The notes under the pieces: generated by a model
Seen by the model: only the letters and a program-made list of their open reading frames with translations
Told to the model about the DNA's origin: nothing
Databases searched by the model: none
Virus record (IMG/VR): IMGVR_UViG_3300034062_004471
Span: 1 to 42,130 of that record
Origin: a virus
Strand: one strand, 5' to 3'
Length of the DNA stretch: 42,130 nt
Part shown: positions 1-42,130 of the stretch, in pieces
Layout: each line of letters opens with the position of its first letter
Numbering within the stretch: the stretch's first letter is position 1
Position numbers and translations under genes: made by a program

Positions 1-226
1 TGTTGTTCCAAGAACGATAGTTAGTGCGTAGGTTTTCAGCCTTTGAGAAGTTGGCAATAGCCCACTCACCAATTTGCTTTTTCCAAGCCTCATAAGCAAC
101 TGTGTGCTTGCGTTCGTTTTCTCCTTGTGTTGCGTAGTCCATCTCTAGTTTTGCTAGTGATGCCTCTAGTCCTGCGATTACTCGCTGAGTAGGGATTTTT
201 ACTGAGATTGCTTTTCCTCTAGCCAT
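1..226 (-). CDS. Hypothetical phage protein, C-terminus cut by the window edge
   Basis: An open frame starts at the ATG at 224-226 and runs leftwards off the window with no stop, giving at least 75 residues. It begins MARGKAISVKIPTQRVIAGL and is a charged, largely helical protein without a motif I recognise. A purine-rich AAAAGAAAAGAG tract precedes the start. Its coding and spacing match the other left-arm microgenes. Function unknown. Confidence 0.6.
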   Translation of the reverse strand, partial: MARGKAISVKIPTQRVIAGLEASLAKLEMDYATQGENERKHTVAYEAWKKQIGEWAIANFSKAENLRTNYRSWNN

Positions 227-318
227 TTGTTTTCTCTTTTCTTTTGTGGGGTATTAGTTGGGGGTGTGTGAGCCTTTTTGTATCTTGCTCAGGATAGTTT
301 TTAGCGTTATTGCTAAAC

Positions 319-483
319 TTACTTTGCCGTCCAAGTTGTATAACGGGTTGCGCCATTTACATCTAACTTTACACGAACATTTCCATTAGCCTGTGGTGTA
401 ATTTCTGTAATTACTCCGCTGACCTTTGACTTCTGTGTTGTGAAAGTGTCGCCGACCTTGTATGTTGCTGTTGCTACTGCCAT
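319..483 (-). CDS. Small SH3-like/KOW-like microprotein
   Basis: A 54-residue protein starting MAVATATYKVGDTFTTQKSK. The pattern Y-x-x-G-D-x-F-T-T-x-K-S-x-V-S-G-x-I is shared with the next gene at 589-759, so the two are paralogues. The pattern suggests a small beta-barrel (SH3/KOW-like) fold, which is inference. It has its own sigma70-type promoter (528-557). No function can be assigned. Confidence 0.65.
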   Translation of the reverse strand: MAVATATYKVGDTFTTQKSKVSGVITEITPQANGNVRVKLDVNGATRYTTWTAK

Positions 484-517
484 TTTTTTCTCTTTTCTGT
501 TTAGGGGTTGTTATTTG

Positions 518-557
518 GTTATACCTAAGTATAACATTTTGCGGATAAAAATGTCAA
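518..557 (-). promoter_or_regulatory. Sigma70-type promoter overlapping a GTTATAC/GTATAAC inverted repeat
   Basis: On the minus strand TTGACA (557-552) is followed 18 bp later by TATACT (533-528), preceded by a TG extended -10. The -10 lies inside a 7-bp inverted repeat with a 4-nt centre (518-535), a likely repressor site. It drives the gene at 319-483. Confidence 0.7.
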
Positions 558-573
558 ATCTAAACCTGACATT

Positions 574-588
574 TCTCACATTGTGAGA
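574..588. promoter_or_regulatory. Palindrome TCTCACA-T-TGTGAGA upstream of a promoter
   Basis: A perfect 7+1+7 palindrome lies about 60 bp upstream of the predicted transcription start for 319-483. It is built from the same TCACA/TGTGA half-sites as the CRP-type boxes further right, but in inverted arrangement with a 1-bp centre. It also overlaps nearly the end of the gene at 589-759. Confidence 0.5.
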
Positions 589-759
589 TTACTTAGAGGT
601 CTTGACCATAGCAAGGCGTTGTGCGCCATTTGCCAAAATCAGACTAACTCTGGTAACCTTATTAGACATTGGTGTAAAACCTGCGATACGACCTGTAACG
701 CCTGTCTTGCTGGTTGTGAATAAATCACCAATTTGGTAAGTGTATCCGTGAAGTGTCAT
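589..759 (-). CDS. Small SH3-like/KOW-like microprotein, paralogue of 319-483
   Basis: A 56-residue protein starting MTLHGYTYQIGDLFTTSKTG. The ATG at 757-759 is chosen because an AAAGG ribosome site lies just upstream and because alignment with the neighbouring paralogue begins there; an in-frame ATG further upstream (888) would add 43 residues of implausible sequence. It is downstream of a TATACT box at 798-803. Function unknown. Confidence 0.65.
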   Translation of the reverse strand: MTLHGYTYQIGDLFTTSKTGVTGRIAGFTPMSNKVTRVSLILANGAQRLAMVKTSK

Positions 760-797
760 TTGGGTCTTGCCTTTCGTTGTGGGGGTTAATTGCTTAT

Positions 798-803
798 AGT
801 ATA
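798..803 (-). promoter_or_regulatory. -10 box (TATACT) for 589-759
   Basis: TATACT on the minus strand, with a CTGACA-like -35 only 15 bp upstream. Predicted start of transcription near 791, leaving a roughly 30-nt leader with a ribosome site. Weaker than the neighbouring promoters. Confidence 0.4.
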
Positions 804-876
804 ATTTTAGCAAAAAAATGTCAGAAATACAAATCCTGGGGGGGGTTCTGGGGTGTGTTCTTAAACACATCTTAAA

Positions 877-916
877 GGCGTGTCGCAACTTGACAAATCA
901 AGTTTTGCGGACGTGG
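877..916. repeat. Inter-operon module A: GGCGTGTCG ... GGACGTGG with hairpin
   Basis: GGCGTGTCG (877-885) and GGACGTGG (909-916) bracket a hairpin whose inner stem AACTTGA/TCAAGTT has a CAAA loop (887-904). The same paired blocks recur at 3784-3848, 4929-4995 and 6193-6224. The stretch 760-998 otherwise holds no gene that I can see. Confidence 0.55.
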
Positions 917-998
917 ATCCCATGCAATTTTTATTGGTAAAAAAATAAAAGTACTATGCACCAAATTAAAAATATTATTTGCAGGGAATTCATTTATC

Positions 999-1733
999 TC
1001 ATTTCTTACTCGCAGAAAAAATTATGTCACTCTTAGAGTATACACAAAGTGAGCAAGAAACGCAAGCGCTACCTTGTTGAGATATAAGTTTAATTTGTTT
1101 ATTATTCTCAGGACACTTAGCAGCGGGGCGACCAATCATTTCTTTTACATCGGCCTGGCCAATTGCAAAATTCTTAGCAAGATATGCCATTCTAACACCG
1201 CTATTAATTTTTAGATCAACGGCAGTTTTTACATTCTCGCTATCTGCAGAAAAATACAATGATAAATTAGATACATCCTTAAGAATAAGTGCAGCAGCCT
1301 TTACTCTAGTGTATACCCAGAATTGAATGTCGGGGTGCTTATCAATAACTACTTTCCAGGCATAGGTATAGGTATCGTTAAAGAAATCGCCGTCCCAGTG
1401 AATACGGAATAACTTAGGAGCGTCTTTCTTTTCACAATCAGATACAAAATCAACAATCATCTCATCAAGCAGGCGCACCATAGTTTCTCCGTCTGCGTCT
1501 TTCAGCAGGGACCAATTGTGCAATAGGTTAACCTTTACGGTTGGGAAGACTTTTTCAAGTTTTCCTGCGTAGCAAACGCTTTCACAAACACTAGTGGCAC
1601 CAGGGCACGAGAAAGCCTTTCCAGCAGGTAGGCCAAAGGTATTTGCGATACTTGCTTGTTTTCCATTAGGGGTGACGGCATTAGCGACCTTTCTATCTTT
1701 AGATCTTTTTAGTTTAAGTGTATTAGTAGTCAA
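999..1733 (-). CDS. GP88-like phage protein with two Cys clusters (probable Fe-S or Zn protein)
   Basis: A 244-residue protein reminiscent of the actinophage 'gene product 88' family. An N-terminal cluster C-x6-C-x3-C (CPGATSVCESVC, about residues 43-54) and a C-terminal cluster (KCPEN..., then CVSCSLC near residues 224-230) suggest an iron-sulphur or zinc site. The middle has the aromatic FRIHWDGDFF and FWVYTR segments typical of that family. It starts with TTG at 1731-1733 and overlaps the upstream gene by 11 nt, which implies translational coupling. The biochemical role is not known; the family name is from memory and needs a profile search. Confidence 0.6.
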   Translation of the reverse strand: MTTNTLKLKRSKDRKVANAVTPNGKQASIANTFGLPAGKAFSCPGATSVCESVCYAGKLEKVFPTVKVNLLHNWSLLKDADGETMVRLLDEMIVDFVSDCEKKDAPKLFRIHWDGDFFNDTYTYAWKVVIDKHPDIQFWVYTRVKAAALILKDVSNLSLYFSADSENVKTAVDLKINSGVRMAYLAKNFAIGQADVKEMIGRPAAKCPENNKQIKLISQQGSACVSCSLCVYSKSDIIFSASKK

Positions 1734-1899
1734 GGCCTAGACTCATTTCTAGAGCAATGTCTTCGTTATAGTGAGCGGACATTTCTTCTAGTAAGCAATG
1801 AGTGCACTTTTCTTCATATTCATCAACCGCATTTTCACGGCAAGAAGGGCAGGTGGTTGCGTAGTATTCATCATAGAATTCATCAGCGATATTTCCCAT
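1723..1899 (-). CDS. Zinc-ribbon microprotein
   Basis: A 58-residue acidic protein starting MGNIADEFYDEYY with CPSC and CTHC pairs, a typical zinc-ribbon layout. The ATG at 1897-1899 has an AAGGAG site about 10 nt upstream, better supported than a longer in-frame version. It is the second gene of the operon 2051-999 and overlaps the Cys-rich gene downstream of it. A zinc-binding nucleic-acid or protein adaptor is plausible but unproven. Confidence 0.65.
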   Translation of the reverse strand: MGNIADEFYDEYYATTCPSCRENAVDEYEEKCTHCLLEEMSAHYNEDIALEMSLGLDY

Positions 1900-1904
1900 A
1901 GGGG

Positions 1905-2051
1905 CTATTCTCCTTTTTGTTGTTTTTTTAATTGTAGCAGTTCGGACTGACATTTTTTACGGTTGTATTTCTTTTTATTAGGCACCGCAGAGGCAGCATT
2001 AGAACGGCGAAGTTCCATAAGTCTGCGTAATTCCTCTGAGTTTTTTTTCAT
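1905..2051 (-). CDS. Basic microprotein, first gene of a leaderless operon
   Basis: A 48-residue, Lys/Arg-rich peptide starting MKKNSEELRRLMELRRSN, probably a single amphipathic helix with a basic tail. The ATG (2049-2051) lies 5 nt after the -10 TAAGAT, so the transcript should begin at or next to the start codon. The basic character suggests nucleic-acid binding, which is inference only. Confidence 0.6.
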   Translation of the reverse strand: MKKNSEELRRLMELRRSNAASAVPNKKKYNRKKCQSELLQLKKQQKGE

Positions 2052-2056
2052 ACTTA

Positions 2057-2086
2057 ATCTTAGCATACAGGGGCAAAAAATGTCAA
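2057..2086 (-). promoter_or_regulatory. Sigma70-type promoter for operon 2051-999
   Basis: Minus strand TTGACA (2086-2081), 18-bp spacer, TAAGAT (2062-2057) with TGC extended -10. The start codon follows after 5 nt. A perfect CRP-type box lies just upstream at 2096-2111. Confidence 0.75.
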
Positions 2087-2095
2087 ATCTTAAAA

Positions 2096-2111
2096 TGTGA
2101 TAAATCTCACA
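2096..2111. promoter_or_regulatory. CRP/GlxR-type operator TGTGA-N6-TCACA
   Basis: An exact TGTGA-TAAATC-TCACA palindrome, 10 bp upstream of the -35 of the 2051-999 operon. One of five exact copies between 2096 and 6130. This matches the known consensus for CRP-family regulators in Proteobacteria and Actinobacteria. Confidence 0.7.
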
Positions 2112-2116
2112 GGGCG

Positions 2117-2162
2117 GGACGTGGACCACGTGCATTTTTGTGCGGGGAAGCACACAAAAATA
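2117..2162. repeat. Module B: GGACGTGG block, ACGTGG-A-CCACGT palindrome, terminator-like hairpin
   Basis: GGACGTGG (2117-2124) is part of a perfect 6+1+6 palindrome (2119-2131). Next to it ATTTTTGTG/CACAAAAAT form a 9-bp stem with a 10-nt loop just after the stop of the gene at 2170, probably the 3' end of the 3575-2170 operon. A similar but weaker arrangement follows the operon that ends at 999. Confidence 0.45.
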
Positions 2163-2169
2163 CTTTTAA

Positions 2170-2412
2170 CTATTCTTCTTGTTCAATAAAAACATACAAC
2201 GGAATTAAATCAGTATAACTATACTGTGTAAATTCTGTTTCACCAAATTCATTTTCGGTTTGTATGTCGTAGTTATCTCCTGTTGAATCACATTCAATAA
2301 AATTAACTTCAACGATGTCATCACCAATTTTAATTAAATCACCAAGCATTAATTGGTCGGGTGTTAAGTTATCTGCGTGGATCAATTCCATAGTTTCCAT
2401 TGTATCAGACAT
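2170..2412 (-). CDS. Acidic microprotein
   Basis: An 80-residue, strongly acidic protein starting MSDTMETMELIHADNLTPDQ. The segment LMLGDLIKIGDDIVEVNFIE suggests a small beta-rich domain, like the SH3-like paralogues of this arm. A GGAGG site precedes the ATG. It is the last gene of the 3575-2170 operon. Function unknown. Confidence 0.65.
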   Translation of the reverse strand: MSDTMETMELIHADNLTPDQLMLGDLIKIGDDIVEVNFIECDSTGDNYDIQTENEFGETEFTQYSYTDLIPLYVFIEQEE

Positions 2413-2413
2413 T

Positions 2414-2698
2414 CTATTCCTCCCAATCAGGTAGCCAAAATTCCAAGTGGTGTTGGCTTATGATAGCCCTCGCAGGTGCGTGAGTCATTCCCTTATAGAG
2501 AATCTGAAAGTCGCCAACCATAGGCATATCAATCATTCGGTCATAGTCCTCATCATAGTATGCGTCAATAGCCTCGATACAAGGTTTTACCATTTCTGCG
2601 GGGACGGGTGGATAGTGATTACCTTTAAGGTGATAAAGTAATTGTGTTTCTAAGTCTAAGACTTCATCTTTAATTCCAAGTGCGGTTATGCTTCCCAT
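2414..2698 (-). CDS. Hypothetical microprotein
   Basis: A 94-residue acidic protein starting MGSITALGIKDEVLDLETQL, rich in Asp, Glu, Tyr and Trp at the C-terminus. A GAGGAG site lies before the start and its ATG overlaps the previous stop (TAATG). No recognisable motif. Confidence 0.65.
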   Translation of the reverse strand: MGSITALGIKDEVLDLETQLLYHLKGNHYPPVPAEMVKPCIEAIDAYYDEDYDRMIDMPMVGDFQILYKGMTHAPARAIISQHHLEFWLPDWEE

Positions 2699-2841
2699 TA
2701 TATTTTCTCCTCTATGTCTGCGACATAAACATCGCTTCGTCTAATCATTCCATATTTTAAGTTACTATCGAACATATCAACGGCATCTTCTTCATTGTCT
2801 GCCTCGACATTTATAAAACAAGTAAATTCATATAGTGCCAT
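2698..2841 (-). CDS. Microprotein of a small acidic family
   Basis: A 47-residue protein, MALYEFTCFINVEADNEEDA at the start, with both ends in TAATG overlaps with its neighbours. The VEAxxExxAV pattern is shared with the gene at 5225-5374, so the two look like paralogues. The strict overlaps on both sides are strong evidence that this short frame is translated. Confidence 0.65.
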   Translation of the reverse strand: MALYEFTCFINVEADNEEDAVDMFDSNLKYGMIRRSDVYVADIEEKI

Positions 2842-3059
2842 TACGCTCTTACCTGAACCCTTCCATCTCGGTAGAATACTTTAGTGTAACACTTTCCTGT
2901 CGGTGTGTAAATATTCACTGTTGAGTATTCGTTAGCCATTCCCCAGTCGGTAAATCGGAAAAAACTTTCCCAAGCACCAAATTCGTTTTCATAGCGTTGT
3001 TCCCAGTGAGGTTTTGCCTCTGAGTCATACTGACAAGTTACTAGGTATTCATATTCCAT
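2841..3059 (-). CDS. Hypothetical aromatic-rich microprotein
   Basis: A 72-residue protein starting MEYEYLVTCQYDSEAKPHWE, rich in Tyr, Phe and Trp, and probably a compact beta-rich domain. It is coupled to both neighbours by TAATG overlaps. No family recognised. Confidence 0.6.
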   Translation of the reverse strand: MEYEYLVTCQYDSEAKPHWEQRYENEFGAWESFFRFTDWGMANEYSTVNIYTPTGKCYTKVFYRDGRVQVRA

Positions 3060-3202
3060 TATTCTGCCTCTTTCGTTGTAAATAGTGCGCCTTCATTAAG
3101 TAAGCCGACTTCCAAATTAAATAACTCATCTGAGTTTGCTTGCGACAAGTCTATCCAACCTGCGCCTTCATTGTCAATTCTAAATATTTCTATGTATCCC
3201 AT
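3059..3202 (-). CDS. Hypothetical microprotein
   Basis: A 47-residue acidic protein starting MGYIEIFRIDNEGAGWIDLS. Start and stop both overlap neighbouring genes (TAATG), as elsewhere in this operon. Function unknown. Confidence 0.6.
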   Translation of the reverse strand: MGYIEIFRIDNEGAGWIDLSQANSDELFNLEVGLLNEGALFTTKEAE

Positions 3203-3366
3203 TAGTTTTCACACTCACAATCTTTTGAGTAATCAAATTCGCAAAAATAGCAACCCATTAACTCGCTATGGGTTTTACACTGATAACGGAATTGGACTTC
3301 ATCACAACACAAGAAAGATAAATCCCAAATCCAATAGAATTCGTTTTGGTCAATAACACTAGCCAT
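3202..3366 (-). CDS. Cys-rich microprotein
   Basis: A 54-residue protein starting MASVIDQNEFYWIWDLSFLC with seven cysteines, including CC, C-x2-C (GCYFC) and C-x-C near the end (KDCECEN). The spacing suggests a zinc knuckle. It ends in a TAATG overlap with the next gene. Function unknown. Confidence 0.6.
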   Translation of the reverse strand: MASVIDQNEFYWIWDLSFLCCDEVQFRYQCKTHSELMGCYFCEFDYSKDCECEN

Positions 3367-3368
3367 AA

Positions 3369-3575
3369 TTACTCACCAACCTTTACTGCGATAGTCGCAA
3401 ATTTATTTCGCAAGCCTTTAGCATTGACCTCAATTAGATAGGCTTCGGTATTTTCTCCATACCAAATTCCTTCTCGCTTTTGAGCCGATACAATTTCGCC
3501 CTCAAAGTGGCGGTTGCGTGAGCGATAGTTTTTCCCTACAAGTAGGCTTTCTATTGTGTATAGTTTGGTAGCCAT
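3369..3575 (-). CDS. SH3-like microprotein, first gene of the 3575-2170 operon
   Basis: A 68-residue basic protein starting MATKLYTIESLLVGKNYRSR. It loosely resembles the small beta-barrel proteins at 319-483 and 589-759. An AGAGGT site precedes the ATG, about 26 nt after the predicted transcription start. Seven genes follow in tight coupling. Confidence 0.65.
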   Translation of the reverse strand: MATKLYTIESLLVGKNYRSRNRHFEGEIVSAQKREGIWYGENTEAYLIEVNAKGLRNKFATIAVKVGE

Positions 3576-3607
3576 TGGCAGACCTCTTTCTTTTTGTTGA
3601 TAATTCT

Positions 3608-3616
3608 ATCCTAGCA
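3608..3616 (-). promoter_or_regulatory. Extended -10 promoter (TGC-TAGGAT) for operon 3575-2170
   Basis: On the minus strand TGC precedes TAGGAT; no good -35 is visible. Predicted transcription start near 3601. Confidence 0.5.
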
Positions 3617-3759
3617 TAGCCCACTGACATTTTTAGTTAGGCTCGCCGTATCGGATAGACTTTCTTTATTTATTTTTTCTTACTATGTAAGTCTATATGA
3701 TTAAACTAAAAATATCAACTTACTAGCCAGTAAATCCAAATAGTGAGACGCTCAAGCCG

Positions 3760-3775
3760 TGTGATTAATCTCACA
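3760..3775. promoter_or_regulatory. CRP/GlxR-type operator (TGTGATTAATCTCACA)
   Basis: An exact TGTGA-N6-TCACA palindrome. The same 16-mer recurs identically at 4940-4955. It sits beside the GGCGTGTCG block and two DnaA boxes. Confidence 0.7.
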
Positions 3776-3783
3776 AAATTTCG

Positions 3784-3848
3784 GGCGTGTCGTAAACAAC
3801 TTCTTAAACACCTGTGGATAAGCCTGTGGATAACTTTTTGCCACGTCC
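3784..3848. other. Origin-like module C with two DnaA boxes
   Basis: GGCGTGTCG (3784-3792), then two exact DnaA boxes TTATCCACA on the minus strand (3821-3813 and 3833-3825, 12 bp apart), then GCCACGTCC (3840-3848). The flanking blocks are partly complementary (GGCGTG with CACG-T-CC). The intergenic stretch 3617-3887 holds no gene and also contains the short inverted repeats CTTAC/GTAAG and TTACT/AGTAA. A replication origin is a reasonable reading. Confidence 0.55.
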
Positions 3849-3854
3849 AAAATT

Positions 3855-3877
3855 TGAGCAGTTTTCAATCTTGCTCA
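3855..3877 (-). terminator. Hairpin terminator after operon 4736-3888
   Basis: On the minus strand TGAGCA / TGCTCA form a 6-bp stem with an 11-nt loop, followed by AAATTTT. A related sequence with the same TGAGCAAGAT core lies at about 275-297, after the gene ending at 319. Confidence 0.5.
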
Positions 3878-3887
3878 GGATCACAAT

Positions 3888-4013
3888 TTACTTTCGCAAA
3901 TCGTTTTTGATTTCTTGCCAATCTTCTTTTAGCATTGGCAACATCATTTTAAATAAAATAAAAACGCTACCCGCTAAAAATAGTTGAACCATTGTTGTTA
4001 GTAGTCTGCTCAT
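3888..4013 (-). CDS. Single-span membrane microprotein
   Basis: A 41-residue protein starting MSRLLTTMVQLFLAGSVFIL. A hydrophobic segment at about residues 4-26 is followed by a charged tail with LKEDWQEIKNDLRK. It begins in an ATGA overlap with the upstream gene. A role at the host membrane is likely, but a holin identity cannot be claimed. Confidence 0.55.
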   Translation of the reverse strand: MSRLLTTMVQLFLAGSVFILFKMMLPMLKEDWQEIKNDLRK

Positions 4014-4180
4014 TTTTCACAAGCCTTTCTAAAAGTTTCAAAATCAAATCGTGGATTATCTGCTTCGAACATTGAGCCAAAATCATTTACCAAATCGTGA
4101 AAAGTAAATTCATCTCCGATTAACTCTTTGAAAGATGAAAGAATTTCAGCAGTTGCGACATAGTCTTTACGAGTCATCAT
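4010..4180 (-). CDS. Hypothetical microprotein (MTRKDYVA type)
   Basis: A 56-residue protein starting MMTRKDYVATAEILSSFKEL. The pattern 'TRKDYVATAEIL' followed by acidic helices is seen in many small phage proteins of unknown function. Either of the two adjacent ATGs (4180 or 4177) could be used. It ends in an ATGA overlap with the membrane microgene. Confidence 0.65.
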   Translation of the reverse strand: MMTRKDYVATAEILSSFKELIGDEFTFHDLVNDFGSMFEADNPRFDFETFRKACEK

Positions 4181-4387
4181 TTATTCGGCCACCTTTAGAA
4201 TTGCGTAAGTGCCACGAGCATTAATTTCATCAAGTATTGGACCAAGCGCAGGCGCTACCAAATCCTTTAGCATTCCTTCAAGCATTGCGATTAAATCTGA
4301 GTGAGGAATAGCGAGTGCTTGTTGTGCTATTGGGTGAGTTTCATCGAACTCGGTTACGAACTTTAGTGTGTGTTCTACTTTAGTCAT
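4181..4387 (-). CDS. Hypothetical helical microprotein
   Basis: A 68-residue protein starting MTKVEHTLKFVTEFDETHPI, predicted to be mostly alpha-helical. AGGA precedes the ATG, and the next gene starts directly after its stop. No family recognised. Confidence 0.65.
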   Translation of the reverse strand: MTKVEHTLKFVTEFDETHPIAQQALAIPHSDLIAMLEGMLKDLVAPALGPILDEINARGTYAILKVAE

Positions 4388-4407
4388 TTATTTTATTTCC
4401 TATTCTT

Positions 4408-4551
4408 TTAGTTGTTAAATTGGTTTAGGTCTTGCTCAATACCAAAATCGCATTCGCAAGTTTCTACATCATAGTCAAAATCATTTCCAAAAAAGATTAG
4501 ACCTGTTGAATTACATTCCTCGCAGGGAATTGTTAAGACGGAGTTTATCAT
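4408..4551 (-). CDS. Zinc-ribbon microprotein
   Basis: A 47-residue protein starting MINSVLTIPCEECNSTGLIF with a CEEC pair and a CEC motif, likely metal-binding. Its ATG is in a TAATG overlap with the upstream gene. The N-terminal C-x2-C-x3-G resembles DnaJ-type zinc motifs, but only one such repeat is present. Confidence 0.6.
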   Translation of the reverse strand: MINSVLTIPCEECNSTGLIFFGNDFDYDVETCECDFGIEQDLNQFNN

Positions 4552-4736
4552 TAGAGAACCGCCTTTCCTCTAAGTGTTCCTGATACGCCTAAAGCGTCGC
4601 AAGATACTTTAACCGCAACACCAACGGGAAGTTGTGTTGGATAAGTTGAGATGAATTGAGCAACCGCACCACGAGAAGGGAGAGCGATTTTTTTAGTAGA
4701 ACCATTGAAGGTTTCTAGTGTTATAGTGTAAGTCAT
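4551..4736 (-). CDS. Small beta-rich protein, paralogue of 6817-7002
   Basis: A 61-residue protein starting MTYTITLETFNGSTKKIALP. It aligns over its full length with the plus-strand protein at 6817-7002 (pattern TLxxxxGxTKxxxxxxRxxxxFIxxY). AAAGGAAGTC precedes the start, the same ribosome-site string as before 6461. It is the first gene of the 4736-3888 operon. Function unknown. Confidence 0.7.
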   Translation of the reverse strand: MTYTITLETFNGSTKKIALPSRGAVAQFISTYPTQLPVGVAVKVSCDALGVSGTLRGKAVL

Positions 4737-4759
4737 TTATAGACTTCCTTTCTTTAAGT

Positions 4760-4778
4760 TGATAAGACTATCTTATCA
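4760..4778 (-). promoter_or_regulatory. Extended -10 promoter inside an 8-bp palindrome
   Basis: On the minus strand TGA-TAAGAT (4778-4770) lies within TGATAAGA-CTA-TCTTATCA (4760-4778), a perfect 8-bp inverted repeat and candidate repressor operator. It drives the 4736-3888 operon. Confidence 0.6.
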
Positions 4779-4801
4779 TTAGCCACCGACAAATTGGGCA
4801 C

Positions 4802-4853
4802 TTATTTGCTTAGGCTCACTGTGATACTGGTCACATTTATTTGCTAAGGCTCA
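4802..4853. repeat. Two 17-bp direct repeats (TTATTTGCT[T/A]AGGCTCA)
   Basis: Copies at 4802-4818 and 4837-4853 differ at one base and are 35 bp apart. Between them lies a perfect CRP-type box TGTGA-TACTGG-TCACA (4820-4835). A third copy, inverted and split by a 12-nt insert, is at 6373-6403. Confidence 0.6.
4820..4835. promoter_or_regulatory. CRP/GlxR-type operator TGTGA-TACTGG-TCACA
   Basis: An exact match to the consensus, upstream of the 4770-4778 promoter and between the two 17-bp direct repeats. Confidence 0.7.
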
Positions 4854-4928
4854 TTGCTTATTTATCTTTATTTAATTGTTATAGTAGCAATACTAGCAGA
4901 TAAAAGTCAAAAAGTCAAGTCCAAACAC

Positions 4929-4995
4929 GGCGTGTCGTATGTGATTAATCTCACATTATTTATACACAGCCTGTGGATAACTTTTTGGCACGTCC
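4929..4995. other. Origin-like module D with two DnaA boxes and a CRP-type box
   Basis: In order: GGCGTGTCG (4929-4937), TGTGATTAATCTCACA (4940-4955), DnaA box TTATACACA (4960-4968, plus strand), DnaA box TTATCCACA (4980-4972, minus strand), GGCACGTCC (4987-4995). It is near-identical in design to 3760-3848. No gene is visible in 4779-5000. Confidence 0.55.
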
Positions 4996-5022
4996 AAAAA
5001 TTGTAGAGTTTTATTTCTACAA
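4996..5022 (-). terminator. Intrinsic terminator after operon 6003-5036
   Basis: On the minus strand TTGTAGA / TCTACAA form a 7-bp stem with an 8-nt loop (5022-5001), followed directly by TTTTT. The GGACGTGCC block comes next. Confidence 0.75.
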
Positions 5023-5035
5023 CTTTTGTTTTTAT

Positions 5036-5137
5036 TTATTTTATTTTATCTAAAATCTTTTCTAACTCTTTTAGTTGTTCTAAGTTTAGATGATCCAAAT
5101 TAATTGCGTTAGAAAATCCAAATAAATCTTTTTCCAT
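5036..5137 (-). CDS. 33-residue helical microprotein
   Basis: A very short frame starting MEKDLFGFSNAINLDHLNLE and ending in a Leu/Lys-rich helix (LEKILDKIK). It lies 1 nt after the previous stop and just before a strong terminator. Likely coiled-coil or adaptor peptide; function unknown. Confidence 0.5.
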   Translation of the reverse strand: MEKDLFGFSNAINLDHLNLEQLKELEKILDKIK

Positions 5138-5138
5138 T

Positions 5139-5228
5139 TTAGTTTTCCTCAATTTCATCTAGTAGTTCCCAAAGGATTGGCTCTAACGCTTTTGCGCTTT
5201 CATCTAACTTTTCTTGTAGTGTTTTCAT
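5139..5228 (-). CDS. 29-residue acidic microprotein
   Basis: Starts MKTLQEKLDESAKALEPILW. It has the best ribosome site of this operon (GAGGAGGT) and an ATGA overlap with the upstream gene, so it is probably translated despite its size. Predicted as one amphipathic helix. Confidence 0.55.
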   Translation of the reverse strand: MKTLQEKLDESAKALEPILWELLDEIEEN

Positions 5229-5374
5229 TGAGTTACCTCCTCAACCATAAACGGGTCAAACTTAGCAATTTCATTTTCGCTAAGTGGGTAGAGTGTTTTA
5301 TTTAGAGCGAATACCGCTCTCATTTCATCTTCTGCCTCTACGACATAAGAAATTAGCACATTGTATTTAGTCAT
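5225..5374 (-). CDS. Acidic microprotein, paralogue of 2698-2841
   Basis: A 49-residue protein starting MTKYNVLISYVVEAEDEMRA. It shares the beta-strand plus VEAExExxAV pattern with the gene at 2698-2841. Coupled on both sides (TAATG, ATGA). Function unknown. Confidence 0.6.
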   Translation of the reverse strand: MTKYNVLISYVVEAEDEMRAVFALNKTLYPLSENEIAKFDPFMVEEVTQ

Positions 5375-5505
5375 TAATTTACTCCTTCTAAGAATAGTTC
5401 ATACATTGGTGAACAGGTTAAACAGATTGGATACTCAAAACGAAAATCAAAGAAATCATCTTCCATATTTATTTGGCAATTCTCGCAATAGGTTAAATCA
5501 CTCAT
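5374..5505 (-). CDS. Zinc-ribbon microprotein
   Basis: A 43-residue protein starting MSDLTYCENCQINMEDDFFD with CENC and CLTC pairs separated by about 20 residues, a simple zinc ribbon. Both ends overlap neighbours (TAATG). Confidence 0.6.
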   Translation of the reverse strand: MSDLTYCENCQINMEDDFFDFRFEYPICLTCSPMYELFLEGVN

Positions 5506-5669
5506 TATTTGACTCCCTTGTATAGAAAGTCCCAAGCCTTACGGCACATTAAAATTGACTCACAGTTATCGCAACAGATAGAGCCGTGAGGGTTAAGGTT
5601 TATGTCGTAGACATCAACAAATGTATGTGTCTTTCCACATACGGAATCAAGGCGTAGCATAGTGCTCAT
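5505..5669 (-). CDS. Cys-rich microprotein
   Basis: A 54-residue protein starting MSTMLRLDSVCGKTHTFVDV with a CCDNC-x6-C cluster near residue 35. Probable metal-binding. Coupled to both neighbours. Confidence 0.6.
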   Translation of the reverse strand: MSTMLRLDSVCGKTHTFVDVYDINLNPHGSICCDNCESILMCRKAWDFLYKGVK

Positions 5670-5833
5670 TTATTTTCTCCTTCGAATAGTTCTTTACACT
5701 TATTAGGATTTTCCCAATAAGGTTGCCCTTCGTGATAAAGGGCGGGGGCTAATACAACCTGACCGCAAGGGCATAGGTTCATTAAGCCTTTAGGGTAATC
5801 GCTTACAGTAGCGAATTTAGTCCAAATACTCAT
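5666..5833 (-). CDS. Cys-containing microprotein
   Basis: A 55-residue protein starting MSIWTKFATVSDYPKGLMNL with a CPCG motif and a distant Cys (NKCKEL). Possibly a minimal zinc finger. ATGA overlaps on both sides. Confidence 0.6.
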   Translation of the reverse strand: MSIWTKFATVSDYPKGLMNLCPCGQVVLAPALYHEGQPYWENPNKCKELFEGENK

Positions 5834-6003
5834 TTAGTATTCTCCTTATCTATACAGTTGATACAGTAGCAAGCCTTGCTAGAGATTAAAAATCTTAGCA
5901 ATTCTTTTCTAGTGTAAGCGTCTAAACCATAAGAGGATTTTACTCCGCCGTTATGGTATTCGTGAACTATTGTAGAAAATAGTGTTTCATTTAGTGTAGT
6001 CAT
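5830..6003 (-). CDS. Microprotein, first gene of operon 6003-5036
   Basis: A 57-residue protein starting MTTLNETLFSTIVHEYHNGG with a C-terminal CYCINC motif. AAGGTGG precedes the ATG. The mRNA leader can form an AGTGG/CCACT hairpin upstream of the ribosome site. Six further genes follow with overlaps. Confidence 0.6.
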   Translation of the reverse strand: MTTLNETLFSTIVHEYHNGGVKSSYGLDAYTRKELLRFLISSKACYCINCIDKENTK

Positions 6004-6049
6004 TTTTGACCACCTTTCTTAGTGGATTTCTTTACCACTTAACTTTCTT

Positions 6050-6068
6050 TATACTATTAAGTATAGCA
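6050..6068 (-). promoter_or_regulatory. Extended -10 promoter in a TATACT/AGTATA inverted repeat
   Basis: On the minus strand TGC-TATACT (6068-6060); the -10 is one arm of TATACT-ATTA-AGTATA (6050-6065). No clear -35. Drives the 6003-5036 operon, with transcription starting near 6053. Confidence 0.65.
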
Positions 6069-6114
6069 GGGGGGTCAGACATTTTGAGGGGTATAAATGG
6101 GGTAAATCGGACAT

Positions 6115-6146
6115 TGTGAGGTAGGTCACATATGATGTAGGTCACA
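6115..6146. promoter_or_regulatory. Tandem CRP-type operators
   Basis: An exact TGTGA-GGTAGG-TCACA (6115-6130) directly abuts a 9/10 match TATGA-TGTAGG-TCACA (6131-6146). They lie in the divergent control region 6004-6460, which contains no gene. Confidence 0.65.
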
Positions 6147-6192
6147 TTTTTTGGGGGAATTATAACAATTCCGTAACAATGTTATTTTTATC

Positions 6193-6242
6193 GGCGTGTC
6201 GATTTGACAAGATCGGGACGTGCCAATGTGGTGTAAATCACA
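6193..6242. other. Module E: GGCGTGTCG/GGACGTGCC hairpin plus CRP-like site
   Basis: GGCGTGTCG (6193-6201) and GGACGTGCC (6216-6224) can pair, with two G-U pairs and a 2-nt bulge, around a TTGACAAG loop. A near CRP-type site TGTGG-TGTAAA-TCACA follows (6227-6242). Confidence 0.5.
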
Positions 6243-6273
6243 TTAAAAATGTCCGATTTGTCCGTGTCTAAAC

Positions 6274-6302
6274 TTGACTTTTTGAGATTTCTATGCTATA
6301 CT
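6274..6302 (+). promoter_or_regulatory. Strong sigma70-type rightward promoter
   Basis: TTGACT (6274-6279), 17-bp spacer, TATACT (6297-6302) with TGC extended -10. The -10 is again part of an inverted repeat, TATACT-TCT-AGTATA. Predicted start near 6309, leaving a leader of about 150 nt before 6461. Confidence 0.8.
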
Positions 6303-6308
6303 TCTAGT

Positions 6309-6460
6309 ATAAGAAAAATTAAATAAGGGTAGAAAAAGTAAATAGGCGAAATCCCTGCCAGTAGAAAATCCTAGTGAGCCTTATCAAATAAGATAAGCAA
6401 ATAACCTAGGTCAAGGAAAAAGGTTAGAAAGTCTAACCGAATAAAAGAAAGGAAGTCAAA
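6309..6460 (+). ncRNA. Structured 5' leader RNA of unknown class
   Basis: The leader holds several pairings: AGGG (6326-6329) with CCCT (6353-6356) inside a GGC/GCC loop, which would be a pseudoknot; CCTAG/CTAGG (6370-6374, 6406-6410) enclosing CTTATC/GATAAG (6380-6397); and a perfect GGTTAGA-AAG-TCTAACC hairpin (6422-6438) just before the ribosome site. It fits no riboswitch consensus I recall. Regulation in cis is inferred. Confidence 0.45.
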
Positions 6461-6694
6461 ATGACTTCACTAAATAACTACTACTCAGAGATTCGCTCTG
6501 ATATTGCAAAAGACTTCGGTCTATCATCTGCGGGTTATGCCCCTACATCTAAGCGTATGCCAGTGCGTATCGCTCAGCGTATCACTAACGCTTACCCTAG
6601 TGATTTCTCACAAGGTAGATTTAACTCTACCCTAAATCCTCAAGCGGTTAGAATTGCTAAGCGCTATATGTCTAGAGTTATGGGAGTTAAATAA
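6461..6694 (+). CDS. Small basic protein, first rightward gene
   Basis: A 77-residue basic protein starting MTSLNNYYSEIRSDIAKDFG, rich in Arg and Ser and predicted helical. AAAGGAAG precedes the start. It heads a three-gene rightward operon. The positive charge fits nucleic-acid binding, but no motif is recognised. Confidence 0.7.
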   Translation: MTSLNNYYSEIRSDIAKDFGLSSAGYAPTSKRMPVRIAQRITNAYPSDFSQGRFNSTLNPQAVRIAKRYMSRVMGVK

Positions 6695-6696
6695 AT

Positions 6697-6816
6697 ATGA
6701 ATCCTTTTACATACGCAATTGATTGGCTAGATGAGAATGCTGATTACGCTCCAATAGGAGCATTCATTGGGGTAGTCATAGCAATAGCGCTATGCTTTAT
6801 ATTTGGGGGTAACTAA
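6697..6816 (+). CDS. 39-residue membrane microprotein
   Basis: Starts MNPFTYAIDWLDENADYAPI and continues into one strongly hydrophobic span (GAFIGVVIAIALCFIFGG). It fills exactly the gap between its neighbours. Probably an inner-membrane peptide; a superinfection or holin-like role is possible but not shown. Confidence 0.6.
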   Translation: MNPFTYAIDWLDENADYAPIGAFIGVVIAIALCFIFGGN

Positions 6817-7002
6817 ATGAAAGTAACATTAACAAGCACATCAGGTGCTACAAAAGAAATGCATTTTGATACTAAGGATAGAGTATTAGAATTTATTGAG
6901 TTATACAAGGCTACACTACATCAGGGTCAGGCAGTGTGTATAGATGCTCCACTGATAGGCATCCATAGTGGCTGGATACAGGGTAGCGCACCCAAAATGT
7001 AG
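6817..7002 (+). CDS. Small beta-rich protein, paralogue of 4551-4736
   Basis: A 61-residue protein starting MKVTLTSTSGATKEMHFDTK, aligning across its length with the minus-strand gene at 4551-4736. It starts directly after the stop of the membrane microgene. Function unknown. Confidence 0.7.
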   Translation: MKVTLTSTSGATKEMHFDTKDRVLEFIELYKATLHQGQAVCIDAPLIGIHSGWIQGSAPKM

Positions 7003-7012
7003 TGCAAGATCG

Positions 7013-7045
7013 ATAGTGTGTCTATTATGGGCTCACTATTTTTTT
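7013..7045 (+). terminator. Terminator of the 6461-7002 operon
   Basis: ATAGTG / CACTAT form a 6-bp stem with a 15-nt loop and run into seven T residues. The palindrome ATGTAT-C-ATACAT (7066-7078) follows and may be an operator for the P450 gene. Confidence 0.5.
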
Positions 7046-7138
7046 GTGTTTATTTTTTTTATAGTATGTATCATACATCTGGACAAAATATTCAGATTTT
7101 AGGCTATTTGGTTTTTATAATTTTTCAGATCCGTGGTG

Positions 7139-7144
7139 TATACT
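7139..7144 (+). promoter_or_regulatory. -10 box placing P450 on a leaderless message
   Basis: TATACT followed by 6 nt and then ATG at 7151. Supports ATG 7151 rather than the in-frame GTG at 7133 as the P450 start. Confidence 0.6.
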
Positions 7145-7150
7145 AAAGTT

Positions 7151-8317
7151 ATGTTGCCTCCAGACGCTCCTGAACTATTTATGCTTTTAAAGAAAGCAAC
7201 AAAAGGAAACCCATCTGTCAGCATAAATTCAGAAAGCATATTTTTTGCATTTACCAATAAGGCAGTGGAAGATGTTGCTCTAAACAAATACAACAGTTTT
7301 GAAAAAAGCGGTAGACTAAAAGCATTAGACTATGTCCTGGGTGAAGGTCTTATAACCAGTGAAGAACCTAAGCATATGCACAACAAGAAAGAAATATCTC
7401 CAACATTCCACAACGATCATATGGTCGAATATGAAAATAGAATATCTACAATCATAGACTCTTTACTTTCTAACTGGTCTGACGAAGTAGATGTTAGAAG
7501 GGAAATGGGGTTTTTCGTTTTCAAAAGTATCCTAGAAATATTTTTTTCAGAAAGCATGGACGAGTATTTCACGGAAGCAAGAGAAAACGTATCTACAGCA
7601 TCATATAAAATTGCTAACAGTGTGTACGATGACGAACTGCTTAAGTCAAGAGATGAGTTAAGAGAGTTTTCTAAAAAAATAGTAGACAAAAGATTAGAGT
7701 CTAAAGAAATAAAAAATGATTTTTTAGATATCATCATCAATTCGTACAATAATAAAAAAATAGATCTTGACGATCTGTACGACGAAGCAATAACTATGCT
7801 ATTGGTTGGATATGAAACAACTGCATTTGCATTGGAGTGGGCAGTCTACTATTTGTCGATAAATAAAAATTGGCAAGAAAAAATTTCTAGAGAAGAAAAT
7901 GTTGATGCTTTTATTAATGAGGTTTTGAGAATGTCTCCTCCTATTTGGAATGAATCCAGGGTAGCGATGGAAGATGTAGAAATAGACGGAGTAATCATAC
8001 CTACTGGCACACATGTAATGCTAAGTTCTTTGGCCGTACATAGAAACAAAGATGTTTTTGAAGATCCAGACACCTTTAAACCAGAAAGATGGTTTGGTAA
8101 TCTAGATTTGTCAAAAGGAGAATATTTTCCATTTTTGTTTGGCAAAAGACAGTGCATCGGCAAAGAGTTTGCTTTAATGGAAATGAGAATAATGTTAACC
8201 AAAATTGCTAAAAAATTCACGGTAGATTTAGCAAGCAATCACACAGGACATACTGCAACAATATCCTATAGGCCTAAAGATCCTATTATCATACGTGTCA
8301 AAGCAATTGGTGTATAA
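7151..8317 (+). CDS. Cytochrome P450 monooxygenase
   Basis: A soluble heme-thiolate monooxygenase of 388 residues from this start, close to the usual length of bacterial P450s. All signature elements are present: I-helix GYETT (about 220-224), ExxR as EVLR (257-260), FKPERW, and the heme loop FLFGKRQCIG with the proximal Cys near 335. The N-terminal GEGLITSEEPKHMHNKKEIS region resembles the CYP102/CYP110-like group. No reductase or ferredoxin gene is visible, so electrons must come from the host. No N-terminal membrane anchor is visible. The substrate is unknown. The next gene is a Cys-rich peptide whose -10 box overlaps this gene's stop, so the pair may work together. P450 genes are rare in phages. 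Confidence 0.92.
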   Translation: MLPPDAPELFMLLKKATKGNPSVSINSESIFFAFTNKAVEDVALNKYNSFEKSGRLKALDYVLGEGLITSEEPKHMHNKKEISPTFHNDHMVEYENRISTIIDSLLSNWSDEVDVRREMGFFVFKSILEIFFSESMDEYFTEARENVSTASYKIANSVYDDELLKSRDELREFSKKIVDKRLESKEIKNDFLDIIINSYNNKKIDLDDLYDEAITMLLVGYETTAFALEWAVYYLSINKNWQEKISREENVDAFINEVLRMSPPIWNESRVAMEDVEIDGVIIPTGTHVMLSSLAVHRNKDVFEDPDTFKPERWFGNLDLSKGEYFPFLFGKRQCIGKEFALMEMRIMLTKIAKKFTVDLASNHTGHTATISYRPKDPIIIRVKAIGV

Positions 8318-8318
8318 T
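8313..8318 (+). promoter_or_regulatory. TATAAT box overlapping the P450 stop, leaderless
   Basis: TATAAT contains the TAA stop of the P450 gene and lies 7 nt before ATG 8326, so the Cys-rich peptide is probably made from its own leaderless transcript. Confidence 0.65.
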
Positions 8319-8325
8319 AGATAGC

Positions 8326-8508
8326 ATGGGAATATTAGACAATTTTGAAAACGCTTTAAACGACAACTTTGAGTTTGAATCAAAACCTATGGCCGAAACA
8401 GATGCTATGGGCAGAGAGATTTTTTGGGAAGACTTAGGTCGACCAGAAGATACAAACCTACTTGCTCAAAACGGTTGCTCTTGTTCTGGCTGTAGTTGTG
8501 GCAAATAA
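8326..8508 (+). CDS. Leader-plus-Cys-core peptide (possible RiPP precursor or metallopeptide)
   Basis: A 60-residue peptide. Residues 1-49 are acidic and leader-like (MGILDNFENALNDNFEFESK at the start), and the last ten are CSCSGCSCGK, a CxCxxCxC cluster. This matches the general layout of ribosomally made, modified peptides, and the adjacent P450 could be a tailoring enzyme. Alternatives are a metallothionein-like metal binder, an Fe-S or heme delivery peptide, or an unrelated virion peptide. It ends 2 nt from the convergent gene at 8511. I do not recognise the family. Confidence 0.7.
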   Translation: MGILDNFENALNDNFEFESKPMAETDAMGREIFWEDLGRPEDTNLLAQNGCSCSGCSCGK

Positions 8509-8510
8509 TC

Positions 8511-8696
8511 TTAACTAAGAATGCCTCTATTAATAAAGGTTTGATAGATCAAACCAAACATATGCTCTAGCGCTGGACGCTGTTGAATAAGGTTTCTTTC
8601 AATTTCTTCATCAGGCATTCCAGTTCCTGCTAGTAATTCAATATTATAAACATTTACTACATCGATCATAGTTTCAATAACTTCTTCTCTTGTCAT
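8511..8696 (-). CDS. Hypothetical helical microprotein
   Basis: A 61-residue protein starting MTREEVIETMIDVVNVYNIE. The ATG at 8696 is preferred to the one at 8702 because AAAAGGA then lies at proper spacing. Predicted as helices; no family recognised. Transcribed towards the Cys-rich peptide gene. Confidence 0.6.
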   Translation of the reverse strand: MTREEVIETMIDVVNVYNIELLAGTGMPDEEIERNLIQQRPALEHMFGLIYQTFINRGILS

Positions 8697-8723
8697 GCCC
8701 ATTCCTTTTCTCTTGTATGTTAT

Positions 8724-8732
8724 ATTATAGCA
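8724..8732 (-). promoter_or_regulatory. Extended -10 promoter (TGC-TATAAT) for 8511-8696
   Basis: On the minus strand TGC precedes TATAAT, leaving a leader of about 20 nt with an AAAAGGA site. Confidence 0.6.
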
Positions 8733-8736
8733 CTAA

Positions 8737-9705
8737 CTAAAGCCAAGGGCCAACTATATGATCGTGTTGGTCACTTAGTGAAATTTCAGATTCTTTTTGA
8801 AATTTTTCGTATAGTTCATATGAACCTATTCCGTAGACACCCAGAGATGTATCCCCAGATAATATTTTTGCAGCCCTAAAGTAGGAATCTTTATTCATAT
8901 CTCCCCACTCGGAGTGATCTTGCCAATGAAGAACCCTTTTGTCGCTATCATAGTTTTCATTATAAGCATGCCACATATAGTGAAACGATGGATTAATTAG
9001 TTTAACTCCCCTGGTGTAAAACCTCAAGGCCAGAGTTGGCTCTTCGCCAATAAAATACAGTTCTTTATCGTACGGTATTTCTTTTATAATCTTTGACTCA
9101 CAAAACAAAGAGTTAGCACATAAAAAATATGCTTCATATCCATATTTAAAATAATCGCACTCGTACCAAAATGGCTGAGGCATGGTGTCTTCATCTTTCC
9201 ACCCCATAGCCCCTCTCATTGGCACTTTTTCAAAATCGTAGAACTCTTCTATTCCAGTTTCGTGATCTCTTCTAAATCCTTCTGGGTGCATAGTAAACGC
9301 AATCTCAGATTGCCAGTAATCTTTACAGGCGACATAGTTTTCTGTTACTACTTTATCCCAATCATCAATAAATCTAGAATGGGAGTCTATCTGTAAAAAA
9401 TAATCAGTATGTATATCCCTAGAGACAATCTCCCTAGCCCAGCATGCGCCTCTACTTTCAGAAAAATGGTATTTCACATATCTGATTTGAGACTCTGGTA
9501 TAAAAGACAAATCAGGATGTTCAGATTCATCGGCTTGAGAAACAATTGAAAAAAATAGTCTATCTCTATACTTTGCATTATAGTATGCGCTAGTTACTGT
9601 ATTTACAAGATCAGGATCTCTATAACTTGCAATTGAAATAAAAATTGTTTTTGATTTTGATGGAACAAAGCGACTAGCAATTAAAGGTACGTTAATCAAT
9701 TCCAA
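8737..9705 (-). CDS. GT60-like polypeptide N-acetylglucosaminyltransferase
   Basis: A 322-residue protein matching the pattern of GlcNAc transferases of CAZy family GT60, whose founding member adds GlcNAc to hydroxyproline of Dictyostelium Skp1. Seen in the sequence: FISIASYRDPDLV (about 22-34), RGACWAR (85-91), a metal-binding-type QIDSHSRF (DxH near 107-109) and IGEEPTLALRFYTRG towards the C-terminus. It starts with TTG at 9703-9705, overlapping the upstream gene by 10 nt. A cytosolic enzyme acting on a phage or host protein is expected. Given the collagen-like and proline-rich fibres and a 2OG oxygenase in this window, those fibres are candidate acceptors. Donor and acceptor are inferred. 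Confidence 0.75.
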   Translation of the reverse strand: MELINVPLIASRFVPSKSKTIFISIASYRDPDLVNTVTSAYYNAKYRDRLFFSIVSQADESEHPDLSFIPESQIRYVKYHFSESRGACWAREIVSRDIHTDYFLQIDSHSRFIDDWDKVVTENYVACKDYWQSEIAFTMHPEGFRRDHETGIEEFYDFEKVPMRGAMGWKDEDTMPQPFWYECDYFKYGYEAYFLCANSLFCESKIIKEIPYDKELYFIGEEPTLALRFYTRGVKLINPSFHYMWHAYNENYDSDKRVLHWQDHSEWGDMNKDSYFRAAKILSGDTSLGVYGIGSYELYEKFQKESEISLSDQHDHIVGPWL

Positions 9706-10466
9706 TCAACCACTTCGTCATAGGTAACGCTATACTCTCCTGTGAATATTTCTGCATAAGATATGATGTCTTTATTGTACCTTGTAAGGGTGTTTTTACC
9801 GACTTTGTCACATAGATACTTTGTACCATTAGTTAGTACCTCAAAAGCCATCTCTTGCCCTTGTAAGGCGTTATTGAGGGTATCTATGTACCTTGCCTTA
9901 CCATAACGCTTTGATGTAAAAGATTGATCAACATAATCAAACCTTGCTTGTGCATCATTTCTTTTTGCAATGTCCGAATTGTCTATTATGTACTTTGTTG
10001 CAGGATGTTCCATCCGTGTTGACCAGTTTCGCATGTTATCGCTGTATCTCTCCATGTTCTTGAGAGTTGAATCAGCGAAAGCCATGCGTATAAGGTCTTG
10101 TTCGGATAGGTCAGCCTCTATTGCGAACGAAATCAAAAAAGCGGTTGCGAAAGGAAACTTGTCGCTATATGTCGAAACGCCGAAGTGAACATTCGGATTA
10201 AATGACTCGACTGACATATTGTCTTCTAATAGTCGCATATGATTTCCGAGAGATACATACTCTTGTCGATTCATATCGCAGTCGACGAACAAGCATTCTT
10301 CTGGATTGATCCCGTCGGCGAGACATAAAATATTTTTGTCGTACGAACCCACTATTTTCGAACCGTTAAAACGCTCTAGTAATTTTGCGGACATAAAACC
10401 ATCCATGTCGGGGGATATAATTAAATTCCTAGAATACTCCAGTGTATCCAGTATGTCTGTTTTCAT
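9696..10466 (-). CDS. Possible DHH-type phosphoesterase
   Basis: A 256-residue protein. An N-terminal ISPDMDGFMSAKLL motif resembles the first metal-binding motif of DHH/RecJ-like phosphoesterases (SxDxDG), followed by LFVDCDMNR, a second Asp motif, and a GNHMRLLED segment in place of DHH. Without a clear DHH triad the call stays weak; a nuclease or nucleotidase role would fit. It is the promoter-proximal gene of a two-gene unit with the glycosyltransferase. The -10 TATATT lies 6 nt before ATG 10466, so it is probably leaderless. Confidence 0.45.
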   Translation of the reverse strand: MKTDILDTLEYSRNLIISPDMDGFMSAKLLERFNGSKIVGSYDKNILCLADGINPEECLFVDCDMNRQEYVSLGNHMRLLEDNMSVESFNPNVHFGVSTYSDKFPFATAFLISFAIEADLSEQDLIRMAFADSTLKNMERYSDNMRNWSTRMEHPATKYIIDNSDIAKRNDAQARFDYVDQSFTSKRYGKARYIDTLNNALQGQEMAFEVLTNGTKYLCDKVGKNTLTRYNKDIISYAEIFTGEYSVTYDEVVDWN

Positions 10467-10472
10467 TTTTTA

Positions 10473-10489
10473 AATATACCCCTTATAAT
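10473..10489. promoter_or_regulatory. Divergent -10 boxes for leaderless genes
   Basis: On the minus strand TATATT (10478-10473) lies 6 nt before ATG 10466. On the plus strand TATAAT (10484-10489) lies 9 nt before ATG 10499. The two boxes are only 5 bp apart. Confidence 0.5.
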
Positions 10490-10498
10490 AATTTTATT

Positions 10499-10750
10499 AT
10501 GACAGTACAAGACTGGGCTTCTCTTATAGTAGCCATACTTACAATTGTATCATCAATCGCCTTCGCAATCAAGTGGATGGTAAAACATTATCTCAGCGAA
10601 CTTAAGCCCAATTCTGGATCATCGATAAAAGATCAAGTTTCAAGATTAGAGAATCGTCTAAACGAAGCAGACAAAACACGTAAAGATATGGATCGCAAAT
10701 TAGATCACATGTATGATATTCTTATTGAGTATATTGCAAAATCTAAGTAA
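10499..10750 (+). CDS. Single-span membrane protein with coiled-coil tail (possible holin or related)
   Basis: An 83-residue protein starting MTVQDWASLIVAILTIVSSI. One membrane span at about residues 8-27 is followed by a charged heptad-like helix (SRLENRLNEADKTRKDMDRK). Its size and layout are like some phage holins or spanin-like accessories, but no lysis gene is adjacent; the lysozyme-like gene is at 20.7 kb. The ATG at 10499 is chosen over an upstream ATG because the TATAAT box lies between them. Confidence 0.55.
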   Translation: MTVQDWASLIVAILTIVSSIAFAIKWMVKHYLSELKPNSGSSIKDQVSRLENRLNEADKTRKDMDRKLDHMYDILIEYIAKSK

Positions 10751-10781
10751 CTATATATACTATATATAAGATATCTTTTAA

Positions 10782-10804
10782 AACTATAAAGATAGTTCTT
10801 TTTT
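10782..10804 (+). terminator. AT-rich terminator
   Basis: AACTAT-AAAG-ATAGTT stem followed by C and six T residues, 31 nt after the stop at 10750. Also usable on the other strand. Confidence 0.55.
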
Positions 10805-10861
10805 CTTATATATTTAAAGTATACACTATCCCTAATCTGGCTAAAATAGACTTATGGTAAC

Positions 10862-10900
10862 AAATCGGACATTGTCTATTATAACAATTGTATAACAATT
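10862..10900. repeat. Shared regulatory blocks AAATCGGACATTGT and phased TATAACAATT
   Basis: The 14-mer (10862-10875) is identical to 6104-6117, and its inverse AATGTCCGATTT is at 6248-6259. ATTATAACAATT (10878-10889) recurs at 6159-6170. TATAACAATT is repeated with an 11-bp period (10880, 10891). The gap 10805-11007 contains no gene. Confidence 0.5.
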
Positions 10901-10939
10901 ATAAAACCTTTACTTTAATGTCCATTTTGTCTATTATGG

Positions 10940-11006
10940 TATAATTTATTACTGGCTAATACCTTGGTTTGTCCTATACCCACCAATCAAGGTATTAGTC
11001 TTTTTT
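10940..11006 (+). ncRNA. Putative short terminated RNA (promoter directly followed by terminator)
   Basis: TGG-TATAAT (10937-10945) should start transcription near 10952, two bases before a 13-bp stem GGCTAATACCTTG / CAAGGTATTAGTC (10954-10966, 10988-11000; one G-U) with a 21-nt loop and a T6 tail. The product would be a roughly 55-nt hairpin RNA. Alternatively it is an attenuator for the fibre genes. Confidence 0.5.
10954..11006 (+). terminator. Strong intrinsic terminator ahead of the fibre region
   Basis: Long GC-containing stem followed by TTTTTT. It insulates the fibre genes from the left part; the next promoter, TGG-TATAAT (11008-11016), starts 2 nt later. Confidence 0.75.
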
Positions 11007-11007
11007 A

Positions 11008-11016
11008 TGGTATAAT
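11008..11016 (+). promoter_or_regulatory. Leaderless promoter TGG-TATAAT
   Basis: The box lies 7 nt before ATG 11024. Model case of the TG[G/A]TATAAT-N6/7-ATG arrangement in this region. Confidence 0.7.
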
Positions 11017-11023
11017 CATTATT

Positions 11024-11404
11024 ATGGCTACACATGGACCAGAAGTATTTGGAGCAGACCCTGCTCGTATAAAATGGCAAATAGTTAGGGGAGACACCTC
11101 TCCGCTTCGTGTGGAATTTTTGCAAGATGATGAAGCAACATATTTTGATACATCTGATTGGACCTTTGAGGCTACTTCTTATGATCCTCAGTCTGATGCT
11201 CTTGATTCCCTGGAAGTTTCACGTGGAACAGGATATGTAGATATAATGGCTCCATCTTCAGTTACAGCACTATGGGGAACTGGCTACAAAGCAATAGTAA
11301 CAGAATTAACTTTTGATCTACAAGTTACAATTGACTCAGATACAGTTTGGACTCCTTTGATTGGAACTATTTCAGTCATTGGTGATGTTACAGGTAGTTT
11401 GTAA
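11024..11404 (+). CDS. Fibre/baseplate-associated protein with RGDTS motif
   Basis: A 126-residue protein starting MATHGPEVFGADPARIKWQI. The motif WxIVRGDTSxxxVxFxxDD is shared with 21964-22380 (WTVVRGDTS) and more loosely with 12248-13030 (YKGDTFEFRI). Such N-terminal modules occur in baseplate upper and fibre-attachment proteins, so a structural role is likely. ATG 11024 is chosen because the TATAAT box lies only 7 nt upstream; the in-frame ATG at 10964 is inside the terminator hairpin. Confidence 0.65.
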   Translation: MATHGPEVFGADPARIKWQIVRGDTSPLRVEFLQDDEATYFDTSDWTFEATSYDPQSDALDSLEVSRGTGYVDIMAPSSVTALWGTGYKAIVTELTFDLQVTIDSDTVWTPLIGTISVIGDVTGSL

Positions 11405-11490
11405 TGGCAGTAGTTAAAGTTTCAACTCCAAGGCCAGAGTTGCCTCCAGTAATTAGAATTAAAAATAAAACATTTAAAGTAAATAAATAA
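11404..11490 (+). CDS. 28-residue microprotein
   Basis: Starts MAVVKVSTPRPELPPVIRIK in a TAATG overlap with the RGDTS gene. Basic and Pro-containing. The overlap is the main evidence for translation. Function unknown. Confidence 0.45.
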   Translation: MAVVKVSTPRPELPPVIRIKNKTFKVNK

Positions 11491-11493
11491 TCA

Positions 11494-11502
11494 TGAGATA
11501 AT
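11494..11502 (+). promoter_or_regulatory. Leaderless promoter TGA-GATAAT
   Basis: Lies 6 nt before ATG 11509 of the collagen-like gene. Confidence 0.6.
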
Positions 11503-11508
11503 GTCTTT

Positions 11509-12240
11509 ATGGCTGCTTCTAAATCAATGGACTTTCCTAGTGCAAAAAAATCTAGTTATGCTGCACAAGTAGAACAAAGCCAAACATCTAACTATCAAGA
11601 AAATACATTGTCTTTTCTTCCAGTTCCTGGACCACAAGGACCGCAAGGACCAGCAGGTAAAGATGGAAAAGATGGCTTGCCTGGCCCAGCAGGTCCAGAA
11701 GGACAAAGGGGACCAAAAGGAGAAAAAGGACAATCTGGACAAAACGGACTAAGTTCTTTATCGTCTTCAGGACAGCAGGCTGGTTGGGCATCTTACACAA
11801 ACAGCATTAATAAACCAATAAAACTTGGAATATCCCAGGGTGACGATGGATGGGTTACATTGTTGCTAGATACAAAAGATAAAACTCAAAATGAAGTCTA
11901 CATTCCAAAAGGATGTACTAGTCTTTGGAACAGTCATCAGAGAGCCCTAAACTTCCACGGCATCAAAGAAGGATCCCAAGTGTTCGTAACATATAACTTT
12001 GAACTAACCACATATACTTCTAATACTGAGGTTTGGCTAAGGACATATTTTGCAAGCAAGGGGCAAGAGTTTGTTAACTTTGTTGGTTCCCTTAAATATC
12101 AAAACACATACAACCTTTCAGTTACTCAAAATATATTTATTGAGAATCAGTCTATGTGGGGCAATGGGGCAGTTCCTCAAATACGAACAGACTTTGATGC
12201 ATCGGTAATACTCAATTCTGTATATGTCAGCGTGGTATAA
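11509..12240 (+). CDS. Collagen-like fibre protein
   Basis: A 243-residue protein with an N-terminal linker, a collagen-type block of 13 Gly-X-Y triplets plus Gly (residues 41-80, GPQGPQGPAGKDGKDG...), and a C-terminal beta-rich domain (about 95-243, with single Cys in PKGCTSLW). The collagen block would make a trimeric stalk and the C-terminus a receptor-binding or capping head. Several X-Y positions carry proline and could be substrates for a prolyl hydroxylase such as the 2OG enzyme at 16953; that is inference. Leaderless start; its stop codon lies within the next -10 box. Confidence 0.85.
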   Translation: MAASKSMDFPSAKKSSYAAQVEQSQTSNYQENTLSFLPVPGPQGPQGPAGKDGKDGLPGPAGPEGQRGPKGEKGQSGQNGLSSLSSSGQQAGWASYTNSINKPIKLGISQGDDGWVTLLLDTKDKTQNEVYIPKGCTSLWNSHQRALNFHGIKEGSQVFVTYNFELTTYTSNTEVWLRTYFASKGQEFVNFVGSLKYQNTYNLSVTQNIFIENQSMWGNGAVPQIRTDFDASVILNSVYVSVV

Positions 12241-12241
12241 T
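12233..12241 (+). promoter_or_regulatory. Leaderless promoter TGG-TATAAT overlapping a stop codon
   Basis: Contains the TAA stop of the collagen-like gene and lies 6 nt before ATG 12248. Confidence 0.65.
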
Positions 12242-12247
12242 AAAACC

Positions 12248-13030
12248 ATGGCATTTCCAGCGACCTATGACTTTAATTACTATAAGGGTGATACCTTTGA
12301 GTTTCGTATCTACCCAAAAAAGAACGATGGAACAGCACACCTTTTAAGTGCTTTTAATGTGCCAACAAACTTTGCCAACAACCCAGACTATGTTTTAGAC
12401 ACATCAGCGCCATACGATAGCGCACAGTTTTCAATTGCCTCAGCCCGTGGTGCAACTCAAATTATAAATGGAGTTTCTACACCAGTAGTTCCAATTAGAT
12501 GCTTTGCTAGAATATCCGACGACGGAACATTTGTTCAGTGTGCAATTAGACCATCCGACTCAGTTGCCCTAAACGCTGGAACAGAATATGTTTATGATGT
12601 TGAAGTAAGAGCAGCAGAAGGAAATTACGACAATCCATTTTATGAAAAAGTATACACTCTAATGACAGGTAAAATAACAGTAACAGATCAGATTACTGGA
12701 GCAAGAGAAAATACTAGTGCCACTTTGTCAAACTATAATATTAGAGGAGTTACTAAGCCAGTTAAGGGAGCAACCCCAGTAACATCTGTTTTTGAAACAG
12801 CAGAACATTCAGGAACTGTTGCTTGGTTTGAGTCAGATGCAACTACACCACTGGTTGGAAACTTTGTTGCTTCCACTTCTTATGTTGCAAAGATTACGCT
12901 AACTGTAAAACCTCCATACTATATTACTGGAACCCCAGCAAACAGATTTACAGTAGAGCATGCAACAGTTGTTACAAACGCAATTAACTCAGGAATAGTT
13001 ACTGCAGTATTCCCTGCAACAGGGGCTTAG
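12248..13030 (+). CDS. Probable tail/baseplate structural protein
   Basis: A 260-residue protein starting MAFPATYDFNYYKGDTFEFR. The N-terminal YYKGDTFEFRIYPKKNDGT resembles the N-terminal domain of baseplate upper proteins; the rest is Ala/Thr-rich beta structure with Val-Thr repeats. ATG 12248 is preferred over an upstream in-frame ATG because the -10 box lies between them. It is followed closely by the next fibre gene. Confidence 0.65.
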   Translation: MAFPATYDFNYYKGDTFEFRIYPKKNDGTAHLLSAFNVPTNFANNPDYVLDTSAPYDSAQFSIASARGATQIINGVSTPVVPIRCFARISDDGTFVQCAIRPSDSVALNAGTEYVYDVEVRAAEGNYDNPFYEKVYTLMTGKITVTDQITGARENTSATLSNYNIRGVTKPVKGATPVTSVFETAEHSGTVAWFESDATTPLVGNFVASTSYVAKITLTVKPPYYITGTPANRFTVEHATVVTNAINSGIVTAVFPATGA

Positions 13031-13032
13031 TC

Positions 13033-13629
13033 GTGGCAGATATACTTTTATCTAATGATGACCTAACAGTTTTTGGTGGACCAGAAACAATTAGCCTTGA
13101 TTTAGATTTTGGACCAACTGGTGATCGTGGAAGTATCATTATTGGAGTCCAGGGAGATCCAAGGCAAAAGTTTGTTAATGATTCAATTTCTCAAGACATC
13201 CAGGCATTAGATATTGCAATAGACTATAGCCCATCTTCTCCAACATACAAAACAGTATTTCAAAGAATCTCAGGTCCTACTGAAACACAATGGATTCCTC
13301 TAGTTAGTTTAAAGTCAAACTTTTATTCAGAAACCAAAGGGCCCTTAACACCAGTAGGTGGCAAAATAACTATTGCACCCATAAACCTTGCAGACATTTA
13401 TGATCTATCAGAAGGAACAGTCACTTCTTCAAGATTTAGCGTACAGTACTCTATATCTTCACCAGAAAGTGCTGGACCTCTAGCAACAAACCTAATTATA
13501 AAAGAACTAAACACTACTCAAGGATTTATCGCTTTGCCACTTGAAATAGAAGGAATAGAATATCTAGATGGAGAATGGGTACCTATGGCTGGCCCAAAGT
13601 ATGTTCATCTTTTTATTACGGTGGTATAA
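13033..13629 (+). CDS. Tail structural protein
   Basis: A 198-residue, beta-rich protein starting MADILLSNDDLTVFGGPETI with GTG at 13033. The segment LDLDFGPTGDRGSIIIGVQGDP includes a short GDRG collagen-like stretch also found in other phage fibre proteins. Its stop overlaps the next TATAAT box. Function is inferred from location. Confidence 0.6.
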   Translation: MADILLSNDDLTVFGGPETISLDLDFGPTGDRGSIIIGVQGDPRQKFVNDSISQDIQALDIAIDYSPSSPTYKTVFQRISGPTETQWIPLVSLKSNFYSETKGPLTPVGGKITIAPINLADIYDLSEGTVTSSRFSVQYSISSPESAGPLATNLIIKELNTTQGFIALPLEIEGIEYLDGEWVPMAGPKYVHLFITVV

Positions 13630-13630
13630 T
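13622..13630 (+). promoter_or_regulatory. TGG-TATAAT box overlapping a stop codon
   Basis: The TAA stop of 13033-13629 lies inside TATAAT. The downstream ATG 13649 is 18 nt away, with a weak AAAGGG ribosome site in between. Confidence 0.55.
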
Positions 13631-13648
13631 GAAAAAGGGTGATCTATA

Positions 13649-16297
13649 ATGGCAGCAGAGAATATTGATGGTACTATCAATGGTACTGGCCTGTTCCCTG
13701 CAAAAATACCTGGTCTTTCAGATGCAGCCGATATTCAGGCAGCGCTAAGACTTTATCACTACGGATCATATACCTATGACGGTGCTAACACAAATGAAGC
13801 AACCTTGCTTGCAAACCCATCTGTTGCAGCACATCTACAAACTCTTAAAAATGCTGATGCAGCAGAAGTAACAAACAGAAATGCTGCAATTGCTGTAGAA
13901 ACAACAAATAGAAATACTGCAATTACAACACACAATGCAGCAACAACAAATGTTCACGGAATAGCAAATACAGCAAACCTTGCAACACAGCAATTTGTAG
14001 CAACTGCAGTTACAACTGCAATAAGCGGTGCTACTGGAGGATATCCTGCTCTTGCAGGAGATGCTATTGATTGGAACTCTGTTGACGCAAGATTTGATGT
14101 TGTTCCACAACTTGCAAATGTTGGAACAGTTATAACAAAAACAGAAAACTTTATCTTATCACCCGATGATGTTGGAAAGACTGCTATTTTGTATTCTTCT
14201 AACCCAATAGTTGTGACTCTTCCAGCAAACGCTTTAGTAGAAATTCCAGTGGGATATTCAATTGATATAATTCAAACAGGCACTGGTTCAGTAACTGTAT
14301 CTGAAGGCAGTGACGCTGTTTCAATTAATAGCAAGGCTGGAATAAAATCTCTAGATGGACAATATTCAAAAGGTACTCTGGTTAAAATAGACACCAATAC
14401 ATGGTTTTTTTTTGGAAACTTACTTAACGTAGTAGTTCCAACACCTGTTCCAACACCTGTAGCACCAGTTCCAGTTCCAACACCTGCAGTAGTTCCTGTT
14501 GCACCAACACCAATAGTTTCTCCAGTTGCCCCTGTTGTTCAGCCAACTGCTCCAACACCAATAGTTTCTCCAGTTGTTCAACCTACAACTCCAGTTGCTC
14601 AAACACCTACTCTTGCAACCCCATCACTTTCTGTAAGTATGGGACCAGACGGATTTAATGGTGCAGTTTATGCAAATGTTACAGTAACAAATCATAGTAA
14701 TGATAATACATACACATCAAATCTTGGAACACAAAACCCTGAGTTCCCAGAAGAATTTAATATTTCTGGATTAACTAGTGGTCAATCTTACACAGTTTAT
14801 ATAACTGCATCTCGTTCTGGATATACAAGTGCTCAAGGATCTATAACCTTTACCGCAAATGCAGTGGCTCCAACACCTGTAGCAACTCCAACAAGTCCAG
14901 TTGCTCCTGTTCCTGCAGTTGCTCCTGTTACTCCAACTGCTCAACCTAACTACTATGTTTTCACATATTATGACGGAAAATGTAACTACATAGTGTATGA
15001 TTTCCTTGATAATGAAATAGGAACATACTCAACAAATCTTTGTACAAATTCTGGAACAGATGCTTCTGGGGCAACTCTTCCAAGTTGTAGTAATTCAGGT
15101 TGTGTTTCTACTACACCAGTTGCTCCTGTACCAGCACCAACACCAGCACCAACTCCTACGGTAATTGTTGCACCAGGAACAGTTTATTTATCATATTGTG
15201 ATCCTCAAGGTGGGCCACAAGTTGAATCATATGCAATTAATGCAGACAACATTCTTTCTACAAATATTAATACTGCATGTGCAACATACTATGATGTCTT
15301 AAGTTACGCAGGAGCAACAAATATTCAGTGCTCTACTGCTTCATCGCCTGGAGCCCCATCATGTGGAACCGCCCCAGCACCGACACCAGTTGCTGCTCCA
15401 GTTGCTCCTGTAGCACCAGTTCCAGTACCAGTTGCGCCTACACCAGTTCCAGCAGTACAGACTTCTACAATTTATCACGCAGTATGCTTTAGTGATGGCG
15501 GTACAAGCAATGACTCAAGCACAGTTCCAAATATGCTTTATTCCGATTGTACAACTTACCGAGCATTTGTACTAAGTATTGATCCAGGAGCATCTATAAA
15601 TTGTTCTGCTTCAGGGCCAGTTTCTTTACCAGGATGTGTTGCACCTACACCAGCACCAACACCTGTAGTACCTGTAGCGCCAGTTCCAGCACCAGTTGCT
15701 CCTGTAGCGCCAGTTCCAGCACCAACAGCACTAACATGTCCAAACAATGACACCTATGGAGTTACAAGTGGAGGAGTCTACAGTGGTTCTTGCCCTGATG
15801 GTTCATGTCCAGGATGTAGCAATTACCAAGAGAAGTGGTACAAGTGCTCTGATGGAAGTTCAGGAACTAAGTTCTATGTAGGTCTTGGATGTAGCACACC
15901 TGTAGCACCTGCACCTGTTGCACCTGCACCTGTTGCACCTAGCCCTGCTCCTACTGCAGCACTAGACTGTACAGCGTGTACTGGATATAGCGGACTTGCA
16001 GGAACAGAAGTACAAGACTGTTCTGATGGATGCGGAACTAGAACATTGTGTAGAACGCCTCTAGGATGTGCCAACTACTACTTAAATGAATGTCCAGGTT
16101 GTGCTGCTCCTACACCAGTTGCTCCTACACCTGCTGCTGCGACACCTACAGCGTCTTCACCAACAGCATGCGTTGCAAACTGCGTATTTGATGGTTATAC
16201 CTGTAATGGATGGGCAGCAACATATACTTATATTAACTATGGATGTGGAGGAGCAAGTGCTTGCCCTCCTTATACCGATAATTTTGGTTGTGCATAA
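13649..16297 (+). CDS. Large proline-rich, Cys-module fibre protein
   Basis: An 882-residue protein. Residues 1-160 hold fibre repeats (TNVHGIANTANLAT, YPALAGDAIDWNS). About 160-260 is a beta domain shared with the C-terminus of 27222-29024. From about 262 on, Pro/Ala/Val/Thr linkers (PVPTPVAPVPVPTP type) alternate with globular modules: an Fn3-like domain (about 323-404) and six Cys-containing modules (about 433-488, 507-573, 604-664, 694-750, 770-822, 837-882). The fifth (LDCTAC...CRTPLGC) is homologous to modules in 29055-30833. The extended PAPT/PVAP linkers resemble hydroxyproline-rich glycoproteins and are candidate acceptors for modification. No signal peptide. Confidence 0.8.
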   Translation: MAAENIDGTINGTGLFPAKIPGLSDAADIQAALRLYHYGSYTYDGANTNEATLLANPSVAAHLQTLKNADAAEVTNRNAAIAVETTNRNTAITTHNAATTNVHGIANTANLATQQFVATAVTTAISGATGGYPALAGDAIDWNSVDARFDVVPQLANVGTVITKTENFILSPDDVGKTAILYSSNPIVVTLPANALVEIPVGYSIDIIQTGTGSVTVSEGSDAVSINSKAGIKSLDGQYSKGTLVKIDTNTWFFFGNLLNVVVPTPVPTPVAPVPVPTPAVVPVAPTPIVSPVAPVVQPTAPTPIVSPVVQPTTPVAQTPTLATPSLSVSMGPDGFNGAVYANVTVTNHSNDNTYTSNLGTQNPEFPEEFNISGLTSGQSYTVYITASRSGYTSAQGSITFTANAVAPTPVATPTSPVAPVPAVAPVTPTAQPNYYVFTYYDGKCNYIVYDFLDNEIGTYSTNLCTNSGTDASGATLPSCSNSGCVSTTPVAPVPAPTPAPTPTVIVAPGTVYLSYCDPQGGPQVESYAINADNILSTNINTACATYYDVLSYAGATNIQCSTASSPGAPSCGTAPAPTPVAAPVAPVAPVPVPVAPTPVPAVQTSTIYHAVCFSDGGTSNDSSTVPNMLYSDCTTYRAFVLSIDPGASINCSASGPVSLPGCVAPTPAPTPVVPVAPVPAPVAPVAPVPAPTALTCPNNDTYGVTSGGVYSGSCPDGSCPGCSNYQEKWYKCSDGSSGTKFYVGLGCSTPVAPAPVAPAPVAPSPAPTAALDCTACTGYSGLAGTEVQDCSDGCGTRTLCRTPLGCANYYLNECPGCAAPTPVAPTPAAATPTASSPTACVANCVFDGYTCNGWAATYTYINYGCGGASACPPYTDNFGCA

Positions 16298-16307
16298 AAA
16301 TGCAATA

Positions 16308-16316
16308 TGATATACT
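16308..16316 (+). promoter_or_regulatory. Extended -10 promoter TGA-TATACT
   Basis: Precedes a short leader with AAAAGGAG before ATG 16335. First promoter of the modification cassette. Confidence 0.6.
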
Positions 16317-16334
16317 ATATTAAAAGGAGAAAAA

Positions 16335-16712
16335 ATGCAATTTAAATTAAATGCTGAAGACGAAGTCATTGATTTTATTTATATAGAGACAGACACTGAG
16401 ACAGGTTTGCCAGTAAGAGATACAGATGTTTTGGTATTTAATTCACTATCTTCTAGTCCATCTGTTGTAGAAATAACTGATTTAGAATATAATCCAGAGC
16501 AGGGCTCTATTTGGAACGGTAAAGATTTTATAGATCCAGAAAATAGAGAACCAAGACCTCTTGCTAAAAAAGATGATGGTTTTAGAAAGTTTGCATTTAT
16601 TGTAGACAACGAATATAAGTTTTTCTATGGTGTTGCAGATACACCAGAAAACGGAATGAAGATTGCAATTCTTTCTAGCAATCCACAAGTTACAATTGGA
16701 GAGGAAATATAA
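16335..16712 (+). CDS. Hypothetical protein heading the modification cassette
   Basis: A 125-residue acidic protein starting MQFKLNAEDEVIDFIYIETD, probably all-beta, with strong AAAAGGAG. It overlaps the next gene by TAATG. Similar proteins occur near fibre genes in other phages, but I cannot name a family. Confidence 0.6.
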   Translation: MQFKLNAEDEVIDFIYIETDTETGLPVRDTDVLVFNSLSSSPSVVEITDLEYNPEQGSIWNGKDFIDPENREPRPLAKKDDGFRKFAFIVDNEYKFFYGVADTPENGMKIAILSSNPQVTIGEEI

Positions 16713-16951
16713 TGGAAGAGAATCTATCGCCACTGCAAAAATACAAGCAGATGCTTGGAGATACAAGACCTTGGGATGTTGTAAATCCAAATACTGAGTG
16801 GGCAGATGAAGAAGTAGCAAAAGAAAGATTTTCCATCTGTAAAGGATGTCCAGAATTAATTAAACTAACTAGTCAATGTAAAAAGTGTGGCTGCCTTATG
16901 AAAGTAAAAACAAAATTAGAAAAAGCGGTTTGCCCACTAGGAAAGTGGTAA
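16712..16951 (+). CDS. Cys-rich protein (DUF6171-like)
   Basis: A 79-residue protein. C-x2-C (CKGC), then C-x2-C-x-C (CKKCGC) and a final CPLGKW form a compact zinc-ribbon-like site. The C-terminal pattern QCKKCGCLMKxKxKLxxAxCPLGKW recurs in phages next to 2OG oxygenases, and here too such a gene follows directly. It may be a metal-binding partner of that enzyme; the DUF number is from memory. Confidence 0.65.
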   Translation: MEENLSPLQKYKQMLGDTRPWDVVNPNTEWADEEVAKERFSICKGCPELIKLTSQCKKCGCLMKVKTKLEKAVCPLGKW

Positions 16952-16952
16952 A

Positions 16953-17543
16953 ATGAAACCAGCATACCTGTTAAAGACAGTTTTTCCACCAGAAGAGCAT
17001 TTGGCTTTACAAAATCTTGCAATGAATCTTTGGTCAACAGACAAAAGCACGTATGATAGAGGTTTTGGAAGACATCAATGGACAATTTGGGATAATACTC
17101 ACGGTCCTGCAATTGAGCCATTAAGAAGATTTCACGAAATGCTTTTACCATTAGCAAGAGAAGAGTTTGAATCAGAAACTCTTGTGCCATCTTGGTGCCT
17201 ATTAAGTATTTATGAGGGAAAAGAAGCAAAATTATGGAAGCATGTAGATGATAACGCTTGCACATACCATATAAACTATACAATTTTTCATAAAACACCT
17301 TGGGACTTTTATGTAGAAGGTGAAAAATTTCAGGCAGAAGAAAATGATGCAGTTATTTCTTATGGTAATGATCAGTTACATTGGAGGGAAGAATTTCCAG
17401 ATCCAGAACACAATCTAGTTGCTAATGCATTCTTTTTTTATACAGAGCCAGATCATTGGTTCTTTAAGCATGGTCCACAATATCTATATACTGATATTCG
17501 TAAACCAGTTGAAGGCAAAGAAACAATAAAAGAAACTATGTAA
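16953..17543 (+). CDS. 2-oxoglutarate/Fe(II)-dependent oxygenase
   Basis: A 196-residue, single-domain enzyme. The facial triad is visible as H-x-D in LWKHVDDNACTYHINY (His and Asp near 96-98) and a distal His in DQLHWREEFPD (near 149), with jelly-roll strands between. The FYVEGEKFQAEENDAVISYG strand pair is typical of the P4H-like group. It would hydroxylate a protein residue or small molecule. Adjacent to a fucosyltransferase-like gene and close to collagen-like and proline-rich fibres, a prolyl-hydroxylase role on virion proteins is an attractive inference. AGGAAAG precedes the ATG. Confidence 0.75.
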   Translation: MKPAYLLKTVFPPEEHLALQNLAMNLWSTDKSTYDRGFGRHQWTIWDNTHGPAIEPLRRFHEMLLPLAREEFESETLVPSWCLLSIYEGKEAKLWKHVDDNACTYHINYTIFHKTPWDFYVEGEKFQAEENDAVISYGNDQLHWREEFPDPEHNLVANAFFFYTEPDHWFFKHGPQYLYTDIRKPVEGKETIKETM

Positions 17544-18575
17544 ATGAATAAATTATTCTTTCAGTTATATAATCCTACAGGTTTAATAAATCAGGTAATG
17601 AGCCTTGAGTTGGCAGCAGGGTTATCTCATGAACTAAATGTTCCAGTCATTATGCACTATGGAAGATATACAGCAGACCCAAAACTTTATTTTACTGATA
17701 CAATTCCAATTTTTAGTCCAAGCAGGTTTTATAATGAACAAAGAAAAGGTTTTACAAACGATAACCAATTTCCTCACTTGCTAGACCTTATGGATTTTGA
17801 TCAAAACATAATTATAATTGATGAAAAAATAGATCACTTTGAACAAGAAGAACTAGTTATTGATGATATTATGAATAATTTTTATTATAGTAATCAACCA
17901 GAAATAACTGGAGATGAGTTTCTTTTTGCAGAAGGAAGAAAAAGACTTCCACTAGATAAAACACTTCATTTAAAATTGACTCTCGGCTGGTACTCAAGAT
18001 TTTTTTATAAAAGAAGTGATAGCCTAAACAAAGCAATATCTTCAGTCAGATTTAAAAAAGAGTATGTAGATTTAGCAAACAAAATATATCACTCTATCGG
18101 AGAATTTCAAGGAATGCACTTAAGATTATCGGATCACATAAAGATGTTTGAAACAAAACAAGAAATGTTTGAGTCATGGCTAGATAAATTTGCACAGAAT
18201 AATCTTCCTGTAGTTTTATCAACTTGTGAGCCAGGACATAAAATGGTACAAGATAATAAGCATAGGTTTATACTGTTAGATGAATATATTGTGCATAATT
18301 TTAGAGATGAATTTATGGCTTTGCCATTTCAGGATGAAGTAGTTTTTGGACTTATATGTAACTTGGTAATGCATAATGCTACAAACTTTGTTGGAACATC
18401 TGGAAGCACATATACTGCCTATATTCATAGAAATAGAAATCAAAAAGGAATTGAGACTTGGGACTTTTTTGACAACCCACCAAAGACAACATCAACTCGT
18501 TACTCTTGGAATGGATCTTCTTTAGAGAATGGCAGAAAAATGTGGTGGAGAGAATGGCCAGAATCAAAATGTTAA
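17544..18575 (+). CDS. O-fucosyltransferase-like glycosyltransferase
   Basis: A 343-residue protein with the hallmarks of the GDP-fucose-dependent protein O-fucosyltransferase fold: N-terminal FFQLYNPTGLINQVMSLELA, GMHLRLSDH (near 190-198, the HxR-type nucleotide-binding segment) and NFVGTSGSTYTAYIHRNR (near 280-297). It starts right after the oxygenase. The donor may be GDP-L-fucose or GDP-L-galactose; the latter would be supplied by the epimerase at 19635. Acceptor unknown, probably a fibre protein or host surface glycan. Confidence 0.7.
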   Translation: MNKLFFQLYNPTGLINQVMSLELAAGLSHELNVPVIMHYGRYTADPKLYFTDTIPIFSPSRFYNEQRKGFTNDNQFPHLLDLMDFDQNIIIIDEKIDHFEQEELVIDDIMNNFYYSNQPEITGDEFLFAEGRKRLPLDKTLHLKLTLGWYSRFFYKRSDSLNKAISSVRFKKEYVDLANKIYHSIGEFQGMHLRLSDHIKMFETKQEMFESWLDKFAQNNLPVVLSTCEPGHKMVQDNKHRFILLDEYIVHNFRDEFMALPFQDEVVFGLICNLVMHNATNFVGTSGSTYTAYIHRNRNQKGIETWDFFDNPPKTTSTRYSWNGSSLENGRKMWWREWPESKC

Positions 18576-18646
18576 AAAGAATTTTTTATAAGTTTAAAAT
18601 GTGGCGTAAGTATAAAAAAATAAAAAAGGGTAAGTTTATTTACTAA
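18569..18646 (+). CDS. Very basic microprotein
   Basis: A 25-residue peptide starting MLKRIFYKFKMWRKYKKIKK. Its stop forms a TAATG overlap with the SGNH gene, which suggests translational coupling. An ATG at 18554 in the same frame would add five residues. The peptide could be an antimicrobial-like or RNA-binding peptide or simply a coupling leader. Confidence 0.35.
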   Translation: MLKRIFYKFKMWRKYKKIKKGKFIY

Positions 18647-19584
18647 TGCTTTTTGATATGTTTAATCCTAGAGTTATTCCTCATATGGGTATTGATAAAA
18701 CACAACCAAAAAAGGATTATTCTCATACTACTGAAATATTGGCAGGGCATTCAGAAGTACCAAGACCAGAATACAATTATAAATGGAATAGCGATAACCT
18801 AAGATCCATAGAGTTTGCGACAAAGCCACCAATAGTAGCCCTAGGTTGCTCTATAACGCTTGGCCAAGGACTTCCAGAACATCTTAGGTGGACCGACCTT
18901 CTATCTAATCGTATTGGGGTCCCTATAGGAAATATATCTTATTCTGGAGCATCTGCAAACAAGTTGGTTTCTAGTTTTTTAGGAATGATTCATCAATATC
19001 AATATAAGCCAGAGATTGTTATTGCTCATTTTGCAAACTTTGAAAGATTTTATTTTGTTAGCCCAGACGGGGAAAGAATGCAGGAGTGGTTTATTAATCA
19101 TAGTGCAAAAAAAACAAAAGCATCAGCACCTTGGAACTATGAAGAGATTTTGCCATATGAGTGGGTTTATTATCAAAATCTAGATCATATTAAAATGCTA
19201 GAAGCATTCTGTGAGGCAAGCGGAATTAAACTGTACTGGTCTTCTTGGTCACACGGAATGACAGATGAACAAGAACAATTCTTAAAAGACAACTTTAGGC
19301 ATTATGTTTCAGACACAACAAAGAAAGAGTTTCCAGCAGACTTTGAACTTGGTTTTGTTGCAAACAGTGTGCCTGAACTTACCAAGCATTTTGAGATGAT
19401 AAATTGGCAAGGGTGCCATCATGGATGGAAAGACATGTACCCAGAAATATTTGACTATGGCTATGACTACCACAAAATTGCATATGACTATGGAAGACTA
19501 AAGGGGCCTGGAGCGCACTGGCCACACCCTGGGCTACATAAGCAGTTGCATATTTCTGAGTTTTGGGAAAAACTAATATCCTAA
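18646..19584 (+). CDS. SGNH/GDSL-type hydrolase
   Basis: A 312-residue protein. The nucleophile block is ALGCSITLGQG (Ser near residue 67), followed by an Asn/Gly block NISYSGASANK, and a C-terminal HPGLHKQLH in place of the DxxH block, as seen in divergent SGNH esterases. It would remove or transfer acyl groups such as acetyl from glycans. In this cassette it may trim a fibre glycan or act on host polysaccharide. The missing Asp leaves some doubt about catalysis. Confidence 0.65.
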   Translation: MLFDMFNPRVIPHMGIDKTQPKKDYSHTTEILAGHSEVPRPEYNYKWNSDNLRSIEFATKPPIVALGCSITLGQGLPEHLRWTDLLSNRIGVPIGNISYSGASANKLVSSFLGMIHQYQYKPEIVIAHFANFERFYFVSPDGERMQEWFINHSAKKTKASAPWNYEEILPYEWVYYQNLDHIKMLEAFCEASGIKLYWSSWSHGMTDEQEQFLKDNFRHYVSDTTKKEFPADFELGFVANSVPELTKHFEMINWQGCHHGWKDMYPEIFDYGYDYHKIAYDYGRLKGPGAHWPHPGLHKQLHISEFWEKLIS

Positions 19585-19603
19585 ATATTTTAAAATAGGG
19601 ATA

Positions 19604-19609
19604 TATACT
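19604..19609 (+). promoter_or_regulatory. -10 box (TATACT) before the epimerase
   Basis: TATACT 25 nt before ATG 19635. No clear ribosome site, only a GTGAGA tract. Confidence 0.35.
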
Positions 19610-19634
19610 TTAAGTGAGAGAATTGTGAGATAGT

Positions 19635-20666
19635 ATGAAAACAGCATTAGTCCTTGGAGCAGGTGGCTTTATCGGTAGCCACATGGTTAATAGACTTAAG
19701 TCAGAAGGATACTGGGTTAGAGGTGTTGATCTAAAGCATCCTGATTTTTCTAACACACAGGCAGACGAGTTCATTGAAAGAGATCTGTCCGTTTATGAAA
19801 ATGTTGAAAAGGCAATTCAGTTTAAAGGATATCAAGGAAACTTTTATAGCGAAATACCATATAAGTTAATTACTAGTTTTGATGAGATTTATCAATTTGC
19901 TGCAGATATGGGTGGCGCTGGATATATATTTACTGGAGAACACGATTCCCAGATTATGGAAAACTCTGCACTTATAAACCTTAACTTGCTTAGGGCACAA
20001 TCAAGACTAAACGCAAAATATGATATTAATAAAACCAAAATATTTTATTCAAGTTCTGCCTGTATGTATCCTGACTATAAGCAGTTGGATGTTAATAATC
20101 CTGGATTAAAAGAGTCTGACGCATACCCTGCCGATCCTGACAGCGAGTATGGCTGGGAAAAATTGTTTAGTGAAAGAATGTTCTTAGCCTTTAATAAAAA
20201 CAACAGAATTCCCGTAGCGATTGCCAGATATCACAACATCTATGGACCAGAAGGAACTTGGGATGGTGGAAAAGAAAAGGCTCCTGCAGCAATGTGTCGA
20301 AAAGTTATACAGTCAGATGGCTTTATAGAAATTTGGGGGGATGGAGAACAAACCCGTTCATTCCTATATATAGATGAATGCATAGAAGCAACAAGAAGAC
20401 TTATGAAATCAGACTTTACTGGTCCTGTTAATATTGGATCTGAAGAAATGGTTACTATCAACCAGTTGGTAGATATTGCTTGCAGTATTGAGGGCAAGGT
20501 TTTGAGCAAGATGCATATCCCTGGACCTTTGGGAGTTAGAGGAAGAAATTCTAATAATGACTTGGTAAGAGAAAAACTAGGCTGGGATTACTCAATGTCT
20601 CTTAAAGACGGAATTGAAAAAACCTACAACTGGATACTTCAGGAAACAAAAAAGAACCCCTCCTAA
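19635..20666 (+). CDS. GDP-mannose 3,5-epimerase (GDP-L-galactose synthesis)
   Basis: A 343-residue extended short-chain dehydrogenase strongly resembling plant GDP-mannose 3,5-epimerase. N-terminal GAGGFIGSH (8-16) binds NAD. YGWEK (about 172-176) carries the Tyr/Lys pair. SSACMYPDYKQLD holds the Cys (near 143) that acts as acid/base in the plant enzyme, and GGKEKAPAAMCRK and PGPLGVRGRNSNN match its Lys and Arg sites. The length fits the family. It converts GDP-D-mannose to GDP-L-galactose (and GDP-L-gulose) in the cytosol. Next to a fucosyltransferase-like gene, it probably supplies the donor sugar. A terminator hairpin overlaps the stop codon. Confidence 0.88.
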   Translation: MKTALVLGAGGFIGSHMVNRLKSEGYWVRGVDLKHPDFSNTQADEFIERDLSVYENVEKAIQFKGYQGNFYSEIPYKLITSFDEIYQFAADMGGAGYIFTGEHDSQIMENSALINLNLLRAQSRLNAKYDINKTKIFYSSSACMYPDYKQLDVNNPGLKESDAYPADPDSEYGWEKLFSERMFLAFNKNNRIPVAIARYHNIYGPEGTWDGGKEKAPAAMCRKVIQSDGFIEIWGDGEQTRSFLYIDECIEATRRLMKSDFTGPVNIGSEEMVTINQLVDIACSIEGKVLSKMHIPGPLGVRGRNSNNDLVREKLGWDYSMSLKDGIEKTYNWILQETKKNPS

Positions 20667-20673
20667 GAGGGGT
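20650..20673 (-). terminator. Terminator between convergent genes
   Basis: ACCCCTC-CTAA-GAGGGGT, a 7-bp GC-rich stem with a 4-nt loop (20656-20673). On the minus strand it is followed by TTCTTTTTT, so it terminates the lysozyme-like gene; it overlaps the end of the epimerase gene. Confidence 0.75.
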
Positions 20674-20687
20674 CCTAATTTGAGATA

Positions 20688-21251
20688 TTACTTAGGAAAT
20701 TTAGCCATCCAGTATTTGGTTCTTGGAGTGATGCCCTTCCATGAGGACCAATCATCTCCACCATTTGTCATATAGTATGCAATCTCTGCATTCTTGACGG
20801 GATTGAATAGTTCAGCATTTGACTCAAGATCAAACTTAGTTCTACGGTCAGGACCAAGGTTGTCTATCATGTTAATTTGGAACATACCATAAGATGAGTC
20901 ACCAGTCTTGTGGTTTCCGTTAAATGCTAATGGTCGCCCATTAGATTCTTTCTTTGCTACCGCCCAGGCAACAACAAGGTCTTTGCCCTTGAAGCCAACC
21001 AGAGACAACAGTTCCTTTAGTTCCAAATCAGTCAGAGAAACCTTATTCTCAAAACTCTCTAACTTTTTAGCCTTAGAAACCAAAAAAACCTCTTTCGAGG
21101 CGGGTTCTACTGTCTGAGCCTGTTCTATGCTCAAGTTGTTTTTAGTATCAAGACCTGAATCAGCATTGGCTCCGTTCGACAAAACAGTTACTAATGCTAC
21201 GATACTGAGTGTGCTAATGATCTCTTTGTTTCTTTCGATAAATTTAATCAT
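20688..21251 (-). CDS. Secreted lysozyme-like (SLT/goose-type fold) muralytic enzyme
   Basis: A 187-residue protein. An N-terminal Sec signal (hydrophobic stretch at about 11-27, cleavage after NGANA at 30) is followed by a linker and a lysozyme-like domain: VAWAVAKKESNGRPLAFNG with the catalytic Glu near 102, then SSYGMFQINM. It would cut peptidoglycan between MurNAc and GlcNAc. ATG 21251 is chosen because AAGGAGGA sits 6 nt upstream. It is the only minus-strand gene in this fibre region and has its own promoter and terminator, so it is likely expressed separately as an endolysin or exolysin. No separate holin is adjacent. Confidence 0.75.
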   Translation of the reverse strand: MIKFIERNKEIISTLSIVALVTVLSNGANADSGLDTKNNLSIEQAQTVEPASKEVFLVSKAKKLESFENKVSLTDLELKELLSLVGFKGKDLVVAWAVAKKESNGRPLAFNGNHKTGDSSYGMFQINMIDNLGPDRRTKFDLESNAELFNPVKNAEIAYYMTNGGDDWSSWKGITPRTKYWMAKFPK

Positions 21252-21272
21252 AGTTTCCTCCTTAGAAAACAA

Positions 21273-21304
21273 TAACACCTTGGTAGGTGTTACTACCTAG
21301 TATA
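21273..21304 (-). promoter_or_regulatory. Promoter with hairpin at the mRNA 5' end
   Basis: On the minus strand TGT-TATACT (21304-21299). The predicted first transcribed base coincides with an 8-bp hairpin, TAACACCT-loop-AGGTGTTA (21273-21292), so the lysozyme message should begin with a stem-loop. Confidence 0.6.
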
Positions 21305-21338
21305 ACACAAAATTTTACCAAAAGTCAACTTCAGAGGG

Positions 21339-21347
21339 TGGTATAAT
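21339..21347 (+). promoter_or_regulatory. Leaderless promoter TGG-TATAAT
   Basis: Lies 7 nt before ATG 21355. Confidence 0.7.
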
Positions 21348-21354
21348 AAAGATT

Positions 21355-21945
21355 ATGGCTACAGGACAATCACTTAACTATCCTAATATGAAGTACCCGC
21401 TTGCTTCAGATCCCGTTAATGTACACGGGGATATTAAAACATTGGTTGATGCTTTAAATGATATTCTTCCACCTTTGGGAATGACAGGTGTTACATCACT
21501 TGTAAGAAATGCAAGTTCTACTGTTCCTATTTTAGCAGGAACCCCAGTTTTTATTTCAGGAAGCATTTCTTATCAAGGAAAGCCAGTCCCAACTGTATTA
21601 AGATATAATCCAGCAAGCCCTACTCATAATCCAGATGTTCCAATACTAGGTTTAATGCAGTCAGATACATTACCTTCTTCTGGTCTCGTAACATCTCCTA
21701 CTGATGGAAATGGAATTGTAGTCGTATCTGGAATTATACAAATGAACACAAGCCAACTAGGTGTTGCTGGAACAAAAATTTATGTAAATGATGTCGGAGC
21801 CCTTGTTTCAGTTCGTCCATCTTCAGGCCCAGCAAGATATATTGGAGTAGTTGGAGTTTCTGGGTTAAAGGCAAACGGTGGAATGATAATTGTTCAAACA
21901 AAAGGCAACGGAACATGGGGGGCACTCAAAGACGGACTGTCTTAA
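21355..21945 (+). CDS. Probable capsid-decoration or fibre-like structural protein
   Basis: A 196-residue, beta-rich protein starting MATGQSLNYPNMKYPLASDP. The middle (VRNASSTVPILAGTPVFISG, LGLMQSDTLPSSGLVTSPTD) resembles DUF2190-like or decoration-type beta domains found in several phages. Leaderless start. Located among the fibre genes, so a virion role is inferred. Confidence 0.6.
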   Translation: MATGQSLNYPNMKYPLASDPVNVHGDIKTLVDALNDILPPLGMTGVTSLVRNASSTVPILAGTPVFISGSISYQGKPVPTVLRYNPASPTHNPDVPILGLMQSDTLPSSGLVTSPTDGNGIVVVSGIIQMNTSQLGVAGTKIYVNDVGALVSVRPSSGPARYIGVVGVSGLKANGGMIIVQTKGNGTWGALKDGLS

Positions 21946-21948
21946 GAG

Positions 21949-21957
21949 TGGTATAAT
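21949..21957 (+). promoter_or_regulatory. Leaderless promoter TGG-TATAAT
   Basis: Lies 6 nt before ATG 21964. Confidence 0.7.
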
Positions 21958-21963
21958 TTAACA

Positions 21964-22380
21964 ATGGCAACTTTAAGAGGATCTCAATCACTGTACAACA
22001 TTGGCAACCCGCCACCTACAGTTATTTGGACTGTCGTGCGTGGAGATACTTCTGGATTTAAAGTTTATGTAACTGATGATGCAAAAGAGCCTTTGATTTT
22101 AAAGGGTGCTGGATCTGAATGGGATATTGCTATGAAGATTAAAAGACCAACTCTTGCAAAAGACAAAGGAATTATTACAGACAATGCAACATTAGTTTTA
22201 AATTTATATCCAGTTGCAGACGAAGATGACCTAGTTGGAGAGTTTACGGTTTGGCTTACAGCAGCACAGTCAGCACAACTTCAAACAGGAGACATCTTTG
22301 ACATTCAAGTGTCAGACCCTACAAGAGTTTGGACGGTTGCCCAGGGTAGCCTAAAGATTCTTGAAGATGTAACAGATTAA
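21964..22380 (+). CDS. RGDTS-motif baseplate/fibre protein
   Basis: A 138-residue protein starting MATLRGSQSLYNIGNPPPTV. VIWTVVRGDTSGFKVYVTDD is homologous to 11024-11404. A beta-sandwich module at the fibre-baseplate junction is the likely role. Its stop overlaps the next start (TAATG). Confidence 0.65.
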   Translation: MATLRGSQSLYNIGNPPPTVIWTVVRGDTSGFKVYVTDDAKEPLILKGAGSEWDIAMKIKRPTLAKDKGIITDNATLVLNLYPVADEDDLVGEFTVWLTAAQSAQLQTGDIFDIQVSDPTRVWTVAQGSLKILEDVTD

Positions 22381-22604
22381 TGGCAACAGCACTAATACTT
22401 GATGAACTTAATGGAAAAACAAAACTAATTTTTCCTATTGACTACCCATTAATTCAGGTAGAAGATTTTACAAAAAACACACTGATCACAGAAGTTCTTC
22501 CTTTTAGAGTTAAGTTTTCAGCAATTCAGATACAGGCTATTGGTTTGGGTAACACTCCAGCAATTCCACTTCAAGTTATTGGCTATAGCAACTACATTCT
22601 CTAA
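22380..22604 (+). CDS. Small structural protein
   Basis: A 74-residue protein starting MATALILDELNGKTKLIFPI, coupled by TAATG to the RGDTS gene, so the two products may form a complex. All-beta by composition. No family recognised. Confidence 0.6.
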   Translation: MATALILDELNGKTKLIFPIDYPLIQVEDFTKNTLITEVLPFRVKFSAIQIQAIGLGNTPAIPLQVIGYSNYIL

Positions 22605-22622
22605 TAGTCTTATTAAAAGGGA

Positions 22623-22631
22623 TGATATAAT
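22623..22631 (+). promoter_or_regulatory. Leaderless promoter TGA-TATAAT
   Basis: Lies 6 nt before ATG 22638. Confidence 0.7.
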
Positions 22632-22637
22632 CTCTAC

Positions 22638-23084
22638 ATGGCTAAAATATCAATTCCAGCAGTTAAGGGCCTATTCCAAACAGGAGATAGACCTACTCAA
22701 GAAAATTATGTAGATTTAATCGACACCCTGTCTTCTCAGTCAACAGACTTGGGTTCATCAGGAAATAATGAAAATACAATCAACGGAATTGAGAACGTAA
22801 CTGTTATTGATAACTTTGATGCTACAGTTTGGCGTATGGTGAAGTATATTATTTCAATATCAAAGACTTCAGCAGGTGACAACAAGTTCTACGCAACTGA
22901 AATGACAATTCTTGTTGACGGTACAAATGTATCAGTCAGCGAGTATGGAACAATCGACAATGATGGGAATATTGGCACCATTAATGTCTCTCGCACTGGA
23001 AATACCGTGGCTATTACAGTCACTCCAGACCCTGCGATCAAGCCAGTCACTGTGCGATTTGCTCGTATGGGACTTAAGGCATAA
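22638..23084 (+). CDS. Fibre protein with shared C-terminal beta domain
   Basis: A 148-residue protein starting MAKISIPAVKGLFQTGDRPT. The C-terminal half (from about residue 53, with NVSVSEYGTIDNDGNIGTIN) is homologous to the last 95 residues of 23103-25253 (NVAITEYGVVGTNGSASTIS). It is probably a receptor-facing or trimer-capping module. Leaderless. Confidence 0.7.
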   Translation: MAKISIPAVKGLFQTGDRPTQENYVDLIDTLSSQSTDLGSSGNNENTINGIENVTVIDNFDATVWRMVKYIISISKTSAGDNKFYATEMTILVDGTNVSVSEYGTIDNDGNIGTINVSRTGNTVAITVTPDPAIKPVTVRFARMGLKA

Positions 23085-23102
23085 TAAAAGGAGATATAAA
23101 AA

Positions 23103-25253
23103 ATGGCAACAGTAAATAAAGATTTTAAAATTAAGAGTGGTTTAATCGTTGAAGGTACAACAGCGACAGTTAACGGACAAGACATTCTTACAAAGAAGCA
23201 AGCAGACCAAGACTACATCGTCGGTCTTATTGGTGGAACAGCAACATCTGCTAACGAACCAAACAAGGTCGTAAAGCGTGATGCTAATGGAAACTTTGCT
23301 GCGAATCAGGTTACAGCAGATTTAGTTGGAGATGTAACTGGTGATGTAACAGGTAACGTAACTGGTAACCTAACAGGAAATGTAACAGGAAATGTAACTG
23401 GTGATGTAACTGGTAACTTAACAGGTAGTGTAATTGGAACAGTTTCAAGCCTTGCAAACCTAAGCACTGAAAATCTTTCAGAAAGAACAAACCTTTACTT
23501 CACAGACCAAAGAGCACTTGATGCAACTGCATCAGCAATCGCAACTGCTGCAGGCGATGTAGCATCAGATCTTACAGATCACGAAAATGCTACAGAAGCA
23601 CACGGTGCAACTGGTGCGGTAGTTGGAACAACAAACACACAAACATTAACAAATAAGACTATTGGAGATACACTTAACTTCACTGGCGCAGGTGCAATGA
23701 CAATCAACTCTGATTCTCATATCGTTCTTACTCCAGCAGCAGGTTCTTCTGTTAAGTGGGGAGCAGATGTTCTTGCAACTCAGGCTTATGCAGATCAGGC
23801 AGAAGCAGATGCAGTCTCAACAGCATCAGCAGATGCAACCACAAAGGCTAACAACGCAAAATCAGGTGCAGAAGCAACAGCAGCAGCAGCACTTTCAACT
23901 GCAATCGGTACAGAAGTTGCAGATCGTAACTCAGCAATAACTTCAGCAATTGGAACAGAAGTTACAGACCGTAACTCTGCTATTGCAACTGCTAAAGCAC
24001 AGGCTATTGCAGATGCTAACTCTTACACAGATGCAGAAGTTGCAGCCCTTGTAGATACAGCACCAGCACTTCTTGATACACTTAACGAATTGGCTGCAGC
24101 AATTGCAGATAATCCAAACTACGCTTCAGATGCAGCAGCAGCCGTTGCTGGTAGAGTAGCAAAGTCTGGCGACACAATGACTGGGGACCTAACACTTCCA
24201 GGTGCACCAACATTAAACCTACATGCAGCAACTAAGGGTTATGTTGATCAAGCAGAAACAGATGCAGTAACATCAGCAAACTCTTACACAGACGGCAGAG
24301 AGACAGCGATTACTACTGCTTACCAGAACTATGCTAACACAGCAGAATCTGATGCAGTAACAACTGCTAACTCTTACACAGATGGAGAAATTACAACAGC
24401 ACTTTCAACTGCTCAGGGCTACGCAGACACTGCAGAAGCAGATGCTAACTCTTACACAGATGGTGAAATCACAGATGCTCTTGTAATTGCTCAAGGTTAT
24501 GCAAGCACTGCACAGAACAATGCACAAACACATACAACAAATGCAATCAATGCTATTGACACAGATGACATTGAAGAGGGACCAACAAACCTTTACTTCA
24601 CAAATGCACGAGCAATCGCTGCAGTTGGTGGAACAATTGCAGACCAGATTAATCTTATTGACACAGATGACATTGAAGAAGGTACTGCAAACCAGTACTT
24701 CACAGATTCTCGTGCCAAGGCTTCAGCATTAGATCTTTTGGTTAATGCAACAAAAACTAACATTACAATTGATGCACAGCCTGGTGGAGGAATTGTTATC
24801 ACCGCAGAAAACGGTGTAGCAGATTCTGATACTGATGACCTTGTAGAAGGTACAACAAACAAGTACTTTACAGATGTTCGTGCAGTAGACGCTCTTGAAG
24901 CAGTTGTTCCAAACTTCACAGCAGTTGAGTTAAACTCAGTTGCTAAGCAGGTTGCAGCAACTCTTTCAGCACCAACTGCAGGAATTCAGTTTGCCCATCA
25001 ATTTCTTAAGGACGAGTACCGCTCAGCAGAATATCTTGTAAAGGTTGCCTATGGAGATCACACAGAAATCTCAAAGGTACTTTTAACACTTGATGCCAAC
25101 GATAACGTTGCAATCACAGAGTATGGAGTTGTTGGAACCAACGGTTCAGCATCGACAATCTCTGCAGCCGTACAGGGTCTCTTTGTAAAACTTACAGTAA
25201 CAACCGCTAACAATAACTCAACAGTTACTGTTATGGGAACATTGCTTAAGTAA
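23103..25253 (+). CDS. Long tail-fibre protein with VTGN and NLYFT repeats
   Basis: A 716-residue fibre. N-terminus MATVNKDFKIKSGLIVEG matches the start of 25289-25738, a likely common attachment motif. Residues about 77-110 are GDVTGNVTGNLTG repeats. Then come SLANLSTENLSERTNLYFTD and three DTDDIEEGxxNxYFTxxRA repeats, long Ala/Thr/Ser helical stretches, and a C-terminal beta domain shared with 22638-23084. AAAAGGAG precedes the ATG. These are classic phage fibre repeats. Confidence 0.82.
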   Translation: MATVNKDFKIKSGLIVEGTTATVNGQDILTKKQADQDYIVGLIGGTATSANEPNKVVKRDANGNFAANQVTADLVGDVTGDVTGNVTGNLTGNVTGNVTGDVTGNLTGSVIGTVSSLANLSTENLSERTNLYFTDQRALDATASAIATAAGDVASDLTDHENATEAHGATGAVVGTTNTQTLTNKTIGDTLNFTGAGAMTINSDSHIVLTPAAGSSVKWGADVLATQAYADQAEADAVSTASADATTKANNAKSGAEATAAAALSTAIGTEVADRNSAITSAIGTEVTDRNSAIATAKAQAIADANSYTDAEVAALVDTAPALLDTLNELAAAIADNPNYASDAAAAVAGRVAKSGDTMTGDLTLPGAPTLNLHAATKGYVDQAETDAVTSANSYTDGRETAITTAYQNYANTAESDAVTTANSYTDGEITTALSTAQGYADTAEADANSYTDGEITDALVIAQGYASTAQNNAQTHTTNAINAIDTDDIEEGPTNLYFTNARAIAAVGGTIADQINLIDTDDIEEGTANQYFTDSRAKASALDLLVNATKTNITIDAQPGGGIVITAENGVADSDTDDLVEGTTNKYFTDVRAVDALEAVVPNFTAVELNSVAKQVAATLSAPTAGIQFAHQFLKDEYRSAEYLVKVAYGDHTEISKVLLTLDANDNVAITEYGVVGTNGSASTISAAVQGLFVKLTVTTANNNSTVTVMGTLLK

Positions 25254-25288
25254 TAAAAAATAAAAATAGTTGGAAGAGGGAGTAGTAA

Positions 25289-25738
25289 ATGACAACAGTC
25301 GACAAAGACTTCAAGGTCAAGAATGGATTAGTCGTAGCAAACGGCGGTACATTCGGAGATGCAGTAACAGTAGGGGCTCCAACCCTTAATGCCCATGCAG
25401 CAACTAAGGAGTATGTCGATAGCCGTTCAATGGCTGTTGGCTCTACTGCTCCTTCTTCACCAACCAACGGAACACAGTGGTTAGACACTTTAACAAATAG
25501 AGTTAACTTTTACTACAATGGAGCCTGGTACACCCAAGCAACTATAGAAGACACAAATAGTATTCCAGATCACATTCACGACACAGCAATTGATGGCACT
25601 GGCTTTATTGTGAGTATGTTCGTAGACTCTGGATTTTTTGATAGCCCAATGACTTCTGTTTCAGATTCTGGAAATGCATCAGACACAGAGTTTACCTCTA
25701 CCAGAGATGGCGGAATAGCAATAGATAACTTCAATTAA
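25289..25738 (+). CDS. Short tail-fibre protein
   Basis: A 149-residue protein starting MTTVDKDFKVKNGLVVANGG, the same attachment-like N-terminus as 23103. It contains APTLNAHAATKEYVDS and a GTQWLDTLTNRVNFYYNGAWY motif common in fibre tips. AGAGGGAG precedes the start. Confidence 0.7.
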   Translation: MTTVDKDFKVKNGLVVANGGTFGDAVTVGAPTLNAHAATKEYVDSRSMAVGSTAPSSPTNGTQWLDTLTNRVNFYYNGAWYTQATIEDTNSIPDHIHDTAIDGTGFIVSMFVDSGFFDSPMTSVSDSGNASDTEFTSTRDGGIAIDNFN

Positions 25739-25746
25739 AAATTGGA

Positions 25747-25779
25747 TGTTATAATAAGATAATAATGGGCAGCCCCCAT
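25747..25779 (+). promoter_or_regulatory. Promoter plus CAGCC-loop hairpin
   Basis: TGT-TATAAT (25747-25755), then a 5-bp hairpin ATGGG-CAGCC-CCCAT (25765-25779) at the predicted 5' end of the message, 1 nt before AGGAG of the next gene. The loop is identical to that at 27192-27206 while the stem differs. Confidence 0.6.
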
Positions 25780-25793
25780 AAGGAGAAAAATAC

Positions 25794-27152
25794 ATGGCAG
25801 TTAGACAACAGCAAAGAAGAGGCACTGCAGCGCAGTGGACATCTGCAAATCCAATTTTGTCACCAGGTGAAATCGGTTTTGAAATTGATACAAATAAATT
25901 TAAGATTGGTGATGGAACAACTCGTTGGGCCTCCCTAATATACTTTACTGCCGACGCAGCAGCAGCACTTGAAGGCCTAATTGATGGTGCTCCAGGTCTG
26001 CTAAACACTCTTAATGAACTTGCAGCAGCCGTAGGCGACGATGCAAACTTTTTCTCTACAGTAACAACAAATATTGCAACTGCTAAGTCAGAGGCTATTT
26101 CTGCAGCCTCAGCAGATGCTACTTCAAAGGCTAACGCAGCAAAGACTGCTGCAGAAACAACAGCCTCAGCAGACGCTACGGCCAAGGCTAACGCAGCAAA
26201 GATTGCTGCAGAAGAAACAGCAGCAGCAGATGCTACTGCAAAGGTAGCAGCAGAAACAACTGCTCGTAATACAGCACTTGATCTAAAGGCACCAAAGGCT
26301 TCACCAACATTTACTGGTACAGTAGTCCTTCCAGCAGTTACTGCAGGCGGAGATATTATTCCAGCAACAGATAACACATATAGCCTAGGCTCACCAGAAA
26401 AGATGTTCAAGGACGTATATGTTGGTCCAGGATCTCTTTATGTTAATGGTCAGAAAGTTCTTCAGGATGAGTCAGGAGCAATCGTTGTATCAGCAGATAT
26501 TGACGAAAATCTAGGACTACGAACAAGCGGAAGCGGTAACATTGAACTTGACCCAACAGGAACAGGATCAATCAATGTAAAAGGTCCAGTAGTTGTTGAA
26601 ATAGGAGCAAACTTCTCAAGCGCCGACGGCAATGGAGTTATGTTCAGCAATGGCGTTAGATCAGATAGCGTTACAAGCAAGACAACAAATACAGACCTAT
26701 CCTTGTCAGGAAATGGCATCGGAAAAGTTTATATTAATGATAATGCAGAAGTTAGCGGAAATTTCTCAGTTATTGGAAACCTTTCAGTTGGCGGAACAGT
26801 CACAACAATAAACAGCGAAACAATATCTTTGGCTGATAACATTATCGACCTAAATAGCAATTTTACAAGTGGCACTCCAAGCGAAAACTCTGGAATAAGA
26901 GTTGTTCGTGGAGATGAATCAAATGTTCAAGTTCGCTGGAATGAGTCGCAAGATAAGTGGCAATTCACAAACGATGGTTCTGTTTTCTTCGATATTGCCC
27001 CAGCACAGTCACCAACATTCACAGGAACACCTGTAGCACCAACTGCTACAGTTGGAACTGATACAACACAGGTTGCAACAACAGCCTTTGTTAAAGCAGC
27101 AATACAGGATATCTCAAGTCTAAACCTTGTCCTTGATGGCGGGGGAGTTTAA
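25794..27152 (+). CDS. Tail fibre with Mtd_N-type N-terminal domain
   Basis: A 452-residue protein. Residues 1-50 (RQQQRRGTAAQWTSANPILS...GEIGFEIDTNKFKIGDGTT) match the N-terminal attachment domain named after Bordetella Mtd, which is common in fibres without any diversity-generating element. Then come LNTLNELAAAVGDDANF fibre repeats, Ala-rich coiled coil and a C-terminal region with SPTFTGTPVAPTA repeats. Paralogue of 27222-29024. Confidence 0.8.
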   Translation: MAVRQQQRRGTAAQWTSANPILSPGEIGFEIDTNKFKIGDGTTRWASLIYFTADAAAALEGLIDGAPGLLNTLNELAAAVGDDANFFSTVTTNIATAKSEAISAASADATSKANAAKTAAETTASADATAKANAAKIAAEETAAADATAKVAAETTARNTALDLKAPKASPTFTGTVVLPAVTAGGDIIPATDNTYSLGSPEKMFKDVYVGPGSLYVNGQKVLQDESGAIVVSADIDENLGLRTSGSGNIELDPTGTGSINVKGPVVVEIGANFSSADGNGVMFSNGVRSDSVTSKTTNTDLSLSGNGIGKVYINDNAEVSGNFSVIGNLSVGGTVTTINSETISLADNIIDLNSNFTSGTPSENSGIRVVRGDESNVQVRWNESQDKWQFTNDGSVFFDIAPAQSPTFTGTPVAPTATVGTDTTQVATTAFVKAAIQDISSLNLVLDGGGV

Positions 27153-27170
27153 GATAATGCAAATACTAAG

Positions 27171-27206
27171 TGGTATAATTACAAAGAATACGTACGCAGC
27201 CCGTAC
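27171..27206 (+). promoter_or_regulatory. Promoter plus CAGCC-loop hairpin
   Basis: TGG-TATAAT (27171-27179) followed by GTACG-CAGCC-CGTAC (27192-27206), 2 nt before AAGGAG. Same loop, different stem from 25765-25779. Confidence 0.6.
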
Positions 27207-27221
27207 TAAGGAGAACTAAAC

Positions 27222-29024
27222 ATGGCAACAAGAATGCAACAGCGTAGAGGATTAGCATCCCAATGGGCATCTGTAAACCCAGTACTAGCAGCAGGTGAAA
27301 TCGGTTTTGAAACTGACACCAGCAAATTTAAGATGGGTAATGGAACATCTACATGGTCCCAGTTGGTATATTTTGCTAACGCAACAGAACTTCAGGCTGC
27401 AATTGACGCAGTTGTGGGTCTTCCACCAGCAACTCTAGACTCCTTGGCAGAGATTGCAGACGCTTTGGGCGACGATCCCAACTTCTTGTCAGCATTAGCA
27501 ACAAACGCAAGAGTTGACAACGTGGTTCTTGGTGGAGCAGCACAAGCCCAAGCAGCAGCAAACGCTGCAGCAGCAGCGCTTACAGCCCACAACGCAGCCA
27601 CAACAGATGTTCATGGAATTGCTGACACAGCACTTCTAGCAACTACAGCAAATGTAGCAACTGCTAAAACAGAAGCACTTGCAGCAACAGATTCAAAGAT
27701 TTCAACTGCAGTAGCAGCACTTACAAAGTCTTCAGTAGGTCTTGCAAATGTTGATAACACTCTGGATCTAGATAAGCCAGTTTCAAATGCAACATTAACT
27801 GCAATTGATACTGCAAAGACTGAAGCAATTTCTGCTTCGTCAACAGTTTCAGAGTCTAATGTGTCAACGCACAATTCTCTTACGACAAATGTTCATGGAA
27901 TTGCTGACACAGCACTTCTTGCAACAAAAGCGTATGCTGATGGATCAGAAACAGATGCAATCACTGCAGCAGGTCTTGCAGCAGATGCAAAGATTTTGTC
28001 ACATAATAATGAAACAACAAATGTTCATGGAATTTTAGACACAGCAGAGTTAGTTACTAGCGCAGATCTTATAATTGCTCTTAGTGGCGCAGCAGAAGGA
28101 TATCCATCTCTTGCAGGCGAAGGTCTTGAATGGGACTCAGTTAATGAGCAGTTTGATATTGATGAAACATTAATAGCAACTAGAGTTTACGCAGAAAACA
28201 CAGCAGATACAAAGATTGCTACAGCAGTTGCAGCACTTACAAAGTCTTCAGTAGGACTTACAAGTGTTGATAACACATCAGACTTAAGTAAGCCAGTATC
28301 TACAGTACAGGCTACAGCAATAGAAACTGCAAAGACTGAGGCTATTACAGCAGCAGGAACAGCAGCAGATACAAAGATTTCTACACACAATACAGATACA
28401 TCAGATGTACACGGAATTGCAGATACTTCACTTCTAGCACTTAAGTCAGAAGTTGCAGCAGTAACAAAGGCATCACTTGGTCTTGGAAATGTTGATAATA
28501 CAGCAGATACAGCAAAGCCAGTATCTACAGCACAGTCACAAGCAATTGCAACTGCAAAGGCAGAGGCAATCGCAGATGCAACATCACAGGTAAACGCACT
28601 TCTAACTGGCGCACCAGAAGCACTCAATACACTTGATGAACTTGCTGCAGCACTTGGAGATGACGCAAACTTTGCGGCATCAGTAACAACTAGCCTTGGA
28701 TTAAAGGTAGACTCTTTAACACCAATTACTCAAAAGACAGAGTCATATACACTTTCATCATTAACTGAAAGAGATGATCTAATTGAAATGGGATCTGCAT
28801 CAGCAATAACACTTACAGTTCCACCATCATCATCAGTTAATTTTCCAATCGGAACATCCATAGATGTTCTTCAAACAGGCACAGGACAGGTTACAATTGC
28901 TGCAGGTGCAGGAGTAACTGTTAATGCAACACCAGGTTTAAAGTTGCGTACACAATGGTCTGGAGTTACTCTTTTCAAGAGAGCAGCAGATACTTGGGTA
29001 GTTTACGGCGACCTAACAGCATAA
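27222..29024 (+). CDS. Tail fibre with Mtd_N-type N-terminus, paralogue of 25794-27152
   Basis: A 600-residue protein. The first 50 residues closely match 25794-27152. The body repeats DVHGIADTALLAT, KSSVGLxNVDNTxDLxKPVS and Ala/Thr helices. The C-terminal domain (about 505-600: QKTESYTLSSL...GTSIDVLQTGTGQVTIAAG...WVVYGDL) is homologous to residues 160-260 of 13649-16297. AAGGAG precedes the start. Confidence 0.8.
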   Translation: MATRMQQRRGLASQWASVNPVLAAGEIGFETDTSKFKMGNGTSTWSQLVYFANATELQAAIDAVVGLPPATLDSLAEIADALGDDPNFLSALATNARVDNVVLGGAAQAQAAANAAAAALTAHNAATTDVHGIADTALLATTANVATAKTEALAATDSKISTAVAALTKSSVGLANVDNTLDLDKPVSNATLTAIDTAKTEAISASSTVSESNVSTHNSLTTNVHGIADTALLATKAYADGSETDAITAAGLAADAKILSHNNETTNVHGILDTAELVTSADLIIALSGAAEGYPSLAGEGLEWDSVNEQFDIDETLIATRVYAENTADTKIATAVAALTKSSVGLTSVDNTSDLSKPVSTVQATAIETAKTEAITAAGTAADTKISTHNTDTSDVHGIADTSLLALKSEVAAVTKASLGLGNVDNTADTAKPVSTAQSQAIATAKAEAIADATSQVNALLTGAPEALNTLDELAAALGDDANFAASVTTSLGLKVDSLTPITQKTESYTLSSLTERDDLIEMGSASAITLTVPPSSSVNFPIGTSIDVLQTGTGQVTIAAGAGVTVNATPGLKLRTQWSGVTLFKRAADTWVVYGDLTA

Positions 29025-29054
29025 AAATTTAAATAGGAAAAAGGAGATACAGAG

Positions 29055-30833
29055 ATGGCAGTTAATAAGAATATAGGTGGAAGATCACAGGCAGCAAATG
29101 ACTTCTTGGCACCACTTGCACCAATAGATGTTGTTCTAACAGATGTTGGAACAAACAGACCATATAATAATGGTGCCGTATCAGTTGCATTTGCACTGCC
29201 AGCAAACTCTCCTCAAGCAACATCATACACAGTAACACTCAGTAGCGGACAAAGCAATACTGGGTCTTCTTCTCCTATAACCGTTACAGGAATTAATTCG
29301 TCAGCATCAGTTACTGCAACAGTAACCGCAACAAATGAAATTGGAACATCTCCATCATCTTCTGTATCTTCAGCAGTAACAGTAACTACAGTTCCAGCAA
29401 CACCAGGAGCACCATCAGCATCATCTTCTTCAGCAGGAACAGACTATGTTTCATGGACAGCACCAGATAATGGTGGAAAAGCAATTACTAACTATCGTTG
29501 GACATCTGATGATGGCAAAGCAGGAGATACTTCTTCAACTGCAGTGAATGTTGGTCAAGAGCAAGGATCGGCACAGACATACAATGTTTATGCCACTAAT
29601 GCCAATGGAAACTCAGGAACATCTTCTGCATCAGGATCTGTTACTACAGCATTTTCTTTCGCACCATTTGGTGCTTTTGGTTTCGTACCAGCACCTACAC
29701 CAACGCCAGTTGTAAACTGTAATCAGTGTCTTAGTTATGAACCATCCGATGGTTCTTATGGATTAACACAAAGTAATGGATCATGTACTTCAGGTACAAT
29801 AACTTACAGAATGTGTCGTACTCCAGGTGGCTGTCCAGATGTACCTCAGTTTGGTCCTTGCGTTCCACCAGCACCAACACCAGCACCTACACCAGTTCCA
29901 ACACCAGCACTTGACTGTGTAACATGCGTAGGCGGTACATATAATCAAGATTGTCCAAGTGGACAAGTAGGAACAATAACTTATTGCAGAACTGCAGCAG
30001 CATGTCCTGACTATATACAAAGCAATACTTGTGCAGCAGCACCTACACCAGCACCTGTACTAAACTGTACAAGTTGTGTTTACGGTGAAACAGAACCTGC
30101 TTGTCCATCTGGCCAAGTTGGTTACCGTCGTCGCTGTATTACAGCATCAGGATGCCCTGATTATGACATTGTTAACACATGTACAACACCATTCGGAGCC
30201 TTCGGTGCTTTCGGAGCCTTTGGAGCCTTCGGAGCCTTTGGAGCCTTCGGAGCCTTCGGTGCTTTCGGAGCCTTCGGTGCTTTCGGAGCCTTCGGTGCTT
30301 TCGGAGCATTCGGTGCTTTCGGAGCATTCGGTGCCTATACTTTCGGTAAGTCTGTAAGCGTACACACATTAGTGTTAACCACAAATGGATACGTTGAAGC
30401 AGGAAATCTTCAAGTAGGAGATGTCCTAGTTTCTACAGAAATTCCTGGTCTAGGAATGAACTTTACAAAGGAAGATGTTAAAAACTGGTCAGGAAACCCA
30501 GCAGATCTTGCTATGGTTCCTGACAAGGAAACAACAATTATGCATATAGGAACAACTACAGCAGAAGACTCTGTATCTATCAATGGTGAATTTTATTCAG
30601 GATCTCACTATATGCTAGTAAAAAGAGATGGAGTTTCAAAGATGATTGCATCTATTGATCTTCTAGATACAGATGAGTTGTGGTCTACAGATACAAATAC
30701 TTGGACTGCAATAACTGAGTTGACTATCTCACATATTCCTCATCAGGTAGTTTCTATAAACTGTGAGCCTTATGACTTGTTCTATACAGATCACTTCTTG
30801 GTTTACGATGGATACCAAACAGCAGAAAACTAA
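29055..30833 (+). CDS. Mosaic fibre with Fn3, Cys modules, FGA repeats and a C-terminal Hint domain
   Basis: A 592-residue mosaic: two Fn3-like domains (about 22-112 and 113-198), Pro/Thr linkers with three Cys modules (about 219-377; pattern CxxC...CxTxxxCPxY...C), sixteen Phe-Gly-Ala triplets (380-427), then a Hedgehog/intein (Hint) domain (about 430-592). The Hint start is S-V-S-V-H-T-L-V-L with Ser where Cys is usual; block B is SGSHYMLV; the end is VSINCEPYDLFYTDHFLVYD. There is no C-extein after it, so Hedgehog-like cleavage or side-chain transfer is more likely than splicing. Confidence 0.8.
   Translation: MAVNKNIGGRSQAANDFLAPLAPIDVVLTDVGTNRPYNNGAVSVAFALPANSPQATSYTVTLSSGQSNTGSSSPITVTGINSSASVTATVTATNEIGTSPSSSVSSAVTVTTVPATPGAPSASSSSAGTDYVSWTAPDNGGKAITNYRWTSDDGKAGDTSSTAVNVGQEQGSAQTYNVYATNANGNSGTSSASGSVTTAFSFAPFGAFGFVPAPTPTPVVNCNQCLSYEPSDGSYGLTQSNGSCTSGTITYRMCRTPGGCPDVPQFGPCVPPAPTPAPTPVPTPALDCVTCVGGTYNQDCPSGQVGTITYCRTAAACPDYIQSNTCAAAPTPAPVLNCTSCVYGETEPACPSGQVGYRRRCITASGCPDYDIVNTCTTPFGAFGAFGAFGAFGAFGAFGAFGAFGAFGAFGAFGAFGAFGAFGAFGAYTFGKSVSVHTLVLTTNGYVEAGNLQVGDVLVSTEIPGLGMNFTKEDVKNWSGNPADLAMVPDKETTIMHIGTTTAEDSVSINGEFYSGSHYMLVKRDGVSKMIASIDLLDTDELWSTDTNTWTAITELTISHIPHQVVSINCEPYDLFYTDHFLVYDGYQTAEN
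30192..30335 (+). repeat. Sixteen 9-bp tandem repeats encoding Phe-Gly-Ala
   Basis: Exactly 16 units of TT[C/T]GG[A/T]GC[C/T/A]. Two codon versions (TTCGGAGCC and TTCGGTGCT) often alternate, which suggests expansion as an 18-bp double unit. Confidence 0.95.
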
Positions 30834-30838
30834 AAACA

Positions 30839-31360
30839 GTGATCAGGGTTATTGATACTTCAAATTTTTTAAAATTTGATTATCCAGAACAACTGAACGG
30901 TGCATGGTTTTACTATGTGTTTTTTGAAAATCATCCAAATAAAAATATAGACGGAATATGTTCTATATACTTTAATGACAAATACCCAAGTGGTTCGGTA
31001 TGCGTTGGAGACTACATATTAAATGATTATCCAGATGCATATTCCTCATGGACAAAACCAGATAAAGATGGAAATGTTAAGTCAGCCAGAGTGCTAGTTT
31101 CTCCTATTTTAAGAGGAAAGGGTATTGCTAAAGCAGGAGGAGCATATGGAATGACAATGCTAAGAGATGTTTTTGGTAAAACTGTTGTACATGACTCTGG
31201 AAATGAACTTTCGTATAAAGCCTATGCAGGAGCCGCTAAAATTGCAAATCTTCCTATTTTTAAAAATACAAAGATAGAAGAAGGATTTCACATGGGTAAA
31301 GAGTTTTTTGACCAACCAATCTATCCATATGTTTTCTTTGGCAGAAGGGTCTCTGAATAA
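30839..31360 (+). CDS. Possible GNAT-like acyltransferase
   Basis: A 173-residue protein starting with GTG, 5 nt after the Hint fibre. VLVSPILRGKGIAKAGGAYG resembles the acetyl-CoA loop of GNAT enzymes (R-x-x-G-x-G/A), preceded by beta strands. It could modify the fibre upstream, but the call rests on one motif. Its stop overlaps the next start. Confidence 0.4.
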   Translation: MIRVIDTSNFLKFDYPEQLNGAWFYYVFFENHPNKNIDGICSIYFNDKYPSGSVCVGDYILNDYPDAYSSWTKPDKDGNVKSARVLVSPILRGKGIAKAGGAYGMTMLRDVFGKTVVHDSGNELSYKAYAGAAKIANLPIFKNTKIEEGFHMGKEFFDQPIYPYVFFGRRVSE

Positions 31361-31773
31361 TGAAATATATTGTTTTTAATCAAGAGACTGATACTATTAG
31401 TTCAATAAGTACAGCAGTAAGAGCAATGTGTAAAGAAAACAAAATAAATTGTGAAAGACAAGAGTATAAGGTTTTAGTTTCTAAAGAAACACTGTTTGTT
31501 AAAAATAACAATGTAAGATTTACATCGGGATCAAAAAAATATTTATGTTTTTATGGAAGATCTTATTTAAACAAAAATGGAAAAATTACTGAAACTATTT
31601 ATTTAAAAGATAATTTAGTTACTTTAAATCCAGATTCTAACGAATTATTGCTTATATCTGGCGGGATAGATAACTCAACAGTAGTAGATGATGATGAAAC
31701 CCTATTGCACTTTTATGTTGCACCAAGTAGTCTTTTAGGACTACAAGATCCAGCCTTATGGCAAAACCTTTAA
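31360..31773 (+). CDS. Hypothetical protein, jelly-roll-like
   Basis: A 137-residue protein starting MKYIVFNQETDTISSISTAV. The C-terminus NELLLISGGIDNSTVVDDDE then LLHFYVAPSSLL looks like the last strands of a jelly roll, but no metal-binding HxD motif is present. Function unknown. It overlaps the preceding gene by TAATG. Confidence 0.55.
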   Translation: MKYIVFNQETDTISSISTAVRAMCKENKINCERQEYKVLVSKETLFVKNNNVRFTSGSKKYLCFYGRSYLNKNGKITETIYLKDNLVTLNPDSNELLLISGGIDNSTVVDDDETLLHFYVAPSSLLGLQDPALWQNL

Positions 31774-31775
31774 TA

Positions 31776-31784
31776 TGATATAAT
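31776..31784 (+). promoter_or_regulatory. Extended -10 promoter TGA-TATAAT
   Basis: Precedes a 20-nt tract with GAAAGG before ATG 31805, so this message has a short leader. Confidence 0.6.
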
Positions 31785-31804
31785 TAAAGTAACGAAAGGC
31801 TTAT

Positions 31805-32521
31805 ATGAATACCATTAGATTCCTTCAGATGTATCCAGCACTTACTAACATTGTTCCAGAGCCAGAACCAGGAACAAAAAATGTTCCTTCTTGGTATAAA
31901 GAGCAACCAGCAATTGCAGGTGGCAGCGATATCCCTGATAGAGGAGTAATGCGTCTTACTGTAAAAAAATGCCAGGCCTTTTTTGATGCTATGTCAATGG
32001 GATATATACTAAAAGTTCCATGCGATATATACATAGACACAACTGATGGAAATGTTAATATTCAATTACCTATTCATATGAACAAATACTATACTGCATT
32101 AATAAGTGAGCACAATCCAGAACAAGTCTCCCATCTTCCAATAGATCAAGACATATACTGCAATAGAATATTAAGAATCCATCCTACTTGGATGGTTCAA
32201 ACCGATGAGGGCTATAGTACGTTTTTTACAAACCCAATGCACCAGAGCCCATCACCACTAAAAGCCATTGATGCAGTTGTTGATACTGATAATTATTTTA
32301 CTGACGGCCATCTTTCCTTTTTAGTAAAAAAGAATTTTAAAGGAACTATAAAGCAAGGAACCCCAATGTTTCAAGTTTTTCCATTTAAGAGAGAAGACTG
32401 GACAATGGAATTAGATAAAAACTTCTCACAAGCAAAAGTAGAAGAGCAAAGAGGAAGAGTTAGATCTAGTTTTCAAAACGGTTACAGACTTAAGTTTTGG
32501 CGAAAGAAAACATTTAAGTAA
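31805..32521 (+). CDS. DUF6065-like phage protein
   Basis: A 238-residue protein starting MNTIRFLQMYPALTNIVPEP. The order 'P-SWYKEQP ... KKCQAFFDAMSMGYILKVPCDI ... PFKREDWTMEL' resembles a family of unknown function (DUF6065, from memory) found in phages and bacteria. Two cysteines (KKC and KVPC) are in conserved places. No role known. Confidence 0.55.
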   Translation: MNTIRFLQMYPALTNIVPEPEPGTKNVPSWYKEQPAIAGGSDIPDRGVMRLTVKKCQAFFDAMSMGYILKVPCDIYIDTTDGNVNIQLPIHMNKYYTALISEHNPEQVSHLPIDQDIYCNRILRIHPTWMVQTDEGYSTFFTNPMHQSPSPLKAIDAVVDTDNYFTDGHLSFLVKKNFKGTIKQGTPMFQVFPFKREDWTMELDKNFSQAKVEEQRGRVRSSFQNGYRLKFWRKKTFK

Positions 32522-32559
32522 AACTCTCAACAATAGATTTAGGTAGAGTTTTGCTTTTT
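32520..32559 (+). terminator. Terminator before the ribonucleotide reductase
   Basis: AAAACTCT / AGAGTTTT form an 8-bp stem with a 17-nt loop, followed by GCTTTTT. Confidence 0.65.
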
Positions 32560-32568
32560 ATAAAACTC

Positions 32569-32577
32569 TGGTATACT
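32569..32577 (+). promoter_or_regulatory. Extended -10 promoter TGG-TATACT
   Basis: Directly after the terminator. The leader carries GAAAGGA before ATG 32615. No cobalamin riboswitch is visible in this short leader. Confidence 0.65.
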
Positions 32578-32614
32578 TAAGTCTTAATCCGTTTTTGAAA
32601 GGACGATACATATT

Positions 32615-34648
32615 ATGTCAGATTTTTTTAGTTTTAAACTTCCAGAGGACTTCGTAGAAAAGTACAAGAGCCAAGAAAGCCCATTTGGGTTTAAGGATGC
32701 AGCAGAAAATTCACTTGGAGAAATTACTTTTATTCGTACATATTCTCGTATGAAGGAAGATGGAACTAAGGAAAGATGGCATGAGGTTTGCCGTCGTGTA
32801 ATCGAGGGTATGTATTCAGTACAGAAGAATCATGCTAAAGAAAACCGTTTGCCATGGAATGACTATAAGGCTCAGAAGTCTGCACAAGAAGCATTCCAAA
32901 GAATGTTTGAATTAAAGTGGACACCACCAGGTCGAGGTATGTGGGCATTTGGAACTCCTATGACTATGGAGAAGAAAAATTCTGCAGCACTACAAAACTG
33001 TGCAATGGTTTCAACAAAGGATCTTGACAAGAATGATCCAGGAGCACTATTTGCTTGGGTGATGGATGCACTGATGCTTGGCATTGGTGTAGGTTTTGAT
33101 ACAGTGGGACAGGATAAGAATTTCTCAATCTATACCCCAACAGAACCAGAACAGGTGTTCGAAATTCCAGACACTCGTGAAGGTTGGGTAGAGTCTGTAA
33201 GACTTCTAATCAACTCCTATCTCAGAGCCAACCAGAGTATTCAAAAATTTAACTATGACTTAATCAGACCACTTGGAGCACCCATCAAGGGCTTTGGAGG
33301 CGTTGCATCAGGACCTGCACCTCTTATCAAGTTGCATGACCAGATAGACCGTGTAATCGGCTCCAGAGGCGGAGAAACACTAGATTCTCGTGCCATTGTA
33401 GACCTTGTAAACCTCATTGGTACTTGCGTTGTATCAGGCAATGTTCGTAGGTCAGCAACACTTGCTTTAGGAAATGAAGGGGATGAAACATTCATGAATC
33501 TAAAAAATTCAGAACTATTCCCAGAGCGCAACTCATTTGATCCAGAGAATCCAGGTTGGGCTTGGATGTCTAACAATTCTATTTCAGCAGAAGTAGGAAC
33601 AAAGTACGAAGACTATGTAGATTTAATTACAGAAAACGGAGAACCAGGCTTTATCTGGCTTGATGTTGCTCGTAATTATGGACGACTAAAGGATGCGCCA
33701 GACGGTAAGGATTATCGTGTGATGGGATTTAACCCATGTGCGGAGCAGCCATTAGAATCATACGAACTATGTACACTTGTAGAAGTGCACTTAAATCGTC
33801 ATGAATCTAAGGAGGACTTCCTGCGTACCCTGAAGTTTGCATACCTATATGGAAAGACTGTAACACTTGTTCCAACACACTGGCCACAAACAAACGGTAT
33901 TATGCAACGCAACCGTCGCATTGGTACATCACTAACAGGTATTGCATCTTTTGCAGATCAAAAGGGTTTGCCAATTGTTCGTGAGTGGATGGATGAAGGA
34001 TACAACAAGATTCGTCACTATGATCATCAGTATTCGGAATGGCTATGTGTTCGTGAATCAATTCGTGTAACAACAGTTAAGCCATCAGGATCTGTTTCAA
34101 TTCTTTCTGGTGCAACTCCTGGAGTCCACTGGGGACCTGGAGGAAACTTCTTCCTTCGTGCAGTTCGATTTGGAAACACAGACCCAATGATGCACTTGTT
34201 CAAAGCAGCGGGGTACACAATTGAAGACGATGTAGTGTCATCAAATACATCAGTAGTTTACTTCCCAATTAAGTCAGGTCATCCACGATCTGAAAAAGAT
34301 GTTACATTATTTGAAAAGATTGCACTTGCTGCCACTGCTCAGAAGTATTGGTCTGACAATGGTGTTTCTGTAACACTGTCATTTGATAAGGAAACAGAGT
34401 CAAAGCATGTTGTTCCAGCACTTCATATGTACGAGGGACAACTAAAGGCAGTTTCATTCCTTCCAATGGGAAATACTGTTTATCCTCAGCAGCCATATAC
34501 TCAGATCACGGAAGAAGAGTATGAGTCCTATATCGGCAAGTTGAAGCACATTGATTTTTCTGCCATCTATGATGGAGCAGAAAATCTTGAGGCTCAAGGT
34601 GAAATGTACTGCACAACAGATTACTGTGAAATTAAAATAAACAAGTAG
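32615..34648 (+). CDS. nrdJ: Adenosylcobalamin-dependent ribonucleotide reductase, class II
   Basis: A 677-residue enzyme of the monomeric class II type (Lactobacillus leichmannii type, about 740 residues). Visible sites: WTPPGRGMWAFGT, the redox Cys in LQNCAMVST (near 129), the radical-site NPCAEQ motif (Asn, Cys, Glu; Cys near 376) followed by YELCTL, and the C-terminal Cys pair CTTDYC (near 666 and 671) that hands over electrons. It reduces ribonucleoside triphosphates to deoxynucleotides for phage replication, using host B12 and thioredoxin or a glutaredoxin. Its position in the structural region, with its own promoter, is unusual. Confidence 0.93.
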   Translation: MSDFFSFKLPEDFVEKYKSQESPFGFKDAAENSLGEITFIRTYSRMKEDGTKERWHEVCRRVIEGMYSVQKNHAKENRLPWNDYKAQKSAQEAFQRMFELKWTPPGRGMWAFGTPMTMEKKNSAALQNCAMVSTKDLDKNDPGALFAWVMDALMLGIGVGFDTVGQDKNFSIYTPTEPEQVFEIPDTREGWVESVRLLINSYLRANQSIQKFNYDLIRPLGAPIKGFGGVASGPAPLIKLHDQIDRVIGSRGGETLDSRAIVDLVNLIGTCVVSGNVRRSATLALGNEGDETFMNLKNSELFPERNSFDPENPGWAWMSNNSISAEVGTKYEDYVDLITENGEPGFIWLDVARNYGRLKDAPDGKDYRVMGFNPCAEQPLESYELCTLVEVHLNRHESKEDFLRTLKFAYLYGKTVTLVPTHWPQTNGIMQRNRRIGTSLTGIASFADQKGLPIVREWMDEGYNKIRHYDHQYSEWLCVRESIRVTTVKPSGSVSILSGATPGVHWGPGGNFFLRAVRFGNTDPMMHLFKAAGYTIEDDVVSSNTSVVYFPIKSGHPRSEKDVTLFEKIALAATAQKYWSDNGVSVTLSFDKETESKHVVPALHMYEGQLKAVSFLPMGNTVYPQQPYTQITEEEYESYIGKLKHIDFSAIYDGAENLEAQGEMYCTTDYCEIKINK

Positions 34649-34655
34649 TCTTCTG

Positions 34656-34664
34656 TGGTAAAAT
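34656..34664 (+). promoter_or_regulatory. Promoter TGG-TAAAAT
   Basis: Lies 9 nt before ATG 34674, so the leader is at most a few bases. Confidence 0.55.
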
Positions 34665-34673
34665 AGACCTATA

Positions 34674-37600
34674 ATGTCTACTTCATCAAACCTATATGCA
34701 GAAAAAGTCTTTGCTGAGCACCCTATTGGTCTCTGGGCACTTGATGATAATGCAGACTATATTTCTTTAATTTCTAACGAGCAAAGAGTATTATCCTCTA
34801 TTCCAAGGTGGGAGATCTTCGGTGGTACAGTTGCTGCGTATCCAGAGTCTGTGGGAGAGCCATTTCCTGGAAGTTATGTGGGAAGGATCATAGCAGATCC
34901 AACACCCGATAGGAAAAATGCCTCAGTAACGCTAAGAAGCAAAGACACTTTTAGTTCTTCTATTTTAAATAAATATCTAAGAACTTTCTCTCTTGGCACA
35001 TATATCTATTCAGAAAGTTCGTATGTCTCTGGTTTTGAAATTGGGTATCAGTATACAGATACGACAAGCGGTCAAGAGATAAGCCATTTAAAGAATTTTG
35101 ACACAGTAATAAATAATAGTTGGATTTTTATATCAGAAACGTTTGACATTCCTGAAGATGCCCTTGAAATTAAACTTGTTATTAAGATTAATTTTGTAGG
35201 AAACGTAGAAAAAGAAAATGCATTTAAAATAAACGGAATAACTTTTGGCCAGTGGTCAGAAGAGTTTGCATCAACATCCCTGGGAACTATTCCAGAAAAT
35301 ATTCCATCAAACATATCTATTGCTCCACAAAAGGGAATAGTTGCAAAATGTTACGGACTTCAGGAGTTAAATGCATACTACCTTGCTTCTGACAATATGT
35401 TAAAAGCAAAAAATTCTGGAATACCCCTAGTATATGGAACTTCTGGACATACAACCTTGTATGAAAATATTGGTCTTCCATCTTTGATTGTTCCTGGACT
35501 TGGAATGTTAAATAAGGATGGACAGTACAAGCAGTACACTCTAGAAATGTGGCTAAGGATAAATTCTTATTCCAATGAAACCAAAAGAATCATTGGACCC
35601 ATAGCATCTTCTGACGGAATATATGTAGATGGTCCAGCAATAGGTTTAAAAATTGGAAATGAATATAAGACTAACTATATTGGTGAGTGGACAAGGCCAA
35701 TGCTTGTTCATTTAAAAGTTGGAAAAGACAGCGCCTCCCTTTTGATTAATGGAGAAGAGGTAATATCTATTCCTTACTCTCAATCACTGGCAAACCTTCC
35801 ATCAAAACTTAACAATACAAAAGATCAAGACTGGATTGGTTTTTATGCTTACGAAGATATTTCTCCTATAGATCTAGACTGCGTTGGAATTTACCCGTAC
35901 CTAGTTCCCAACCAAGTCGCAAAAAGAAGGTATGTATTTGGTCAAGGTGTCGAGATTCCAGAAAACATTAATTCGTCATATAGTGGAACATCTGTTACGA
36001 TTGATTATTCGTTTGCAGACTATACAGCAAACTACTCTTATCCAAAAACAGGTTCTTGGAATCAGGGATTTAGCGACAACATAGACGCATCAAACAGATC
36101 ACTTTCTGTAATGTCTCATCCACTTCCACAGGTTGTACTTTCATCTAAAACAAAGTCAGAACTATTTGAAGACAATAAGGTCTCTAATCGTATAGAAGAT
36201 ACAGCAAGTTTCTTTTATGACACAAAAGATTATTTTTCTTTTAAGCCAAACAACTCTTGGGACTCTGTCTCTGGCTACCTTTTCTTTGAAAACTTTGATG
36301 TTTTAAAGACACCAATATCAGCATTCTATGGGTGCTTCCAGTTAAAGGGTAATGCAACAACTCCACAAATACTTTTTAAAATTGAAAAAGAAAACACATC
36401 TAATTATTTTAAAATACAGGTAGAAAACAATACATTAAAATATATTATTAGTTCAAATGGTAAAACTGAAACTCTGTATTCTTCTGAAGTACTAAATCAA
36501 AATGAATTTTTTGAAGTAGGCGTAAATATTCCTAGGTTTATAGAAGTTTTTGGAAATCCTGTTTCAGGGTTTTTTGGATCATTGGGAGACCTGAGAATGT
36601 ATGTTGGTGGAGATAAAACTAATACAGCAACATTTAATGGCAAGATCTATAATATTGGGTTTGCAACAAAGTATAATTTTCAAAAAATTAAAAGTTTGTT
36701 TAATGAAATAGGAGTTCCAAAACTAAATGAAGATTTGTTCTTTGCTTATCAAAATAATCAACTGATAGATATTGATGCTGGCATTGACACCACTTCTTTG
36801 CCACCCTATGGAGGTTTAACCGATGTCTCTCCAGGAGCAATATCTGGAGGAGGGGTAATACTTTTAGAGGAAGATTTTTTGATTGAACATACAGCAAGTT
36901 ATACCCTGGTCCCAGACATTTTGTTTGACAAGTACACTCTTGCTATTGCAGCAAATGCCTACTGGGAAGACAATCTTCCTTTAACATATTTTGCAGAATC
37001 TGTTTTTGATAAAAGAGGAGATAAGTATTTTGACCTTGATTTTATTCAGTTTAATGTTAACTACCCAATTCCAACAAAAACAATTGCTATAGAGACTGAT
37101 CCAGTAGAATGGACATACCAAGAACTTAATGATCAGTATGGTTCTCCAGTACAAAGAACATATGAGTCACTAGATAATTATTTGTTTACTGGGTATAACG
37201 ATTATGAAGATTTAAAAAACAAAATCTCAAAAGATTATAAATATAATACTGACGGCTCACTTGTGAAAACGTACATAACCTTTCAATATACTGAACTAGG
37301 AGCCAACGCAGTTTCAGAATATTTTACTAAATTAGAAAGGCCTGCAAGAAATGGTGTTTTAATTCCAGGTGTAGATTGGATGACAACAAAGTACGAGGTT
37401 GTAGACAACATGATTATCTATCCTCCTTCTGGAGTTGATTTTAATGACTTGTCAATCGTAACACATATAGACATAAATATAAAAAATTCTGAAGTAAACA
37501 ATGTAAGTATTAAAAATGTTTCCTATGCATCACAAGCACTAAACGACTCCAACGCCAGCCCAATTGGTACAAGATTTGGAACTTCTATATACCCTTATAC

Positions 37601-38423
37601 AAAAACTGGAATTTATTATAATTTTAAGAAAAATAATCCATTTTCTATATACAATGCCTCATCTCCATATCTTTATTTAACAAAGACAAGCGGTATTCAG
37701 TTAAAAGGAACCTATGACCCTTTAGTAAATAGAGGGCTCATGATTCCAATCAACTCAAGCAGAGCAGATGGATTTAAAGTCATCGCAGCACAACTTGCAA
37801 TTAGATTTGACGGAGATTATTTTCCCTATGCGCCAACACAGGTTTTTGAGATAGAAGGCAAAAGCATGCATATTAAATTCTATCTTGTTGCCTGCGATCC
37901 AAGCGGTAGACGAGCAAAAATATACGCAATTGATGAAAAGACTGGGCTAGTTCAAGATGGCATAGGGTTTTACTGGAATGGCAAACTTGTAAAAGAGCCA
38001 GTTGTCACTTTGCAAGACTGGGGATTCCTTGGTATTAGTTTTGCAGACAGCCTAGACTTCTCATCTTTCGAGGGGGCAATCAGACTGACTGGACCATTAC
38101 TATTTAACAACATATCCTTCTATCAATCAACGAACCTACAAGAAGTACAAAATATTTCCGAAAGACCTTGGTTTAGAGTCAGGGTCCTTAATTCTAGAGA
38201 GTTAGACTGGAAATTTTGGAATGTTGGCTCTTTTAACTGGAATAAGGTTCTTGTTCTTTCAGAAACAAGTTATTATGGAGTAAACCCATCTGAAGTTTAT
38301 AAGAGTTATACGGGTACAAATAAGATCATCGTAGACGATGAAAAGGTTTTAAGGTTTGGAAACTACAAATATACTGCCTATTCTGAAGTAAACTGGAGCC
38401 AAGTCGTAGTAGATCCAGTTTGA
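34674..38423 (+). CDS. Large tail or virion protein with LamG-like domain
   Basis: A 1249-residue protein starting MSTSSNLYAEKVFAEHPIGL, and the largest gene in the window. The N-terminal half contains a concanavalin/LamG-type jelly roll (about 285-405: YTLEMWLRINSYSNE...DGPAIGLKIGN...LLINGEEVIS), a fold that binds glycans. The rest is beta-rich with many Tyr, Asn and Ser. No protease motif is visible. A role in adsorption or as a tail-tip protein is inferred from its location between fibres and head genes. No signal peptide. Confidence 0.7.
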   Translation: MSTSSNLYAEKVFAEHPIGLWALDDNADYISLISNEQRVLSSIPRWEIFGGTVAAYPESVGEPFPGSYVGRIIADPTPDRKNASVTLRSKDTFSSSILNKYLRTFSLGTYIYSESSYVSGFEIGYQYTDTTSGQEISHLKNFDTVINNSWIFISETFDIPEDALEIKLVIKINFVGNVEKENAFKINGITFGQWSEEFASTSLGTIPENIPSNISIAPQKGIVAKCYGLQELNAYYLASDNMLKAKNSGIPLVYGTSGHTTLYENIGLPSLIVPGLGMLNKDGQYKQYTLEMWLRINSYSNETKRIIGPIASSDGIYVDGPAIGLKIGNEYKTNYIGEWTRPMLVHLKVGKDSASLLINGEEVISIPYSQSLANLPSKLNNTKDQDWIGFYAYEDISPIDLDCVGIYPYLVPNQVAKRRYVFGQGVEIPENINSSYSGTSVTIDYSFADYTANYSYPKTGSWNQGFSDNIDASNRSLSVMSHPLPQVVLSSKTKSELFEDNKVSNRIEDTASFFYDTKDYFSFKPNNSWDSVSGYLFFENFDVLKTPISAFYGCFQLKGNATTPQILFKIEKENTSNYFKIQVENNTLKYIISSNGKTETLYSSEVLNQNEFFEVGVNIPRFIEVFGNPVSGFFGSLGDLRMYVGGDKTNTATFNGKIYNIGFATKYNFQKIKSLFNEIGVPKLNEDLFFAYQNNQLIDIDAGIDTTSLPPYGGLTDVSPGAISGGGVILLEEDFLIEHTASYTLVPDILFDKYTLAIAANAYWEDNLPLTYFAESVFDKRGDKYFDLDFIQFNVNYPIPTKTIAIETDPVEWTYQELNDQYGSPVQRTYESLDNYLFTGYNDYEDLKNKISKDYKYNTDGSLVKTYITFQYTELGANAVSEYFTKLERPARNGVLIPGVDWMTTKYEVVDNMIIYPPSGVDFNDLSIVTHIDINIKNSEVNNVSIKNVSYASQALNDSNASPIGTRFGTSIYPYTKTGIYYNFKKNNPFSIYNASSPYLYLTKTSGIQLKGTYDPLVNRGLMIPINSSRADGFKVIAAQLAIRFDGDYFPYAPTQVFEIEGKSMHIKFYLVACDPSGRRAKIYAIDEKTGLVQDGIGFYWNGKLVKEPVVTLQDWGFLGISFADSLDFSSFEGAIRLTGPLLFNNISFYQSTNLQEVQNISERPWFRVRVLNSRELDWKFWNVGSFNWNKVLVLSETSYYGVNPSEVYKSYTGTNKIIVDDEKVLRFGNYKYTAYSEVNWSQVVVDPV

Positions 38424-38425
38424 TA

Positions 38426-38434
38426 TGGTATACT
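38426..38434 (+). promoter_or_regulatory. Promoter TGG-TATACT at the head genes
   Basis: TATACT lies 7 nt before ATG 38442 and 1 nt before ATG 38436, so the start at 38442 fits a leaderless message. Confidence 0.6.
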
Positions 38435-38441
38435 TATGGTT

Positions 38442-38828
38442 ATGGATTCCTTAATCAACCCAAAAACTGGTGAGCCGATTGTAAAGAATGTAAGACGACA
38501 AGTCATTGAAAAGAACTATGACTGGGGCCTTTATGTGTACAAAAAAGCAAATGGCAAGTGGTTTACAGATGGAAACGGTTCTGTACTCAACATACCTTCA
38601 GACAAGAACGATATTTCTAGGATGGCAGAATTAAAAAAGACTGCAATGCACTATGGTGATCCAGGAGATGGTACATGTGTATTTGTTCCAGGACTAACAA
38701 GAGTAAGTGAAGAAGAATACTCAGAACAAGTTGATAGATTAAATGCTGGACTTATCCCTTCTCTAAACGACCTTGGTGCAGTTCAGGCAGCAAAAGATAC
38801 AATTGCTAAGTATGGTGACGAGGAGTAA
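38442..38828 (+). CDS. Conserved protein upstream of portal
   Basis: A 128-residue protein starting MDSLINPKTGEPIVKNVRRQ (an ATG two codons earlier is possible). It has an aromatic YDWGLYVYKKANGKWFTDGN core and an acidic tail. Its place directly before portal suggests a packaging or head-assembly accessory. No family recognised. Confidence 0.6.
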   Translation: MDSLINPKTGEPIVKNVRRQVIEKNYDWGLYVYKKANGKWFTDGNGSVLNIPSDKNDISRMAELKKTAMHYGDPGDGTCVFVPGLTRVSEEEYSEQVDRLNAGLIPSLNDLGAVQAAKDTIAKYGDEE

Positions 38829-38830
38829 TT

Positions 38831-40423
38831 ATGCAAGACAACGAATATGAAATTGGTGCAAGAATTGACGAAGCAGTAAAAAAAGATGATACTTTTGCAA
38901 AGTCAGATCCGTTTAGTGGCAACTGGGAAACATTAAAAACTTTAGATGGTTTGGATGCAAACTTTAAAAGAAGAACAAGCAGAATGTCATCTAAGATGGT
39001 TGAGCCAACAACTCAATATACAACTGCAGCACTTGCTGGAAAAAGCGGTATTGACGGAGCACAATCAAAAGAAATTAACCCAGGTCTAGTATATGTAAAC
39101 GGCTATGGAATGTTTGATGTTATTACACCTCCATGGAACCTATATGAATTAGCAAACTATTACGACACATCATTTGCAAACCACGCAGCAATTGATGCAA
39201 AGGTCGAAAACATTGTTGGCCTTGGTTATGAGTTTAAGGTTTCTCCAAGAACAATGATGAGACTTGAAGCATCAGAAGATAATAGCGCAACACAAAAGGC
39301 ACGAAAGAGAATTGAACGAGCAAAGATTGAAATGCGTGATTGGCTAGAGTCACTTAATGATGATGACTCATTTACAGCAACAATGGAAAAAGTTTATACA
39401 GATCTTCAGTCTACTGGCAATGGTTATTTAGAAATTGGAAGAACAACTCGTGGAGAAATTGGATACGTTGGACATATACCAGCAACAACAATGCGAGTAC
39501 GAAGAATCAAAGACGGATATGTACAGATCATTGGAAACAAGATTGTCTACTTCCGCAACTTTGGAGCAAAGAACCAAAACCCACTAACAACAGATGCTAG
39601 ACCAAATGAAATTATTCACTTTAAGCAGTACTCACCTCTAAACACATTTTATGGAGTGCCAGACATTATGTCGGCTATAAACTCACTACATGGAGACTCT
39701 CTTGCTTCACAATACAATATTGATTATTTTGCAAACAAAGCAGTCCCAAGATATGTTGTAACATTAAAGGGTGCGAAACTTTCTGGTGATGCAGAAGACA
39801 AGATGTTTAGATTCTTACAAACAAGTCTCAGAGGGCAGTCTCACAGAACGCTATATATTCCACTTCCAGGTGATAGCGAAAATAATAAAGTTGAATTTAA
39901 AATGGAGCCCATCGAAGACGGTATACAGGACGGCTCATTTAAAGAGTATCGTAAGCAAAACCGTGATGACATCCTAGTAGCACATCAAGTGCCACTGTCT
40001 AAACTTGGAGGTGGCGATTCTGGATCTATTGCAGCAGCACTTGCACAGGATCGCACCTTTAAGGAGCAGGTTGCAAGACCAGCACAGAGGCAACTTGAAA
40101 AAATGATCAATAAGATCATTCGTGAAAAGACAGATATTATTGAGTTTGTGTTTAACGAGTTGACACTAACAGATGAAATTGCACAGTCTCAGATTCTTGA
40201 AAGATATGTAAAGAATCAAATCATTACTCCTAATGAGGCTAGAGTTGTTCTGGATATGCCACAGAGAGATGGTGGAGATGAGGTCTTAGACCTTAAGCCA
40301 ACAACCGCAGCAGAAGCAAATACAACAAGAGCAAGAGACTCTGAAAGAACAAATAACAATTCTGACAGCACTTCTACAGTTGCTGGAAGGAATCCAAAGG
40401 GAGAGGGCCGAAGCACCTCTTAG
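38831..40423 (+). CDS. Portal protein
   Basis: A 530-residue protein with the pattern of PBSX/HK97-type portals: NHAAIDAKVENIVGLGYEFK near 115, PATTMRVRRIKDGYVQIIGN, and PNEIIHFKQYSPLNTFYGVP with DIMSAINSLHGDSLASQYN. The C-terminus is Ser/Thr/Asn-rich. It forms the dodecameric ring through which DNA enters the head. It starts 2 nt after the preceding gene. Confidence 0.88.
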   Translation: MQDNEYEIGARIDEAVKKDDTFAKSDPFSGNWETLKTLDGLDANFKRRTSRMSSKMVEPTTQYTTAALAGKSGIDGAQSKEINPGLVYVNGYGMFDVITPPWNLYELANYYDTSFANHAAIDAKVENIVGLGYEFKVSPRTMMRLEASEDNSATQKARKRIERAKIEMRDWLESLNDDDSFTATMEKVYTDLQSTGNGYLEIGRTTRGEIGYVGHIPATTMRVRRIKDGYVQIIGNKIVYFRNFGAKNQNPLTTDARPNEIIHFKQYSPLNTFYGVPDIMSAINSLHGDSLASQYNIDYFANKAVPRYVVTLKGAKLSGDAEDKMFRFLQTSLRGQSHRTLYIPLPGDSENNKVEFKMEPIEDGIQDGSFKEYRKQNRDDILVAHQVPLSKLGGGDSGSIAAALAQDRTFKEQVARPAQRQLEKMINKIIREKTDIIEFVFNELTLTDEIAQSQILERYVKNQIITPNEARVVLDMPQRDGGDEVLDLKPTTAAEANTTRARDSERTNNNSDSTSTVAGRNPKGEGRSTS

Positions 40424-40466
40424 TGTCCAATATGTCCACATTGTGATATATGTATAAAAGGGGGTT

Positions 40467-40472
40467 TATAAT
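40467..40472 (+). promoter_or_regulatory. TATAAT box upstream of the protease gene
   Basis: Lies 3 nt before ATG 40476 and 6 nt before the in-frame GTG 40479. The gap 40424-40475 also has two TGTCCA repeats. The exact start codon is uncertain. Confidence 0.45.
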
Positions 40473-40475
40473 ATA

Positions 40476-41813
40476 ATGGTGAGCAATATATCTAAAGCCC
40501 ATTGGAATTCTGATGGGAATAATCTACGTCTTTCAATGCCTTTTAGTAAGGTAGACAAAGAGCGACGAATCGTTTCTGGATTTGCATCTTTGGACAATAT
40601 CGATAAGCAAGATGACATTGTAACAGCCGAAGCATCAATGGAAGCATTTGCAAAATTCCGAGGTAATATTAGAGAAATGCACCAGCCACTAGCAGTAGGC
40701 AAGATGGTAAACTTTAAAGCAGAAAAGTATTTTGATCCAGAATCAAAGAAGTTTTATAATGGAGTATTTGTATCAGCATATGTTTCAAAGGGTGCACAAG
40801 ATACTTGGGAAAAGGTTCTAGATGGAACCCTTGCTGGTTTCTCTATTGGTGGAAGAATGAACAAGTGGGATGATGGGTTTGATGAAAAGTCAGATAAAGC
40901 AATTAGAATTATTAAGCAATACGATTTGGTTGAGTTGAGTCTTGTAGATTCCCCAGCAAATCAGTTTGCAAATATTGTATCTGTTGAAAAAGTTGACGGA
41001 GTAGATATTATTAAGGCTGACGAAACAGTTTTAGAAAATGTTTTTTATGATAAAGAATCAGGAATTGTAATGGTTTCAGAAAATGAATCAGAGTTAAGTC
41101 CAACTACTGGTGAGCAAATGGCAAATATAGGTTTCGTTGAAAAAACGGATAATGAAAAGATAGACATGATAAAATTCTTAGTTGATAGTGCTAAAGGCAT
41201 TAATACTTCTAAGATTAACAAGGAGGTACAACCTATGACAAAATCAAAAACACAAGTTGAAAAGACAGATGTAGTTGAAGATGTTGTGGTCGCTCCAGAG
41301 GCAGATGCCGTGGTTGAAGAAGTTACCGAAGAAGTTGCAAAGGCAGAAGAGACAGAAACAGCAGATGTTGTTAAGTCAGACTCAGTACCAGCAACAGAGA
41401 CTGAAGATGCACCAGTTGCAGAAACAGTTGAAGAAGTAGCAGGCTCAGACGCAGACGTATCTAAGTCAGATAATGTAGTTGTAGAAGCAATTGCAGAAAT
41501 CAAGAATAATCTAACATCAGCCTTTAGCGATCTATTGTCAACAGTAAAGTCTTTGCAAGCAGAAGTAGAACTTCTTAAGTCTTCAAAGGTCGATGTCGAC
41601 ACAGTAAAGGATTCATTTGCAGCAGTTGCAAAAGATATTGCAGCAGTGTCAAGTGAATTTAATGAATTTGGAAAACGAGTAGACGCTGTGGAAGCAGACA
41701 CCGCATTCCGAAAGTCTGGAGATATCGGCGATATCTTCCAGTCTCAACCTGAAATGGTTGAAAAATCCCTATGGGGCGGTAGTTTCCTCAAAACAGCCGA
41801 TCTATTCAAATGA
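40476..41813 (+). CDS. XkdF-like prohead protease fused to scaffold region
   Basis: A 445-residue protein. Residues about 15-170 form a phage serine protease (S78/XkdF-like): RRIVSGFASLDNIDKQDDIV, catalytic His in IREMHQP (near 69) and Ser in DLVELSLVDSPAN (near 155). The C-terminal half is acidic and Glu/Val/Ala-rich with predicted coiled coil, typical of scaffold. An internal in-frame ATG at 41235 has its own strong ribosome site, so the scaffold can be made alone. Confidence 0.88.
   Translation: MVSNISKAHWNSDGNNLRLSMPFSKVDKERRIVSGFASLDNIDKQDDIVTAEASMEAFAKFRGNIREMHQPLAVGKMVNFKAEKYFDPESKKFYNGVFVSAYVSKGAQDTWEKVLDGTLAGFSIGGRMNKWDDGFDEKSDKAIRIIKQYDLVELSLVDSPANQFANIVSVEKVDGVDIIKADETVLENVFYDKESGIVMVSENESELSPTTGEQMANIGFVEKTDNEKIDMIKFLVDSAKGINTSKINKEVQPMTKSKTQVEKTDVVEDVVVAPEADAVVEEVTEEVAKAEETETADVVKSDSVPATETEDAPVAETVEEVAGSDADVSKSDNVVVEAIAEIKNNLTSAFSDLLSTVKSLQAEVELLKSSKVDVDTVKDSFAAVAKDIAAVSSEFNEFGKRVDAVEADTAFRKSGDIGDIFQSQPEMVEKSLWGGSFLKTADLFK
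41221..41813 (+). CDS. Nested scaffold protein from an internal start
   Basis: AGGAGG (41221-41226) lies 8 nt before an in-frame ATG at 41235, giving a 192-residue acidic coiled-coil protein starting MTKSKTQVEKTDVVEDVVVA. The coding part is 41235-41813; the interval given includes the ribosome site. Such nested scaffolds are known in other phages (for example C and Nu3 of lambda). The protease removes scaffold during maturation. Confidence 0.7.
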
Positions 41814-41836
41814 ACAAATCACTAGGAGGTGACAAT

Positions 41837-42130
41837 ATGTCAGAAGAAATAATCAAAAACCAGCCAGGCGCTGCGGGAGATCTAGGTGGAACAACACCAG
41901 GTCTTTACCAGGGTCAAGGTGCTTTCGCATCAGGTGGAATTGGTGGAGTAAGTAACCCAGGTGCAGATACACTTGGTAACATTCCAACAGCAACTCTTGG
42001 ATCTACAAGCGGAGCAAACGCTGTTAACCCTAGTGGTTCAGCGGCTTCTGGAATTTTGCGCCCTGAGCAGGCACGTCGTTTTATCGACTATGTTTGGGAT
42101 GCAACAGTATTAGCAAAGGATGGCCGTCGT
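41837..42130 (+). CDS. Major capsid protein, N-terminal part (runs off window)
   Basis: 98 codons starting MSEEIIKNQPGAAGDLGGTT with AGGAGGT 7 nt upstream. A flexible Gly/Ser/Asn-rich N-terminus is followed by GILRPEQARRFIDYVWDATV, a motif seen at the start of many tailed-phage capsid proteins. Its position after portal and protease/scaffold agrees. The rest lies outside the window. Confidence 0.75.
   Translation, partial: MSEEIIKNQPGAAGDLGGTTPGLYQGQGAFASGGIGGVSNPGADTLGNIPTATLGSTSGANAVNPSGSAASGILRPEQARRFIDYVWDATVLAKDGRR

Follow-up and report, generated by a model that had tools for sequence, protein, structure and literature searches.

Does a phage hydroxylate and glycosylate its own fibre? 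The question is raised by a gene run in IMG/VR virus record IMGVR_UViG_3300034062_004471, of which we analysed positions 1 to 42,130 (the window, 42,130 nucleotides). Phages encode numerous unexplained 2OG oxygenases and glycosyltransferases, mostly filed as auxiliary metabolic, capsule-modifying or DNA-modifying, and a Baltic virus survey describes what viral prolyl 4-hydroxylase is used for as "cryptic" (PMC9301287). An earlier note on the window had proposed hydroxyproline-type glycosylation around a collagen-like protein and a proline-rich fibre, on the model of Dictyostelium Skp1. Comparison with relatives gave strong support to fibre hydroxylation and glycosylation, through repeated co-switching of stalk repeat and enzymes on two tail backbones, but not to the collagen link, the membership of the window's GT60-like gene or fucose as the sugar.

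A stalk gene and its neighbouring enzymes

Sequence, fold and gene order show one recurring gene run of an X-Pro stalk, a 2OG oxygenase, a POFUT/NodZ-fold glycosyltransferase and a GDP-mannose 3,5-epimerase (GME), in which the presence of the oxygenase tracks the repeat type. In the window this cassette spans 13649-20666 and also encodes a Zn-ribbon-like and an SGNH-like protein. The features are as follows.

8737..9705, - strand: GT60/PF11397 GlcNAc-transferase-like protein with invariant DSH (Pfam), apart from the cassette here
13649..16297, + strand: 882-aa tail fibre/stalk protein, proposed substrate (tail fibre phrog, E 3.7e-5)
14414..14596, + strand: X-Pro linker 1, aa 256-316 (low-complexity core, as for linkers 2 to 7)
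14852..14947, + strand: X-Pro linker 2, aa 402-433
15104..15184, + strand: X-Pro linker 3, aa 486-512
15347..15472, + strand: X-Pro linker 4, aa 567-608
15617..15748, + strand: X-Pro linker 5, aa 657-700
15887..15976, + strand: X-Pro linker 6, aa 747-776
16091..16180, + strand: X-Pro linker 7, aa 815-844
16335..16712, + strand: small protein between fibre and enzymes; its end by eye like small "VDGE" proteins, same position in relatives
16712..16951, + strand: 79-aa Cys-rich Zn-ribbon-like protein, cassette anchor gene (motif CxxC...CxxCGC...C)
16953..17543, + strand: 2OG-Fe(II) oxygenase OX1, putative prolyl hydroxylase (fold model, H97-x-D99...H143-x-R145)
17544..18575, + strand: FUT, POFUT/NodZ-fold glycosyltransferase (fold model); would transfer L-galactose or similar from a GDP-sugar donor
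18646..19584, + strand: SGNH/GDSL-like protein, weak candidate for a glycan esterase or acyltransferase (Pfam E 0.19, under cut-off)
19635..20666, + strand: GME (homology to 2c59, E 1.1e-91)
20688..21278, - strand: lysozyme-like protein outside the cassette, its downstream border in backbone 1

All ORFs of the earlier note were present at their coordinates and its genes were placed correctly, but it had overlooked GME, the SGNH-like gene and the tight run at 16335-18575, where neighbouring genes overlap or lie ≤2 nt apart. The SGNH-like gene is a recurrent cassette member among relatives, and carbamoyltransferase genes also occur in relatives' cassettes.

The fibre has an adaptor-like N-terminal part followed by Cys-containing modules connected via the seven X-Pro linkers. 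Of its 103 prolines, 78 come directly after A, T, V or S (5000 shuffles: mean 44.9, maximum 62), and this count and excess bear out the description of a fibre full of proline linkers. PP occurs once only (5000 shuffles: mean 11.9, minimum 2), and the densest 40-residue stretch holds 15 prolines, which 0.24% of shuffles reach. Plant AGP-type sequences are marked by X-Pro repeats in which the prolines are not contiguous and X is A, T, S or V, and the fibre has this pattern.

Stalk repeat and oxygenase in related phages

We compared cassettes in two sets of loci. The first comprises 124 distinct of 210 evaluable loci (258 anchors in 291 loci) and contains the loci that gave rise to the idea; only the second set (28 loci, 3 of them unclassed) is separate. 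In the first set, 111 of 116 distinct loci with Pro-rich stalks carry an oxygenase in the cassette, as do 12 of 13 in the second. Loci with Thr-rich stalks carry none (0 of 8 and 0 of 12), and 19 of these 20 retain a GT60-like transferase. The six Pro-type stalks without a cassette oxygenase consist of (PFF)n repeats (L218, L226), are Tyr-rich (L278, L258, L296) or consist of (TP)n (L202); some (TP)n stalks have an oxygenase and some do not.

The backbone-1 tree was built from genes outside the cassette. Before pairs were compared, four rows whose stalk assignment was wrong or in doubt (L258, L345, L349, L350) were removed. Nine supported independent pairs gave means of 7.5 in the same direction, 1.5 without difference and 0 in the opposite direction (p 0.008-0.016). 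On the backbone 2 tree, 3 of 3 pairs went in the same direction, which is too few for significance; this second tail backbone has the same enzymes beside stalks of nearly only V, A and P, and P4H-like enzymes in addition. The switch of stalk type and oxygenase recurs independently. Such co-switching is expected if hydroxyproline is made and then glycosylated, and it offers a direct testable function for oxygenases and transferases adjoining tail genes.

Sugar enzymes, oxygenases and alternative substrates

The FUT protein (17544) had been called O-fucosyltransferase-like. Its model has the POFUT/NodZ/FUT8 fold, with matches to POFUT2 (Z 15.4, rmsd 4.7, 263 aligned), POFUT1 (Z 13.2; Foldseek E 1.9e-6) and NodZ (Z 13.1); the best match beyond fucosyltransferases reached Z 9.0. 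The sequence falls below the curated Pfam O-FucT cut-off (14.6 vs 31.5 bits), and a profile from 28 FUT homologues reaches POFUT2 weakly (E 0.028), with HLR and GxSxT segments aligned. The model suggests a POFUT/NodZ-fold enzyme, and we limit the claim to one that works like such enzymes.

GME is a close homologue of Arabidopsis 2c59 along the full chain (E 1.1e-91), with alignment of SSAC, YGxEK and GGxEKAPAA, which we take to be catalytic segments of GDP-mannose 3,5-epimerase; none of the NCBIfam models matched at its cut-off. The products of this epimerase are GDP-L-galactose or GDP-L-gulose. Among 100 complete distinct loci, FUT is accompanied by an oxygenase in 49 of 49 cases and by GME in 47 of 49. 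Because of this pairing with GME, we consider L-galactose or L-gulose a likelier transferred sugar than fucose, and these would replace the later fucosylation first suggested.

The protein at 8737 matches Pfam GlcNAc/GT60 (PF11397, E 1.2e-31, 111 bits vs a cut-off of 21), and its D107-S108-H109 (DxD/H-type motif) is present in 12 of 12 rows. Its GT60-like identity stands, but its membership of the cassette is not supported: it is encoded on the other strand, away from the cassette and close to a cytochrome P450. GT60 relatives in other phages lie within the cassette. Of the 25 complete distinct GT60 loci, 17 have a cassette oxygenase. The 8 without one are L258, whose stalk looks Tyr-rich by eye, and 7 loci whose stalks are rich in Thr.

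Proline hydroxylation could be purely mechanical, producing a stiffer polyproline II stalk, with sugars on linker Thr/Ser and so no Hyp-linked glycan. Thr and Ser are indeed present in the window's linkers as possible acceptors, which counts against a Hyp-glycan reading (core S+T+Y is 0.18-0.19 in the near-identical loci L082 and L086). GT60-like enzymes also stand beside Thr-rich stalks without a cassette oxygenase, and 41 of 124 distinct loci have an oxygenase with FUT or GT60 not found. We nevertheless consider this account unlikely, given the unbroken pairing of FUT with an oxygenase in complete distinct loci and the presence of FUT beside stalks with almost no Ser/Thr acceptor (L156, L174, L107, L166; core S+T+Y 0.02-0.06). 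In all 7 distinct stalks with <15% S+T+Y where OX1 is the sole cassette oxygenase, FUT is present; one of them, L166, is essentially (VP)n.

OX1 (16953) has no Pfam match, and its only profile match is phrog_2954 (annotation "ferrochelatase", E 1.8e-12). Its AlphaFold2 model is confident (pLDDT 92.7) and has the double-stranded beta-helix fold of 2OG oxygenases, and the metal triad H97-x-D99...H143 is found in 41 of 41 aligned rows; the 2OG-Fe(II) oxygenase call is upheld. In P4H, a Lys/Arg ~9-11 residues past the second His binds 2OG. In 36 of 41 OX1 rows neither Lys nor Arg stands between +8 and +13, and an invariant Arg lies at +2 instead; because the P4H-type residue is missing we do not file OX1 as P4H. 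For the refuting case named in the earlier note, an oxygenase that groups with small-molecule families, the fold scores tie peptide oxygenases with small-molecule oxygenases and amino-acid halogenases. OX2, a second oxygenase beside Pro-rich stalks of relatives, is of canonical P4H type by sequence: of 92 rows, 91 have the first His, 91 the Asp and 91 the second His, and all 92 have R/K at +10; one OX2 matches Pfam 2OG-FeII_Oxy_3 (E 1.8e-18), PHD2 (E 2e-4) and P4H (E 9e-4). Further oxygenases of these phages lie distant from the stalks, which counts against a stalk-specific reading.

The oxygenase might act on a nucleotide sugar, a glycan or another small molecule, so that the cassette would produce an unusual sugar and its link to the Pro stalk would be indirect. 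OX1 is matched in fold by, among others, SnoN, AviO1 and amino-acid oxygenases of the HalB/BesD type, and its neighbours are sugar-modifying genes. Cyanophage clusters likewise group these enzyme classes in one phage, with carbamoyltransferases and several 2OG oxygenases, and are interpreted as decorating capsular polysaccharide or making small molecules; unlike our cassette, they are not connected with any fibre repeat in that report's passages on them (PMC7824862). We find a small-molecule substrate distinctly improbable: oxygenase and repeat type co-vary on the tree of outside genes, Thr-type cassettes lack the oxygenase despite having sugar enzymes, and relatives' OX2 is P4H-like. Less probable still is that the transferases target phage DNA or, for superinfection exclusion, the surface of the host, roles often proposed for phage glycosyltransferases and among them for those of freshwater actinophages (PMC10202952); here the genes sit in the tail-fibre run and co-switch with the stalk repeat.

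The collagen-like identity of 11509 was confirmed (Pfam Collagen, 32.7 bits vs a cut-off of 27.2), and its Gly-X-Y run has 14 triplets with Pro at Y in one. We counted complete distinct loci whose sequence extends 9 kb upstream. In backbone 1 a collagen-like protein accompanies all 20 oxygenase-bearing and both oxygenase-less loci, and in backbone 2 it accompanies 0 of 8 oxygenase-bearing loci; 1 of 4 oxygenase-less backbone 2 loci with 9 kb upstream has a long Gly-X-Y run. The suggested co-occurrence of the enzymes with collagen-like fibres is therefore no linkage, and the substrate that goes with the enzymes is the X-Pro stalk rather than the collagen-like protein. Despite its Pfam match and its position ~5 kb upstream of the oxygenase, classical collagen prolyl hydroxylation of 11509 is scarcely credible with this distribution and a single Pro at Y.

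Proposed stalk modification and its parallels

We think it moderately probable that the cassette modifies the phage's own fibre, by putative Pro hydroxylation and then putative glycosylation. The oxygenase would hydroxylate linker prolines, GME would convert host GDP-mannose to GDP-L-galactose or -gulose, and the POFUT-like enzyme would attach the resulting sugar to the new hydroxyproline; the SGNH protein, plus carbamoyltransferases in relatives, would decorate this sugar. In sister phages whose stalks are Thr-rich, the cassette has no hydroxylase and a GT60-like enzyme would glycosylate Thr directly. The likely benefit would be a stalk that is stiff, soluble, variable and resistant to proteases.

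More tentatively, and with our judgement close to evenly poised, metagenomic tailed phages may share a stalk system of exchangeable modules that uses two acceptor chemistries, in which Thr-rich mucin-like stalks are glycosylated directly and Pro-rich stalks are hydroxylated by one or several 2OG oxygenases and then Hyp-glycosylated, here with L-galactose/L-gulose, repeat and enzymes being swapped together. If true, a virus that infects prokaryotes would have Hyp-linked protein glycosylation. Hydroxyproline glycosylation like that of plants and protists would then also exist in phages; it would bear on virion stability, adsorption and recognition, and might open a route to glycosylated hydroxyproline polymers.

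In plant HRGPs, arabinogalactan proteins and extensins, Hyp is formed and then O-glycosylated in AP, TP, VP and SP repeats. The phage stalk has the same repeats, and the phage GME is close to the plant enzyme. Unlike in plants, the protein is a phage's and its hydroxyproline is only predicted, and plant hydroxyproline transferases belong to other families than the cassette's. The sister stalks, rich in Thr (TTTTAAP) and paired with a GT60-like transferase, resemble mucin-type O-glycosylation, from which the window's Pro-type stalk with its oxygenase differs.

Gnt1 of Dictyostelium belongs to the GT60 family. As that system is described, PhyA hydroxylates a single proline of the cytoplasmic protein Skp1 and Gnt1 then adds the first sugar (PMC3515798). 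Phages likewise combine a 2OG oxygenase with GT60 in the 17 shared cassettes, but the substrate would be a repetitive stalk, and the window's cassette has a POFUT-fold enzyme and GME. The parallel is loose because GT60 relatives also accompany Thr-rich stalks without an oxygenase.

PBCV-1 also encodes a prolyl hydroxylase; its account reports activity on Pro-containing peptides, with hydroxyproline not found in PBCV-1 virions, and describes the enzyme without a glycosylation partner, unlike the phage cassette (PMC7019647). The negative virion result counts against our reading. Mimivirus, in the account of its collagen hydroxylysine glucosylation, likewise encodes its own modifying enzymes for a fibrous protein (PMC9546862); there a giant virus modifies Lys in collagen repeats, whereas here collagen is unlinked and tailed phages carry the enzymes beside X-Pro stalks.

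Gene order and the fibre in the window

All the ORFs named by the earlier note are present in the window, a complete IMG/VR record of 42,130 nt that is probably a fragment of a longer genome. Relatives near-identical to the window are found on a 118,981-nt record (G001). A megablast search with window positions 8700-20700 did not match any near-identical phage record. The genes at and after the fibre are as follows.

from 13649, + strand: 882-residue fibre, start of the + strand gene run
16335-16712, + strand: gene between the fibre and the Zn-ribbon-like gene
16712-16951, + strand: Zn-ribbon-like gene (the anchor)
16953-17543, + strand: 2OG-Fe(II) oxygenase
17544-18575, + strand: POFUT/NodZ/FUT8-fold protein
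18646-19584, + strand: gene 18646, weakly SGNH-like
19635-20666, + strand: GDP-mannose 3,5-epimerase
directly beyond 19635-20666, opposite strand: lysozyme-like gene

Among the four genes within 16335-18575, neighbours overlap or are separated by at most 2 nt. The Pro-rich stretches of the fibre form seven low-complexity linkers that separate Cys-containing modules; A, T, V or S precedes 78 of the 103 Pro residues, and there is one PP pair. Elsewhere in the window, 29055-30833 (+) encodes a protein with X-Pro linkers, Cys-rich modules and a run of Gly-Ala-Phe repeats, whose C-terminal part has no Pfam match and looks by eye like a self-processing domain of the Hint/hedgehog type. A B12-dependent (class II) ribonucleotide reductase is encoded at 32615-34648 (+).

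Oxygenase, transferases and epimerase

The oxygenase 16953 has no match in Pfam, and neither it nor 17544 has meaningful sequence relatives in the PDB. The AlphaFold2 model of 16953 (pLDDT 92.7) has its best Foldseek matches in the PDB with AlkB (E 2e-7), PHD2 (5e-7) and Pseudomonas P4H (5.5e-7), and VIA-align pairs it with an uncharacterised 2OG oxygenase (Z 17.1), SnoN (16.8), HalB (16.1), Trichoplax PHD (15.4), PHD2 (15.1) and P. putida P4H (14.8). These matches identify a 2OG-Fe(II) oxygenase fold, as the earlier note had proposed; peptide and small-molecule oxygenases tie in fold score, which does not decide between the two classes of substrate. H97, D99, H143 and R145 are kept in every row of a 41-row alignment; the P4H-type Lys/Arg about ten residues past the second His is absent in 36 of the 41. 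The protein matches phrog_2954, labelled ferrochelatase, and its sole tblastn match in the phage collection is Synechococcus phage S-SM1 (two records, 27.6%, 39369-39716), also annotated ferrochelatase. This label looks wrong, because the window's member keeps the HxD...H triad and the 2OG-oxygenase fold. A search for cellular homes of this oxygenase type gave 67 pattern matches, none confirmed. Scanning with the whole oxygenase alignment returned, as the best 80 of 535 relatives, the same 80 loci as the 16953 scan, so more distant relatives are out of its reach.

The protein 17544 falls under the Pfam cut-off for O-FucT, and its profile reaches POFUT2 only at E 0.028. Its model (pLDDT 81.9) has the POFUT/NodZ/FUT8 fold, with matches to POFUT2 (Z 15.4), POFUT1 (13.2) and NodZ (13.1); the top non-fucosyltransferase scores 9.0. 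There was no tblastn match to it in the phage collection. The gene 19635 encodes a GDP-mannose 3,5-epimerase (E 1.1e-91) whose family is widespread in bacteria (the 80 matches listed, of at least 477, are 56-68% identical). The gene 8737 is a member of GT60/PF11397 in which the DSH motif is invariant; tblastn against the phage collection gave three weak matches, and the GT60-like profile had no PDB relatives at E 0.1. NCBIfam at E 0.01 matched none of 8737, 16953, 17544 and 18646. Near the GT60 gene, the window also encodes a cytochrome P450 (7133-8317, +; Pfam E 7.7e-57). Among the matches listed, this P450 was found only in loci 98-100% identical, as was the minus-strand 8737-type GT60 gene that follows a P450.

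Cassette and stalk type in relatives

Relatives were collected by scans with 16953 (best 80 loci of 153 relatives) and 17544 (71 loci). In them, the Zn-ribbon gene lies between fibre and lysozyme and is accompanied by exchangeable gene sets.

16953-17544-18646-19635
16953, a homologue of 17544 (~42%) and 19635
16953 and a GT60-like gene
GT60-like gene, 16953, 17544-like gene and 19635

The same enzymes occur in a second tail-gene context, backbone 2 (L102-L111, L113, L115), whose structural genes mostly have no match to those of the window (backbone 1). There, they sit shortly 3' of a protein that consists almost entirely of Pro repeats (PAPIPAPVPAPI; VAPSPVAPSP in L111), often with a P4H-like oxygenase (OX2 type) and a NodU-type carbamoyltransferase. 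The backbones overlap: L202-L212 (backbone 1) share part of a tail gene and the stalk start with backbone 2.

Among 100 complete distinct loci, relatives of 17544 occur with an oxygenase in 49 of 49 cases and with the epimerase in 47, the epimerase occurs without a 17544 relative in nine loci, and 17 of 25 GT60-like genes accompany an oxygenase. The collagen-like gene, which the earlier note had placed in the same system, does not track the oxygenase in complete distinct loci with 9 kb upstream; it is not linked to it, and its product was rejected as the oxygenase substrate.

A backbone-2 tail-gene scan (best 80 of 99 relatives) revealed a swap. In the loci inspected with downstream room, the stalk is at the same place and by eye has a common start (SPLxRxPSGIG), and the repeat is exchanged. 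Oxygenase loci carry Pro repeats, and L149, L152, L164 and L187, without oxygenase, carry (TTTTAAP)n or a comparable Thr repeat; the cassettes of these four encode a radical-SAM-like protein along with a GT60-like transferase and an epimerase-like gene (Pfam on L149's copies). In the Thr-type cassettes of L149, L152, L187, L164 and L228, the radical-SAM/SPASM protein adjoins the GT60-like gene (Pfam for L149, the rest by eye).

Further loci came from scans with the Zn-ribbon gene (best 80) and with a small neighbour gene (best 80 of 138 relatives; query set biased toward loci without oxygenase). Each scan gives at most its best 80, and the loci are therefore not a random sample. Which way the association should run was noted before the further loci were fetched, and the class limits were set after both sets had been seen (Thr class, S+T+Y ≥0.47 and Pro <0.2; Pro class, Pro ≥0.2). 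From 291 loci in the first set, 258 had the anchor, 222 a repeat stalk and 210 were evaluable, and stalk end plus gene content told 124 of these apart as distinct; 36 of the 258 anchors had no stalk call. The set misses L105, L106, L197 and L200, all oxygenase-bearing; in L099-L101 the oxygenase is located before the anchor. For the second set, 68 of the best 80 loci were new, 27 were removed as repeats and 41 were kept (2 stalkless), of which 35 were evaluable and 28 distinct.

In the first set, which includes the loci that gave rise to the idea, a cassette oxygenase was present with 111 of 116 Pro-type stalks and 0 of 8 Thr-type stalks (Fisher p 1.2e-9). The exceptions were L218 and L226 ((PFF)n stalks, empty cassette), L258 and L278 (Tyr-rich YYAPP stalks with a GT60-like gene; the L258 stalk was mis-picked and the true one is Tyr-rich by eye) and L202 ((TP)n stalk, GT60-like domain fused to the Zn-ribbon by eye). 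In the second set, all 12 Thr-type stalks lacked an oxygenase, 11 of them having GT60, and 12 of 13 Pro-type stalks had one (p 2.7e-6), the exception being L296 (Tyr-rich PYYAPP stalk with GT60). Three stalks were left unclassed as 'other': L345 was a wrong-frame read (true frame PTTPTP), and L349 and L350 have no real repeat. 'No oxygenase' means none found inside the cassette: a looser search of 17 + 21 such loci, with duplicates left in, located an oxygenase ~8.4 kb beyond the anchor in L226, weak matches in L262-L264, and clear matches on the other strand ~8-9 kb upstream in L321, L324, L327 and L331.

Across loci with GT60 or FUT (17544-like) genes, median core S+T+Y was 0.53 without an oxygenase (n=10) versus 0.26 with one (n=70; Mann-Whitney p 1.2e-5), and values <0.20 occurred in 0/10 and 16/70. 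Common ancestry alone does not account for the co-switching of stalk and oxygenase. A tree built from non-cassette genes of backbone 1 (69 rows, 670 columns), from which four doubtful rows had been removed in advance, shows 10 switches in oxygenase presence and 9 in stalk type. Nine independent pairs are supported, of which on average 7.5 change in the same direction, 1.5 show no difference and none is opposite (p 0.008-0.016). In the backbone-2 tree (33 rows), all three pairs agree in direction, a number too small to reach significance, and the tree of the 76-residue anchor is weak, with 1 supported pair.

In L258 (8908-9474), L278 and L296 the stalk is Tyr-rich (YYAPPV or PYYAPP) and the cassette has a GT60-like transferase but lacks an oxygenase; a Tyr-linked glycan is possible there. 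L239, L257, L243, L244 and others have (PFFPPFF)n stalks next to five to nine P4H-like 2OG oxygenase ORFs, confirmed as separate in L239 and L257; FUT and GT60 were looked for in these loci and not found.

Predicted stalk modification and known systems

Given the homologies, folds, gene order and co-switching observed here, 16953 would hydroxylate Pro in the fibre linkers, and 17544 would attach to the hydroxyproline a sugar whose predicted donor is GDP-L-galactose or GDP-L-gulose. Seven distinct stalks with <15% S+T+Y give the best hint that Pro is the target of 16953 itself and that 17544 uses the product: in these the 16953-type is the only cassette oxygenase and a 17544 relative is always present (some cassettes are cut downstream). 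One of them, L166, has 57 V and 57 P in a 131-residue core. Position and weak tail-fibre profile matches suggest that the stalks belong to the tail.

In Dictyostelium, PhyA hydroxylates Skp1 before Gnt1 acts (PMC3515798). The PBCV-1 prolyl hydroxylase is active on peptides, with hydroxyproline undetected in virions (PMC7019647), and Mimivirus has collagen-modifying enzymes (PMC9546862). Cyanophage clusters of carbamoyltransferase and 2OG oxygenase were interpreted as decorating the capsule or making small molecules (PMC7824862), a freshwater pelagimyophage 2OG oxygenase as nucleic-acid modifying (PMC7029224), and freshwater actinophage glycosyltransferases as DNA protection or host-wall alteration (PMC10202952). 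The proposed stalk-modification cassette differs from these systems in its predicted substrate, its partners and its switch with a Thr-type alternative. Among the papers listed, subscription journals and preprints aside, no title or visible abstract opening describes hydroxyproline glycosylation in a phage.

Some phage oxygenases are left unexplained, because these genomes also encode oxygenases that do not lie beside stalks. G001 has five OX2-type matches; OX2-type oxygenases lie at 54091-55244 and 61621-63942, one within a 475-residue protein, and no Pro-rich ORF was seen in the 19.5 kb read. The NodU-like carbamoyltransferase of L111 (12885-14324; Pfam E 3e-54) and relatives, present in G001 as a 72% identical copy (47558-48979), suggests carbamoylated sugars.
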